Positions 1 to 64,000 of a DNA stretch of 64,000 nt are shown one piece after another. Numbering within the stretch: the first letter of the stretch is position 1; every line of letters starts with the position of its first letter. A program made the translations under genes and the position numbers. The notes under the pieces were generated by a model, which worked only from the letters and a program-made list of their open reading frames with translations, searched no databases and was not told where the DNA came from. Source of the stretch: Stomorhina lunata (lineage: Eukaryota; Arthropoda; Insecta; Diptera; Rhiniidae); the NCBI GenBank assembly GCA_933228675.1, contig OW121740.1, forward strand, positions 35,136,292 to 35,200,291, written 5' to 3'.

Positions 1-277
1 AAGTATTTTTAAAACAAATATTTATATACTAAAATAATAATTTAAACTCGTTCATTTTACCGTAAATGATAAAAACTAAAACAAATAAAATAAATACAAT
101 TTTTTCCTTTGTTATGAACCACAGAAATTATAAACAAAATATGTAAATGATAAAAATTAATTATAGTATAGCTACTGCTGGCTGATGTCTTCAAAAATGA
201 TAGGAATGATCTTGTAAAATGATCACACAAAAAGCGTATCAAATGTTTATGCAAATAAGAAACTAATGTATAATTAA
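1..277. other. AT-rich spacer, nothing recognised
   Basis: This stretch is AT-rich with only short chance open frames. No splice-consistent exon, RNA gene or known repeat was recognised. It ends where the first A-family repeat begins. Confidence 0.5.
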
Positions 278-1091
278 ACAAGTAAGAAAGCGCTATAGTC
301 GGTCAAGCCGACCATACGATACCCTTCACCACTAAGGTCAAAGGTGTTATTTTGCCTGTGTAAAATCAAATATTTGCTAAATTTTGCCATCATACAAACA
401 TTTTCTCAAAACTTATATATTCAACCTGTTTCCGTCATTTGGACTTATATGAGAGCTAGGGTCAAATGTGGACCGATTATCTCGAAATATGGCAGATTGA
501 TTACAGTTGTTACAAAAATTATGTATGCAAAAAATAGACTCAAAATTTCCATTATCTTTAGATTTACGAGCGTTTTAGTGATTTTTTGTCTCATTTAGTG
601 CGTTTTTAAAGAAGAATTTGTATGGGAGCTATGGTCAAATGTGGACCGATTTCAACGAAATTTGGTACAGTGATTTAAGTTTACATAAGCAGTATTTGTT
701 TTAAATTTCATGAAAAAATATTGATATTTGTGGCCAATATAGCAATTCCGGGAAGTGGGACCTATGGGAGGTACCATAAATAATGGACCGATTTTGACCA
801 ATTTCAATAGCCATGGTCCCATTATCAAAAAAATGATCTGTGCCAAATTTCATCAAATTATCTTTAGAATTGCGACCTGTAGTTTGATTACAAGGTTTAC
901 ATGGGGGTCCAGCCAGTCAGCCGTCCAGCCAGCCAGACGGACGGACGGACGGACATCGCTAAATCGACTCAGAAAGTGATTCTAAGCCTATTGGTATACT
1001 AAAAGGTGGGTCTAAGACAAATATTTCTATGCGTTACAAACATCAGCACAAACTTATAATACCCTTTCCACCTATGGTGGTGAAGGGTATA
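278..1091 (+). repeat. A-family dispersed repeat, copy 1 (full length)
   Basis: This is the reference full-length copy (~814 bp) of a family seen about nine times here. The left end reads ACAAGTAAGAAAGCGCTATA and the right end is a hairpin: ATACCCTTTCCACC pairs with GGTGGTGAAGGGTAT. ACCCTTCACCAC also occurs near the left end, so both ends share an inverted motif. The body holds recurrent modules such as TATGGGAGCTATGGTC and a short GGAC tetranucleotide run before CATCGCTAAATCGACTC. It has no coding capacity, because frames differ between copies. No clear target duplication is seen; copies sit in A/T runs. The hairpin end and lack of duplication would suit a Helitron-like non-autonomous element, but this is inference. 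Confidence 0.85.
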
Positions 1092-1730
1092 AAAAAAATA
1101 TTTATGTAATATTACGTAAATAAACACTGAAAGAAAAAAATGTACAAATAAAAAACTCATATGTGAATGTGAGATATATTGTTAATACCTAAAGTTAATT
1201 GGTCAATTGATAATAATACCGGTTAATCTACTGAATTATTACATACTAATTCCTATTATTAAACAATTTTGTATTACAACTTTTGCTAGTACTAAGTATT
1301 TAAGTAAATAATTGAACATATGCATTAATTACTGTGTAGACAAATTGACCATGAAATGTTTTCCATTTAAAATATTTTCTCACTTCCCCTTTTTCTGAAA
1401 ATCTATCTCTCTATATTTAGCAGCATGAATAAATTGCAATAACACTTTATAATATTTATTAATTAACACTCTCGCCAAATTGGCGCATTTTTCATTATTT
1501 TTTTTTAAATTTTTTGTATGTTTTGTATATGATATTTGAAAGCATGAAAAATAGAGACAAATTTTATTTGTTTAAGCCCTACATAAAAAGTTGTTAGGGT
1601 AAATTTACTTATTGATTTATATAAGCAACCTTTATAATATAATTATAATGATTAGAATATTATCTCGAAGACAGTAGGACAAATTTGTAAAAGTTACGGA
1701 TTTGATAATAAAAAATCAATGGATTTTTGT
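1092..1730. other. AT-rich intergenic stretch
   Basis: About 640 bases of AT-rich sequence with homopolymer runs. No gene, RNA or repeat family was recognised. Confidence 0.5.
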
Positions 1731-2233
1731 ATACCCTTCACGACTATAGGTGGAAAAGCTTATAAAGCTTGTGCTGATGTATGTAGCGCATAGAAATATT
1801 GGTCTTTGACCCACTTTTAGGTGTACCAATATACATACTTAGAATCACCTGATTTAATTTAACAAAAATCACTGAAACTCTACCTCAAGATGATGTTGGA
1901 TTTCTTCTCATTCTTCTCAAAGAACAATTAGGCTAAGACCTACACTTTTGTACACTGATCAACTCGAATTGCTTTCTAAGTCGAAATCGGTTTATTATTT
2001 ATCCGATGGGATTACTTTCCCGGAATGAAGGTGTTTAGATATAGATATATTTAGATATATTCGATTGAAATTTAGTAGAAATTATTTACTTTAATATATA
2101 TGACTTGAATAGGTCCATATCTTTCTGCGACTGACGTGAGGGGTAGCCTACTAGGCACCCTTTCCACGGCTTATATTATAAAATATCCGGTTTGGAATAT
2201 TTAATAAACCCTATTTTCTTTCTTACTTGTTAT
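1731..2233 (-). repeat. Degenerate A-family repeat, copy 2
   Basis: It opens with the A-family terminal hairpin (TATACCCTTCACGACTATAG) and the GTGCTGATGTATGTAGCGCA block, then diverges. It ends with CTTTCTTACTTGTTA, the reverse complement of the family's left end. The interior is shortened to ~0.5 kb and poorly conserved, so this is an older or internally deleted copy. Confidence 0.65.
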
Positions 2234-2599
2234 ACCTTCCACTTAGAAAAGGCATTTTTTGGTATATGAATGATCCCTATACTTTTGGGACTAAATCGGA
2301 GCATTATTTTGGGTACTTCACAGAGCACTGCATTCCCGAAATATATTAATACATACGAGTATTTACATACGATTTCTCAGGAAATTTTGAATGCAGAATG
2401 AATCAAGGCATTCTGGAGTCCACATCAATTAAATATTATATCAACAAACTTGTAAGATATTATAAGTGTCACTTACCTAATGATAGTCAAATATGAATCG
2501 ATGAAGAGTATAAAAACTGATTTAATATAAGATCTAGATCAAAATACACCAATGTTTTTGGGTGGTTGTAGTTTTTGTCACTGCGTTCGAACAAAAACT
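2234..2599. other. AT-rich spacer
   Basis: Roughly 370 bases between a decayed A copy and a MITE. No coding or structural feature was recognised. Confidence 0.4.
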
Positions 2600-2845
2600 C
2601 TATAATATAAAGATATTGCACTCCGCACATTTGTTTTTTGTCAAAAGTAAAATTAAAGCGGATAAAAACAATGAAAAACACATAAACGCACAAACAAACA
2701 TACATTTCTTGAGCACGTGGATAATCGTTTTCATTAGTTGTTTCCAAATTAGGGTAAAAGCGATTAACTCCCGTGTTTTAGGGGACTTATCAATAATACC
2801 ATACTGAAAAGCAATGTATGGAAGTGCAACATCTTTATATTATAG
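2600..2845 (+). mobile_element. MITE family T, copy 1
   Basis: A ~246-bp element with inverted ends: CTATAATATAAAGAT on the left and ATCTTTATATTATAG on the right, followed inward by TTGCACT / AGTGCAA. A second copy lies in opposite orientation at 9586-9853. Both share the inner block around ACGCACAAACAAACATACAT. It has no coding capacity. The superfamily is unassigned because no clear target duplication could be fixed. Confidence 0.75.
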
Positions 2846-3169
2846 GCTCTTCGGTTCGGAATAATTAGGAATTGGAATCTTCTATTAGGAATTGGAACCT
2901 TTTGATGGTTAAATTCTGATCAAAATAGTTTGATAATTTTTTAATTTTCATAACTTCAAAATTTTGTGGAGTGTCCACATATAATAAAAAATTATGATTC
3001 ACTTTTTGAATGTGGATATTTCTAAGATATTTTTTAAACGATTTTTTTTTAACTTCCTCAGAACATCAAGCATAAAGTCCACATGAAAAATTTGTGTAAA
3101 TATATTCTTGGAGCTCAAGGGACTTAAGTACTCATTTACCACTTGTGCTTCAATCGAACCAGGTATTTT
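2846..3169. other. AT-rich spacer
   Basis: Contains a short local duplication (TTAGGAATTGGAA twice, near 2865-2900) but no gene or element was recognised. Confidence 0.4.
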
Positions 3170-3972
3170 TATACCCTTCACCACCATAGGTGGAAAGGGT
3201 ATTATAAGTTTGTGCTGATGTATGTAACGCATAGAAATATTTGTCTTAGACCCACCTTTTAGTTTACCAATAGGCTTAGAATCACTTTCTGAGTCGATTT
3301 AGCGATGGCCGTCCGTCCGTCCGCCCGTCCGTCTGGCTGGACGGCTGACTGGCTGGACCCCCATGTAAACCTTGTAATCAAACTACAGGTCGCAATTCTA
3401 AAGATAATTTAATGAAATTTGGCACAGATCATTTTTTTGATACCATGGCTATTGAAATGGGACCATGGCTATTGAAATTGGTCAAAATCGGTCCATTATT
3501 TATGGTACCTCCCATAGGTCCCACTTTCCGGAATTGATATATTGGCCACAAATATCAATATTTGTTCATGAAATTTTAAACAAATACTGCTTATGTAAAC
3601 TAAATACCACATTTGACCATAGCTCCCATACAAACTCTTCTTTAAAAACGCACTAAATGAGACAAAAAATGACTAAAACGCTTGTAAATCTAAAGATAAT
3701 CAAAATTTTGAGTTTATTTTTTGCATACATAATTGTTGTAACAACTGTAATCAATATGCCAAATTTATATATAATAATCGGTCCACATTTGACCCTAGCA
3801 CTCATATAAGTCCAAATGACGAAAACAGCTTAAATATACAAGTTTTGAGAAAATGTTTGTATGATGGCAAAATTTAGCAAATATTTGTCTTTATACAGGA
3901 AAAATAACACCTTTGACCTTAGTGGTGAAGGGTATAGTATGGTCGGGCTTGACAGACGCTTTATTACTTGTT
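3170..3972 (-). repeat. A-family dispersed repeat, copy 3
   Basis: A minus-orientation copy of ~800 bp, from TATACCCTTCACCACCATAG to TTATTACTTGTT. It carries a small local duplication, GACCATGGCTATTGAAAT twice near 3440-3478, and the CCGTCCGTCCGTC tetranucleotide run. Open frames inside are not conserved between copies. Confidence 0.85.
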
Positions 3973-4067
3973 GTAACAAAAGCTAGATGTAATGGCCATA
4001 TCTTGTCATCGGATGATAGTTCCACCTTTACCCTTTGTGCTCTAAAATTGAACTACTACTTCCATAT

Positions 4068-5455
4068 GGGCAAATCCTGCGTGATGGACGATACATTTGT
4101 ACGGATTTTGTTTTACTTAAATGTATGACATTGTCGTTCTACACTATATAGCTTTGCACAGATGAGAATATTAGCCCATCGATTGCGCTATCGAATGGCA
4201 TTTGTTAATTTACATACTTCTTTTGGGGGAAAAAGATATTCGCTTTTAAAGTGCTGTGACGGACGTTACAAAAAATGGAAGTGACTTTTTTCATCACGTG
4301 TTTCTGTAATTTTCATCAAATCGGTCATAGTAATAAAAATATTGTACCTACATTAAAGATAGAAGAAAATCGGAGGATTACAAAACAACTTTTATAAAAT
4401 ATTTTAAAATTTCCAGTTTCACCAAAAATCCATAAATGTTGCGGACGCTACGTGACGGACGAAACGGTTTTTCATTAAATGTTTTTTATTAGAAAAAAAT
4501 CATATTTCATATTTTTTTAAGGATTCGTTAATCAGTGAAAATAATGGTTTTATTTGTTCCCGAATTTCATCTCCTTCCTTTTCATGTTCGCGGTTACAAT
4601 GCGATTTTTGGAAACAATTTAATATTTCACAAAACGGCTACATACATATATATTTTTTTTTAAGTTTTTCACTTTTTACATCTTATTTTATGTCGAAAGA
4701 ATGCTGCGGCTGTCTGTTAGAGTGTCCCAAAAATCCAAAAAAATCAAATTTCAAAAGCATCAAATTTGCCCCACTGTATATTTTTTTAACACCTAATACC
4801 TTAAATTTAATCTGTGGATATAGACAGTGTTTTAACTTTATGAATAAGACGGAAATGTGTTCGTAAATTTTGTATTTAATAAATATTATTTTGTAAAAAA
4901 TATATATATACTGTGACGGACGCTACACACTTTCCTATACATATTATTCTGTAAAATGCTATATTAACATCTACATATTTTTAGCCTAATGTAAAACACA
5001 CTATAAATTCTCTTTACGAACCAAGTTCAATTGGAGAAAAAAGAAAAATTGCACTAGTCAAATTAAAAAAACCTTTATTTCTGTGACGGACGCTACACAC
5101 TGTGAGCTCTTTTTTTACCGACGTTATTTATATCACTCCAAATACTTTTGATATGGTATTTTACATCTAATTATATAAAATTAAGCAGACTTTAAGCCCC
5201 TACTGAAACTTAATACCTACATGGATGTTTTTGCGATTTTTATGAACTTTTAAAAAACCTATTATTTAAAAAAATTCATAAAAATTCGAGATGGTTGCAA
5301 GTAAAGACCTGGCATTCACGAAAAGACCAATCAAAAATTGTATCCATTACATATTTTAAAGGATTAATATATGGTACATTTTTTCATAAACACAAATACG
5401 TGATTTTGACAGTTTTAAAATTTTGTCCTTGGTTTAATGTTTTTCGGATTTATCC
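4068..5455 (+). mobile_element. B-family repeat, copy 1
   Basis: A ~1.39 kb non-coding repeat seen three times (also 9955 and 37029). The ends are inverted: GGGCAAATCC left, and GGATTTGCCC right in the best copy (GGATTTATCC here). Its hallmark is an internal motif, TGTGACGGACGCTACA, recurring about five times in direct orientation, including just inside the left end. Inverted ends with subterminal motif repeats are typical of non-autonomous DNA transposons. The other two copies are flanked by ATAT. The superfamily is unknown. Confidence 0.75.
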
Positions 5456-5599
5456 CTACGGGTTTATATGAGAGTACTCACAACAGCTGCGTAAGGCGAA
5501 ATTCGTGAAAAATCAAAGAATGAAACCATTAAAATTGCAAACGGCGTGAGAGCGCGATATGTGCGAATGTGTGATTAAATTATGCAAATTAAGAATCCA

Positions 5600-6731
5600 A
5601 ACAAGTAAGGAAGTGCTATAGTCGGTCAAGCCCGACCATACGATACCCTCACCACTAAGGATAAAGGTGTTCTTTTATCTGTATAAAGACAAATATTTGC
5701 TGAATTTTGCCATCATACAAACATTTTCTCAAAACTTATTTATTTAAGCTGTTTCCGTCATTTGGATTTATATGAGAGCTAGGGTCAAATGTGGACCGAT
5801 TATCTCGAAACTTGGCAAATCGATTACAGTTGTTACCAAAATTATGAGTGCAAAAAATAAACTTAAAATTTGTGTCTCATTTAGTGCGTTTTTAAAGAAG
5901 AGTTTGTATGGGAGCTATGGTCAAATGTGGACCGATTTCAACGAAATTTACTACAGAGATTTAAGTTTACATCAGCAGTATTTGTTTTAAATTTCATGAA
6001 AAATATTGATTTTTGTGGCCAATATATCAATTCCGGGAAGTGGCACCTATGGGAGGTACCATAAATAATGGACCGATTTTGACGAATTTCAATAGCCATG
6101 GTCCCATTATCACGAAAATGATCTGTGCCAAATTTCATCAAATTATATTTATAATTGCGACCTGTAGTTTGATTACTAGTTTGGTTATTAGGTTTATTTT
6201 ATATGTGAACCGCCGTGGTATAGCAGGTTAGTCATCCGCCTAGCATACCAGAGGTCCCAAGTTCAATCCCTGTCAGGCTCACTTGAAAAAAAATTAATTT
6301 TCAAAAAAGCGGCGGTTTCACCTCATAACTCAGCTAGCCACTGGTTATTGAGTAATATGCTATGAAAAACTTCTCTAACTAATGCATTTGCCGTTCGGAG
6401 CCGGCGTTAAAACGTAGGTCCCTTTCAATGAGTCTAAAAATAGAATCGGATGCAGCTCATTGTCTGAGAGAAGTACCCCTTGTTCCAATTGGAATGTTGT
6501 CGGGGAATTATATATATATAAAATTATATATATATATATATATATATATTAGGTTTATATGGGGGTCCAGCCAGCCAGACGGACGGACGGGCGGACGGAC
6601 ATCGCTTAATCGACTCAGAAAGTGATTCTAAGCCTATTGGTATACTAAAAGATGGGTCTAAGATTTCTATGCGTTACATACATGAGCACAAACTTATAAT
6701 ACCCTTTCCACTTATGGTGGTGAAGGGTATA
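5600..6731 (+). repeat. A-family repeat, copy 4, split by a SINE
   Basis: A plus-orientation A copy from ACAAGTAAGGAAGTGCTATA to GTGGTGAAGGGTATA. It is ~320 bp longer than usual because a SINE (6198-6547) sits at the site that reads GATTACAAGGTTTACATG in intact copies. It proves that the A copy is older than the SINE insertion. Confidence 0.85.
6198..6547 (+). mobile_element. tRNA-derived SINE, copy 1
   Basis: The head is tRNA-like with RNA polymerase III promoter boxes: box A TGGTATAGCAG at 6216-6226 and box B AGTTCAATCCC at 6260-6270. A tRNA-unrelated body follows (ATGAGTCTAAAAATAGAATC region) and then a (TA)n tail. It is flanked by a perfect 11-bp target duplication, ATTAGGTTTAT, at 6187-6197 and 6548-6558. 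A second copy lies at 12001-12320. The TA-repeat tail rather than poly-A suggests mobilisation by a LINE with a simple-repeat 3' end; that partner is inference. Confidence 0.9.
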
Positions 6732-6872
6732 CAAATGGCGTCAACAACATTTATTCGTCCCAAATGTATTCAACGGACAAATGTACATAACGAATTTTTA
6801 AAGACGAATTCGTCATGTTAAACGAAGTAGTCGTTCGTCTCGACTGTAATTATTCCTTTATTTTAATACTAT

Positions 6873-7089
6873 CAGGCATGTGATGGAAATTGATCGTATT
6901 CAAATCGATCGATTTCAGATCGATCGATTTGAGATAATTTTCCCCATTTCTACAAAAATTCAAAGAAAATGAATGAAAACTTATCAGTCAAAAGGATTAA
7001 AGCCCAAATTTTCATTTTTTTTTTTTTGGGGAAACAGCCGAAAATTATCTCAAAAGTATATCAGATCTCGTTCGATTTCCATCACAGGG
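6873..7089. mobile_element. MITE family C, copy 1
   Basis: A ~217-bp element with inverted ends around GTGATGGAAATTGATCG and CGATTTCCATCAC, and several GATCGATC-type palindromes near the left end. A second, interrupted copy lies at 9854-11507 with ends CCGGTATGTAATGG / CCATTACATACCGG-like. Non-coding. Confidence 0.6.
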
Positions 7090-7327
7090 TAACAAAGTAT
7101 AACAAAATAAATAATGTTTAAATAAATATAGAATTGAAATTTTTTATTAAGATCTGAATAAACAGATGATAACATGCAGAAATGTAGATGGAGTTCAGAA
7201 ATGCCTAAAGGGTCCTATTTTATACTCAGTATTATTTATATTGAATACTAATAAAGTGATTAAAAGAAGATTATATGCCAGTTTGAAGTAGACGACTTAT
7301 CAATAATATTTGCATATGCATATATTT

Positions 7328-8126
7328 ATACCCTTCACCACCATAGGTGGAAAGGGTATTATAAGTTTGTGCTGATGTTTGTAACGCATAGAAATATTTG
7401 TCTTAGACCCACCTTTTAGTATACCAATAGACTTAGAATCACTTTCTGAGTCGATTTAGCGATGTCCGTCCGTCCGTCCGTCTGGCTGGCTGGACCCCCA
7501 TGTAAACCTTGTAATCAAACTACAGGTCGCAATTCTAAAGATAATTTGATGAAATTTGGCACAGATAATTTTTTTGATAATGGGACCATGGCTATTGAAA
7601 TTGGTCAAAATCGGTCCATTATTTATGGTACCTCCCATAGGACCCACTTCCCGGAATTGCTATATTGGCCACAAATATCAATATTTTTTTGATGAAATTT
7701 AAAACAAATACTGCTTATGTAAACTTAAATCACTGTACCAAATTTCGTTGAAATCGGTCCACATTTGACCATAGCTCCCATACAAACTCTTCTTCAAAAA
7801 CGAACTAAATGAGACAAAAAATCACCAAAACGCTCGTAAATCTAAAGATAATGAAAATTTTGAGTTTATTTTTTGCATACATAATTTTTGTAACAACTGT
7901 AATCAATTTGCCAAATTTCGAGATAATCGGTCCACATTTGACCCTAGCTCTCATATAAGTCCAAATGACGGAAACAGGTTGAATATATACGTTTTGAGAA
8001 AATGTTTGTATGATGGCAAAATTTAGCAAATATTTGTCTTTATACAAGAAAAATAACACCTTTGACCTTAGTGGTGAAGGGTATCGTATGGTCGGCTTGA
8101 CCGACTATAGCGCTTTCTTACTTGTT
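7328..8126 (-). repeat. A-family dispersed repeat, copy 5
   Basis: A full-length minus-orientation copy (~800 bp), from TATACCCTTCACCACCATAG to GCGCTTTCTTACTTGTT. Near identical to copy 1 in reverse, so both are comparatively young. Confidence 0.85.
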
Positions 8127-9585
8127 TTTTTTTTTTCAATTTCTATGCGAGTAAATTTAATGATTATAATGCAAATTTATACTAAATAGAAATTAAACAA
8201 ATCGATTTTTAAATTCCTTGTTTTCTGAAAGCTATTTCAAAATATTGTGTGTATTTTTTAATTTGCGTTTTTTTTTTTCAAAATTAAAAAAAACAAAGCT
8301 TGAGACATCGAAACAAATGCTGAACGCCTAATTGATTAATTTTCAAAATGATTATTTATCACTTAATTAGAATTCAATATAAAAACAATTTAATTTTAAA
8401 ACTATCAAAAATGTTTGTTTTTCAATGAACATGACATTCAAAAGTGCAATAAATAAGCAATTAAAGTTTGTTTGAAATAACACTTTAACTTGGAATAACA
8501 ATTTAGCTTGAAATAACACTTTAACACTATCAAAACGAATATGTTTGGAGACAATTCAATAAATTTCAAAACACCCACATTTTGAATTTTTAAAAAATAT
8601 TAAATCCATTATAGGAAATATATAAATCATAATTTAAAAAATATGTTAGATAATTAAGATTTTCAATAAAAAAATTCACCTTTTAGTTTGTTTCAGAAAT
8701 GTTTACACAATTTTGAAATTTGAGTATTTTTTTCAAATATTTTTTAAAGTATTTTTTAATTATTTAGTAATTTTTGTTAAATTCATAAATGCTTTTAAAA
8801 ATGTTATATTTTTTAATAATTTTTTTTTTCAAAACACTTTTCAAATTACTTTTTTTTTTGTTCGTTTTACCGAAAACCTTAAACCGTTTTAGTTTTACCG
8901 TTATCCGTTAAGTTTTCAGATACTCGCACACGTTCCGCATTCAATTCTCGACTGATCGAGTTCATTATGGCAAAACGTTTTGTATCGCAAAAGCTGTTTG
9001 CGCGCTAGGTTGATCTTTATTGTTGTTGCTATTGTATTTGTTAAACTTTTTATACTAGATATTTAACAAATTCTTGTTGTTGTTGCTATTTAGTTGTTTT
9101 TGCCATTATTTTTTATAGTATTTTTAATTCTCGTTGAGGTTTTTGTTATTTTTATTTAAATAAAACAATTTTATATTAGAGTATCTCTAAGATCTTTTTC
9201 TATTTGATTCCATTCAATTTGTATCTTTGAGTACTAAATTCTCAACGACGTAAGATCTGTTATAATTATTACCTAGTTTACATTTAAGAAGATACTTCTA
9301 TTCTCAGCTTTTGTTATCGCCAAGTTTTGTTCTCTTTATGAATTTGTTTTATCTAGTTTCCTACAAATCTCTATAAAATAGATTTTGAAATCTGTCATCA
9401 TCTTCATTAGATGACATGTGAGATTTTGTAATTTTGATATACTTTATACACAAACTAATTTAAAAATAATTAAGGTAATCATTAGAAATGCACAATGGGT
9501 CGAAATATTTAAAAATTAAATCAGTCAGTTTGTGGCATTACTGGCTGATTCATCATCGGCCAGCCTAAACACCAAAGCAAAGACT
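8127..9585. other. Long AT-rich non-coding stretch
   Basis: About 1.45 kb with poly-T runs and no supported exon. The only signal is a possible minus-strand initiator near 8957, listed separately. Confidence 0.45.
8908..8965 (-). promoter_or_regulatory. Possible minus-strand initiator
   Basis: Read on the minus strand the segment contains GATCAGTCGAGAATTGAATG followed by CGGAACGTGTGCGAGTATC. ATCAGTC fits the fly initiator (TCAGTY). The downstream GGAACGTG block is only loosely like an MTE/DPE and is not at the exact DPE spacing. An A-rich leader-like stretch follows. No downstream coding exon was found, so this is weak. Confidence 0.22.
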
Positions 9586-9853
9586 CTATAATATAAAGAT
9601 GTTGCACTTTCCTATATTGACTTGCCGTATGGTCGTTTTAAAAAGTCCCTTAAAAAAGAATGTATACCATTTTTACTCTAATTCGAAAACAACTAATGGT
9701 GACGATTATCCAATGAGAGAAAGCTAAGGCACACACACGTGCTAATGAAATGTATGTTTGTTTGTGCGTTTATGTGTTTTTCGTTGTACTTTATCCGCTT
9801 TAATTTCACATTTGACAGCAAGAAAATATATGGAGTGCCAATATCTTTATTTT
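9586..9853 (-). mobile_element. MITE family T, copy 2
   Basis: An inverted-orientation relative of the 2600-2845 element, with ends CTATAATATAAAGATG and CAATATCTTTATTTT. The block around ATGTATGTTTGTTTGTGCGT matches copy 1 in reverse. It is ~268 bp and non-coding. Confidence 0.7.
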
Positions 9854-11507
9854 CCGGTATGTAATGGAAATCGATCGATTTCAAATATACAATATTTTTG
9901 AGATATTTTTTTCCATTTCCACAAAAAATTCAAACCAAATGAAAGATAAGATATAGGCAAATCCTGCGTGATGGACGATACATTTGTACGGATTTTGTTT
10001 TAGTTAAATAAATCCCATTGTGGTTTTACACGAAATATCTTAGCACAAATTTCGGAGAATATTAGGCCATCGATTGTGCTCTCGAGTGGCATTTGTTAGT
10101 TTGCGTACTTGTTTTGGAGGAAAAAGATATTCGCTATTGAAGTCCTGTGACGGACGCTACAAAAAATGGAATTGACTTTTTTTTCAACACGTGTTTCTGT
10201 AATTTTCATCAAATCGGTCATAGGAATAAGAAAAATGTAAATACATTGAAGATAGAGAAAAATCAGAGGATTACAAAACGGCTTTTATAAAATATTTTAA
10301 AGTTTCCAGTTGCTCCAAAAAACCATAAATAAACTGTTGCGGACGCTACGTGACGGACGATACACTTTTTACTTGAATGTTTTTTATTAGGAAAAAATGC
10401 ATATTTCATATTTTTTTTTAAGGATTCATTAAACAGTGAAAACAATGGCTTTATTTGTTCCTGAATTTTATCTACTTCCTTTTCATGTTCGCGGTTAAAA
10501 TGCGATTTTTGGGCACAATTTAATATTTCACAAAACGGCTACATACATATGTTTATTTAAAGTTTTACACTTTTTGCATCGTATTTTATGTCGAAAGGAT
10601 GCTACGGCTAGCTGTTAGAGTGTCCCAAAAATAAAAAAAAAAATCAAATTTCAAAAGCATCAAATTTGGCCCACTGTATGCTTTTTTTAACACCCAATGC
10701 CTTAAATTTAATCTGTGGATATAGGCACTGTTATAGCTTTATGAATAAGACATACATGTGCTAGTAAATTTTGTATTTAATAAATATTATTTTGTAAAAT
10801 ATATAAACTGTGACGGACGCTACACACTTTCCAATAAATATTATCTATATATTTTTAGCCTAATGTAAAGCATACTATAAGTTATGTTTCCGAACCAAGT
10901 TCAATTGGAGAAAAAAGTAAAATTGCACTAGTCAAATTAAAAACACCTTTTTTTCTGTGACGGACGCTACACACTGTGATCCCTTTTTTACTTGACGTGA
11001 TTTATATCACTCCAATTACTTTTGATGGGTATTTTTACATCTAATTGTATAAAATTAAGCAGACTTTGAGCCCCTACTGAAACTTGATACCTAAATTTAT
11101 GTTTTTGCGATTTTTATAAAATTTTTAAAAACCTATTATTTTTAAAAAATTAAAAAAAAATCGAGATGGATGCAAATAAAGACCTGTCAGTCACGAAGAG
11201 GGTAATAGAATATTCAATCCATTATATATTCTAAGGGATCAATATATGGTAAATTTGTTCGTAAACGCAAATACGTGATTTTGACAGTTTTAAAATTGTA
11301 TCCTTGGTTTAATATTTTTCGGATTTGTCCATATACAATATTTTTAAGATAATTTCCTTATTTCCACAAAATATTCAAACCCAATGAAAGGTATGATATC
11401 AGTCAAAGGATCCCAACTTTTTTTTTTTGGGAAATAACCAATAATTATCTGAAACATATATTAGAAATCGATCGCTTTGAAAAATATTGATTTTCATTAC
11501 ATACCGG
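9854..11507. mobile_element. MITE family C, copy 2, split by a B repeat
   Basis: The outer ends are CCGGTATGTAATGG (9854) and CATTACATACCGG (ending 11507), a clear inverted pair. Between them sits a complete B repeat (9955-11330). Oddly, the ~70 bp of C sequence just left of B (from ATACAATATTTTTGAGAT) is repeated just right of B (from ATACAATATTTTTAAGAT), so B is bracketed by a long imperfect direct repeat. Confidence 0.65.
9955..11330 (+). mobile_element. B-family repeat, copy 2
   Basis: A complete B copy of ~1.38 kb. Left end AGGCAAATCC (first base changed) and right end GGATTTGTCC, with ATAT on both sides as a likely target duplication. The motif TGTGACGGACGCTACA recurs inside. It is collinear with copy 1 over its whole length. 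Confidence 0.78.
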
Positions 11508-11829
11508 ATTATATTGTCTTTGACCAAAGTAATGAATCTTTTGAACAGCAAGTACCTTCTCTGATCCACTAAGAAGAGTTTTGGAAATTTGTCCGTCTAG
11601 AAAAAATCGGTAAAATTTTATCTCTGAAACTAATAAAGATAGAAGCAAAATTTAAGAGCGTTTAGATCTCCTACGAAAAAAACGTATTTGATATTTTTAT
11701 ATCCACCATCAAAAATAATGAAAGGATATACATATATTCTATATAGGATATACATATATTCTAAATTATGAAATTCTAAGACGAACGATCGATGTCTAAG
11801 ACGAAAGATCCAAATCAACAAAATTCGTC

Positions 11830-12480
11830 AAGAATATTTTGATTTCTTTGGTAATGAAAATGGGTAAAATCGGTTTACAATTGACCATAGCATCCATATA
11901 AACAACTTACGGAAACGGCAAAACTGCCAAAAAGAATAAGGGGTTTCTGTCTGTCTATCCATTAGTTAAAAGCATGATAGCGCCTAAACTAAAAGAGTTA
12001 CATACATACATATATACATAATTCCCACGATATTCCAATTGTAAAAAGGGGTACTTCTTTCAGACAATGAGCTGCACCCGATCCTACTTTGAGACTCATT
12101 AAAAGGGACCTACTTTTTAATATCAGCTCAGAATGGCGAATGCATTAGTTAGAGAAGTTTTAAATAGACGAATACTCAATAACCAGTGACAAGCTGAGTT
12201 ATGAGGTGAACCGCTTTTTTTTGAAAATATATTTTTAAGTAGGTCTGACCAGGAATCGAACTTGGGACCTCTTGTATGTTAGGCGGATGATTAACTTGCT
12301 ATGCCACGGCGGTTCTAACGAAAAGAGCTAGAGCAACAAAATTTTACAACAGTATTTGTTTTGAAAAAGTTTGGTGTTGAAATTAGGCCAAATCGGTTCA
12401 CATTTGATTATAGATAACATATAACCCCTACCCGGCAATCACTTAAAAACTTATAAATTAAATCAAATTTTAATAAATAT
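11830..12480. repeat. E-type dispersed repeat, interrupted by a SINE
   Basis: Contains modules (ATTGACCATAGCATCCATAT, AATCGGTTCACATTTGATTA) like those of the A family but without its terminal hairpin. A similar repeat lies in intron 2 of the SERF gene (28440-29415). The copy is split at 11991-12330 by the second SINE. Non-coding. Confidence 0.5.
12001..12320 (-). mobile_element. tRNA-derived SINE, copy 2
   Basis: The same SINE as at 6198 but on the minus strand. The tRNA-like head is at the right end (GGATTGAAC-type box B seen here as ATCGAACTTGGGACC, and box A region GCTATGCCACGGCGG). The tail at the left is (TA/CA)-rich. It is flanked by AAAAGAGTTA (11991-12000) and AAAAGAGCTA (12321-12330), a 10-bp target duplication with one mismatch. 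It is more diverged than copy 1. Confidence 0.85.
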
Positions 12481-12511
12481 GACAACTTAATTTAGAGCAA
12501 AGAAGTTGGTC

Positions 12512-14880
12512 AAAATTTCCTATAAAAATAGGAAATTTTGAAAATTTCCTATAAAAATAGGAAATTTTGAAAATTTCCTATAAAAATATGAAATTTTGAA
12601 AATTTCCTATAAAAATATGAAATTTTGAAAATTTCCTATAAAAATAGGAAATTTTGAAAATTTCCTATAAAAATAGGAAATTTTGAAAATTTCCTATAAA
12701 AATAGGAAATTTTAAAAATTTCCTATAAAAATAGGAAATTTTGAAAATTTCCTATAAAAATAGGAAATTTTAAAAATTTCCTATAAAAATAGGAAATTTT
12801 GAAAATTTCCTATAAAAATAGGAAATTTTGAAAATTTCCTATGAAAATAGGAAATTTTGAAAATTTCCTATAAAAATAGGAAATTTTGAAAATTTCCTAT
12901 AAAAATAGGAAATTTTGAAAATTTCCTATAAAAATAGGAAATTTTGAAAATTTCCTATAAAAATAGGAAATTTTGAAAATTTCCTATAAAAATAGGAAAT
13001 TTTGAAAATTTCCTATAAAAATAGGAAATTTTGAAAATTTCCTATAAAAATAGGAAATTTTGAAAATTTCCTATAAAAATAGGAAATTTTGAAAATTTCC
13101 TATAAAAATAGGAAATTTTGAAAATTTCCTATAAAAATAGGAAATTTTGAAAATTTCCTATAAAAATAGGAAATTTTGAAAATTTCCTATAAAAATAGGA
13201 AATTTTGAAAATTTCCTATAAAAATAGGAAATTTTGAAAATTTCCTATAAAAATAGGAAATTTTGAAAATTTCCTATAAAAATAGGAAATTTTGAAAATT
13301 TCCTATAAAAATAGGAAATTTTGAAAATTTCCTATAAAAATAGGAAATTTTGAAAATTTCCTATAAAAATAGGAAATTTTGAAAATTTCCTATAAAAATA
13401 GGAAATTTTGAAAATTTCCTATAAAAATAGGAAATTTTGAAAATTTCCTATAAAAATAGGAAATTTTGAAAATTTCCTATAAAAATAGGAAATTTTGAAA
13501 ATTTCCTATAAAAATAGGAAATTTTGAAAATTTCCTATAAAAATAGGAAATTTTGAAAATTTCCTATAAAAATAGGAAATTTTGAAAATTTCCTATAAAA
13601 ATAGGAAATTTTGAAAATTTCCTATAAAAATAGGAAATTTTGAAAATTTCCTATAAAAATAGGAAATTTTGAAAATTTCCTATAAAAATAGGAAATTTTG
13701 AAAATTTCCTATAAAAATAGGAAATTTTGAAAATTTCCTATAAAAATAGGAAATTTTGAAAATTTCCTATAAAAATAAGAAATTTTGAAAATTTCCTATA
13801 AAAATAGGAAATTTTGAAAATTTCCTATAAAAATAGGAAATTTTGAAAATTTCCTATAAAAATAGGAAATTTTGAAAATTTCCTATAAAAATAGGAAATT
13901 TTGAAAATTTTCTCTGAAAATAGGAAATTTTGAAAATTTCCTATAAAAATAGGAAATTTTGAAAATTTCCTATAAAAATAGGAAATTTTGAAAATTTCCT
14001 ATAAAAATAGGAAATTTTGAAAATTTCCTATAAAAATAGGAAATTTTGAAAATTTCCTATAAAAATAGGAAATTTTGAAAATTTCCTATAAAAATAGGAA
14101 ATTTTGAAAATTTCCTATAAAAATAGGAAATTTTGAAAATTTCCTATAAAAATAGGAAATTTTGAAAATTTCCTATAAAAATAGGAAATTTTGAAAATTT
14201 CCTATAAAAATAGGAAATTTTGAAAATTTCCTATAAAAATAGGAAATTTTGAAAATTTCCTATAAAAATAGGAAATTTTGAAAATTTCCTATAAAAATAG
14301 GAAATTTTGAAAATTTCCTATAAAAATAGGAAATTTTGAAAATTTCCTATAAAAGTAGGAAATTTTGAAAATTTCCTATAAAAATAGGAAATTTTGAAAA
14401 TTTCCTATAAAAATAGGAAATTTTGAAAATTTCCTATAAAAATAGGAAATTTTGAAAATTTCCTATAAAAATAGGAAATTTTGAAAATTTCCTATAAAAA
14501 TAGGAAATTTTGAAAATTTCCTATAAAAATAGGAAATTTTGAAAATTTCCTATAAAAATAGGAAATTTTGAAAATTTCCTATAAAAATAGGAAATTTTGA
14601 AAATTTCCTATAAAAATAGGAAATTTTGAAAATTTCCTATAAAAATAGGAAATTTTGAAAATTTCCTATAAAAATAGGAAATTTTGAAAATTTCCTATAA
14701 AAATAGGAAATTTTGAAAATTTCCTATAAAAATAGGAAATTTTGAAAATTTCCTATAAAAATAGGAAATTTTGAAAATTTCCTTTAAAAATAGGAAATTT
14801 TTAAAATTTCCTTTAAAAATAGGAATTTTTGGAAATTTTCCTATAAAATTAAGAAAAATTTTTAAATTTCCTATAAAACT
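12512..14880. repeat. 29-bp hairpin satellite array (about 82 units)
   Basis: Tandem array of a 29-bp monomer over ~2.37 kb. Each monomer is a perfect inverted repeat: a 12-nt arm AAAATTTCCTAT, a 4-nt loop AAAA, the complementary arm ATAGGAAATTTT, and a single G spacer. The middle is almost invariant (rare changes, e.g. near 13776, 13908 and 14354). Units at the right edge from about 14780 are degenerate, as expected of unequal exchange. It is unlike a simple microsatellite because the dyad is preserved in every unit. Confidence 0.95.
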
Positions 14881-16639
14881 AGCATTTACATATAAAAAAT
14901 ATTACTATAGATTCATTAGCGTCTCGTGAAATAGAATTCATTGCTCATTTCAAAATGACGTAACAATAAATTTTTTGCTTATTATTTCAGTTTTTTTTTT
15001 CTTTTAATATTATTCTCATTGAATAGAATTCTTAAGATTTTTGTTTAATTCAACTTGAAATTAAAATGAATAAAAATTTAACATAAAAACGTGAATAAAA
15101 GAGAAATTTGATATCATGTTTGGAATTAATTTTTTTTGGCGATTACTTATGGGATATGAGTAAAAGTTGAGAATAATAATGATTTTGTCATCAAGTTATT
15201 TGTTGTTTAATGATGACTAAAACTTGGGCATTGTTTTAAATCTTTTGATGATGACAGGTGGAAATTTGAGAAACCGTTCTTAGGCACCCAAATAAAATTT
15301 TGAAAAGAGTGTAATCACAATTTTTTTGAAAGAAAAATACAAATTTTGAACCTTACCAACTTCGATCATAAAACTACAGGACATACGCCTAAATATGAGC
15401 CTAGTCTGATAAAAATCTTATAACGATATTAAAAGTTATAGGCATATAAAATGGGTATGTTTTGAAAGAAATCATAAAAAAATATATTTTTGGACCGTCG
15501 TAAAATCCGAAAAAAAGCTAAATTTAAAATTTTTAAGAACTGTAAAAAATTGTTTGGGCTAGGAGATTGTATATAAAAAATTTCATCGAAATCGGAGATG
15601 GTGTGGCTCAGGAAGAGCTTGAAATTTTTTTTATTTAACTCTAAAATAAAAAATGTTTTTATGTAAAATTCAAAAATTGTTAAGAACTTTTTGTACTAAC
15701 TATTCTCTGTCACACTGTCTAACTGTTTTCAAATATTATCTAAACTTAAACATTTTAAATCATGTAAGTTCACAAACAATATCTTTTGGATAAATATTAA
15801 AACTATGCAAATATATGCAGTTGTTTCCAGTTGTCTCCTTTTTGCAATTTTCCCCCAAAAAATAAAAATATATTTTACTTAATCTTAGTAACCCTTAACC
15901 TTGCCACAAAATCCTTAACGAAAAAAATAATATGTACAAAACAAATATTCATTGTTTAACAAAAATATCTACAATGGCCATATCTTGATGCCAAGTCTAA
16001 AAAGCCAACATAAATGGAGACACAAGTTTTTGAAAAAAGAAGCCTAAAACTAAAATGTTTTTCCAGCTCAAAGACACATTTTTCTCTAGTACTTGCGGCT
16101 TTTGCTGAATAACTAAGAAATATCAAATACGAGTACAATAAGTTTATTCAACGACTATGATTTAAATTCAAAATACAACGTTTAAATATGATTTTAACAA
16201 TAGCGGATAACTGGTACAAGATTGCATATAGTTTTTCACAGATTTGATTGCAAATAGATACTGTAGCATCAACCTTAAGAGTTCAGCATCAAGTGGCATC
16301 TGGGCCCAAAGTTTCTAAATCAACAAATAAACATTTCCACATTGTTTTAAGACAAATTGTTAAATGCGTTTATTTTACTATACCCTACACTATTATAAAT
16401 GTCACTATCACATGCGTTTGTGCAGGCGAGACACATTGTTCAAAAAAATGGAACTGGCTTAAAGTTTGTCGATCAGCCCGAATGTACTTAGGATGCTTTA
16501 AGATTATGAGGAGATTAGGAGGAGTAAAGAGGACCTGAGCAATGAATTAAAACCTAAAACAGAAGGAGAATAGTTCGTTTCACGTCTTGCTTCCTGGACT
16601 CTGAGTTGGTCTTACGTCTTGTTTCCTGGGATCTGAAGG
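14881..16639. other. AT-rich non-coding stretch
   Basis: About 1.75 kb. It includes a module near 15580 (AAATTTCATCGAAATCGG) that resembles phrases in the A/E repeats, so part may be another old dispersed repeat. No intact gene was recognised; short open frames show no family resemblance. Confidence 0.4.
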
Positions 16640-18195
16640 ACTGATCAAATATTATTCGTCAAATAAACCAAAATAATTGTCTTGGGTTGGATGGGAGAGA
16701 ATGATGTTGGAGAAAGCCAGAAAAGGACTTGCAACCCAAAGACGTGAGACCAACTCTAAAGTTTGACGGTGGCTCTATAATGGTATGGCGTTGCATAGTG
16801 GCTAAAGTTGTTGGAACGATTCACAAAATGTAGGTTCGATGACTGCACAGTCCCACGTCAATGTTTTAGCCATCAATCTCCCCGTTTTCGGCAAAAAATT
16901 TGGATTCGAGAACGAGGAGGTCATTTTGCAATAGGATAATGACCCCGAACACAACGCAAAACTTACACAAATATAGCTTAAAAACAACAAATACACGACC
17001 AGCCGACCCAGTCACCCAATCTTAACCCCATTGATCACCTCTGACGCGTTCTTAAGAGAGGTTTTGTCGGAATCCCTGGAAATTTTTTTTTAGGACCAGC
17101 ACTCAGGGGAAAACCCCTACTTATGCAATGCATTGTACTAGGAAAATAGGTGAACTAGGAAAATAGGTTATGGGAGCGGTGATAGGTGGAGTAGTGTTTG
17201 TGGACATTCGATTTGAACTTTTATTGCAACTGACTCTGAAAACTTCTGCTGAAAGTAAATTCCACATACGAACTGTACGGCAAAAGTATGAATTTTCTCT
17301 GTAGTATGTTGTTCTGTCTTCTGGCCAATCTACTACGAAGGGATGAGCTCTAACAGATAGACGTGTATTGCGTAAGAAAGTTGGAGTATCGGGAACAGGT
17401 TCCCTAATTTCGTTAGAGCACATTTCAAAGTAGTAACGATAGAACAGTGTGACACAACCCACATTGCGACGGTGCTCCAGTGAATCAATAGAGTTGCATA
17501 CCCTACTGTCATCGATGAGCACTTTCGCTCTCTCCTGCACTCGGTCGAGAAGCTCCAAACGAGACTTTGAAGCATCGGCCCATACATGAGAGTTGTATTC
17601 CATTTTCGGTCGGATATAGGTGGTGGAAATAGTACGGAGATCAGTTGAAGTGAAGTATCTCTTACAACGTTTTAGAAAATCGAGGCACTTGAATGCTTCT
17701 TCTGACACTTGAAAAATGTGATTTATCCAACGGACATCATATTGGATTCTCATGCCCAGAACATCAAAAGCATCTGATTCCTCAACATTTACACCGCCTA
17801 TTAATACAGATGAAGTAGCATGATTTGCCGTGCGTTTATGCGTAAGCATACAACATAGAGTTTTCCGCGCATTAAAATCAACTCTATTCGCACGACCCCA
17901 TTCTGAAACTGTTTCTAAATCGCGGTTTAATGATTCATTCATGTTTTGTCTCATAGCGCCAACCTCTAAAAGGATTGGTCTATGATTGAATGAATATGAA
18001 TGGCAAATGTTACTATCATCTGCAAGAAGTAGATAGGATTGGAAGTTTGACGTAGGAGGTCATTTATAAATTTAGATGAACTGTGGGCACATGTGGTGGA
18101 AGCTTGTAACGACATTGCTCAAAGTGATTGCTAATATTCAGTAGAGAGTATGCCGCGTCGTATTAAAGCCGTTATTACTGCGAATTGAGGCTTTA
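16640..18195 (+). pseudogene. Tc1-like transposase relic split by a LINE fragment
   Basis: Decayed plus-strand Tc1 transposase (DD34E type by resemblance). Recognisable pieces in three frames are PTLKFDGGSIMVWRCIV (~16750-16800), EEVILQ-stop-DNDPEHNAK carrying the second catalytic Asp (~16915-16965), and the SPNLNPIDHL-like block with Asp in place of the usual Glu (~17005-17040). The C-terminal part, LDELWAHVVEACNDIAQSDC and SMPRRIKAVITAN, resumes at 18073-18187. The gap (about 17099-18059) is a LINE fragment on the other strand. Several stops and frameshifts make it inactive. Confidence 0.8.
17099..18059 (-). pseudogene. 5'-truncated LINE reverse transcriptase
   Basis: A minus-strand open stretch of ~310 codons (about 17121-18059) giving the C-terminal half of a non-LTR reverse transcriptase. 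It begins at LLLADDSNICHS, where ADD is the catalytic motif (usual Y/F before it replaced by Leu). It continues through the thumb region with the block IRPKMEYNSHVWADASKS and the phrase LEHRRNVGCVTLFYRYYFEM, typical of CR1/Rex/Jockey-group LINEs. Upstream domains are absent, so it is a dead, 5'-truncated insertion. It interrupts a Tc1 relic, and a T-run at ~17083-17092 marks its 3' side. A second fragment of the same family lies at 25140-25260. Confidence 0.78.
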
Positions 18196-18201
18196 TAAAT
18201 T

Positions 18202-18480
18202 GTGAAAGCATTCACAAAGCGCAAGTCATTCCATAAGTGCATTTCATTCCCAAAGTACAAGTCACTTTAAAAGTGCAATTCATTGTGAAAGCATTTACAA
18301 AATGCAAGTCATTCCCAAAGTGCATGTCATTCCCAAAGTGCAAGTCACTTTGAAAGTGCTATTCATTGTGGAAGCATTCACAAAGTGCAAGTTATTCCCA
18401 AAGAGAAAGTCATCACAAAAGTCATTCCCAAATTGCTAGTCATTGTGAAAGTGCAATTCATTGACCAATTACAAGTCATT
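18202..18480. repeat. Degenerate minisatellite (AAGTGCAAGTCATT)
   Basis: An irregular tandem array of a 17-19 bp unit around CAAAGTGCAAGTCATTCC, with higher-order blocks: GTGAAAGCATTCACAAAG starts recur at about 18200, 18280 and 18370. It has higher G+C than the AT satellites of this window. It abuts the Tc1 relic's end. Confidence 0.8.
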
Positions 18481-18538
18481 TAATGGTCTAGTCTAGTTTT
18501 CTGGACATTTTGATTGTGAGTCTGAGTTTGATCATCTA

Positions 18539-18659
18539 GGACCTGTTCGGAAATGCATCGCTGGGCTGCATCACGACTTTGTACGCCTAAACAGCGCATT
18601 ATAGTATTTCAAAGCTTGCAATCGTGATGCAGTGCAGTGATGCATTTCCGAACAGGCCC
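18539..18659. mobile_element. 121-bp foldback MITE
   Basis: Almost the whole element folds on itself. It begins GGACCTGTTCGGAAATGCAT and ends ATGCATTTCCGAACAGGCCC, with ~36-bp arms containing CTGCATCACGA / TCGTGATGCAG. It is flanked by CTA on both sides (18536-18538 and 18660-18662). A GGnCCTGTTCGG terminus and a 3-bp target duplication would fit the PIF/Harbinger superfamily; this is inference from short motifs. Confidence 0.75.
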
Positions 18660-19019
18660 CTACACAACCCCGATCACAGTTCATTGCAGTAGATCGAACT
18701 TATTTTATTGAATCCCAAGGCAATTAAGCTAGTTCACCAGACATTACCTAGTAGAATACTCGTACTTCTCTAACACTTTCCAACTGAAGCAGTTAAACTA
18801 ATAGTCAGGAGTGTTTATGTTGGCAGGACTTACGCTGATGGTCTTTGGATTTCCAAAGAACATCAGGTTTCAGCATAACCATCACATTATCCGGTGGATA
18901 AGCAAAGCCTTATTGAGACTTAAGAACACGATGAATGAGGACGGGCCTTTATTTTGACCCTAAGGAATGTGCTTTAAATTGACTTATTTTTAAGCATTCC
19001 AAGATATTTTATCTCAGAT

Positions 19020-19890
19020 CGTCAACACAATAGGTAGACAGAAAAAATGTAGCAAATTTAAAACCAGTCGCAATGACACTCAGATCCGTTTTCCTTCGCG
19101 ATGACACTCAAATCCATTTTCATCACAGCAGTGGTTTCCCATCGACAATGACACTAGGAACCCCAGATCATCGCCACTGACACGAGCTGTACCACAATAA
19201 ATCCCATATTGACCAGTATTAGTCAACAGACTCTGTCAAAGGAATTAGTAATACTGCAGTCCAACAGACTCAGTCAAAGTAATTCGACATCGCAATCTCA
19301 ACTCTTCTGGTAATCCTACTGTTCTTATTTCATCCAACCTATATTAATAGATTTGTAGTGGATTCATAGTTCTATTCCTTACACATTGCTCAGCTTTTCC
19401 AAAAGGTCTAAAGGTGATCCATGAGACTATGAACTGAATCTTTTATAGAAGAGAACCAGTATCATTAGGTGGGCTCCACTCGGCATTTCAGTAAATCTGA
19501 AAAATATGGCAGATGAAAAAAGGAAGCAAATTTAAAACCAATCGCGATTACACTCAAATCTATTTTCCTTCCCCAGCAGTGGCTGGCAATCAACAATGAC
19601 ACTTGAAGCCCCTGATTATCACCACTGATACGACCTGTACCATAATAAATCTTGTATTGACTAGTATTAGTCAACATACTTTGTCAAAGGAATTCGTAAT
19701 ACTACAGTCCAACAGACTCAGTCAAAGAAATTCGACATCGCAATCCCATCTTCATAATCCTACTGTCGTTATTTCATCCAACCCAAATTAATAGATTTGT
19801 AGTGGATTCAATTGTTCATAGTCCTTCTCCCATTTCTATTCTTCCAAAAAGGTCTAAAGATGATCCATGAGACTATGAACTCACTCGGCA
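19020..19890. repeat. Tandem duplication, ~470-bp period
   Basis: Two diverged copies, about 19040-19430 and 19520-19885. Both contain CCAACAGACTCAGTCAAAG, TTAATAGATTTGTAGTGGAT and GATCCATGAGACTATGAACT. Several indels separate them. No coding function was seen. Confidence 0.75.
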
Positions 19891-19974
19891 TTCCAAATTC
19901 ACGCAGTTTTTCCAAAAGGTTAAATCATAAAATTAATGAATTGAAGTCGGGTTCCGTTTCTGTTTTTCTCACTT

Positions 19975-20440
19975 TCAAAAGCTTTTCGGAACTCCCATAT
20001 TTCTCAAATTTTGTAATCCCTCCCAAAAAATATAATTTGTCGAGACCATCACTTTAGGCATTTGTTTATGAGATGATTTGGTTGAGAACAAGTATTTAAT
20101 AGTCATCGTTGGTAAATCTCGGGAATATAGCGGATGAGGGATTAATAAGTAACCTAGTTTATGAATTTTTGCACGTGTGTGCAACTTTTCCTCAGTTCCT
20201 CATGCAATCGGCTCAATATGTTGGTATAATGCTTGCACATTGCTTCCTCTTTTGATTGTGTATTATTCCCTGTACATCCCAAATAACGTTCGCAATGACT
20301 TTATTGTTTGACAAACCCACCTTTTGTTTCTTTAACGCCGATTCATCTCGATAAACCCAGTGCTTGTATCCGGTGTGTTGTGATAGATGCACTATTCGTT
20401 CACGGTTACTAAACGGTGCAAAAACTTGTATATTTTGCAT
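19975..20440 (-). pseudogene. mariner transposase relic
   Basis: Minus-strand fragments of a mariner (DD34D-type) transposase in shifting frames. SNNKVIANVIWDVQGIIH (~20250-20310) matches the family's 'KVMASVFWD..G' block. HPLYSRDLPTMTIKYLF (~20080-20145) matches the HPPYSPDLAPSD block with the last catalytic Asp still present. In between, an EELRKSCTHVQK-like piece is out of frame. Frameshifts and stops make it inactive. Confidence 0.68.
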
Positions 20441-20516
20441 CCTAACAACGCCGAACTGTTCCGCGAAATTGTTAAATGGTTGCGTTTGTGATTGATTATA
20501 AGTGCGGAAAGCGTTC

Positions 20517-21100
20517 TCATAACCTTGTTCTTCTTCTGTTATCCTTGACTCCCAGTGGAGTATAGGGCCTCAACATTTCTCTTCTTAGTTGTTCTGATCT
20601 CCCCGTTTCGTATAGCGTGCGTACGTTCCATGTCGCAAACTTTAAACTTTCTTTCATGCCTTCATTCGATTGTATAGTCCGATTTCTTCGGATAGAATTG
20701 GTTTCATTCATCAAGAGATTAGGCACCTCCAAAATCCTTGTGCCAGCTGCCGTAGCAGGGAGATTTCTCGCATGATTACCCCTTGGAGTAGTAATTCTGT
20801 AATGTTGTTTCTTTCCATGCTTAAAACATCGTAAGTGCTAAGTCGATGGATAATGAGTCCAAACACAAGAGCCACGTTTGTAAAGCGAGCCGCTCGATCC
20901 AAGACAGACGTCCACTTGCAGCCGCAACTAACATATTGAACAAACGCTACAGTTTCGTACTTTACCAAGTACAATTATCTTGGACCCTTAGACCAAATAC
21001 GTCGGAATGGCTCCAAGATAACTCACTCTCACGTTAGCCTGACCTAGAATCCCACTCGGGTTGTTTACCGCATCTTCAACTAGGTTGCTCAGGTTTCCCG
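20517..21100 (-). pseudogene. LINE 5' fragment with start of endonuclease
   Basis: The minus-strand frame at 20517-20732 contains LKFATWNVRTLYETGRSEQL, the opening of an APE-type endonuclease as found in RTE/CR1-like LINEs (xxTWNVRTLYxxGR). The frame then runs out within ~20 residues, so the endonuclease is cut short. Sequence upstream (to ~21100) is open in pieces and may be the element's 5' leader; that part is inference. Confidence 0.6.
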
Positions 21101-23428
21101 GATGTACCACGAGGAGGTGCGAGTAGGAATTGAAAACAGATATTACCTGTTAGCACGAAACCTAGGCAACAAGTGCATCCCATTTACGTCCCATTCTCAT
21201 AACCAAGTGATCATTAAAAATCGAAACCAGTGAGCCATTAAGATGCCTATTGCGTTCACAATCTCTCTCACTTTTAATCTACGATGGGTTACAACCATAT
21301 CGTGAATTGTTTCAATTGTTCCGGGGTATAGACTGCAAATGGGCATCCAGAACATTTGCCATCTTCCGCAACGAAATCAGAATTTATTTCTTTATCATGA
21401 GGGTTAAGAATAATGGGTACATGGCTGATATCAACGGCCTCCAAACGCAAACTTAATTACGAAACTTGTTCAAATTTAAACAGGAGTCAAGTGACAGTTT
21501 ACACTTGACAGGAGTAATTCGAATTTTCAATTATGAAGGCGGCAATTCAAAAAGTGAGAGACTTGTTGACTTATGATCGCAAATTCAAATTTAAAGATTT
21601 TTTTACATTAGATTCAAAAGTGTTAACATTTCTGAAATAACTGTATGTAGGTAGGGTGTACTAAAGAAACTAAATAACCATCAAATTTGATGTCACCAAA
21701 TATTTTGTTAAGCCACAAAATGTGATATGAGATTGTCTTTAATGTTTACTTCAATACAAGTGGGAACATACTTTTAAAACAATGTGAGCATTAAGTACAA
21801 ACATACAACATTTGCAACAGATAGTCAACCATTAGACCAACTCACACCAGCATCATGGTCAAAAGTTACATGTTTAAGATAGTCATACTTTTGCCTCCGT
21901 CCGTTAGTACTCGTACTTCTTGCTTTCTTTCTTTCTATGGAAATCTTGGTTAGCATTATTTCTAAATGCCTTATTTAGCATTGAATGCTGTAGTTGCTCT
22001 AAGATGCTTTTGGTTGTTGGTTTTCGTAGATGTCCTTATTTATATGATAAGATTCCGTTAGGCATAATATTTCCCACTACTATTTACTATTAAATAAATA
22101 CAATAATAACATAGAAGTAAAAAGATTTTGATTGCAATTGGTTGGTTGGACGGTTGGTCGTTTTTCCGTTCTGTTAGATTGAATTGAATGGAATGGATGG
22201 CGTTGGCCGACATGCTGTTTGTTTAGTTCACTTCACTTTGGTTCGATTCGTTTGGCCTCAATATCTTTTTATGGTTTGCGTGTTGATGCCTCTTTTATTT
22301 TCCATTACAGTTTTATTTGTTTATTGTAAATATTTCATTTATGGCATATTTAGTTGGACAATGTATTTACTCGTACCGTATCTGTTCTACTAGTGGTCAC
22401 AGTTTTACTCAATTTGATATTATTACATTTTGTTGTTGCTTAAATGCTTTTGGATTTCTCTAGACCCAGACGATTTACCTATTCCTGGAATTAATGTTTT
22501 TCATTGTAGTTTATAATTTTTCTAAATTAACAATAGTTGCAAGTTTTACTATTGCCGTCAGTTGTCTTCTTCCTCATCAGTTTAGTTGCCAGACATTTTG
22601 TCACTTGTGTTTTAGCATTTTCCATGAATTTCAACAGCAACTGAATGTAGCAAAATTTTGCTATTGTAAGCAACTGTAGCTGAAGTTTTCTCTGGATTCG
22701 TTAAATTGTTACTAGCAGTACTTTTTTAATTAAAATTTCGAAATCATTAATTTTGTAGAATCTTTGCAATGTAACTGTAGACTTAAAGATTTATTCGGAA
22801 CTAACTGTTTTGATTAGTAAGCCCGGTAAGATATTCTAAATTGCACTGAAATACCATTGAAATTATATATTCGTTTGAAAACTTTATAAAACTTAACTTG
22901 TACAAATATGAGTTGAGTATAACATCGCGATGTAATACTAAACGATGCATCGTTTCAATGTTCGGCAGTCATCTCTGGATGGAACGCTTCCGAAATGTAC
23001 AATTTTTCATTACTCTGGTGCATGTTTGAGCATTGGTAAGGATTATATTGACTCTGAAGACAGCGATCTCAGAAAACCACAAAAAAGCTAAAGGAGTCAA
23101 ATCATACGATGTTAGTAGCTATTTCACACATTCACCTAAGATGACAATGCATTCAAGACGCTTGTGCATAATATTCAAAGTAACATGAGCAGGGTTGCAC
23201 ATAACCACATGTAGTTGGTGAACAGATTTAAATAACGAAAATTCCTGACAAAGTTCCGAATATTTAAGTTTTTTAAATAACGCTTTATTTACACTTCTCA
23301 TTCTTCTAAGTCACGGTATATCTGAACAGTTTGAGACTTCGAACAACAAAAAAAGTGACTGTTTAACCAAAAAAGGATCTGTTTTACCAAAGATCGACTG
23401 TATTTCCCAAAGCCATATTCTAAATAAA
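21101..23428. other. Unassigned intergenic stretch
   Basis: About 2.3 kb. G+C is a little higher near 21100-21450 (possibly more retroelement debris) and then AT-rich. A 14-bp palindrome AACGATGCATCGTT sits near 22942. The minus-strand frame at 23119-23301 resembles transposon debris but could not be assigned. No intact gene was recognised. Confidence 0.4.
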
Positions 23429-23565
23429 AACAAGTAAGGAAGTGTTATAGTCGGTCAAGTCCGACCATATGATACCCTTCGCCACTAAGGTCAGTTCTTT
23501 TTCGTGTATAAAGACAAATATTTGCTAAGTTTTGTCATCATAAAAACATTTTCTCAAGACTAAAG
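23429..23565 (+). repeat. A-family repeat fragment, copy 6 (left part)
   Basis: Starts with AACAAGTAAGGAAGTG and matches the first ~137 bp of the A family, then stops at CTCAAGACT. A short right-part piece (TTGATTACAAGGTCTACAGC) appears at 24905-24952 beyond the transposase relic. The missing ~450 bp show that this is a rearranged, not cleanly interrupted, copy. Confidence 0.7.
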
Positions 23566-23675
23566 GGTTATCCATTTCGTGGGTTCAAAAGTATAAGACT
23601 AGAATTCGACATCTGTCAAACTAAGTTGTTAAACCAATTGTTTTCTTTTTAGTTGAAAGTCTGACATTGACGAAA

Positions 23676-24900
23676 ATGGATCGCTTAAGTATCACACAAC
23701 GCATAAAAATTATCAAATATACTACAAAAATGGTGATTCTGCAACAGCCACATATCGTGCTTTAAGAGGATATTATGGTTTACATATTCGTTCAACTACG
23801 CAAGCAATTGCCAAAATTGTGAAGAAATTTGAAAAGATAGGAGCGGTTATAAATATTGTAAGGCCTGTGCATTATCGTTTCGCTCGTTCCGCTGAAAATA
23901 TCGCTGCTGTAAGCGAAAGTGTTGCCGAAGACCCGAATGTGTCCATTCCCTCGTCGTTCTCAGGAATTAGGACTGTCTTACTTCACATTATTGAAGAATA
24001 CGACTAAAAGAATATGTGGTGTCTCAACAAGACAGTACCACATGCCACACAACTCGAGTGAATATGTCTTTATTGCAAGAGATATTTCCTGGCCGCGTAA
24101 TTTCTCGCCGTGGCGATATCAACTGACCAGCAAAATCATGCGAATTGTAAATATGTTGTTATGTTGTTGTTGTTAGTGATACTCAGTGGATAAATATTCA
24201 ATGCTGCCAAAATGCAGCCCTAAGAACTATTACAGGCTGCCTACAAATTACCTCACCACATCATCTTCACGAGGAAACAAAGATCCTTCCAGTAAAGGAA
24301 CACAACATTATGCTATCTCATCAGTTCCTTTCCAAACTTTAACATCACACAAACTTTAACATCACACAGAGGCATGTCAGGAAAGATCTTCGCGTGTATG
24401 AGGATAGCATACGAAGATATGTACTTAATCCTTTAGATCATACTTCGTACATGGCAGCATTAAACAACATTCATAAAGACGCCACCAACTCCGCGATTTC
24501 AGGTTATCACATGAATGTTGTATTAGGAGGTCGCCCACCGCCCATAGCAGAAGAAGAAAAGAACCTGCCGCGGAAAACAAGAGTCGTTCTGGCTCAACTG
24601 AGATCGGGATGGAGCAATAGATTAAATATCTTTTGGTCCCGCATAGACCGTGCCGTCCCCAACATATGCCCAGCTTGTGGTCAGGGTCCTCATGATACCC
24701 CCCACATTTTAAACTGTACCGCCAACCCTACTTCACTTAGTCCTGAGGATTTGTGGAATCATCCAGTAGAAGTAGCACACATTTTTGGACTTGATCTCCA
24801 AACAGATCCCCCATAAAAACAAAATTATAAAATTATAAATGTTAGAGCTGTTACAACAACATCATGCGAATTAGACTTTTTTTGTGCGGCTACGCGAAAG
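23676..24900 (+). pseudogene. Tc1/mariner-like transposase relic (DUF4817-type)
   Basis: Starts MDRLSITQRIKIIK at 23676, resembling the N-terminal helix-turn-helix of transposases annotated with DUF4817. A 1-nt shift near 23715 is followed by DSATATYRALRGYYGLHIRS and SARSAENIAAV-like sequence (here RSAENIAAVSESVAEDP). Another shift leads to RRSQELGLSYFTL. A large internal deletion then joins to QQDSTTCHTT-like and GRVISRRGDI-like residues near 24020-24115. The end block SCELDFFCA resumes at 24864 after a LINE insertion. It has multiple frameshifts and an internal deletion, so it is inactive. Confidence 0.78.
24147..24860 (+). mobile_element. 5'-truncated Jockey-like LINE with 12-bp target duplication
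   Basis: A 714-bp insertion flanked by perfect duplications of ATCATGCGAATT (24135-24146 and 24861-24872) inside the DUF4817-type transposase relic. It codes in pieces for the C-terminal tail of a Jockey-group LINE: QNAALRTITGCLQI (~24210) and an open frame at 24394-24816 with TRVVLAQLRSGWSNRLN, CPACGQGPHDTPHILNC (a CCHC-like motif) and LWNHPVEVAHIFGL before the stop. A short 3' UTR ends TTACAACAAC rather than in poly-A. Related 3' pieces occur at 27845-28260 and 51338-51478. Confidence 0.87.
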
Positions 24901-24952
24901 ACTTTGTTTAAAAATTGCGATCTGTACTTTGATTACAAGGTCTACAGCCAGC

Positions 24953-25045
24953 CGCCGATATCGCATTGTGACTGGGGACGAAATATGGCTTCATTACGTT
25001 CTCCAGCACAGAAAATCATGAGGATATACCTTAATAAATAACGCT
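24953..25045 (+). pseudogene. mariner transposase fragment
   Basis: Plus-strand RYRIVTGDEIWLHYVLQHRKS then a stop. IVTGDE.W is the mariner block around the first catalytic Asp. Only ~30 codons survive. It directly follows an A-family scrap. Confidence 0.65.
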
Positions 25046-25139
25046 CCTTTTATTTTCTCAAAACTTACAAGAAGATAACAACCTAGGTGTAATATTTGAT
25101 TACAAACTAAAATGAATACCAACTTAGGGCCTGAAATCT

Positions 25140-25260
25140 CGATTACTTTTTTTCAATTTCGCGCTCTCCTCTAAAATAGACTCTAAAGCATCGGACTATA
25201 GATGAGAGTTACATTCCATTTTCTGTTGGATATAGGTGGTGGAAATAGGAAAGTTATCAC
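25140..25260 (-). pseudogene. LINE reverse transcriptase fragment
   Basis: The sequence GATATAGGTGGTGGAAATAG and its left neighbour match the 17530-17635 part of the reverse transcriptase relic in the same orientation, with substitutions and an internal deletion. It is a ~120-bp remnant. Confidence 0.6.
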
Positions 25261-26933
25261 CGACACCAAAATCAAACTGTTAACAGTACTCCATGTCATA
25301 TATCAACCTTCTAAGTATCCATAGCCACAATTTTACTTTGGCTAAAATAGTGTAGGCAATGGCGGTCGCTTAGTAAGTTGTTAGATTTCAAGGGACTTAC
25401 TGTGTAATTCGATTCGAAAGAAACTGTGATTTAACATACCGTTCAAAACTTAGAACAGGGCAGAGCGATCATTTTCAGAGTTGTTAGCTTCACCCTTTTT
25501 GGATATTGGCATAACATTATCAACCTTCCAGTGGAACATAGAGCCACTTTAGCTAGTTTTAATTTTGAACACATAAAAATAAAAGAGAGAAGTGATGGAA
25601 AGTCTGCAAAATCCTTCTAATAGATTATCAACAAAATGGGAAATTGATTTTAGAACTTAGTTTGCATCATGTCCACAATGCCCAACATCTACTGTCATTG
25701 TTATTTAAAATTAATTTACTTTAGGACTAAGTATACCCGCCGCATTCGATCTGCATAATGCATATTAATATTACCTATAAGGTCGTTTTGATTTATGATC
25801 TTGACAAACTTTCTACATCAGCACATTTTTGAGCATCACTCTTCTAAGAGGTTAGCATGAAATAAGGCGCCTTAAGGTATACATCACTTTTCTGTTGTCA
25901 TTGAATACAGTCGAAGCGATACACAAAGTACAGCATACTGCGATAAATAGAAAATTTGTATAAGAAATGAACTAAAATTTCTAAATTTCTGCAAATCAAA
26001 GTTTAAAAATTTCTGCAAATACCAGCCTTATTTTCAAAATTTTAATAGATAAGGATATACTCAGGAAGAATTTTTTAAATTTTGAAATTTTATTATCTTT
26101 GCTATTTTTTGCTTTTTTTCTATTATCGATATTTTTATACAATTTTTTTTATGGTTTTACAGTTTGTTTGTATTCGCTTAAATGTTAAATTTTGTATATG
26201 TATATTTTTTGTAATTTTTTTTTTCTTGTTTTCTTATTAAACTTAATATTCGTCTTATAAAACTAAGAAATTAAAAAAGGATAAAAAGAAAAATTTGTTT
26301 AAAAAGCAATCATTAATACACAATTCTTTTTGCATCTCTCTCACATGATTTGTTTAGGGTCTTATAAAGTTTTGGAGGCTAAAAAGGTTCTTTTTAGATT
26401 TTTACAAGGGAATATTGAAAAGAGAAGCAGAAAATAAACTCAGTTTAAATCGTATAAATAATTTAAAAAAGAAGACTTACAAAAAAGGTAAAATCTTGGG
26501 TTTAATGGATTCTAAAATTTAAAAACTATTTCCAAGGAACTTTAATGTAATACAAAAAACGGAATACAATATATGATTGTTGGAGTTTAATGTGAAAGAA
26601 ATCTTAAACAAAACTAGGTGATTTCTAGCGAAGAAGTTTTTAGAATTGTTTTAATTTTTAACTATTAGCAGCTTTTGTTATCCAGTATAGAGAACACATT
26701 TATTAGAATGTTTTTCTTTCTTTTCAGTTTTTTATGCATAATTTTGGAAATCACTTCGTTAAAAATTTGTTGTTGAATGTGAGTTGTTGTTGTGTAGTTT
26801 TCTTCTTTGTTGGGCAACTTTTGTTTTCGTGTTCATTCTTTTAATTGTTGCTTTCATTAAATTTTATTTAATGTATGTATTTATATTTATTTTTAGAATT
26901 GTCTCACTAAACTGTGTCAAAGTTTATCAAAAT
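25261..26933. other. AT-rich stretch downstream of SERF
   Basis: About 1.7 kb, increasingly AT-rich to the right. The right edge contains TTTATT at 26863-26868 and 26886-26891, i.e. minus-strand AATAAA signals suited to the SERF transcript. No other feature was recognised. Confidence 0.45.
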
Positions 26934-29863
26934 TTATTTTACTTTGGCCGCCCCTTGTTGCTTTGCAGCAGCTTCCTCCTCTTTCTTTCGTTGTTTTTCA
27001 CGCATCAAATCGGCATCTCTGAAAAATAATGTTGTAAATTTGTTTGTTAGAATTTCTTGTGATGGAGTAAAACGTTATAATCATAGTTCTGTGATTGAGT
27101 TGGTAAAGACTATAGTTACATTACTTATTTACTCGTTTACTAGGCAAAGTACTCTTGATTATGAATACCTTTATTATATTTTTCATCATTGTCTACTTAG
27201 TCTAACCTTTTTTTTTTAATTTTTTCCCCTTCCAAAAATTACTTTTTTCTTGGCCAAATGCGATCGTTTTCCTTAAATTCCTCAATGAATAGACCCGAGA
27301 AACCCACTTTCACTACTGTTTTGTCTGCCGTTATTTGTGATCAACGTTTTTTTCACGCTTACAAAACGGGGCAAAAACTCTTTCATATTGCGGTCGAACG
27401 ACGCCAATCATTCCCCCAAAATTGCGCGTGTAGTCGACTGTAAGCAAACGTGGCACTCATCTTGTGAAAAACTTTCTTACAAACAAATGATCATTCATGT
27501 GAGATGCTTTCCACTATTTCTCCTACTTTTAATCTCCAATCGACAAAAACTATATCATATTTTTTTCAATTATTTTGGATGTATAATCTCAAATGGGAGT
27601 CCAGAATGTTTGACTTTTGTTTTCTGTAAATATCAGACTAAACATAAAGATTAATCATCACAATTTCTAAAATTGTAAATATTTTATCTTTTACAATAAC
27701 ATCAAGATAATACCAATCGGAAATTGTTGTAGCTTTAGTTAAGGCAATACTTCAGAATAAGATTGCAGTGTTTTTAGTTTTAACATAATCATACAACTAC
27801 ATCTTAAAAAGTAAATCACTCAATTGGTATGACTTACAGGAAATATGTACTAGTAGTTAATGACACAGAAGTGAAATATTCGAAGCTGCTAAAACGCAGC
27901 CACATGTTGCCTTCAAATTATCTTACTAAATTATCTTTATAAGAGTGAAGCAAAAGGGGACAAGAATCAATCAATCAGAACCATTGCTTGGTATCCAACA
28001 TTCCCATAAGAAACGGGGTAAAGATAGAATAACAAGAGAAGTGAGTAATGATTAAATAATTAGGAATGACCTATCTAAGCCATCTGAATCCAATTATAAA
28101 ATCTGCAAGATCGTTCAGTTTGCACTGCTGCAGATCCTGAGGTTCATCATGTATATAACCCTACACATCTGAGCCTCTGATTTTGGAGCATTGGTCAGTG
28201 GCAGAGAATATGTTTCACCAATTCGGACGAGTCCTCATCTAGAGATAGTCAGCAGAAGTTCGGAATGCTACCATCCCAACATTTTAGCCTAGAATTTAAG
28301 GCACATTGTCCTTCACACATCTTTTAAACTTATGATCAAGTAAGAGTGTTATATTCGCCTGGTTTTTATATAAAGCATATTCTTGCAAATTTAGTGGCCA
28401 TAGCTGTCATAGTTTCTAATTTAATAGCTTTTAACTGGCCTTTGCTACATTTTTTTTTTTTTTTTTTGGTTACCGGGAATGTTTTTTGTATGAAAGCTGT
28501 GGTCAAATATGAATCGATTCCTATAAAATTTGAATAGTTGCATAAAACTTTTCTATTCTAAATTTAGTCGTCATAGCTATTACATTTGTATTGAATTTAT
28601 CAGCATTAATGTGTTTCCCGGGCGGGGTTATATGGGAGCTCTAACTAAATGTAAACCAATTTCGCTCATTTTCAGTACGCAACTTCTATAACATATTAAA
28701 AATACTTAAGTAAAATTGTCTCTCTAGCTCTTTTAATTAAGAAGCTAACGAGCTTTTATCTGACGGACATAAACCCCCTTTTCTTTTTGTATTTTTGTGT
28801 TTCCGTAAGTTTTTTGTATGCGAGCTATGGTAAAATGGTGAACGATTGTGACAAAATTTTGCACACTGTCTGGCATTGACATAAGACTTCCTTGTGCTAA
28901 GTTTATTGGTTATATCTGTTATAGTTTTAGATTTATTGACATTTCAGTGTATTTTAGGTGAAATTTAGGCTGTTTTCATAAATGCTTTGTATGGGAGCTA
29001 TGGCGAAATGTCAACCGATTTTGATGAAATTTTATATGCTGCATAGGGCTTATGTAAAACTTCTATACACCAAATTTTATCATCATAGCTATCATAGTTT
29101 GCTATTTGTTAGCAAATAAACGATAAGAATAAGCGAGGTTATACGGGAGCTATGGTAAAATGTTGCCCTATTTCAATACCAAAATTCTCTTAGAAATTAA
29201 GAATGTTTCTACTAAGTTTCAGTGAGCCGGCAGCTTTCGTTAAGTCGTTATCGTGATTTCAACAGACAGACAGACGGACATCGCTTAATCGTCTTAGAAT
29301 TTCACAAGGATTCAGAATACATATCGCTTTTGGTGTTTGAGCCTATATTAAGAAAATTACAAACTGAATGACAATCTCAATATACTCCTCATTCTTTTCG
29401 ATGGTGGGTATAAAAATGGCCTATTTTGGAATGTCACCTGTTAAGTTGCCTTAAATAAATTGTATAGCATTATAAAAAATATATTAATACCTTTGTTTAC
29501 GTTGATCGACGGTTAAATTGTCAGTACGTTTGCCTTTGCTTTGTTCAGCTAGTTTTTTGGCGTTCTTTTGACGGGCTAAATCACGTTGGTTTCCACCTAA
29601 GAGACGTTAAATAAAAACAGAATATTTTAATTAAAATTTGTCAATATTTTAAAATAAATTCTTCAATAGCTCTAAAAGCTATTTTACAAAAATAATACTA
29701 TGCATTTTTTATAAAGTACCAAACAACTGATAAGATCATTAAACATTTATTAAACAAATTAATTGCAATCGCATACAACAAAAACAATTTCTTTTTTACA
29801 TTTCCTCATCTAACGAAATACTTTCTATTCAATTTCATTCATATTTCGCTACTTACGGGTCAT
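26934..29863 (-). CDS. SERF-family protein (small EDRK-rich factor), 3 exons
   Basis: Assembled by hand on the minus strand: exon 1 29863-29857 (only ATGACCC), intron with GTAAG donor, exon 2 29596-29491, a 2.47-kb intron, exon 3 27018-26934 with TAA stop. Phases join exactly to 198 nt (65 residues). The protein starts [17 protein letters not shown], the hallmark of SERF proteins, has a Lys/Glu-rich middle ([17 protein letters not shown]) and a charged tail ([16 protein letters not shown]) ending AAKVK. Length and order match fly and human SERF (about 60 residues). Family members are small, charged, nucleic-acid-binding proteins that modify amyloid aggregation (worm MOAG-4). Intron 2 carries LINE and E-repeat debris. 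AATAAA signals lie just past the stop. Confidence 0.93.
27845..28260 (+). repeat. LINE 3' region relic inside SERF intron 2
   Basis: Aligns loosely with the 24170-24330 part of the Jockey-like LINE: AATATTCGAAGCTGCTAAAA versus AATATTCAATGCTGCCAAAA, then CTTCAAATTATCTTACTAAA versus CTACAAATTACCTCACCACA. Many stops; inactive. It lies antisense to SERF in its large intron. Confidence 0.55.
28440..29415 (+). repeat. E-type dispersed repeat inside SERF intron 2
   Basis: Four or five consecutive modules of the kind TATGGGAGCTATGGCGAAAT + ...CGATTT..., then a CAGACAGACAGACGGACATCG run and CTTAATCGTCTTAGAATTTC, ending GATGGTGGGTATAAA. The plan mirrors the A family (modules, GGAC-like run, 'TCGnCTnAGAAT' block, terminal GTGG.GGGTAT) but the sequence is a distinct family. 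Non-coding. Confidence 0.65.
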
Positions 29864-31265
29864 TTTTGCAGATAATTTGTTTCTTAACTGAAAATATACT
29901 TGATTTATTAAAACTTAGTAAAGGACTCTTTTTTATTGCGTGGCCAAAACGCCAATTTATTTATGCAAAACTTCTATACAAATCAAAATTTACGTCTGAA
30001 TTCTGGATTTTTCTAATTTTTCTTTTTCTCCCTCAGTGCTGCCAACATTTAAGTGAAGTTTCGTTTTTGTTGGTGTTCTCGTTATTTGTTCGTTGGATTT
30101 TCTTTATTCGTAAATGTTGTCATATAAAAGGGCGTTGCTACACCAACAGAGTTGTATTTTTTGGGTCAATTGAAGGGTAGACGGGTTAATTAATTAGTAA
30201 CGGTCATAGAGTATTTAAAAATATGGTTATTAAAATAATATTTAATAGAAATGGTTTATAATGTTGGAAAATGCGATGAAAATATGAAAAATGCAATTTT
30301 TATTATATTATTTTTTGTATAATTCTTAAATACTTGGAGTTTTAGTAATATCACAACCAATTAATACGATTAAAAAAAATTATTTTCGTTGTATGTGTAT
30401 TTTTGTTGTATTGTATTTGTGTTATCAATCTGTATTATTTCTAAATTGCCAATATTTATGGGGATAGATATTTTTAACAACATTTGAAACTTCTAAATTT
30501 ATTAACAAACGCACATTTAACCTCAGTGATGCACACATCATATATAATATTTTTTATAGACTTAAATTTAATAAGGCTTTCAATTAAATTGTTAATACAT
30601 TTTTTTCTCTCAACGCATGTTTTCTAAATACCCAAGGTAGTAAATTAAAATGTCAATATTTAACCTTTAAATATTTTTCTAAAAGTTAATATAATAATTT
30701 AAATAATCAAATAACTATTCCAATATTTTCCAATACACCCATCAATTTTTCAAACCCATTAATAAATAACTTTTAAGCAAACTAATATTTCCAGAAAAAA
30801 ATATGAAAAATTACAATTTTCATTTCATAGAAAGCACACAAAAATCCACAATTAAATGTCATAGGCGGTGGTGGTGATTTATTTAAAGCAATTAAACAAA
30901 TTAAATATTTATTTCCTTTGCTAAAGTAATTTGTCATTAATTTGTATCATTCTTTTTTTTTTGACTAACGGAAATGAAAAGTCATTGAATGGAACATCAA
31001 CAATAAAGTTGGAAACTTGAGATATGTAGATAATAGTCATATGAATCGGGTGTTAATTGTTGCAATTATTTACACCTGTTGTTGTTAGATCAAAACTAAT
31101 TGAACAAAAGTGTTTCTAGTAATTTAATTAGTAAAAAATGGTACAATTTTTTTTGGGGGTGGTTTATGACTTAATGTACAGTAGAATATGTGTCAATATT
31201 TTACTAACTGGTATTAAAAAATTTTGAATAGCAAAATTTTTAATATTTAAATTTTTGAATAAATA
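29864..31265. other. SERF upstream region and AT-rich intergenic DNA
   Basis: The first ~300 bases (to ~30170) should contain the SERF 5' leader and promoter on the minus strand; no TATA or Inr could be fixed with confidence. The rest is AT-rich with TTAATTA-type words and no recognised gene. Confidence 0.4.
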
Positions 31266-31815
31266 ATTTTTTGGATCAAAATGTTTTGATATAGTCCCGT
31301 TTTACACGAATCAGGTTTACTTGATCAGTTTTTCTTTAAATTTCTTTTGAACCTGCATTCAAGTTCACACACGAACATTTTCTTCATCAGTTTTCATTTC
31401 GTAAATCTGATAATACAATCAGGTTTGCTCAATTTTATTTCTGTCAGTTTTTTCTCATACAAATTTAAGACTTCATAAGCCAAACCTGACTAATGTAAAA
31501 GTAGACAAATTTTCTTGATAGAAAATTTGTTGTATCAAAATGTTTTGATATACACTCGGGTTAACTAAGTGCTGTTTCACACACATCAGGTTTAATTGAT
31601 CAGTTTTTCTTCAAAGTTCTTTTGAACCTGCATTAGTGTGAATGTGAGGAACATGTTCATCAGTTTTCATTTTTCTCAATATTCATACAAATTTTCAAAA
31701 TTTTCGTAAACAACCCTGACAGTACTATCTGTCAGGGTTGTTTTCAATTCTATCAGCTTTTTCTCATACAAACTCAAGACTTGATAAGCCGAACCTGACT
31801 GGTGTGAAAGTAGAC
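31266..31815. mobile_element. Tandem pair of MITEs (ATCAGGTTTA family)
   Basis: Two ~245-270 bp units, about 31266-31506 and 31527-31815. Each begins near TCAAAATGTTTTGATATA, has inverted ends (TTTCACACACATCAGGTTTA versus AACCTGACTGGTGTGAAAG in unit 2) and shares TTCTTTTGAACCTGCATT and TTTTCTCATACAAA. Unit 2 carries an extra perfect hairpin at 31709-31742 (14-bp arms AACAACCCTGACAG, loop TACTAT). Non-coding. Confidence 0.7.
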
Positions 31816-31974
31816 TTATTTAAAGGCACTAAGGCAGCAACCTGTAATATAGACTTCCTGTCCTTTAATGAAAAAAACCCAAACTTACTCAAACGTATTC
31901 CCGTATAAATTTTTTAATACAAATTATTGTTTTTTTAAGTAATTTCTGACAACTTCGGACTAATTTGAATAGTT

Positions 31975-34200
31975 TTGTTAGTGGGACCAACATTTTTTTT
32001 TATAAAAAGTGTTTGGTTATCAAAATTGCTTAATTTTTGTTTTGCCCGTGGACTCCACCAGTTGGCAGATATCACTTCCCAGCGGATCAGCTGCCAAGAT
32101 TATCTTACCTTTGCGAAGATTATTTTACCTTTGGCTTCTTTCGCGACTACTGTCAGATCACCATTGCTGTAGGAATTAAAAAATTGTAAGTTTAGTTCAC
32201 TCTTAGCTACCTTGTCGCCCATACTTGGTGTAAAAATGGTGTGGCCTGTGACCTTTAGTCCACATACCTTGTTTCCACGGTTCTAATGCTCCTGGACTAG
32301 GGCCACATCTACATTAGAATCGACAAGAAGTTTTATCATGCTCACAATGGTGTAGGTTTAGCTGCACCACCAGCAGCTTCCTGGGATCTCCCTTGTTTAG
32401 AATATCTAAACTTGACGGCACCAAGTCCGAATTTGACAATTCCCCTTGCCGATTCTTCCTTCCTAATGGATTCCATATAATTTGAAATCCTTCCCCTTGT
32501 TTTCCTTACAACATTTGAAAGATATAAATTTTTTAAGGAATTCGTTCTGCTTCTGCAAAGTAAGATCTCCGCAGCCCTGTCAGGGTTAGGGAGAGGCTTA
32601 GAGGCTTCTACCACTTCGAGTTTGGTAGACGGGCAGAGGTCACCGCAGCCGTCAATAACAGTATTTCCTATTACTTCCATTCCGCACTCTCGAAGAATAT
32701 AGCCTCCTTGGAAGCCTAAAAAAGACCAATATTTTCAATTATCCGGGTTTTAATCAGTTCCCATAGATCATTCTTGAACCTATTATAGGGATCGTTGGCA
32801 GCGAGAGGCTTCTACCACTTCGAGTTTGCCAGACGGGCAGAGGTCACTGCAGCCGTCAACAACAGTATTTCCTATTACTGCAGTTGACGATCTTCGCCCC
32901 CCTCTGCCATTCCGCACTCTCGAAGGATATAGCCTCCTTGGAAGTCTAAAAAAATACCAATATTTTCAATTATCCGGGTTTTAATCAGCTCCCATAGATC
33001 ATTCTTGAACCTATTATAGGAATCGTTGGCAGTGCATCCCGGTTCACAAACTTCTTAATCTTTTTGCTTGTAGAGGATTGCTCATCACTAGACTTTGTCC
33101 TCTTAGCGCTAACCTTGCGGTTACTTGGCTAGGGTCTAGGGGTTTGCAACCCTCTGTCGCCTCGCTGGCTTTAACAGCTCTAGTCTCGGGCTTGTTAGTA
33201 GCAGGCTCTTTTTATTTCGTCTTGCGAGGATTGACTGATTCCACCACAGTGTACACGCAAGAAGCTGTGGGTTCAGCAGCGGCCCCTCGAAACTTGAGGA
33301 GATGTCAAGGAGTTCCTGGGTAGAGCCGTAAGTTTTTTCAAACTTTGTGATACTCTGCCTGTGTCTTTTGACAATCTTGATCTCCTTGGGCTTGAGCAGC
33401 GTAGGATCTCTGTTGGCCATCCTCTTAAGATAGGTCAACGAGTTCCTCGTGCCAGTCTTCGCCTTCTCAAACTTCAATCGGCAAGCTTTTGATTACTGTG
33501 CCGGTAAAGCCACTACAGCTTCCTGCCAAAAGAGCTGTCCTTTTCGAGATAATGGGACTTCCAGAGGCGGATCAACCGGAACCACCCTTCCCGCCGTGTC
33601 AATAGACACCGAAGCTGATCCTGTTGCTACCCAAGGGGTTGAGATCTTAGCAATTTCGATCAGAGATCAGCGGGACCACATCCGATGCTTGTCTGGTCTC
33701 GGCGATTATGATGGATTCAGTTTAATCCCGATTCCCTTCCCCCTCTGAGTCAGGAGGCCTTGAAGCTGATCTTGCTGGGCTCTGGCTGGTCGAGATTTTT
33801 GCAACCGTAGAATCCAGCGAAATTCCCTCCGAGTCCTGTTTGGTCTCAGTGGTGGAAGTGGGAACCAGTCGTTCCATTGAAATAGCCCTATCCACTGTTT
33901 CCTGAGTTCCTAAGGGAGCTCCGCTTCTGGCTGGTCGGAAGCTGAGATCACCATGATCTCAAGCTTCGAGTCAGATTCGAGCGTGACATCCGAAAGTGAC
34001 TGAGTGGAGAGGGAGGGATCCAGTAGGACCTCCGTCGTTTCCACTATCTCCTCTAGGTCCTTCAGTAATTGTCGCTCCTGCCGGAGAATATCCGAGTCGA
34101 TGTAGCTGAGAGTCAGTTCGTCAATATTATCCCTGCTTACTGTGTCCGGTATAACCCTGAAGCTATGTTTTAAGGTCGTCCGTGTCCGTGTCGTTTTGGT
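31975..34200 (-). pseudogene. Decayed LINE: ORF1 and start of endonuclease
   Basis: Minus strand, ~50% G+C against ~30% around it. From right to left: an ORF1/gag-like frame, 34190-33930 (SRDNIDELTLSYIDSD...), more frames at 33477-33136 and 33090-33000 (SAKRTKSSDEQSSTSKKIKK), then 32680-32342 (KLEVVEASKP...SRTNSLKNLYL...GLGAVKFRYSKQ). An endonuclease-like start, DSNVDVALVQEH (~32320-32285), is followed by NRGNKVCGLKVTGHTIFT, resembling the APE endonuclease motif 'ALVQEPW'. Stops and shifts occur throughout; reverse transcriptase is absent. The ORF1 subfamily is uncertain. Confidence 0.65.
32592..33040 (-). repeat. ~220-bp direct duplication inside the LINE relic
   Basis: Two near-identical copies, about 32592-32790 and 32806-33035: both contain GAGGCTTCTACCACTTCGAG, GCCTCCTTGGAAG and TTATCCGGGTTTTAATCAG. 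The second copy has an extra ~30 bp (GCAGTTGACGATCTTCGCCC). It duplicates part of ORF1 after or during insertion. Confidence 0.85.
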
Positions 34201-34205
34201 TTTTT

Positions 34206-34720
34206 TATACCCTTCACCACCATAGGTGGAAAGGGTATTATAAGTTTGTGCTGATGTATGTAACGCATAGATATATTTGTCTTAGACCTATATTTTAGTA
34301 TACCAATAGGCTTACAATCACTTTCTGAGTCGATTTAGCGATGTTAGTCAGTCTGGCCGGCTGGCTGGACCTCCATGTAAACCATGTAATCAAAGTACAG
34401 GTCGCAATTCTAAAAATAGTTTGATGCAATTTGGTACATATCATTATTTTGATAGTGGGACCATGGCTATCTTCAAAATCGGTTCATTATTTATGGTACC
34501 TCCCATAGGTCCCACTTCCCGATATTGATATATTGGCCAAAAATATCAATATTTTAAATTAAATTTAAAACAAATACTGCTTATGTATACTAAAATCGCT
34601 GTACTAAATTTGAAATCGGTCCACATTTGACCATAGCTCCCATACGAACTCTTCTGTCAAAACGCTTGTAAATCTGGAGATAATGGGAATTTTAAGTTTA
34701 TTTTTTCATACATAATTTTT
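34206..34720 (-). repeat. A-family repeat, copy 7 (truncated)
   Basis: Begins TATACCCTTCACCACCATAG and matches ~515 bp in minus orientation, then stops at CATAATTTTTAG, where a different repeat starts. The GTCC tetranucleotide run is reduced to GTCAGTCTGGCCGGCTGGCT, so the run length is polymorphic between copies. Confidence 0.8.
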
Positions 34721-34721
34721 A

Positions 34722-35530
34722 GTACCTGGTTGACCGAGCCTTGCTCGGATCTTTAGGATAAGCATTTCAAGGCAAGTTTTAATGTTTACAAAATATTTTA
34801 TTGTATAAAGTATTAGCCAAATAAATTATTTTATAGGAAAGGCATCGCACACAAATATCCAATTGATTTTAAATCATTTTATTTATTTTGTCCGATCCAC
34901 ACATGATCAAATGCATAGTTTACAGTTCAATTCATTATGAATAATTTTTGGAAATTGGCCATGCCATCTTAGAAACTCTCGTCGGCTCAAGCGCAACAAC
35001 TTTGGTAAAGATCATAGTATGACCAAATGCACAGTTTACGATTTAATTGACTTTGAGTAATTTTAAGTGGCGCCACCTGTCGGAAATCGGTCATACCAAC
35101 TAAGAAAGCTTCGTCGGCTCATCCGCAACAACTTTGTTAAAGATCACAGTATGATGAAATGTGCAGATTACGATTTAACTCACTTTGAGTAATTTTCAGT
35201 GGCGCCACTTGCTGGAAATTGGTCATACGGTTTACGATTTAATTCACTTTGAGTAATTTTCAGTGGCGCCACCGTCGGTAAGTGGTCATACCAACTAAGA
35301 AACCTTCGTCGACTCATGCGCTACAACTTTTCTAAAGATCATAGCATGATCAAATACACAGTTCACGATATTAATCATTTTGAGTAATTTTCAGTGGCGC
35401 CATCTGTCGGAAATTAGTCATGTCAACTTAAAAACCTTCGCTGGCTCATGCGCAACAACTTTGCTGAAGAGCACAATATGATCAAATACATAGTTTACTA
35501 TTCTATAAAGCACATACAGACAGACAAACA
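34722..35530. repeat. Complex tandem repeat, ~132-bp unit
   Basis: Five to six imperfect units starting near 34917, 35031, 35163, 35228 (short), 35363 and 35495. Each has the order TTTACGATTTAATTCACTTT, GAGTAATTTTCAGTGGCGCC, ACTAAGAAACCTTCGTCG, CGCAACAACTTT, AAGATCATAGTATGA. One unit is truncated to ~65 bp. It is preceded by a small hairpin CCGAGCCTTGCTCGG. No coding function was seen. Confidence 0.8.
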
Positions 35531-37028
35531 TTCGTTTGTTTAAAAGTTATAACATTACCAATTTGTTCCCCTTTTTATCCCCTAATTTTATAAAAGTTCA
35601 ATCTGCATATTTGGTACTTCTTTGGTACCAATTGTAATCAATACATTTTTTAAAAACACAGTTAATATATCGTTCTTACTCATATTACTTTATAAGATTT
35701 TAAGTTATCATTTTATCACTTTTTTACCCATTTTTGCCCCCGAAATCAAAAAAGTACCAAATACGTGTTTAATATTTTTTTACATTTATTGATTCTAGTA
35801 CAAAGTTAATTTCTGCAATTTTTGGTTTAAAAGATAAGTTTGGGTTAAAAATAAATAGTACCAAAAACTAGTTTCACCACTTTTTACCCCCTATCGGGCA
35901 TAATTTCAAAAAAGTACACCTGTCCACTAATTTTTATAGTTGTTCGAAACGCAATATTCATGTTCTATGTCTATTACTTTAGGAGATCTAATATAGTCTA
36001 GTCCAGTCTAATATATTCTCTAGTCCACTTTAGTTTAATCATATCATAATAGTCCATTCTAGTTATCGTGTGGCCATAGTTTGGGGTTAGTATAGTCATA
36101 GTCTAGTTAGAGTCTAGCCTTAGCTATCTGTACCCTACACTTATCTTAGTGTAGTCCAATGTTGGGCAAAGTCTCTCTGAATCAGTCTCAGAGAATCAGA
36201 GAGACTTTGCCCAACATTGGTATAGTCCCATAAAGTACTGGAAATTAAGGTTAGTCTTATTAACTTTGTAAGCAAATTACTGGGTTTTTCTAAATTTTTA
36301 ATATAATAAATTTAATTAGGTTCTTAAATGCAAATTAGAAGTCATGGTCAAATCTCAGTATAATTTTGAATTTTTCATTTTTTATCAAGGGGTTGTGAAG
36401 TGAAAACTCTCTTAAATAAATAAACGTCAGATAATTTTATTTCTGTGATAAAAAATGATTTATTAGAGTTTTTATACAAATGCATGTATTTATGTGTATT
36501 AATTCTCATTCATTAGAATTCAAGTTGTGATACATACATACATACATATTTATATCGTTGTGGATAAAACATGTATTGTATGCAAAATGTAAGTCTATCT
36601 TTTGAATAGACCTAACCAACACAACCTTTACAATATTTAAGTGTCGAAGTGGAAAATGACCAACACCACGAATGTGTATGTACTATATACAAATGTATGT
36701 TAAAATTTTATGGTGTTTATTTTGTAAAATAAATGTTGGGTTTTTTGCCAGAGATGTCCAAAATGATTTTTATAAAAGGGCCCAGATACTGGAAATAAAA
36801 ATGAGTTTTTAATGTTAAAATCGACCAGAATACACTACGACTAGATAAAGTCTTTGAAAATAACTAATCATTGTATGTACCTTTATTATATGTATCTAAG
36901 CGTTGAAGTGGTTACTCCTAGGATATCGTCAACTTAATATAAAAACCTGCTAACTCACTTTCAGCTAATTTTATAGGAGAGACAAAAAACTTATCATAAT
37001 TTAAAATTATATTTTATATTTTACATAT
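35531..37028. other. AT-rich stretch with AGTACC words and a small MITE
   Basis: Recurrent AAAAGTACCAAA/TTGGTAC words at 35600-35900 and a TAGTC-rich segment at 35990-36140. A small perfect-arm MITE at 36157-36219 is listed separately. A (TACA)n microsatellite lies at about 36530-36546. No gene was recognised. Confidence 0.45.
36157..36219. mobile_element. 63-bp perfect-arm hairpin, likely tiny hAT-type MITE
   Basis: With one extra pair each side, arms of 25 bp (36156-36180 and 36196-36220) are perfectly complementary, with a 15-nt loop. The termini CAATGTTGGGCAAAGTC resemble hAT ends. The flanks GTGTAGTC (36149-36156) and GTATAGTC (36220-36227) match in 7 of 8 positions, as an 8-bp hAT duplication would. 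The neighbourhood is rich in TAGTC, so the flank match could be chance. Confidence 0.6.
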
Positions 37029-37171
37029 GGGCAAATCCTGCGTGACGGACGCTACATTTGTACGAATTTTGTTGTACTAAAATGTATCTCATTGTCGTTC
37101 TACACTAGTATCTTTGCACAGATTTTAGAGAATATTAGCCAATCGATTGTGCTATCGAATGACATTTGTTA

Positions 37172-37890
37172 TTATACCCTTCACCACCATAGGTGGAAAG
37201 GGTATTATAAGTTTGTGCTGATGTATGTAACGCATAGAAATATTGGTCTTTAGACCTTTTAGTATACCAATAGGCTTAGAATCACTTTTTGAGTCAATTT
37301 AGCGATGTCCGTCCGTCTGTCTGGCTGGACCCCCACGTAAACCTTGTAATAAAACTACAGGTCGCAATTCTAAAGATAATTTGATGAAATTTGGTACAGA
37401 ACATTTTTTTGATAGTGGCTATTGAAATTCATCAAAATCGGTCCCACTTCCCGGAATTGATATATTGGCCACAAATATTAATATTTTTTCATGAAATTTT
37501 AAACAAATATTACTTATGTAAACTTAAATAACCGTACTAAATTTCGTTGAAATCGGTCCACATTTGACCATAGCTCCCATACAAATTCTTCTTTAAAAAC
37601 GCACTAAATGAGACAAAAATCACTAAAACGCTCGTAAATCTGAAGATAATGTGAATTTTGAGTTTATTTTTTGCATATGTAATTCTTGTAAAAAATGTAA
37701 TCCACTTAACCCTAGCTCTCATATAATCCAAATGACGGAAACAGAATACAGAAGTTTTGAAAAACTGTTTGTATGATGGCCAAATTTAGCAAATATTTGA
37801 CTTTATACACGGAAAAAAACACCTTTTACCTTTGTGGTGAAGGGTATCGTATGGTCGGGCTTGACCGACTATAGCTCTTTCTTACTTGTT
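37172..37890 (-). repeat. A-family repeat, copy 8, inside B copy 3
   Basis: A minus-orientation A copy (~720 bp). It sits at a site that reads GGCATTTGTTAATTTACATA in B copy 1. Flanking bases TTGTTA on both sides could be a duplication but overlap the element's own end. It lacks part of the middle. Confidence 0.8.
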
Positions 37891-38671
37891 AATTTACATG
37901 TTTGTTTTGGGGGAAAAAGATATTTGCTTTTAAAGTGCTGTGACGGACGCTACAAAAATGGAAGTGACTTTTTTTTCAAAACATGTTTCAGTAACTTTCA
38001 TAGTAATAAAAAAAATTGTAAATACATTATAGATAGAGGAAAGTCAGAGGATTACAAAACAGCTTTTAAAAAATATTTTAAAGTTTCCAGATTCACCAAA
38101 AATCCATAAATGAACTGTTGCGAACGCTACGTAATTAGGAAAAATGCATTTTTCATATTTTCTTTAAGGGTTCGTAAATCAGTAAATCAGTAAAAATAAT
38201 GGCATTATTTGTTCCCGAATTTCATCTCCTTCCTTTTCATGTTCGCGGTAAAAATGCTATTTTTGGTCACAATTTAATATTTCGCAAAACGACTACATAC
38301 ATTACTTTAATATAGAATTAAAGTACATATCGTTACTTTAATATAGAAAGGCCCTAAGTCGTTTTCATTCAAATCGCTTTTCGCAGCTTTATCTAATATA
38401 ATTTTACAAAAATCTATTAATTTTAAAAAAACATTATTATAATATTAAATTTTTTAGAGAATTTAGTAAAAAACTGCGTTTAAGAAATTTTTGCATCTTC
38501 AAAACTTAAGATTTTATTTTTTCCACTCTCCTGTAATGTAAAGAGTGCTCAAAATAAAATTTGTGGTTGGATTTTCTTAAATAAAAATCAAACCTTTTAA
38601 TATAAAAACTCTACAAAATACGCAAATATAATGACATATTATACAAAATCATTTAGCATTAAAATGTTTAT

Positions 38672-40817
38672 TTAGTACTCGGGTTTTGCAAAATTATCGA
38701 CTTTTTTCGGAAACCCTCCCATTAAAGATTTTACAGTTGCTTCTGATACCTTTTTGGAGCATGTGTTCCACCTGCGCTTAAAATCGGACATGTTCTTGGA
38801 AATCTTTCCTGTGTTCTTCAATTCCTTTTTTACCAGAGCCCAATACCTTTCTACAGGCCGAAGTTCTGGACAGTTAGGTGGATTTGCCTCTCATGGTACA
38901 AAAATTACATTATTCTTTGAGTACCACTCAAGTGCCTTTTTTCCATAATGGCATGATGCCAAATCGGGCCAAAAAAATGTAGTCACTCTGTGCTCTCTTA
39001 AAAAGGGTAACAACCGTTTTTGTAGGCACTCCTTTATATAAATTTCTGTGTTTATTGTGCCAGATGCTACAAATACTTTACTTCTTTTGCCACGACTGCA
39101 AATAGCTTGCCACACGAGAAACTTCTTAGGGAATTTTGTTTGTTTTTTTGTGAGAAACTCTTGCCGAACATTGCCCCGTTTATCAGCAACATAAAAATCT
39201 TGACCAGGAAGTTGAGAAAAGTCTGCCAGTACTAGGGTGTTCATTTTACTCGACTTTTAATTGTTTGAGTAATCAAATAACTTGAAAATGGGATTTTTGA
39301 ATTACCCGGAAAATCGATTAATCGTCAAAAATTACTCGAGTTAATCGAGTAAAATATTCGTTTTAAAATTACTCGAGTAAAATTTTTTCACAAGCTGTTT
39401 TTAATAAAATTATAGTGTTTTATTAACAAAAAATTTAACAATTCACAATAGAATAAAATAAAATGAAAATTCAAATTTTATTTTTAATAAAAAATAATAT
39501 TTGTACCATATATTTGAAACATATCGTCACCCTTAATATTTAAAGTGAGTTAATTTACTTCTATATATGTATTCATGTTTACACTGATTGTCTAAAGCAA
39601 TCTTTTGATTTGATAAATCCTGATTTTAATCTAATAGATTAATAGAATCTACTACCTTTTATCTATCTTCACAATGAGATCTTCAACAGGACTATAGTAC
39701 AATCTACGATTAATTGAGCTATAGTGGGACGTACTATTACTATTGGTCCTACTATAGTAATAGTACGTACGATTACATAAGAATCTTCAACTAAGCTATA
39801 GAAGTACCTACGAATACATTGGAAACATACATTGGATCTACGATTATTGAATCTACGATTATTGAAAATGCAATGGACTATATTACAACTCTCGATTATT
39901 GCCTAGAATTGACATTTTTATTCCATAAAATGGAAAATGGACTATATTAAAACCCTCGATTATTATTAAAAATAAACCATACTATAGAATTATTGATTAA
40001 AATGGACCCTTCAATGGTAGACAATTGATTTATGTGGTCTACAATAAAAACCCTTATTATTGCATAAAATGAAATAAATCATTAGTAATGATGTAAAAAA
40101 TTATGGACAGCTGATAATTTCGAACCAACGTTGGCCATTATTTGGGTGGCAGGGGAACTTTAGGAGTTTTATTTTATTAATATTAAAAAACAATGCTAGC
40201 AAAATGAATAAAATGTTTTCACTCGAGTAACTCGATTACTCGCGGAAAATTACTCAAATAAATCTTTATTTGAAATTAGTAATTTTTATTTACTCGAGCG
40301 ATTAATCGATTTTATTTTTCCGATTAATCGAGCAAACATAACTCGAGTAAACACCCTAGCCAGTACGTATGTTTCATCATCCATCACACAACAGGTGTAT
40401 TTTTTTTATAAAATCAGACTTCAATTTTTTCGCTCGTTTTTTTGCTTCTAAGTTCTTTATAGCATTGCGATCTGGAACCTTTTGGACTTTGTATGTCTTC
40501 AGTCCAGCATAAGCTTTGACTCTATGTGCAAAATTCGTAGAACATTTCACCGTAAGAGCTGCTTTTCTTAAAGAAGTGTTAAACGCTCTTCGAAAGAGTC
40601 GCTCGACTTCTTTTGCCTTACCAATATCTGTAGGACCTTTTTTCCTCCCTGATCCAGGTGTTCTTTCAATGCTCAGGTTTTCCTTATACCGTCTGATGGC
40701 ATTAGAAACCGTTCGAGGGTCAACTTTCAAATTTTTAGCTATTTTTTTAAAAGTCCATGACGGATTTTTTTGAAGAGTTTTAATTATATTTTCACGAACT
40801 TTTTTTTCGCAGTCCAT
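38672..40817 (-). pseudogene. DD37E Tc1/mariner transposase, broken
   Basis: Starts MDCEKKVRENIIKTLQKN (40817), with helix-turn-helix KKIAKNLKVDPRTVSNAIRR and a basic linker. The first catalytic Asp is in CVMDDETYV (~40375). The coding then meets a hAT-like insertion and resumes LADFSQLPGQDFYV (39224). The second Asp is in FFWPDLASCHY. The end block is NPPNCPELRPVERYWALVKK, whose VE Glu lies 37 residues after that Asp, hence DD37E (as in ITmD37E elements). Lesions: a 1-nt shift at a T8 run (~40395), the 1.13-kb insertion, and an in-frame TGA (38890-38892) just before NPPN, possibly from CGA. Stop at 38672. Confidence 0.9.
39233..40358. mobile_element. hAT-like MITE, 1126 bp, perfect 8-bp target duplication
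   Basis: Ends TAGGGTGTTCATTTTACTCG and CTCGAGTAAACACCCTA are inverted (first 9 bp identical). It is flanked by GCCAGTAC on both sides (39225-39232 and 40359-40366), the 8-bp duplication typical of hAT. ACTCGAGTAA-type motifs cluster near both ends, as subterminal transposase sites would. An internal perfect palindrome (15-bp arms, 39729-39743 and 39754-39768) is present. There is no transposase, so it is non-autonomous. It disrupts the DD37E transposase. Confidence 0.92.
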
Positions 40818-41961
40818 TTTGATTGAAATAACTATTGAAAATTAATAATTTCTAAAATAATAGTATCTGACATATCTATAGAAACTAACTTGATCAAAAA
40901 ATAAATTATTTCTTGCACTATGGATAAATTTTGTCTAAAATAGTAAATGCATATTTTTTTTAGAACACTCTTTAAGAAAAATATTAGTTAGCGCTTTTCT
41001 ATATTAAAGTAACGATATATTTATTTAAAGTTTTACACATTTTACATTAAATGTTACGCCCCAAGAATGCTGGTGCTAGATGTTAAAGTGCCCCAAAAAT
41101 CAAAAAAAAAATATATATTTTTTAAAAAGCATCAAATTTGCCCCACTGTATTTTTTTTTTAGCACCTAATACCTTAAATTTAATCTATGGATATAGATAG
41201 TGTTATTGCTTTATGAATAAGACAGACATGTGTTCGTAAATTTTGTATTAAATAAATATTATTTTGTAAAAAATATATACTGTGACGGACGCTACACACT
41301 TTCCTGTACATATTATTCTGTAAAATGCTATATAAACATCTATATATTTTTGGCCTAATGTAAAGCATGCTATAAGTTCTCTTTACAAACCAAGTTCAAT
41401 TGGAGAAAAAAGAAAAATTGCACTAGTCAAATTAAAGAAGACATTTATTTCTGTGACGGACGCAACACACAGTGGGCCCTTTTTTTACTTGAAGTTATTT
41501 ATATCACTCTAATTTCCTTTGATGGGGTCTTTTACATCTAATTGTATAAAATTAAGCAGACTTTGAGCCCCTACTGAAACTTGATACCTAAATGTATGTT
41601 ATTGCGAATTTTTATGAACTTTAAAAAAAAACCTATTATTTTAAAAAATTTATAAAAATTCGAGATGGGCGCAAATAAAGACCTGCCATTCACGAAGAGA
41701 GCAATCGAAAATTGTATTCATTTTATATTCTAAAGTATCAATATATGGAAAATTTTTCCATAAACACAAATATGTGATTTTAACAGTTTTCAAATTTTGT
41801 CCTTAGTTTAATGCTTTTCGGATTTGCCCATATTTCAGAAACAAAAATATAGTACGTTGTACTGGACTTAGCAGTTTTTCTTCGAAACATTTTCTATTAA
41901 TGGATTAAGCAGTTTTTCTTATCGAACCTTTTCACACACTTCAAGACCAAAATTAAAGAAA

Positions 41962-42761
41962 AACAAGTAAGAAAGTGCTATAGTCGGTCAAGCCAGACCA
42001 TACGATACCCTTCACCACTTAGGTCAAAAGTGTTATTTTTTCTGTATAAAGACAAATATTTGCTAAATTTTGCCATCATACAAACATTTTCTTAAAACTT
42101 ATATATTTAAGCTGCTTCCGACATTTGGACTTATATGAGAGCTAGGGTCAAATGTGGACCGATTATCTCGAATTTGGCAAATTGATTACAGTTGTAACAA
42201 AAATTATGTATGCAAAAAATAAACTTAAAATTCCCATTATCTTCAGATTTAAGAGCGTGATTTTTGTGACAAAAATTTTGTCCCATTTAGTGCGTTTTTT
42301 AAGAAAAGTTTGTATGGGAGCTATGGTCAAATGTGGACCGATTTTAACGAAATTTGGTACAGTGATTTAGGTTTACATAAGCAGTATTTGATTTAAATTT
42401 CGTGAAAAAATATTGATATTTGTGGCCAATATATCAATTCCGGGAAGTGGGACCTATGGGAGGTACATTAATAATGGACCGATTTTGACAAATTTCAATA
42501 GCCATGGTCCCATTATCAAAAAAATGATCTGTGCCAAGTTTCATCAAATTATCTTTAGAATTGCGAACTGTAGTTTGATTACAAGGTTTACATGGGGGTC
42601 CAGCCAGTCAGACGGACGGACGGACATCGCTAAATCGACTCAGAAAGTGATTCTAAGCCTATTGGTATACTAAAAGGTGGGTCTAAGATAAATATTTCCA
42701 TGCGTTACATACATCAGCACAAACTTATAATACCCTTTCCACCTATAGTGGTGAAGGGTAT
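41962..42761 (+). repeat. A-family dispersed repeat, copy 9
   Basis: A full-length plus copy from ACAAGTAAGAAAGTGCTATA to GTGGTGAAGGGTATA, ~800 bp. It is close to copy 1, with a short GACGGACGGACGGAC run. Confidence 0.85.
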
Positions 42762-43037
42762 AATTACATCCTGGTCGACGGAGCCTATCTTTCTCTACCA
42801 TTTGTCATAAAAATCTCAAATTTCTTAAAAAGTGGACTTAGCTGGTTGTCATATTTAGCCGACGATATCTTAAGCTATCCTTAAATGTATAATGAAAACC
42901 ACAGGCGAGTTACAATTATTTTTATGAATACATTTTTATTAGTACAGTTTAATAGCACAAATTAATACAATATTTTAAATAAACGGATTTGCAAACATTC
43001 ATAAACATACATGAGTTTGTTAATGAACTCATATTTA

Positions 43038-43229
43038 TTAATTTGATGACACCTTCTTTTCCTTTTTCACTGGTTTTCCATTTACCCATTTTGTAAATTC
43101 AACAAAACTAATGTCCCGTTTAAGTGCCTCATTACGCAAATCAGATTTCAGAGCCTGACGCACCACATGGGCACAAATATTAGAATATTGGATATAAGTT
43201 ATACCAGCTTCACGCCAAAAGGGTGCCAT
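43038..43229 (-). CDS. ATP synthase subunit epsilon, mitochondrial (F1 stalk)
   Basis: A 63-residue protein beginning MAPFWREAGITYIQYSNICA, followed by HVVRQALKSDLRNEALKRD, the VEFTKW segment and NGKPVKKEKK. The 'WR.AGITYIQYSN' opening and 'KFT.W..GKP' block are diagnostic of the small mitochondrial F1 epsilon subunit, which stabilises the gamma-delta stalk. The fly gene stunted (sun) is the reference; flies also have a diverged paralog, so orthology is not settled. The start has a good context (TCGAAATGG). Twenty bases upstream is TTTTTTTAAATAG/CAAG, a possible 3' splice site, implying a 5' UTR intron and an ordinary gene rather than a retrocopy. The stop TAA overlaps an AATAAA signal. Confidence 0.93.
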   Translation of the reverse strand: MAPFWREAGITYIQYSNICAHVVRQALKSDLRNEALKRDISFVEFTKWVNGKPVKKEKKVSSN

Positions 43230-43582
43230 TTCGAAACGATTATCTTGCTATTTAAAAAAATCAAAGAAAATTTATTTCCAGAAAAGTGTTGAATTCTTTT
43301 AAATCTGGCTTCTAAATTTCAATATTTAAAACGTTTATCATGCAAATAAAATTTCTTTTTTATATAAATATTTTTGACTGGTCAGTTTTTCAAAACCTAC
43401 TAAGTTATATTTGAAATAATATTAAACAAATATTTGAAACAAAAGAACGCCTTTACACTAGTATAGAAGTTCTTGCAAGTCTCCTTTTGACCAAGATATT
43501 TAGTCATACACTCCGGTTCACTTATTTAAAGACACTACAAATTTCATATTCAGCACAAAATGCAAGCGACTTTTTTTCGTAT

Positions 43583-46135
43583 TGAAGAAAAAAATTTTTC
43601 AAAAATTTCTTATTTTTATAGGAAATTTTTCAAAAATTTTTTATTTTTATAAGAAAATTTTCAAAAATTTCTTATTTTTATAACAAATTTTTCAAAAAAT
43701 TTCTTATTTTTATAGGAAATTTTTCAAAAATTTCTTATTTTTATAGGAAATTTTCCAAAAATTTCTTATTTTTATAGGAAATTTTTCAAAAATTTCTTAT
43801 TTTATAGGAAATTTTTCAAAAAATTTCTTATTTTTATAGGAAATTTTTCAAAAATTTCTTATTTTTATAAGAAATTTTCCAAAAATTTCTTATTTTTATA
43901 GGAAATTTTTCAAAAATTTCTTATTTTATAGGAAATTTTTCAAAAATTTCTTATTTTTACAGGAAATTTTTAAAAAATTTCTTATTTTTATAGGAAATTT
44001 TTCAAAAATTTCTTATTTTAATAGGAAATTTTTTATTTTAATAGGAAATTTTTTTAAAAATTTCTTATTTTTTTAGAAAATTTTTCAAAAATTTCTTAAT
44101 TTTTATAGGAAATTTTTCAAAAATTTCTTATTTTTATAGGAAATTTTTTAAAAATTTCTTAATTTTTATAGGAAATTTTTCTAAAATTTCTTATTTTTAT
44201 AGAAAATTTTAAAAAAATTTTTTATTTTTATAGGAAATTTTTCAAAAATTCCTTTTTTTATAGGAAATTGTTTTTTAATTTCTCATTTTTATAGGAAATT
44301 TTCAAAAATTTCTTATTTTTATAAAAAAATTTTCAAAAATGTCTTTTTTTAAAATTTCTTATTTTTATAAGAAATTTTTCAAAATTTTCTTATTTTATAA
44401 GAAAGTTTTCAAAAATTTCTTATTTTTATAGGAAATTTTTAAAAAATTTCTTATTTTTAAAGGAAATTTTCTAAAAATTTCTTTTTTTTAAAGGAAATTT
44501 TCTAAAAATTTCTTATTTTAATAGAAAAATTTTTAAAAATTTGTATTTTTATTTGAAATTTTTCAAAAATTTCTTATGTTTATAGGAAATTTTTTAAAAA
44601 TTTCTTATTTTTATAGGAAGTTTTTCAAAAATTTCTTATTTTTATAGGAAATTTTTCAAAAATTTCTTATTTTTATAGGAAATTTTTCAAAAATTTCTTA
44701 TTTTTATAGGAAATTTTTCAAAAATTTCTTATTTTTATAGGAAATTTTTCAAAAACTTCTTATTTTTATAGGAAATTTTTCAAAAATTTCTTATTTTTAT
44801 AGGAAATTTTTCAAAAATTTCTTATTTTTATAGGAAATTTTTCAAAAATTTCTTATTTTTATAGGAAATTTTTCAAAAATTTCTTATTTTTATAGGAAAT
44901 TTTTCAAAAATTTCTTATTTTTATAGGAAATTTTTCAAAAATTTCTTATTTTTATAGGAAATTTTTCAAAAATTTCTTATTTTTATAGGAAATTTTTCAA
45001 AAATTTCTTATTTTTATAGGAAATTTTTTAAAAATTTCTTAATTTTTATAGGAAATTTTTCTAAAATTTCTTATTTTTATAGGAAATTTTTCAAAAATTT
45101 CTTATTGTTATAGGAAATTTTTCAAAAATTTCTTATTTTTATAGGAAATTTTTCAAAAATTTCTTATTTTTATAGGAAATTTTTTAAAAATTTCTTATTT
45201 TTATAGGAAAATTTTCAAAAATTTCTTTCTTTATAGGAAATTTTTCAAAAATTTCCTATTTTTATAGGAAATTTTTCAAAAATTTCTTATTTTTATAGGA
45301 AATTTTTCAAAAATTTCTTATTTTTATAGGAAATTTTTCAAAAATTTCCTATTTTTATAGGAAATTTTTCAAAAATTTCTTATTTTTATAGGAAATTTTT
45401 CAAAAATTTCTTATTTTTATAGGAAATTTTTCAAAAATTTCTTATTTTTATAGAAAATAATTAAAAATTACTTATTTTTATAGAAAATTTTTCAAAAATT
45501 TCTTATTTTTATAGGAAATTTTTCAAAAATTTCTTATTTTTATAGGAAATTTTTCAAAAATTTCTTATTTTTATAGGAAATTTTTCAAAAATTTCTTATT
45601 TTTATAGGAAATTTTTCAAAAATTTCTTATTTTTATAGGAAATTTTTCAAAAATTTCTTATTTTTATAGAAAATTTTTCAAAAATTTCTTATTTTTATAG
45701 GAAATTTTTCAAAAATTTCTTATTTTTATAGGAAATTTTTCAAAAATTTCTTTTTTTATAGAAAACAATTAAAAATTACTTATTTTTATAGAAAATTTTT
45801 CAAAAATTTCTTATTTTTATAGGAAATTTTTCAAAAATTTCTTATTTTTATAGGAAATTTTTCAAAAATTTCTTATTTTTATAGGAAATTTTTCAAAAAT
45901 TTCTTATTTTTACAGGAAATTTTTCAAAAATTTCTTATTTTTATAGGAAATTTTTCAAAAATTTCTTATTTTTATAGGAAATTTTTCAAAAATTTCTTAT
46001 TTTTATAGGAAATTTTTCAAAAATTTCTTATTTTTATAGGAAATTTTTCAAAAATTTCTTATTCTTATAGGAAATTTTTCAAAAATTTCTTATTCTTATA
46101 GGAAATTTTTCAAAAATTTCTTATTTTTGTAAGAA
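43583..46135. repeat. 31-bp hairpin satellite array (about 82 units)
   Basis: Tandem array, ~2.55 kb. The monomer is a 13-nt arm AAAAATTTCTTAT, a TTTT loop, the arm ATAGGAAATTTTT, and a single C spacer. The arms pair except at one position (C/T change, a G:T-type wobble). Its reverse complement has an AAAA loop and a G spacer, i.e. the same design as the 29-bp array at 12.5 kb with each arm one base longer. The left third (to ~44640) is degenerate; the right part is homogeneous. It lies between ATP synthase epsilon and the protease homolog. Confidence 0.95.
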
Positions 46136-46532
46136 ATATTTTATAGACTCTTTGCTATGATTTTTCCTTAGTGGTAGTCTATTTATTAAAATTTCTTCTA
46201 TTTGCGTGCCACTGTTTGCCCACTTAGTTTAAGTACTTCAAATTACATTCATTGACCAATTATCTGGTGCAGTTTTTTTGTTCGTGTGTCAACAATACCT
46301 ACGTTTTAAAGTATTTGAAATAACCATTTCTATATATAGTTAGAAAATTCTCTAACGTTAGTAGCAATTACCATAAAACATTTGAGATTGGTAACATATT
46401 TTTCAGTGATTTCGGGTCAACTAAACTGTGAATGTGTTTCGCAAAAAATAATTTAAATAAAAAAAGCTGACAAAATAAAAAAGGATTATATAGAAAAGGA
46501 TATTACCATTAAATTGGTATACAAAAAAAAGT

Positions 46533-46539
46533 TATATAA
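46533..46539 (+). promoter_or_regulatory. Candidate TATA box for the protease homolog
   Basis: TATATAA lies 59 bases before the chosen start codon, which would give a leader of ~30 bases. A second TATA-like word, TATAAATA at 46558-46565, is too close to the start. AT-rich context makes this weak. Confidence 0.3.
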
Positions 46540-46591
46540 CGTTTAAATCCAACCGTGTATAAATATTTATTTTATTGTCTGGTCTTTGAAA

Positions 46592-49500
46592 ATGGTTTTA
46601 CATATGAAATCCATAAAAAACGTTTACCTTTTATTATTATGGCTGGTATTATTAAGCTGTTGCCGTTTGGCCACCATTCAAGGATTAACATTCGTAAAAA
46701 ATTCCCAAACAAAACAATTTACCTTTGCCACAGATGACAACAATCAGCAGCAGCAGTCACCTGCTCCCCCAGCAGCAGCCGGTTCAGCGGGTATGGCAAC
46801 AGGTATGTATGTACTTAAATTTAATATTGAGGACAAAGTGGAAATATATATAAGTTTATTGCATAAAACAAATCTTTTTTTGTTACACGTTTAGACGTAA
46901 TCGTTTAATTTTGTGCGTATAGTCAGTCCTTTAGGTCCTTGAATTATAGACATGTCAAAAACATAAAGATTTGATTTTTAATACTTGTTTGTCATCATTA
47001 CCAAATTGGTCACGTAATATTACAGATACATATTCCGGCTTCATTTGATTTCGGAATTAATTTGTTTGTTTTTTTTTTTTTTGGAAACATTTTCAAATTG
47101 CGTGTTTGTAATAAGATTTATACGTTGTTATGTATTGAGAAATATTTTGTCATTTCTAAAATATAATAGATGTTGATTAATCAATATGATTATCTAGCAT
47201 GTAAGTCAACCAGATTTCTTGGAATCAATGTAAGTTGAAAGGTTTTAAGCAAGAATAATAACAGTCATACGGAACACATAGATGGGTCCGCTTTCTGCAC
47301 TGCACATTGCAGGCCCTGGCTTGATTAACTGCGAAACCTGACAAGAAGTTTTGTCTCTAGCATTAGATAACTTAACCCTAATCGTTTAAATGTAACGACG
47401 CTACTATTTCATCGTCTCTGAACTCCGACATACATTTACTAGAACAAAGCAGACTAAAACGGCTTCAGACAATTCTTCAACAGCCGTTTCAATGATCTAT
47501 AGAAACCCTTTTATATATATGACGAAGTGAGAAAGATTCCTGAAACCATTAATGCCACTTGACTCATACTCTACAGTAGAATATCCGTAGTTAGGCCTCA
47601 CATCCCAGCAGAAGAATTGAAACAATCCGCAGATGATCATGATACAATCTGCAGAACTAATACAGATGATTTAAGGATTGTAAATAGAACAAGTATTGGA
47701 ATTGGTAAGTTCACTGAAAGCAACCTGAAGATAGCCTTCATGAAAGAAATAATACTGCAGCTTGGCTTTGAGGTCAAAGGTGATCAATGAGACCAATCGG
47801 AACCGATTAATGATGATTTAAGGATTGTTAATAGAACAAGTATTGGAATTGGAAAGTTCACTGAAAGCAACCTAAAGATAGCCTTCATGAAAGAAATAAT
47901 ACTGCGTCTTGGCTTTGAGGTCAAAGGTGATCAATGAGACTAAACGGAACCGATGTTAGATCATTTGGTAAGTTGTGAACCAAAGTTCGAACTCTATAAG
48001 ACGAGAGAAGAATAATGATATGGAAGCGATAGAGTTTGCCGACTACAGAAACCCTTTAATGTGCATGGAGTTTCTCGAAACCATTAAAGTAGCATCCACT
48101 TGCTTCATACTCTACAGTAGAATACACCTAGTAAGGCCGCAATTCCAGCAGAAGAAATGATACAATTCGCAGTACCAATCCCGATTATTTTATGATGGTT
48201 TGATCCACGAGTGAGAAAGCACTTCCCAGCAGAAGCAGTGATACAATCCAGTAATAATCCAGATGATCTAAGTATTGTGTATGATCAATGAGAATAAGTG
48301 GAACCGATCATTTGAAGAGCTAAAACCTAAGCACTAGAATTGGTAATTTGTGGAACACAGTTCGATCTCTTTCAAAAACAGGCAAGAAGAACGATAGGGT
48401 CGCTTTAAAGTTTGCCGACAACAAATGCCCTTTACTAAGCTTGACGCAGAGACAAAGTTTCGAGAAATCATTAATGCAACAGACACTCCCTTTATACTCT
48501 ACAATAGGATACCCGTAAGCAGTGATCAATGAGAATAAGTGGAACCGAAGTTAGATCATTTGAAGAACTGCAAGCTAAGCTCTAGAATTGGTAAATTGTG
48601 GACAACAGTTCAAACTCATTCAAAACCAGAAAAAAAGAATAATAGGGTGTGGGTCGCTATTAAGTTTGCTTTCAACAGACTCCCTTTACTAAGCATGACG
48701 CAGAGATGAAGATTCGAGAAACCAGTAAAGCAACAGCCATTCGCTTTATACTCTTCTGTAGGATACTCTTAAGCATTGATACAATCTCCAGTACTAATTC
48801 AGATGATCTAAAAATTGTTTATGATCAATGAGAATAAGCGGAACTAGATTATTTGAAGAACTACAACCCAAGCTCTGGAATTGGTTCACTGAAAGCAACC
48901 TGAAGATATCCTCTATGAAAGAAGTAATACTGCAGCTTGGCTTTGAGATCAATGGTGTACAAATACTTCGTAAGTACATAAACGACAGCTTATAAACAAT
49001 AAGACTAATCGTAACCGAAGTAAGGTCATTTGAAGAACTGCAACCTATACACTGGAATTGATAACTTGTGTGACCACAGTTCGAACTCTATAAAACGAGA
49101 GAAGAAGGATGATATGGAAGCGATACACGTAGTAAGGTCGCATTTCCCAACAGAAGAAGTTATAAAATCCGCAGTACCAATACCAGCACTTCCCAGCAGA
49201 AGCAGTGATACAATCCGTAGATAATCATGATACAATCTACAGTAATAATCCAGATAATCTAAGTATTGTGTACGATCAATGAGAATAAGCGGAACCGATC
49301 ATTTAAAGAACTGATTATTTTACTAAACGCAACCTGAAGATAACTTTGATGAAAGAAGTAAAACTGCAGCTTAAGGTTGAAATCAATACAAATACATTGT
49401 TAGCACATAAACGACAGCTTATGATCAATGAGGAACCGATAGGAATTGGTAAGTTGTGGGCCATAGTGCGTTCTTTTTCAAACCCATAGAAGATGATAGT

Positions 49501-52500
49501 GTCGCCATAAAGTTTGCCGACAATAGATACGCTTAAATATGCCAGACGCAGAGACAAAGTTTCGCGAAACCATTAATGCAGCAGCTCTAGTTTTGTACTC
49601 TCTAGTAGAATAGGCCGTAGTAAGGCCGCACTTCCCAGCAGAAACAGTGATACATTCAGCTGTAACAATCCAGATGATCTAAAAATTGTCAGATCATTTG
49701 AAGAACTCCAACTTAAGCACAGGAATTTGTAAGTTATGGATCACAGTTCGATCTTCTTTTAACTCAGAGAAGAAAAATGATAGGGTCGCTATAAAGTTTG
49801 CCGACAACAGACACCCTTTACTAAGCACGACACAGAGACAAAGTTTCGCGAAATCGTTAATGCACCAGCCACTCGCTTTATACTCTTAAGTAGGATTCCA
49901 GTCTGCAATAGTTCATTTGAAGAACTGCAACCTGGAATTGGTTACTTCACTGAACGGAACCTGAAGATATCCTTGATGAAAGAAGTAAAACTCCAGCTTC
50001 GTTAGTACATAAACGTCAGTTTATAATCAATGAGAATAAGTGGAACCGATGGAATTTGGTAAGTTGTGAACCACAGTTCGATCTTTTTCAAACCCGGAGA
50101 AGATGGATGATTGAGTAGCGATAAAGTTTCCCGACAACAGATACGCTTTAATATACCAGACGCAGAGATAAAGTTTCGTAAAATTATTTTAGCTTCGCAC
50201 TCTCTAGTAGAATACGATACCCTTCCGAGCAGATACAATCAGTGATACTATCCTCATGTAACAGTGATATAATCAGAAGTACCAAACCAGATGATCTAAG
50301 GATTTTAAATCATTTGAAGAACTGGCAACTTAAGCATGGGAATTGGTAAGTTGTGGACTAAAGTTCGATTTTCTTTGAACCCAGAGAAGAAGGACGATAG
50401 GGTCGCACTAAAGTTTGATACCCTTTTAGTATGTACGACATAGAAAGGAAGTATCGAGAACTTGCTTCATCCTCTCCAGTAGAATACCAGTATAGAAGCC
50501 ACACTTCCCAGCAGAAACAGTGATACAGGGCGCAGATGATTCTTAAGATTAATCTTAAGATTGTTTATGATCAATGAAAGTGATCGGACTACAGTTCGAT
50601 CTCTTTCAAACACAGGGAAGAAGGATGATAGGGTAGAGAAACCCAGTAGAAAGTAGCAGAAGCAGTGATACAATCAGCAGCATTAATCCTGATGATCTTA
50701 AGATTGTTTGTGATCAATGATAGTAAGCTGACCACAGAGAGAAGGATGATAGGGTCGAGAAAACGTTTGCCAACAACAGTATATCCGATCCAAATGCCTA
50801 TTATTTATTGAGTACCCAAAGACATGTTGAACATCAGTAATGTTTGCAAACAGCAATATCTGCCTAGGCCATCCATACAGTAAAGCCTTCCAAGGCAATA
50901 AGCATTGATGGAATCTCAACAGAAACAAGTCTCCATGCATTCCAGCATTGGCCTTTTAGCAATACTGTTAGACGTTTGCGGGTATATTAGCTAACCTTTT
51001 CAGCAGCTTGTAATATGCCGGTAAATTTCCTTGTTGTTAGAAGGTTGCTAATGTCAGGCCAATCCCCAAAACGAATGGTTAGGTTGGACAGGTGTCGGAT
51101 GACTAAGTTAGCGTCACTTGGGTCCTAAAGTGGTCACTTTGTGGTACCTGCAAGGAATAGAGTAGAAAGATAATGTATACTACATAGACTACCAGCAGTG
51201 AAATCTTATTGGCTGGCTTAGTAGCTTCGATAAATGTACCTATTTCACAAACATTTAGGTTCGATAGATCAGATAAATTATGCAGAAAGGATGCAGCATG
51301 TGAAGAGCCCTTAGAATAGCTTACAATAATTTAATGATTGCGGTTCTGAGGATTTGCGGAATCATCCACAATTTATTTCCAGATCCCTCATAAATATCAA
51401 ATTGATAAAATTTCAAAAGTTTAAGTTGAAATTCCAAAAAACTGTTACAAGAACCGCTACAAGAACGTTACTTCTAAGAAACGTAACCGTTAAGTACCGT
51501 TACCGATCTAAATTAAAATATCTTTGAAATCAGTCTAGTAGTTTTCGAGTTATATAGACGAAACACATAATTAAAGACCTGCACTACTACAAATACTGCT
51601 AATGATAACATTTAATACTGTTTCTATTGTTTTGAAATTCTTCCGGTTTATAGGTCAAACCTATAAACCGATCTTATAAAAGTTTTGCTCTTTTTTAAAG
51701 CTTACGAATTTAAAAAAAATGTTTCTTTATTGTATTTTTCTTCTAGCGCTCACACGTCAACTAATAACTGGAACACTTACACCCGGCTCCCCCTATTATT
51801 GTATATGTGTCCCGCCAGGATCTTGTACAAATCCATTGCCCACAGCTCCAACCGATGGTAGTGGTCAAATAGATATACGTATTGTAAACAATGTAAGTAT
51901 CTAAATATACCAATATAATATAAGGTATATCGAAAACCGGTCTAACTCCTTTATATATATTTCAAGCCCACTGCAAGCACCACTGCGGCCCCACTAACAT
52001 GCAACTATGGTTTGACCTCTTGCTGTCAAGCTGGTACTTATCAATGTGGTAAAAATTTCCCGCCACCACCTAATAGTGCAACAGCTGGTCCAGGTCAAGC
52101 TAGTTTTGGGGAATATCCCTGGCAAGCAGCCCTACTAACAACCAGTGATGTATACTTAGGTTCGGGAGCGCTCCTGTCTTCCCAATATGTATTGACAGTG
52201 GCTCACAAGGTGTACAATTTGGCGTAAGTCCCTAAAAGAAAATTAAAATACATGGTTTTGTTATAAATTAATAAACATTTTTTTAGACTTAACTCCTTTA
52301 AAGTGCGCCTGGGAGAATGGGATGCCTCCGGCACTGGCGAACCCATACCCGCCATAGATGTTATGGTCTCCAATGTCTATATCAATCCCACTTTTAACAA
52401 AGATAATCTACAAAATGATGTGGCCATTTTAAAATTGGCCACTCCTGTTTCGCTGGGCACTACCTCTACAATTGCTACCGTTTGTTTGCCTACCGTAGCT

Positions 52501-55062
52501 TTTGTGGGTCAACGTTGTTATGTGGCGGGTTGGGGTAAAAATGATTTTGGTCCTACGGGCGCTTATCAAGCCATACAACGTGAGGTAGATGTACCTTTGA
52601 TACCAAATGCAAATTGTCAAACTGCTTTGAGGACAACGCGTTTGGGTGCCTCATTCGTTTTAAATAATTCCAGTTTTATATGTGCCGGAGGGGAAGCGGG
52701 TAAAGATGCCTGTACGGTGAGTATTAAGGGAAATATACGAGAATAATGAAAAATATACAAACATAGATAATTATATGTGTTCATAGATACAGAGGATCTG
52801 AAACGGTGGTTTTAGGCTACTTTTGTAAAAATGAAGGTAGTCATATTTTAAGTGCAATGGCGGTCTTTCATATAGTCATGTTTTAGAAGCAATCGTAGTC
52901 TTTCTTATAGTCACATTTTAGTAGCAATCGTAGTCTTCTATATAGTCATATTTTAGTAGAAAACGTAGTCGTTTTGTAGTAGCAATCGTGGTCTTCTATA
53001 TAGTCATATTTTAGTAGCAAACGTAGTCGTTTTGTAGTAGCAATCGTGGTCTTCTATATAGTCATATTTTAGTAGCAATAGTAGACTTAATATAGTCATA
53101 TTTTAGTAGCAATAGTAGCAAACGTAGTCATTTTGTAGTAGCAATCGTGGTCTTCTATATAGTCATATTTTAGTAGCAATAGTAGACTTAATATAGTCAT
53201 ATTTTAGTAGCAATCGTGGTCCTCTAAAAAGTCATATCTTAGTAGCAAACGTAGTCATTTTGCAGTAGCAATGGTGGTCTTCTATATAGTCATATTTTAG
53301 TACTAAACGTAGTCATTTTTTAGTAGCAATCGTGTTCTTCTATATAATCATATTTTAGTAGCAAACGTAGTCATTTTGTAGTAGCAATCGTGGTCCTCTA
53401 TATAGTCATATTTTAGTAGCAAACGTAGTCATTTTGTAGTAACAATCGTGGTCTTTCATATAGTCATATTTTAGTACCAAACGTAGTCATTTTTTTAGTA
53501 GCAATCGTGTTCTTCTATATAATCATATTTTAGTAGCAAACGTAGTCATTTTGTAGTAGCAATCGTGGTCCGCTATATAGTCATATTTTAGTAGCAAACG
53601 TAGTCATTTTGTAGTAACAATCGTGGTCTTTCATATAGTCATATTTTAGTACCAAACGTAGTCATTTTTTAGTAGCAATCGTGTTCTTCTATATAATCAT
53701 ATTTTAGTAGAAAACGTAGTCATTTTGTAGTAGCAATCGTGTTCCGCTATATAGTCATATTTTAGTAGCAAATCGTGTTCTTCTATATAGTCATATTTTA
53801 GTAGCAAACTAAGTCATTTTGTGGTAGCAATCGTGGTATTCTATATAGTTATATTTTAGAAGCAAACGTAGTCATTTTGTAGTAGCAATCGTGGTCTTCT
53901 ATATAATCATATTTTAATAGCAAACGTAATCATTTCGTAGTAGCAATCTTTCTTTTCTATACAGTCATATTTAAGTTGCAAACGTAGTCATTTTGTAGTA
54001 GCAATCGTGGTCTTCTATATAGTCATATTTTAGTAGTCATAGTCAACGTAGTCATTTTGTAGTAGCAATCGTGTTCTTCTATATAGTCATATTTTAGTAG
54101 CAAACGTAGTCATTTTGTAGTAACAATCGTGGTCTTCTATATAGTCATATATTAGTAGTCATAGTCAACGTAGTCATTTTGTAGTAGCAATCGTGGTCTT
54201 CTATATAGTCATATTTTAGTAGTCATAGTCAACGTAGTCATTTTGTAGTAGCAATCGTGTTCTTCTATATAATCATATTTTAGTAGCAAACGTAATCATT
54301 TTGTAGTAGCAATCTTGCTCTTCTATACAATCATATTTTAGTAGCAAACGAAGTCATTTTGTAGTAGCAATCGTGGTCTTCTTCATAATCATATTTTAGT
54401 AGCAAACGTAGTCATTTTGTATAAGCAATCGTGGTCTTCTATATATTCATATTTTAGTAGCAAACGTAGTCATATCGTAGTCACAATCTTGCTCTTCTAT
54501 ACAGTCATATTTTAGTATCAAACGTAGTCATTTTATAGTAGCAATAGTGGTCTTCCATGTAGTCATATTTTAGTAGCAAACATAGTCATTTTGTAGTAGC
54601 AATCGTGGTCCTTTATATATAGTTATATTTTATTAGCAACCGTAGTCACTTTATAGTAGTAATCGTTGTCTTCTATATAGTCATATTTTAGTAGCAAACG
54701 TAGTCATTTTGTAGTAGCAATCGTGGTCTTTCATATAGTCATATTTTAGCGGGAATCGTGGTCATTCAAAGCAATTTTAATTAGCATTTATAAATCATCT
54801 TGGAACCACTGCCTTCTAGTCATTAACATTATTGTTTCCCTAACTTTATGTTAGTCTTAATACTTTCCCCCTATTTCTTCCTTTACATATTTATGTCACA
54901 CAGGGCGACGGTGGTTCACCTTTAGTGTGTCAGACGAATAACATTTGGTATGTGATTGGTATGGTGGCATGGGGTATCGGATGTGCTGCTTCTGGAGTAC
55001 CTGGTGTTTATGTAAATGTTGCCACATATTTACCATGGATACAAACAATTTTAGCTTCGTAG
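46592..55062 (+). CDS. Secreted clip-domain serine protease homolog (Ser to Gly), 5 exons
   Basis: Assembled as 46592-46802, 51747-51892, 51967-52223, 52287-52716, 54904-55062. All junctions are GT-AG, phases agree, and the total is 1203 nt (400 residues). The signal peptide is MVLHMKSIKNVYLLLLWLVL. A Gln/Pro/Ala linker follows, then six clip-type cysteines (89, 91, 97, 131, 138, 139). The protease domain starts near YPWQAALL (169). His199 (TVAHKV) and Asp249 (NDVAIL) remain, but the Ser motif reads GDGGSP: Gly351 replaces the nucleophile, so it should be catalytically dead. The Cys pair flanking His is also lost. Such homologs act as cofactors in prophenoloxidase or other clip cascades; its partner is unknown. 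No IVGG activation site was seen. Confidence 0.9.
47430..50720. repeat. Degenerate complex tandem repeat in protease-homolog intron 1
   Basis: About eight to ten scrambled copies of a ~330-400 bp unit. Recurring phrases are GATCAATGAGAATAAG, GGAACCGAT, ATTTGAAGAACTGCAAC, AGAAGAAGGATGATA, AAGTTTGCCGACAACAGA, CTTCCCAGCAGAAGCAGTGA and CAGATGATCTAAG. A tight sub-duplication occurs at 47655-47945 (GAACAAGTATTGGAATTGG twice, ~165 bp apart). Copies differ by deletions and order changes. No conserved reading frame. Confidence 0.75.
51338..51478 (+). repeat. LINE 3'-end fragment in intron 1
   Basis: CTGAGGATTTGCGGAATCATCC then CAGATCCCTCATAAA match the last codons and stop of the Jockey-like LINE at 24741-24817, with the intervening ~50 bp mostly lost. 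The following 3' UTR and its GTTACAAGAACCG-like end also resemble that LINE. It is a short, internally deleted copy on the gene's sense strand. Confidence 0.65.
52839..54765. repeat. 58-bp satellite array in protease-homolog intron 4
   Basis: About 33 units of a 58-bp dimer. Half one is around TAGTCATATTTTAGTAGCAA + ACG; half two is TAGTCATTTTGTAGTAGCAA + TCGTGGTCTTCTATA. The halves share TAGTCAT.TT..TAGTAGCAA, so the 58-mer is a diverged dimer. The array fills ~88% of the intron (52717-54903) that separates the Cys191 exon from the exon with the mutated Ser motif. Units with an inserted AGTCATAGTC occur from ~54034 on. Confidence 0.93.
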
Positions 55063-55263
55063 TTGACAACAGCAAAAACAACAAAAATAACAATTCGGAC
55101 TACTAATTTCAACCATTTAAGTCTCCATTAACAATTCATCGCTCTGTTATTTATGTCTAGTGGCCAATTTGTCCTGAAGTTTATGGCGTTCCTTTTTCAT
55201 TTAAATATTCTATTGAAATCATTAATATTTTCATGAAAATTTGGATGTAATGCGTATTCTAAG

Positions 55264-55269
55264 AATAAA
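55264..55269 (+). terminator. Polyadenylation signal of the protease homolog
   Basis: AATAAA about 200 bases after the stop codon, with another AATAAA close behind (~55290) in a T-rich setting. It is the first canonical signal in the 3' flank. Confidence 0.55.
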
Positions 55270-55601
55270 TTCTTTATTTTAATTTTATAATAAATAGTTT
55301 TCTTTATATTGAGTAAAAGATAGTCAGAGAATGAATAAATGTTATTTTATATGTAAAATAAAGTATAAATTTAAATATTAATTAAATCAATTCATTAAAC
55401 AGACAACCTTTTCTTGTATTTATTGAAATAAATCATATTATAATATAATTAACAGGTGTATTCTTCTTTATGGGTTTAGGGCAGATAGGCAGCCTATGCC
55501 GCCAGGAGCCGAAGACTTTTTGTTATATTTGTAAATATCACGATTATATAATAAACTCTCGAAAATGAGCACCCAAAACATTCAATTGAGAATTGGACGT
55601 C

Positions 55602-57065
55602 AAAAATTTTCTATAGAAAAAATTTCGATAGAAATATTTTTCTATAGAAAAAATTTCGATAGAAATATTTTTCTATAGAAAAAATTTCGATAGAAATATT
55701 TTTCTATAGAAAAAATTTCGATAGAAATATTTTTCTATAGAAAAAATTTCGATAGAAATATTTTTCTATAGAAAAAATTTCGATAGAAATATTTTTCTAT
55801 AGAAAAAATTTCGATAGAAATATTTTTCTATAGAAAAAATTTCGATAGAAATATTTTTCTATAGAAAAAATTTCGATAGAAATATTTTTCTATAGAAAAA
55901 ATTTCGATAGAAATATTTTTCTATAGAAAAAATTTCGATAGAAATATTTTTCTATAGAAAAAATTTCGATAGAAATATTTTTCTATAGAAAAAATTTCGA
56001 TAGAAATATTTTTCTATAGAAAAAATTTCGATAGAAATATTTTTCTATAGAAAAAATTTCGATAGAAATATTTTTCTATAGAAAAAATTTCGATAGAAAT
56101 ATTTTTCTATAGAAAAAATTTCGATAGAAATATTTTTCTATAGAAAAAATTTCGATAGAAATATTTTTCTATAGAAAAAATTTCGATAGAAATATTTTTC
56201 TATAGAAAAAATTTCGATAGAAATATTTTTCTATAGAAAAAATTTCGATAGAAATATTTTTCTATAGAAAAAATTTCGATAGAAATATTTTTCTATAGAA
56301 AAAATTTCGATAGAAATATTTTTCTATAGAAAAAATTTCGATAGAAATATTTTTCTATAGAAAAAATTTCGATAGAAATATTTTTCTATAGAAAAAATTT
56401 CGATAGAAATATTTTTCTATAGAAAAAATTTCGATAGAAATATTTTTCTATAGAAAAAATTTCGATAGAAATATTTTTCTATAGAAAAAATTTGGATAGA
56501 AATATTTTTCTATAGAAAAAATTTCGGTAGAAATATTTTTCTATAGAAAAAATTTCGATAGAAATATTTTTCTATAGAAAAAATTTCGATAGAAATATTT
56601 TTCTATAGAAAAAATTTCGATAGAAATATTTTTCTATAGAAAAAATTTTGATAGAAATATTTTTCTATAGAAAAAATTTCGATAGAAATATTTTTCTATA
56701 GAAAAAATTTCGATAGAAATATTTTTCTATAGAAAAAATTTCGATAGAAATATTTTTCTATAGAAAAAATTTCGATAGAAATATTTTTCTATAGAAAAAA
56801 TTTCGATAGAAATATTTTTCTATAGAAAAAATTTCGATAGAAATATTTTTCTATAGAAAAAATGTCGATAGAAATATTTTTCTATAGAATAATTTTCGTT
56901 AGAAATATTTTTGTATAGAAACAATTTCGATAGAAATATTTTTCTATAGAATAATTTTCATTAGAAATATTTTTGTATATAAAAATTTTCGTTAGAAATA
57001 TTTTTCTATAGAAAAAATTTCGTTAGATATATTTTTCTATAGAAAAATTTTCAAAAGAAATATCA
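55602..57065. repeat. 31-bp satellite with 16-bp palindrome (about 47 units)
   Basis: The monomer is AAAAAATTTCGATAG + AAATATTTTTCTATAG. Each unit boundary forms a perfect 16-bp palindrome, TTTTTCTATAGAAAAA, and GATAGAAA also faces TTTCTATA within the unit. The array is nearly invariant from 55610 to ~56860 and degenerates only at its right edge (56870-57065), with CGATAG changed to CGTTAG. It lies 0.5 kb after the protease homolog. Confidence 0.95.
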
Positions 57066-58485
57066 TTTGTTAACCTTTAACATATTTGCCAATCTGCACC
57101 ACTGTCCAAAATTATGAAGATAACTAACTGTAGACAACCTTGATCCTTATCCTTACTTTTATTTTGTTGTTTTTCATCCATAATTCTTTGGATAATTTAT
57201 ATCGTTCTCAATTGTTGTTACTTGTTTGACCTTCTTCTTTTAAATTATGAAAAAAGGGAATCTTTCAATAACGTAAAGAATTTGTTTCGGTAAATGTGAT
57301 TTGCACAGTGGGTTCGTTGATGAAAGTAAAGAGTTATTAAGAAGCTGATAAATAAAGTTAGAAAAATTAAAATATTTGATATGTAGGATCACATTAAAAT
57401 CGTTTTAATTCGAATAAATGGAATTGTAACAATTTATTTGGCACCCTGGGCTAAAACTGTGATTATAGGTATCTATATTTCAAAAGTAAATACCTTTCAA
57501 GTTAGACCTAGTATCAGTTTTTCTTATTCAAAAACAAAAGTACAAAAGACAAGTGTAATAGAAAAACAACTTTATAACAATGACTCACTTATACTCATGT
57601 AAAAATGATAATATTCAAAAAAAATTATAGTAGTTGTAAACTACACAGACACGTTAACACACACTAGAGAGATATGACAAATAACTGTAAATATCGGATA
57701 TTTATTACCTTTTTGTTTGTTTACATTTTCGTTTTGAAAAACTTTCAAAAAGTAAAAAAGTACCAAGAACAAAAAAAAAAAAACTAAACAAAATAAACTC
57801 GTGCCATTTTTTTAAGAAAAGTAAAGACCCAATAGGATATTATGGGTATACGCGAAATGCGTTACCGCTATTTTGGGATAAAATTGTATTTACAGCAAAT
57901 CCTATCCTATTATAAAACTATAGTTTAAATATTGGTTTGATATTAATCGGCAACCAAATGCATAGTTTCAATAAATATTTTTGTTGGAAGTGGTGAACTT
58001 TTTTAAATAAACCATAACAAATAACAAAAGCAATGCGCAGTTTCAAAGTTTACGAAAGAGAACAAATTTTAAGAGAATTTACAAAGGATTAAATAGGATA
58101 AAAGATGCATCTATTTGTAGCACAGTGGGCTCTACAGTGGAGCAAAGTTTCCCACCTCGGGTATGTAAAACCTTTGGGTGCGTATATATCCAATTAAGTC
58201 CGATCCAAAAGCTTTTTACATTTTTGAAAACTTAAGCAAAACATGTTTATTGTACTACAATATATCTTACAGTATTAGAGACATTTGACTCTAATACTTT
58301 TTGCATTTTTTGGCATGACTTCTGGCCTTTTTTGGCTTATAAATTATAAATATAATTTCAAAAAGATAATTTATTTGCATTTGAAATCGATCTGTTACAT
58401 TTATTTATTAATGTAACAGACAATTTATTGATTAAAGCCAGAAAATGTTTGTGGGATAACCAATTTCACGACTCGTTTCTATCAA
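57066..58485. other. AT-rich spacer between two satellites
   Basis: About 1.4 kb with no recognised gene. It contains a short segment with slightly higher complexity near 57820-58200 that could not be assigned. Confidence 0.45.
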
Positions 58486-61400
58486 ATTGTTGATAAAAAA
58501 AATTTTTGATAAAAAAAACTTCCATAGAAAAGTTTTTGATAAAAAAATTTTCTATAAAAAAATTTTTGATAAAAAAATTTTCTATAGAAAAGTTTTTGAT
58601 AAAAAAATTTTCTATAGAAAAGTTTTTGATAAAAAAATTTTCTATAGAAAAGTTTTTGATAAAAAAATTTTCTATAGAAAAGTTTTTGATAAAAAATTTT
58701 TTTGATAAAAAAATTTTGTATAGAAATGTTATTGATAAAAATATATTCTATAGAAAAATTTTCTATAGAAAAGCTTTTGATAAAAAAATATTTGCTAAAA
58801 AATTTTCTATAGAAAAATTTTTGATAAAATAATTTTCTATAGAAAAGTTATAAAAATATAAATAAATAAAAAAGATAAAAAGAAATTCTATAAAAAAGTT
58901 TTTGATAAAAAAAATTTCTTTAGAAAAGATTTTGATTAAAAAAAATTTCTAAAGAGAAGTTTTTGATAAATTCTATAGAAAAGTTTTTGATAAAAAAAAT
59001 TATCAATATAAAAGTTTTTAATAAAAAAATTTTCTATACAAAATTTTTTGATAAAATAATTTCTATAGAAAAGTTTTTGATAAAAAAAATTTCTAAATAA
59101 AAGTTTTTAATAAATAAAATTTCTGCAAAAAAATTTTTGATAAAAAATTTTTTTTAGAAAAGTTGTTGATAAAAAAAATTTCGATAGAAAAGATTTTGAT
59201 AAAAAATTGTCTATAGAAAAATTGTTGATAAAAAAATTTTCTATAGAAAAATTTTTGATAAAAATTTTCCATAAAAAAGTTTTTGATATAAAAATTTACC
59301 ATAGAAAAGTTTTTGATAAAAAAAATGTATATAGAAAAGTTGTTGATAAAAAAATTCTGTGGATAAGTTTTTGATAAACAAATTTGTATAGAAAAATTTT
59401 TCACAACAAAATGTTCTACAGAAAACTTTTCGATAAAAAAAATTGTCTACAGAAAAGTTTTTGATAAAAAATTGTCTATATAAAATTTTTGCTAAAAAAT
59501 TTTATATGGAAATTTTTTTTATCAAAAAAAAAATCAATAGAAAACTTTTTGACAAAATAATTTTCTTTAGAAAAGTTTTTGATTAAAAAAAATTTTCTAT
59601 AGAGAAGTTTTTGATAAAAAAAATGTCTATCGAAAAGTTTTTGATAAAAAGAAATTCTATAGAAAAGTTTTTGATAAAAAATATTCTTTAGAAAAGTTTT
59701 TGATTAAAAAAATTTTTTATAGAGAAGTTTTTAATAAAAAAAATTTATATAGAAAAGTTTTTGATAAAAAAAATTTTCAATAAAAAAGTTTTTAATAAAC
59801 AAATTTTTCTTTTCGATAGAAAAGATTTTGAGAAAAAATTGTCTACAGAAAATTGTTATTCTATGGAAAATTTTTTTATCAAAAAATTGTCTATAGAAAA
59901 ATTTTTAATAAAAACAATTTTCTATGGAAAAACTTTTGATAAAAAATTTTTTATGGAAAAATTTTTGATAAACAAATTTTCTATAGAAAAGTTTTTGATA
60001 AAAAAATTTCGATAGAAAGTTTAAAAAAAAATTCCTATGGAAAATTTTTTTGATAAAAAAATTTTCTCTAGAAAAATTTTTTTATCTATAGAAAATTCAA
60101 ATTTTTTTTAATCAAAAACTTTTTTAAAGAAAATTTTTTTTATCAAAAACTTTTCCATAGAATTTCTTTTTATCAAAAACTCTTCGATGGAAAATTATTT
60201 TATCAAAAATTTTCTATGGAAAATTTTTTTATCAAAAAAAATTCAATAGAAAAGTTTTTGATAAATAAATTTTCTATAGAAAAGTTTTTGCTAAAAAAAA
60301 ATTTCTTTAGAAAAGTTTTTGATTAAAAAAAAATTTCTATAGAGAAGTTTTTAATAAAAAAATTTTCTATAGAAAAGTTTTTGATAAAAAAATTTTCAAT
60401 GGAAAAGTTTTTAATAAACAAATTTTCTTTTCGATAGAAAAGATTTTGATAAAAAATTGTCTACAGAAGATTGTTATTCTATGGAAAATTTTTGTATCAA
60501 AAAATTGTCTATAGAAAAATTTTTAATAAAAACAATTTTCTATGGAAAAACTTTTGATAAAAAATTTTTTATGGAAAAATGTTTGATAAACAAATTTTCT
60601 ATAGAAAAGTTTTTGATAAAAAAATTTCGATAGAAAGTTTAAAAAAAAAATTCCTATGGAAAATTTTTTTGATAAAAAATTTTCTATAGGAAAGTTTTTG
60701 ATAAAAAAATTGTCTTTAGAAAAATTTTTGATAAAATTTTCTATGAAAAAATTTTTGATAAAAAAATTTTCTATAGAAAAATTTTTTTATCTATAGAAAA
60801 TTCAAATTTTTTTTTAATCAAAAACTTTTCTAAAGAAAATTTTTTTTATCAAAAACTTTTCCATAGAATTACTTTTTATCAAAAACTTTTCGATGGAAAA
60901 TTATTTTATCAAAAATTTTCTATGGAAAATTTTTTTGTCAAAAAAAAATTCAATAGAAAAGTTTTTGATAAATAAATTTTCTATAGAAAAGTTTTTGCTA
61001 AAAAAAAATTTCTTTAGAAAAGTTTTTGATTAAAAAAAAATTTCTATAGAGAAGTTTTTAATAAAAAAATTTTCTATAGAAAAGTTTTTGATAAAAAAAT
61101 TTTCAATGGAAAAGTTTTTAATAAACAAATTTTCTTTTCGATAGAAAAGATTTTGATAAAAAATTGTCTACAGGAGATTGTTATTCTATGGAAAATTTTT
61201 TTTATCAAAAAATTGTCTATAGAAAAATTTTTAATAAAAAAAAATTTTCTATGGAAAAACTTTTGATAAAAAACTTTTTATGGAAAAATTTTTGATAAAC
61301 AAATTTTCTATAGAAAAGTTTTTGATAAAAAAATTTCGATAGAAAGCTTAAAAAAATTCCTATGGAAAATTTTTATGATAAAAAATTTTCTATAGAAAAG

Positions 61401-62576
61401 TTTTTGATAAAAAAAATTGTCTATAGAAAAATTTTTGATAAAATTTTCTATGAAAAAATTTTTGATAAAAAAATATTCTCTAGAAAAATTTTTTTTATCA
61501 AAAAAGTTTCTATAGACAAGTTTTTGACAAAAAAATTTTCTATGGAAAAGTTTTTGATAAAAAAATTTTCTATAGAAAAGTTTTTGATGAAAAAAAATTT
61601 CTATAGAAAAGTTTTTGATAAAAAAATTTTCTATAAAAAAGTTTTTGATAAAAAAATTTTCTATAGAAAAGTTTTTGATAAAAAAATTTCTATAGAAAAG
61701 TTTTTGATAAAAAAAATTTCTATACAAAAGTTTTTGATAAAAAAATTTTCTATAGAAAAGTTTTTGATAAAAAATTTCTATAGTAAAGTTTTTGATAAAA
61801 AAGTTGTTTATAAAAAAATTTTCGATAGAAAAGATTTTGATAAAAAATTGTCTACAGAAAAATTGTTGTCCTATGGAAAATTTTTTTATCAAAAAATTGT
61901 CTATAGAAAAATTTTTAATAAAAAAAAATTTTCTATGGAAAAATTTTTGATAAACAAATTTTCTATAGAAAAGTTTTTGATAAAAAAATTTCGATAAAAA
62001 AGTTTTAGCTAAAAAAATTTCTACAGAAATGTTTTTTTATAAATAATTTTCTATATAAAAGTTTAAAAAAAAAAAATCCTATAGAAAAGTTTTTGATAAA
62101 AAAATTTTCTATAGAAAAATTTTTGATAAAATTTTCTATGAAAAAATTTTTTACAAAATTTTCTATGAAACAATTTTTTATAAAATTTTCTATGAAACAA
62201 TTTTTTATAAAATTTTCTATGAAACAAATTTTTGATAAAAAATTTTCTCTAGAAAAGTTTTTGATAAAAAAATTTTCTAAAAAAAGTTTTCGATAAAAAA
62301 ATTTTCTATAGAAAAGTTTTTGATAAAAAAATTTTCTATAGAAAAGTTTTTGATAAAAAATATTTCTAAAGAAAAGTTGTTGATACAAAATATTTCTATA
62401 GAAAAGTTGTTGATAAAATAATTTTCTATTTAAAATTTTTTGTGAAAAAAAGCTTTTCTATAATAAAATTTTTGATCAGACCATTTTCTATAGAAAGGGC
62501 TTTGATAAAAAAATTTTTATAAATAAAAAAATTTCTATAGAAAAGTTTTTGATAAAAAAATTTTCTTTAGAAAGGT
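58486..62576. repeat. 30-bp satellite array with palindromic core, ~4.1 kb
   Basis: The monomer is AAAAGTTTTTGATAA + AAAAATTTTCTATAG (30 bp). Unit junctions carry the 14-bp palindrome TTTTCTATAGAAAA. It is much more heterogeneous than the other arrays, and some units are inverted (ATCAAAAACTTTTC at ~60110-60190 and ~60820-60890). Higher-order repeats of ~0.62-0.71 kb are marked by CGATAGAAAAGATTTTGA near 59814, 60432, 61139 and 61823. Because 30 is a multiple of three, spurious long open frames rich in F, K, I and Y appear on both strands; they are not genes. Confidence 0.93.
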
Positions 62577-62630
62577 AGACCCAATACTAGTATTAGTATG
62601 AATTAACAGCAATAAATTGTTTTGGCTAGT

Positions 62631-62690
62631 CATAGTCTAGTGACTAGACTCTAGCCATAGTCTAGTGACTAGACTCTAGCCATAGTCTAG
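62631..62690. repeat. 25-bp tandem repeat (TAGTCTAGTGACTAGACT)
   Basis: CATAGTCTAG recurs at 62631, 62656 and 62681. The unit contains the near-palindrome AGTCTAGTGACTAGACT. It is only ~2.4 units and lies ~180 bases upstream of a candidate promoter. Confidence 0.85.
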
Positions 62691-62867
62691 GTAATTAGTT
62701 AGATTTACTCTTCATTTAACTTACTCTCCTCTATTACTCTCTGTTTCTAATTTTCTCTTCCCTTCTTAGTGTTCTCTCTTTTGTTTGTGGTGAGTTTCTG
62801 AAAGAAAGTCCTTTGGGGACCAAACTACAAGTGTTTCCTTTGTTATTCGAAATATTTCAAATTTTTC

Positions 62868-62905
62868 TGCCAGTCCGTCCTCAGAGTTCTCAAGCAACAG
62901 ACGTG
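62868..62905 (+). promoter_or_regulatory. Inr + DPE core promoter, plus strand
   Basis: The initiator GCCAGTCC has A+1 at 62872. The strong DPE AGACGTG begins at 62899, exactly +28, the spacing required in flies. There is no TATA box upstream at -30. A leader-like A/G-rich sequence follows and the gene would lie to the right. DPE promoters are common at developmental genes; the target gene is not in view. Confidence 0.55.
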
Positions 62906-64000
62906 TTTGAAACTAAAGAAAACGCGATAAATCAGAAACATAATTAAAACATAATAATTACTTAAGTTATAATAAAGAAGGAAAAAAAAAAGAAGTGAAT
63001 TTAATAGAAAGTGAAACAAGGAGAAAGTGTTTTTCCAGAAAACCAACAATAACAAAAACAATAGTTTTTTTTCCGAATAAAAAGGATAAATGTGGAAGTT
63101 TTGATAATTTGTTGGTTTGAGTGAAAAGTTTAAAGTAAAGAAAATTGTATAAATTGCAGGAATTAGGAAAGTGCAATAATTAAATTTGAAAATTTGATAA
63201 TTTCAAAAATTTTTAAATTGATTAAGAAATCAAGCAAAAAATTTTCCTTGAATATTAAAAAATTTGTTAAATGTTTAATCATACCAGTGTTGTGTAACCA
63301 AAAGAAAGTGAGTGAGTCAGTGTTAACAAAAAAAATTATATGAAGAAAAAAAGAAAGTTAATAAAGTTTTTAAACGAATAGTTTTCATATAACTAAAACT
63401 GCGTTTACTTAATATGTAATATTTAATAAAATATTTTATGTAAAGTAGAAAAAAATAGAAATACTTGGCGTCAGACTTCTGGTACTTAAGAACAGCAGCG
63501 GCAGCGGAACTAGTAAAAAATACTTAAAATAAAAATAAATACTTTCTCCCCTTCTTCTAACTTTTTTTTTTTTTCTTTCATGACATTGTTTTTTGTAGTT
63601 ATTGTTTCGTCCTTTTTTCTAGTTTTTTTTCCAGTTTTCGATTTCAAAAGCATTTTGTACTTTATTCTAACTAAAAGCGTATGATATTTGTAGTTATACT
63701 TAATCGTACAGTAGAAGATATAATGTTTTTGTATGACATAGTTTTGTTTTATTTTATTTCATAGTTTCGCTTTTATATTATTTTAGTTTTAGTTGTTTTT
63801 TCTTTTCTATGGGGTCCTTTCAAACGAACGCGTAATCATATAGAAATTTTGTCCTTGATGTCGTCATTAAGTCTCGAAATTTTTATAAAATTATGTGGAA
63901 AAAATATACAAATTTTGCTTATTTTTTTTCTCTTAAAGCAGTAAAATTTTGAAATGAACTAAACAATTTATCATACGTTTAGAAGGTTTGAATAAGAAAC
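62906..64000 (+). other. Possible 5' leader and first intron of a gene to the right
   Basis: After the promoter comes a purine-rich stretch without long open frames and with GAAAGTGAAACAAGGAGAAAG-like words, typical of fly 5' UTRs. A candidate donor is GAAA/GTGAGT at ~63307. Beyond it the sequence becomes T-rich and intron-like. No start codon with a supported frame was found. Confidence rests mostly on the promoter. Confidence 0.3.

Follow-up and report, generated by a model that had tools for sequence, protein, structure and literature searches.

Baculovirus homologous regions are built of tandem palindromes of about 30 bp and act as viral origins and enhancers. The dyad array described here resembles them, by analogy only, in its tandem palindromes of about 30 bp; its dyad pattern gave no exact match in viral contigs, a search from which near records may have been left out. 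For Tribolium castaneum, the published account describes a euchromatic satellite whose tandem, AT-rich and homogenised arrays lie among genes and transposons (PMC5844308), all features shared by the present arrays; the latter differ in that a unit of about 30 bp is mostly filled by a dyad, and in that they take up about a fifth of the sampled letters. Short inverted repeats packed in tandem DNA are likewise a feature of dyad-rich centromeric satellites, and D. melanogaster dyads were reported to be enriched only at the Y centromere (PMC9070824), whereas the present arrays occur in 10 of 16 loci over two large contigs and not in one block. Tetris of Drosophila virilis provides a case of foldback TIR repeats that have grown into satellite arrays (PMC4079207). 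Its TIR-220 repeats are element-linked, tandem and satellite-like, and three of the present arrays have a common flanking element; however, a TIR-220 unit measures about 220 bp and is located within foldback TIRs, and here no TIRs or fold-back structure were found.

The window, by which is meant the whole stretch of 64,000 nucleotides of Stomorhina lunata DNA that was analysed, covers positions 35,136,292-35,200,291 of contig C1 (186.7 Mb) in an assembly of 728 Mb and 104 contigs. The array under study (A1) and its edges lie as follows:

12321..12496, no strand assigned: left flank of A1, formed by an older dispersed repeat that also occurs elsewhere
12512..14882, plus strand: A1, the 29-bp dyad array (Tandem Repeats Finder [TRF], register cut, dyad pattern and fold)
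14774..14889, plus strand: right edge of A1, the last four registers, progressively more changed (register cut)

The earlier note on this DNA had described a 29-bp satellite of perfect hairpins with about 82 dyads, nearly all intact, and this description was borne out. TRF returned a period of 29 with 81.7 copies, 98% matches, 0% indels and the consensus AAAATTTCCTATAAAAATAGGAAATTTTG; when the array was cut in register from 12512, 70 of the 82 registers were exact 29-mers and the full 12+4+12 dyad was kept in 73 units. The start of the array was likewise found at 12512, while its end, which had been placed at 14880, was two bases short of the 14882 given by TRF. Among the non-exact registers, eight carry one to three changes, two near the right end carry two, and the last two, starting at 14832 and 14861, are degraded. 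The pattern AAAATTTCCTATNNNNATAGGAAATTTT matched the window 75 times, with 73 matches in A1 and two in an array at 43592-46142, and had no match across 100 shuffles. Folded as single-stranded DNA, the monomer forms 12 pairs around a 4-nt loop, with an energy of -9.2 kcal/mol where shuffles average -1.77 (z -6.35). Of 2000 dinucleotide shuffles, 0.15% attained its dyad score, and of 2000 mononucleotide shuffles none did. Because the arms occupy 24 of the 29 bases, the single G forms a second centre of dyad symmetry in each unit; a three-unit DNA fold employs both centres, and 'one hairpin per monomer' is therefore a choice of frame.

Besides A1, the window holds three further dyad arrays of 30-31 bp:

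43592..46142, minus strand: A2, a 31-bp array of the A1 family with one mismatched pair in its consensus (TRF)
55607..57063, no strand assigned: A3, a 31-bp array of the CTATAG family (TRF; dyad p=0.053; clustering)
58498..62521, no strand assigned: A4, a 30-bp array of the CTATAG family (TRF; dyad p=0.013)

The genome was sampled at 16 loci of 10 kb, spaced roughly evenly on two large contigs, together with the two flanks of the window (stretches are given L numbers below). Arrays of at least 150 bp with periods of 28-33 made up 23.3% of 155,000 unmasked letters and were present in 10 of the 16 loci (bootstrap interval of the mean array share over 16 loci, 13-36%); the share is about 20%, by our own arithmetic, without two non-dyad arrays in L016. 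Over the 23 arrays of the window, L001 and L003-L018, the dyad score exceeded the shuffle mean in 21 and did so at p below 0.05 in 14, and the two with p=1 are both 30-bp arrays in L016. The Fisher value over these 23 arrays, 8e-15, is inflated by the relatedness of the arrays. Their units form five clusters, with eight arrays in the A1 family and 11 in the CTATAG family, and the unit of the superfamily is AT-rich, about 28-33 bp in length, with arms of the type AAAAATTT(C/T)CTAT / ATAG(G/A)AAATTTTT. Seven of nine arrays with other periods have no dyad, and the two exceptions (L003 3891 and L016 909) contain CTACAG or CTATAG sequence. The dyad belongs to the unit of the family as a whole, and not to A1 alone. 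Three 5-kb stretches from small contigs were also inspected:

L021: a 31-bp CTATAG-type array and a 12-bp satellite
L020: an (ACAG)n run
L019: no repeat array of 150 bp or more

One array of L003 (6080-8288) has a 31-bp unit with two palindromes in each monomer, one around ATCGAT and one of the CTATAG type. Similar CTATAG repeats occur in other calyptrate flies. Within the open-licence literature, no title or abstract start described such a superfamily, a weak negative as subscription journals lay mostly outside its scope; a search by motif letters gave matches that were unrelated by title, and a protein search with a translated repeat gave no match.

The verdict on A1 is that of an ordinary member, homogenised not long ago, of a minisatellite superfamily that is dispersed and of unusual abundance. 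It is probable that A1 represents a strongly homogenised array of this AT-rich superfamily in which turnover, and not a need for pairing, keeps the dyad. Its copies would be overwritten by their neighbours through replication slippage or unequal exchange, and the overwriting would thereby preserve the dyad; more tentatively, part of the CTATAG family seems to reach new places by travelling with a shared flanking element. As is typical of minisatellite and satellite DNA, A1 consists of head-to-tail copies, is locally homogenised with changed copies at its edge, and has related arrays elsewhere (eight of the 23 arrays being of the A1 family). Variants shared between A1 monomers lay no more than two units apart in 80% of cases compared to 4% on random placement, although only five distances are involved, and in L008 the corresponding values were 66% and 17% (58 distances); with four older arrays the excess of neighbours was small (23-37% compared to 14-25%). 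Such sharing between neighbours is the trace expected of local duplication or unequal exchange. Even on this plain reading, a genome in which about a fifth of the sampled letters lie in dyad arrays of about 30 bp, between genes and transposons, has an unusual repeat landscape.

The earlier note had offered selection, structure-dependent exchange and homogenisation as reasons for the retained dyad, with substitutions in one arm matched in the other beyond chance as the distinguishing sign. No such matched double change was found among the 80 clean monomers of A1; inclusion of a degraded tail copy brought one (expected 0.02, p=0.022). Intact dyads numbered 73 in the clean monomers compared to 71.4 expected when columns were shuffled among monomers (p=0.045), and the expectation fell to 68.9 with the tail copy (p below 0.001). 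Among the relatives L008, L009 1956, A2 and L005, matched doubles amounted to 0, 13, 2 and 1 (expected 0.27, 9.14, 0.38 and 1.03; p=1.0, 0.105, 0.057 and 0.646, respectively). Intact dyads stood above the column-shuffle expectation in L008 (85 compared to 72.0) and L005 (5 compared to 2.0), hardly above it in L009 1956 (4 compared to 2.4) and not above it in A2 (2 compared to 3.3). Summed over 16 arrays, matched doubles came to 34 against 22.3 expected and unmatched doubles to 75 against 59.6, an excess of both kinds that is read as changes clumping in poor copies. Compensation was rejected for A1, and the small pooled excess of matched doubles is not taken as a sign of it. The test favours homogenisation in A1 because matched changes were lacking, loop and arm changed at similar rates, loop flips were few and variants were shared by neighbours.

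Rates of change were considered with the same question in view. The arms vary less than loop and spacer in all seven arrays with a defined loop. Slower change of the arms was nevertheless rejected as an explanation, the A residues of loops and the A/T sites of arms being nearly level and the fast-changing site being the spacer G. In five arrays, the rates at loop A and arm A/T sites were 0.0062/0.0049, 0.0422/0.0330, 0.0777/0.0658, 0.0344/0.0208 and 0.1165/0.1206 (ratios of about 1.3, 1.3, 1.2, 1.7 and 1.0), with similar rates in A1. Variants common to at least two monomers were less frequent among those of the arms (112 of 214) than among those of loop or spacer (30 of 42; p=0.027), which the fast spacer G may explain. 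The commonest changes in the family are C>T (0.072), G>A (0.052) and G>T (0.043), with 0.006-0.023 at A and T sites, and C-G pairs will therefore tend to become T-A in two ordinary steps, with no need for pairing. Arrays fixed at each step were found, with C-G in A1 and L008, C..A in A2 and L005, and T-A in L009 1956. The slight excess of intact dyads, the lower sharing of arm variants and the better-than-drift dyads of distant families (see below) speak against a purely neutral reading.

On a different account, a mobile element of the foldback or Helitron type contains the arrays, in its interior or at its ends, and carries them along as it spreads, a process for which Tetris is a precedent (PMC4079207). 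Its main support is an element of which one piece lies beside A3:

55496..55597, plus strand: piece of the shared flanking element, directly left of A3; the element abuts the arrays of L012 and L017 too

The 400-bp flank of the L012 array matched L017 (74% over 365 columns) and, at the left edge of A3, a shorter piece (80% over 100), and both of these copies directly adjoin a CTATAG-family array and have the same orientation; its sole other match in the sampled letters was a stretch of 41 bp within a short-period repeat of L003. A mobile element may thus be what spreads part of the superfamily. However, the observation concerns three of the 11 CTATAG-family arrays, and neither a transposase nor inverted terminal repeats were identified in the few hundred bases of flanking element compared. 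For A1, A2, L005 and L008, a comparison of flanks with each other showed no element of this kind and gave only matches of about 25-100 bp (some flanks of L009 and L015 lay outside the comparison). The left-flank repeat of A1 has copies at 28557-28734 of the window, L002 5316-5501, L017 7060-7250 and elsewhere. A1 may have been born in place inside this repeat, in which case the right flank would continue it; the score for such a continuation fell short of significance, 2.5% or 8.4% of 1953 other stretches doing as well. As a general account of the arrays, carriage by an element is possible but doubtful. Two other dispersed sequences were noted. In L009 (5177-6503), the facing flanks of two arrays are 97-98% identical to L002 5609-6910, which looks like the splitting of one L009 array by a young mobile copy, and a repeat of about 800 bp occurs in the window at 276-1095, 3166-3957, 7325-8127 and 41955-42769 (85-96% identity, both strands), with pieces close to the L012 array and at several further loci.

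A bolder account places the structure at the birth of arrays. Foldable units would stall or slip more, and dyads would accordingly be over-represented among arrays that were born and grew, with no upkeep of the monomer. The frequency of dyad scores above the shuffle mean and the lack of a dyad in most arrays of other periods agree with this, as does a drift simulation that started from the perfect 31-mer of L008 and, for each unit, introduced random changes equal in number to those by which the two differ. Near relatives, one to three changes off the perfect L008 unit, kept the dyad no better than drift (P 0.08-0.96). Of the units at least eight changes away, 13 of 15 scored 7-12 compared to a simulated mean of 5.4-6.1 (these 13 at P 0.00-0.28; 9 of the 15 at P 0.05 or less), values to be read with the distant units being largely one family and so not independent trials, and with simulated distances that saturate below nominal; the two L016 units had a dyad score of 3 (P 1.0). 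The position of the distant units above drift is the main reason that a structure-linked bias in array birth or growth is retained. Against it, the 23 arrays are themselves related, 11 being of one family, and large arrays without a dyad grow too, namely the 12-bp satellite, a 58-bp array of the window and both of the 30-bp L016 arrays; moreover, a like picture could result from a palindromic seed, for example CTATAG, together with A/T runs. That foldability governs which arrays of units of about 30 bp arise and expand rather than which monomers survive, and that about a fifth of the genome became scattered dyad arrays in this way, is put forward as an unlikely proposal. Were it true, foldable seeds would have been chosen time and again, and distant families would owe to this the dyads that they gained or retained; a preference for foldable units at array birth would make this genome a source of many natural replicates for hairpin-driven minisatellite growth outside disease loci.

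To return to homogenisation in A1, its dyad could instead be upheld by mutation itself, were template switching between the arms (quasipalindrome correction) to keep copying either arm from its partner. The substrates reported for this process (PMC8604942, PMC8794818) are of the same type as perfect arms of 12-13 bp around a 4-nt loop, and hairpins made by template switching share with those of A1 their perfect short stems and small loops. The small pooled excess of matched doubles is in keeping with such a process, as are the units of A1 and L009 1956, each two changes from the L008 unit and both perfect dyads. With yeast, inverted repeats with arms of over 9 bp were reported to undergo spacer inversion from inter-arm template switching (PMC8604942). 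Template-switch hairpins carry parallel arm changes or loop flips (PMC8794818, PMC8604942); by contrast, clean A1 monomers have no matched double, and inverted loops (at least three T, in the family orientation of A loop and G spacer) were found in just 2 of 503 A1-family monomers. A C spacer was present in 15 of 521 A1-family monomers, 11 of the 15 being in one diverged array. Template switching within a strand leaves the orientation of the loop unchanged (PMC8794818), and therefore the rarity of loop flips makes only the inter-arm, spacer-inverting form unlikely. Arrays with one mismatched pair, A2 and L005, have spread to 74-83 monomers, and maintenance of the dyad by template switching is considered improbable.

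The period of about 31 bp might also reflect three helical turns with phased A-tracts, and hence curved DNA. The AA/TT signal at 10.5 bp was above the shuffle mean, at p below 0.05, in four of eight A1-family arrays, including A1 (0.127 compared to 0.065, p=0.030) and L008 (0.201 compared to 0.098, p=0.013). However, 10 of the 11 CTATAG arrays gave p of 0.14 or more, and A4, L017 and L015 9612 fell below the shuffle mean. Phasing as a general cause of the period, which holds for part of the A1 family only, was accordingly rejected, and as an explanation of the arrays it is given little credence. Transcription of the array into successive hairpins as a source of small RNA is very improbable, for although the unit folds well as RNA (-10.9 kcal/mol), no Rfam family reached its gathering score within the window, and AT-rich stems of 12 bp are short for known hairpin RNAs.

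The dyad arrays share the sampled DNA with other sequences. A 12-bp satellite, TAGTCTATGTCT, and a close variant of it have no dyad and make up about 4% of the sampled letters:

L003, 9372-10000: 12-bp satellite
L009, 9472-9964: 12-bp satellite
L011, 642-4442 and 8747-10000: 12-bp satellite
L021, 1-2537: 12-bp satellite

In the window, a non-dyad array of about 58 bp with sub-repeats of 23 and 35 bp (52838-54768) adjoins an exon at 52267-52746 that encodes a trypsin domain (PF00089). This trypsin-like exon had few named protein matches, none of them close, which include phenoloxidase-activating factor 2-like proteins. An ORF with a helix-turn-helix domain (PF13412, PF13384) lies at 40377-40841 of the window, and is presumably a fragment of a mariner-like transposase. 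The closest match of an ORF in L011, which points to a fly related to the calyptrates, was from Lucilia cuprina (74% over 95%), followed by one from Musca domestica (85% over 49%).
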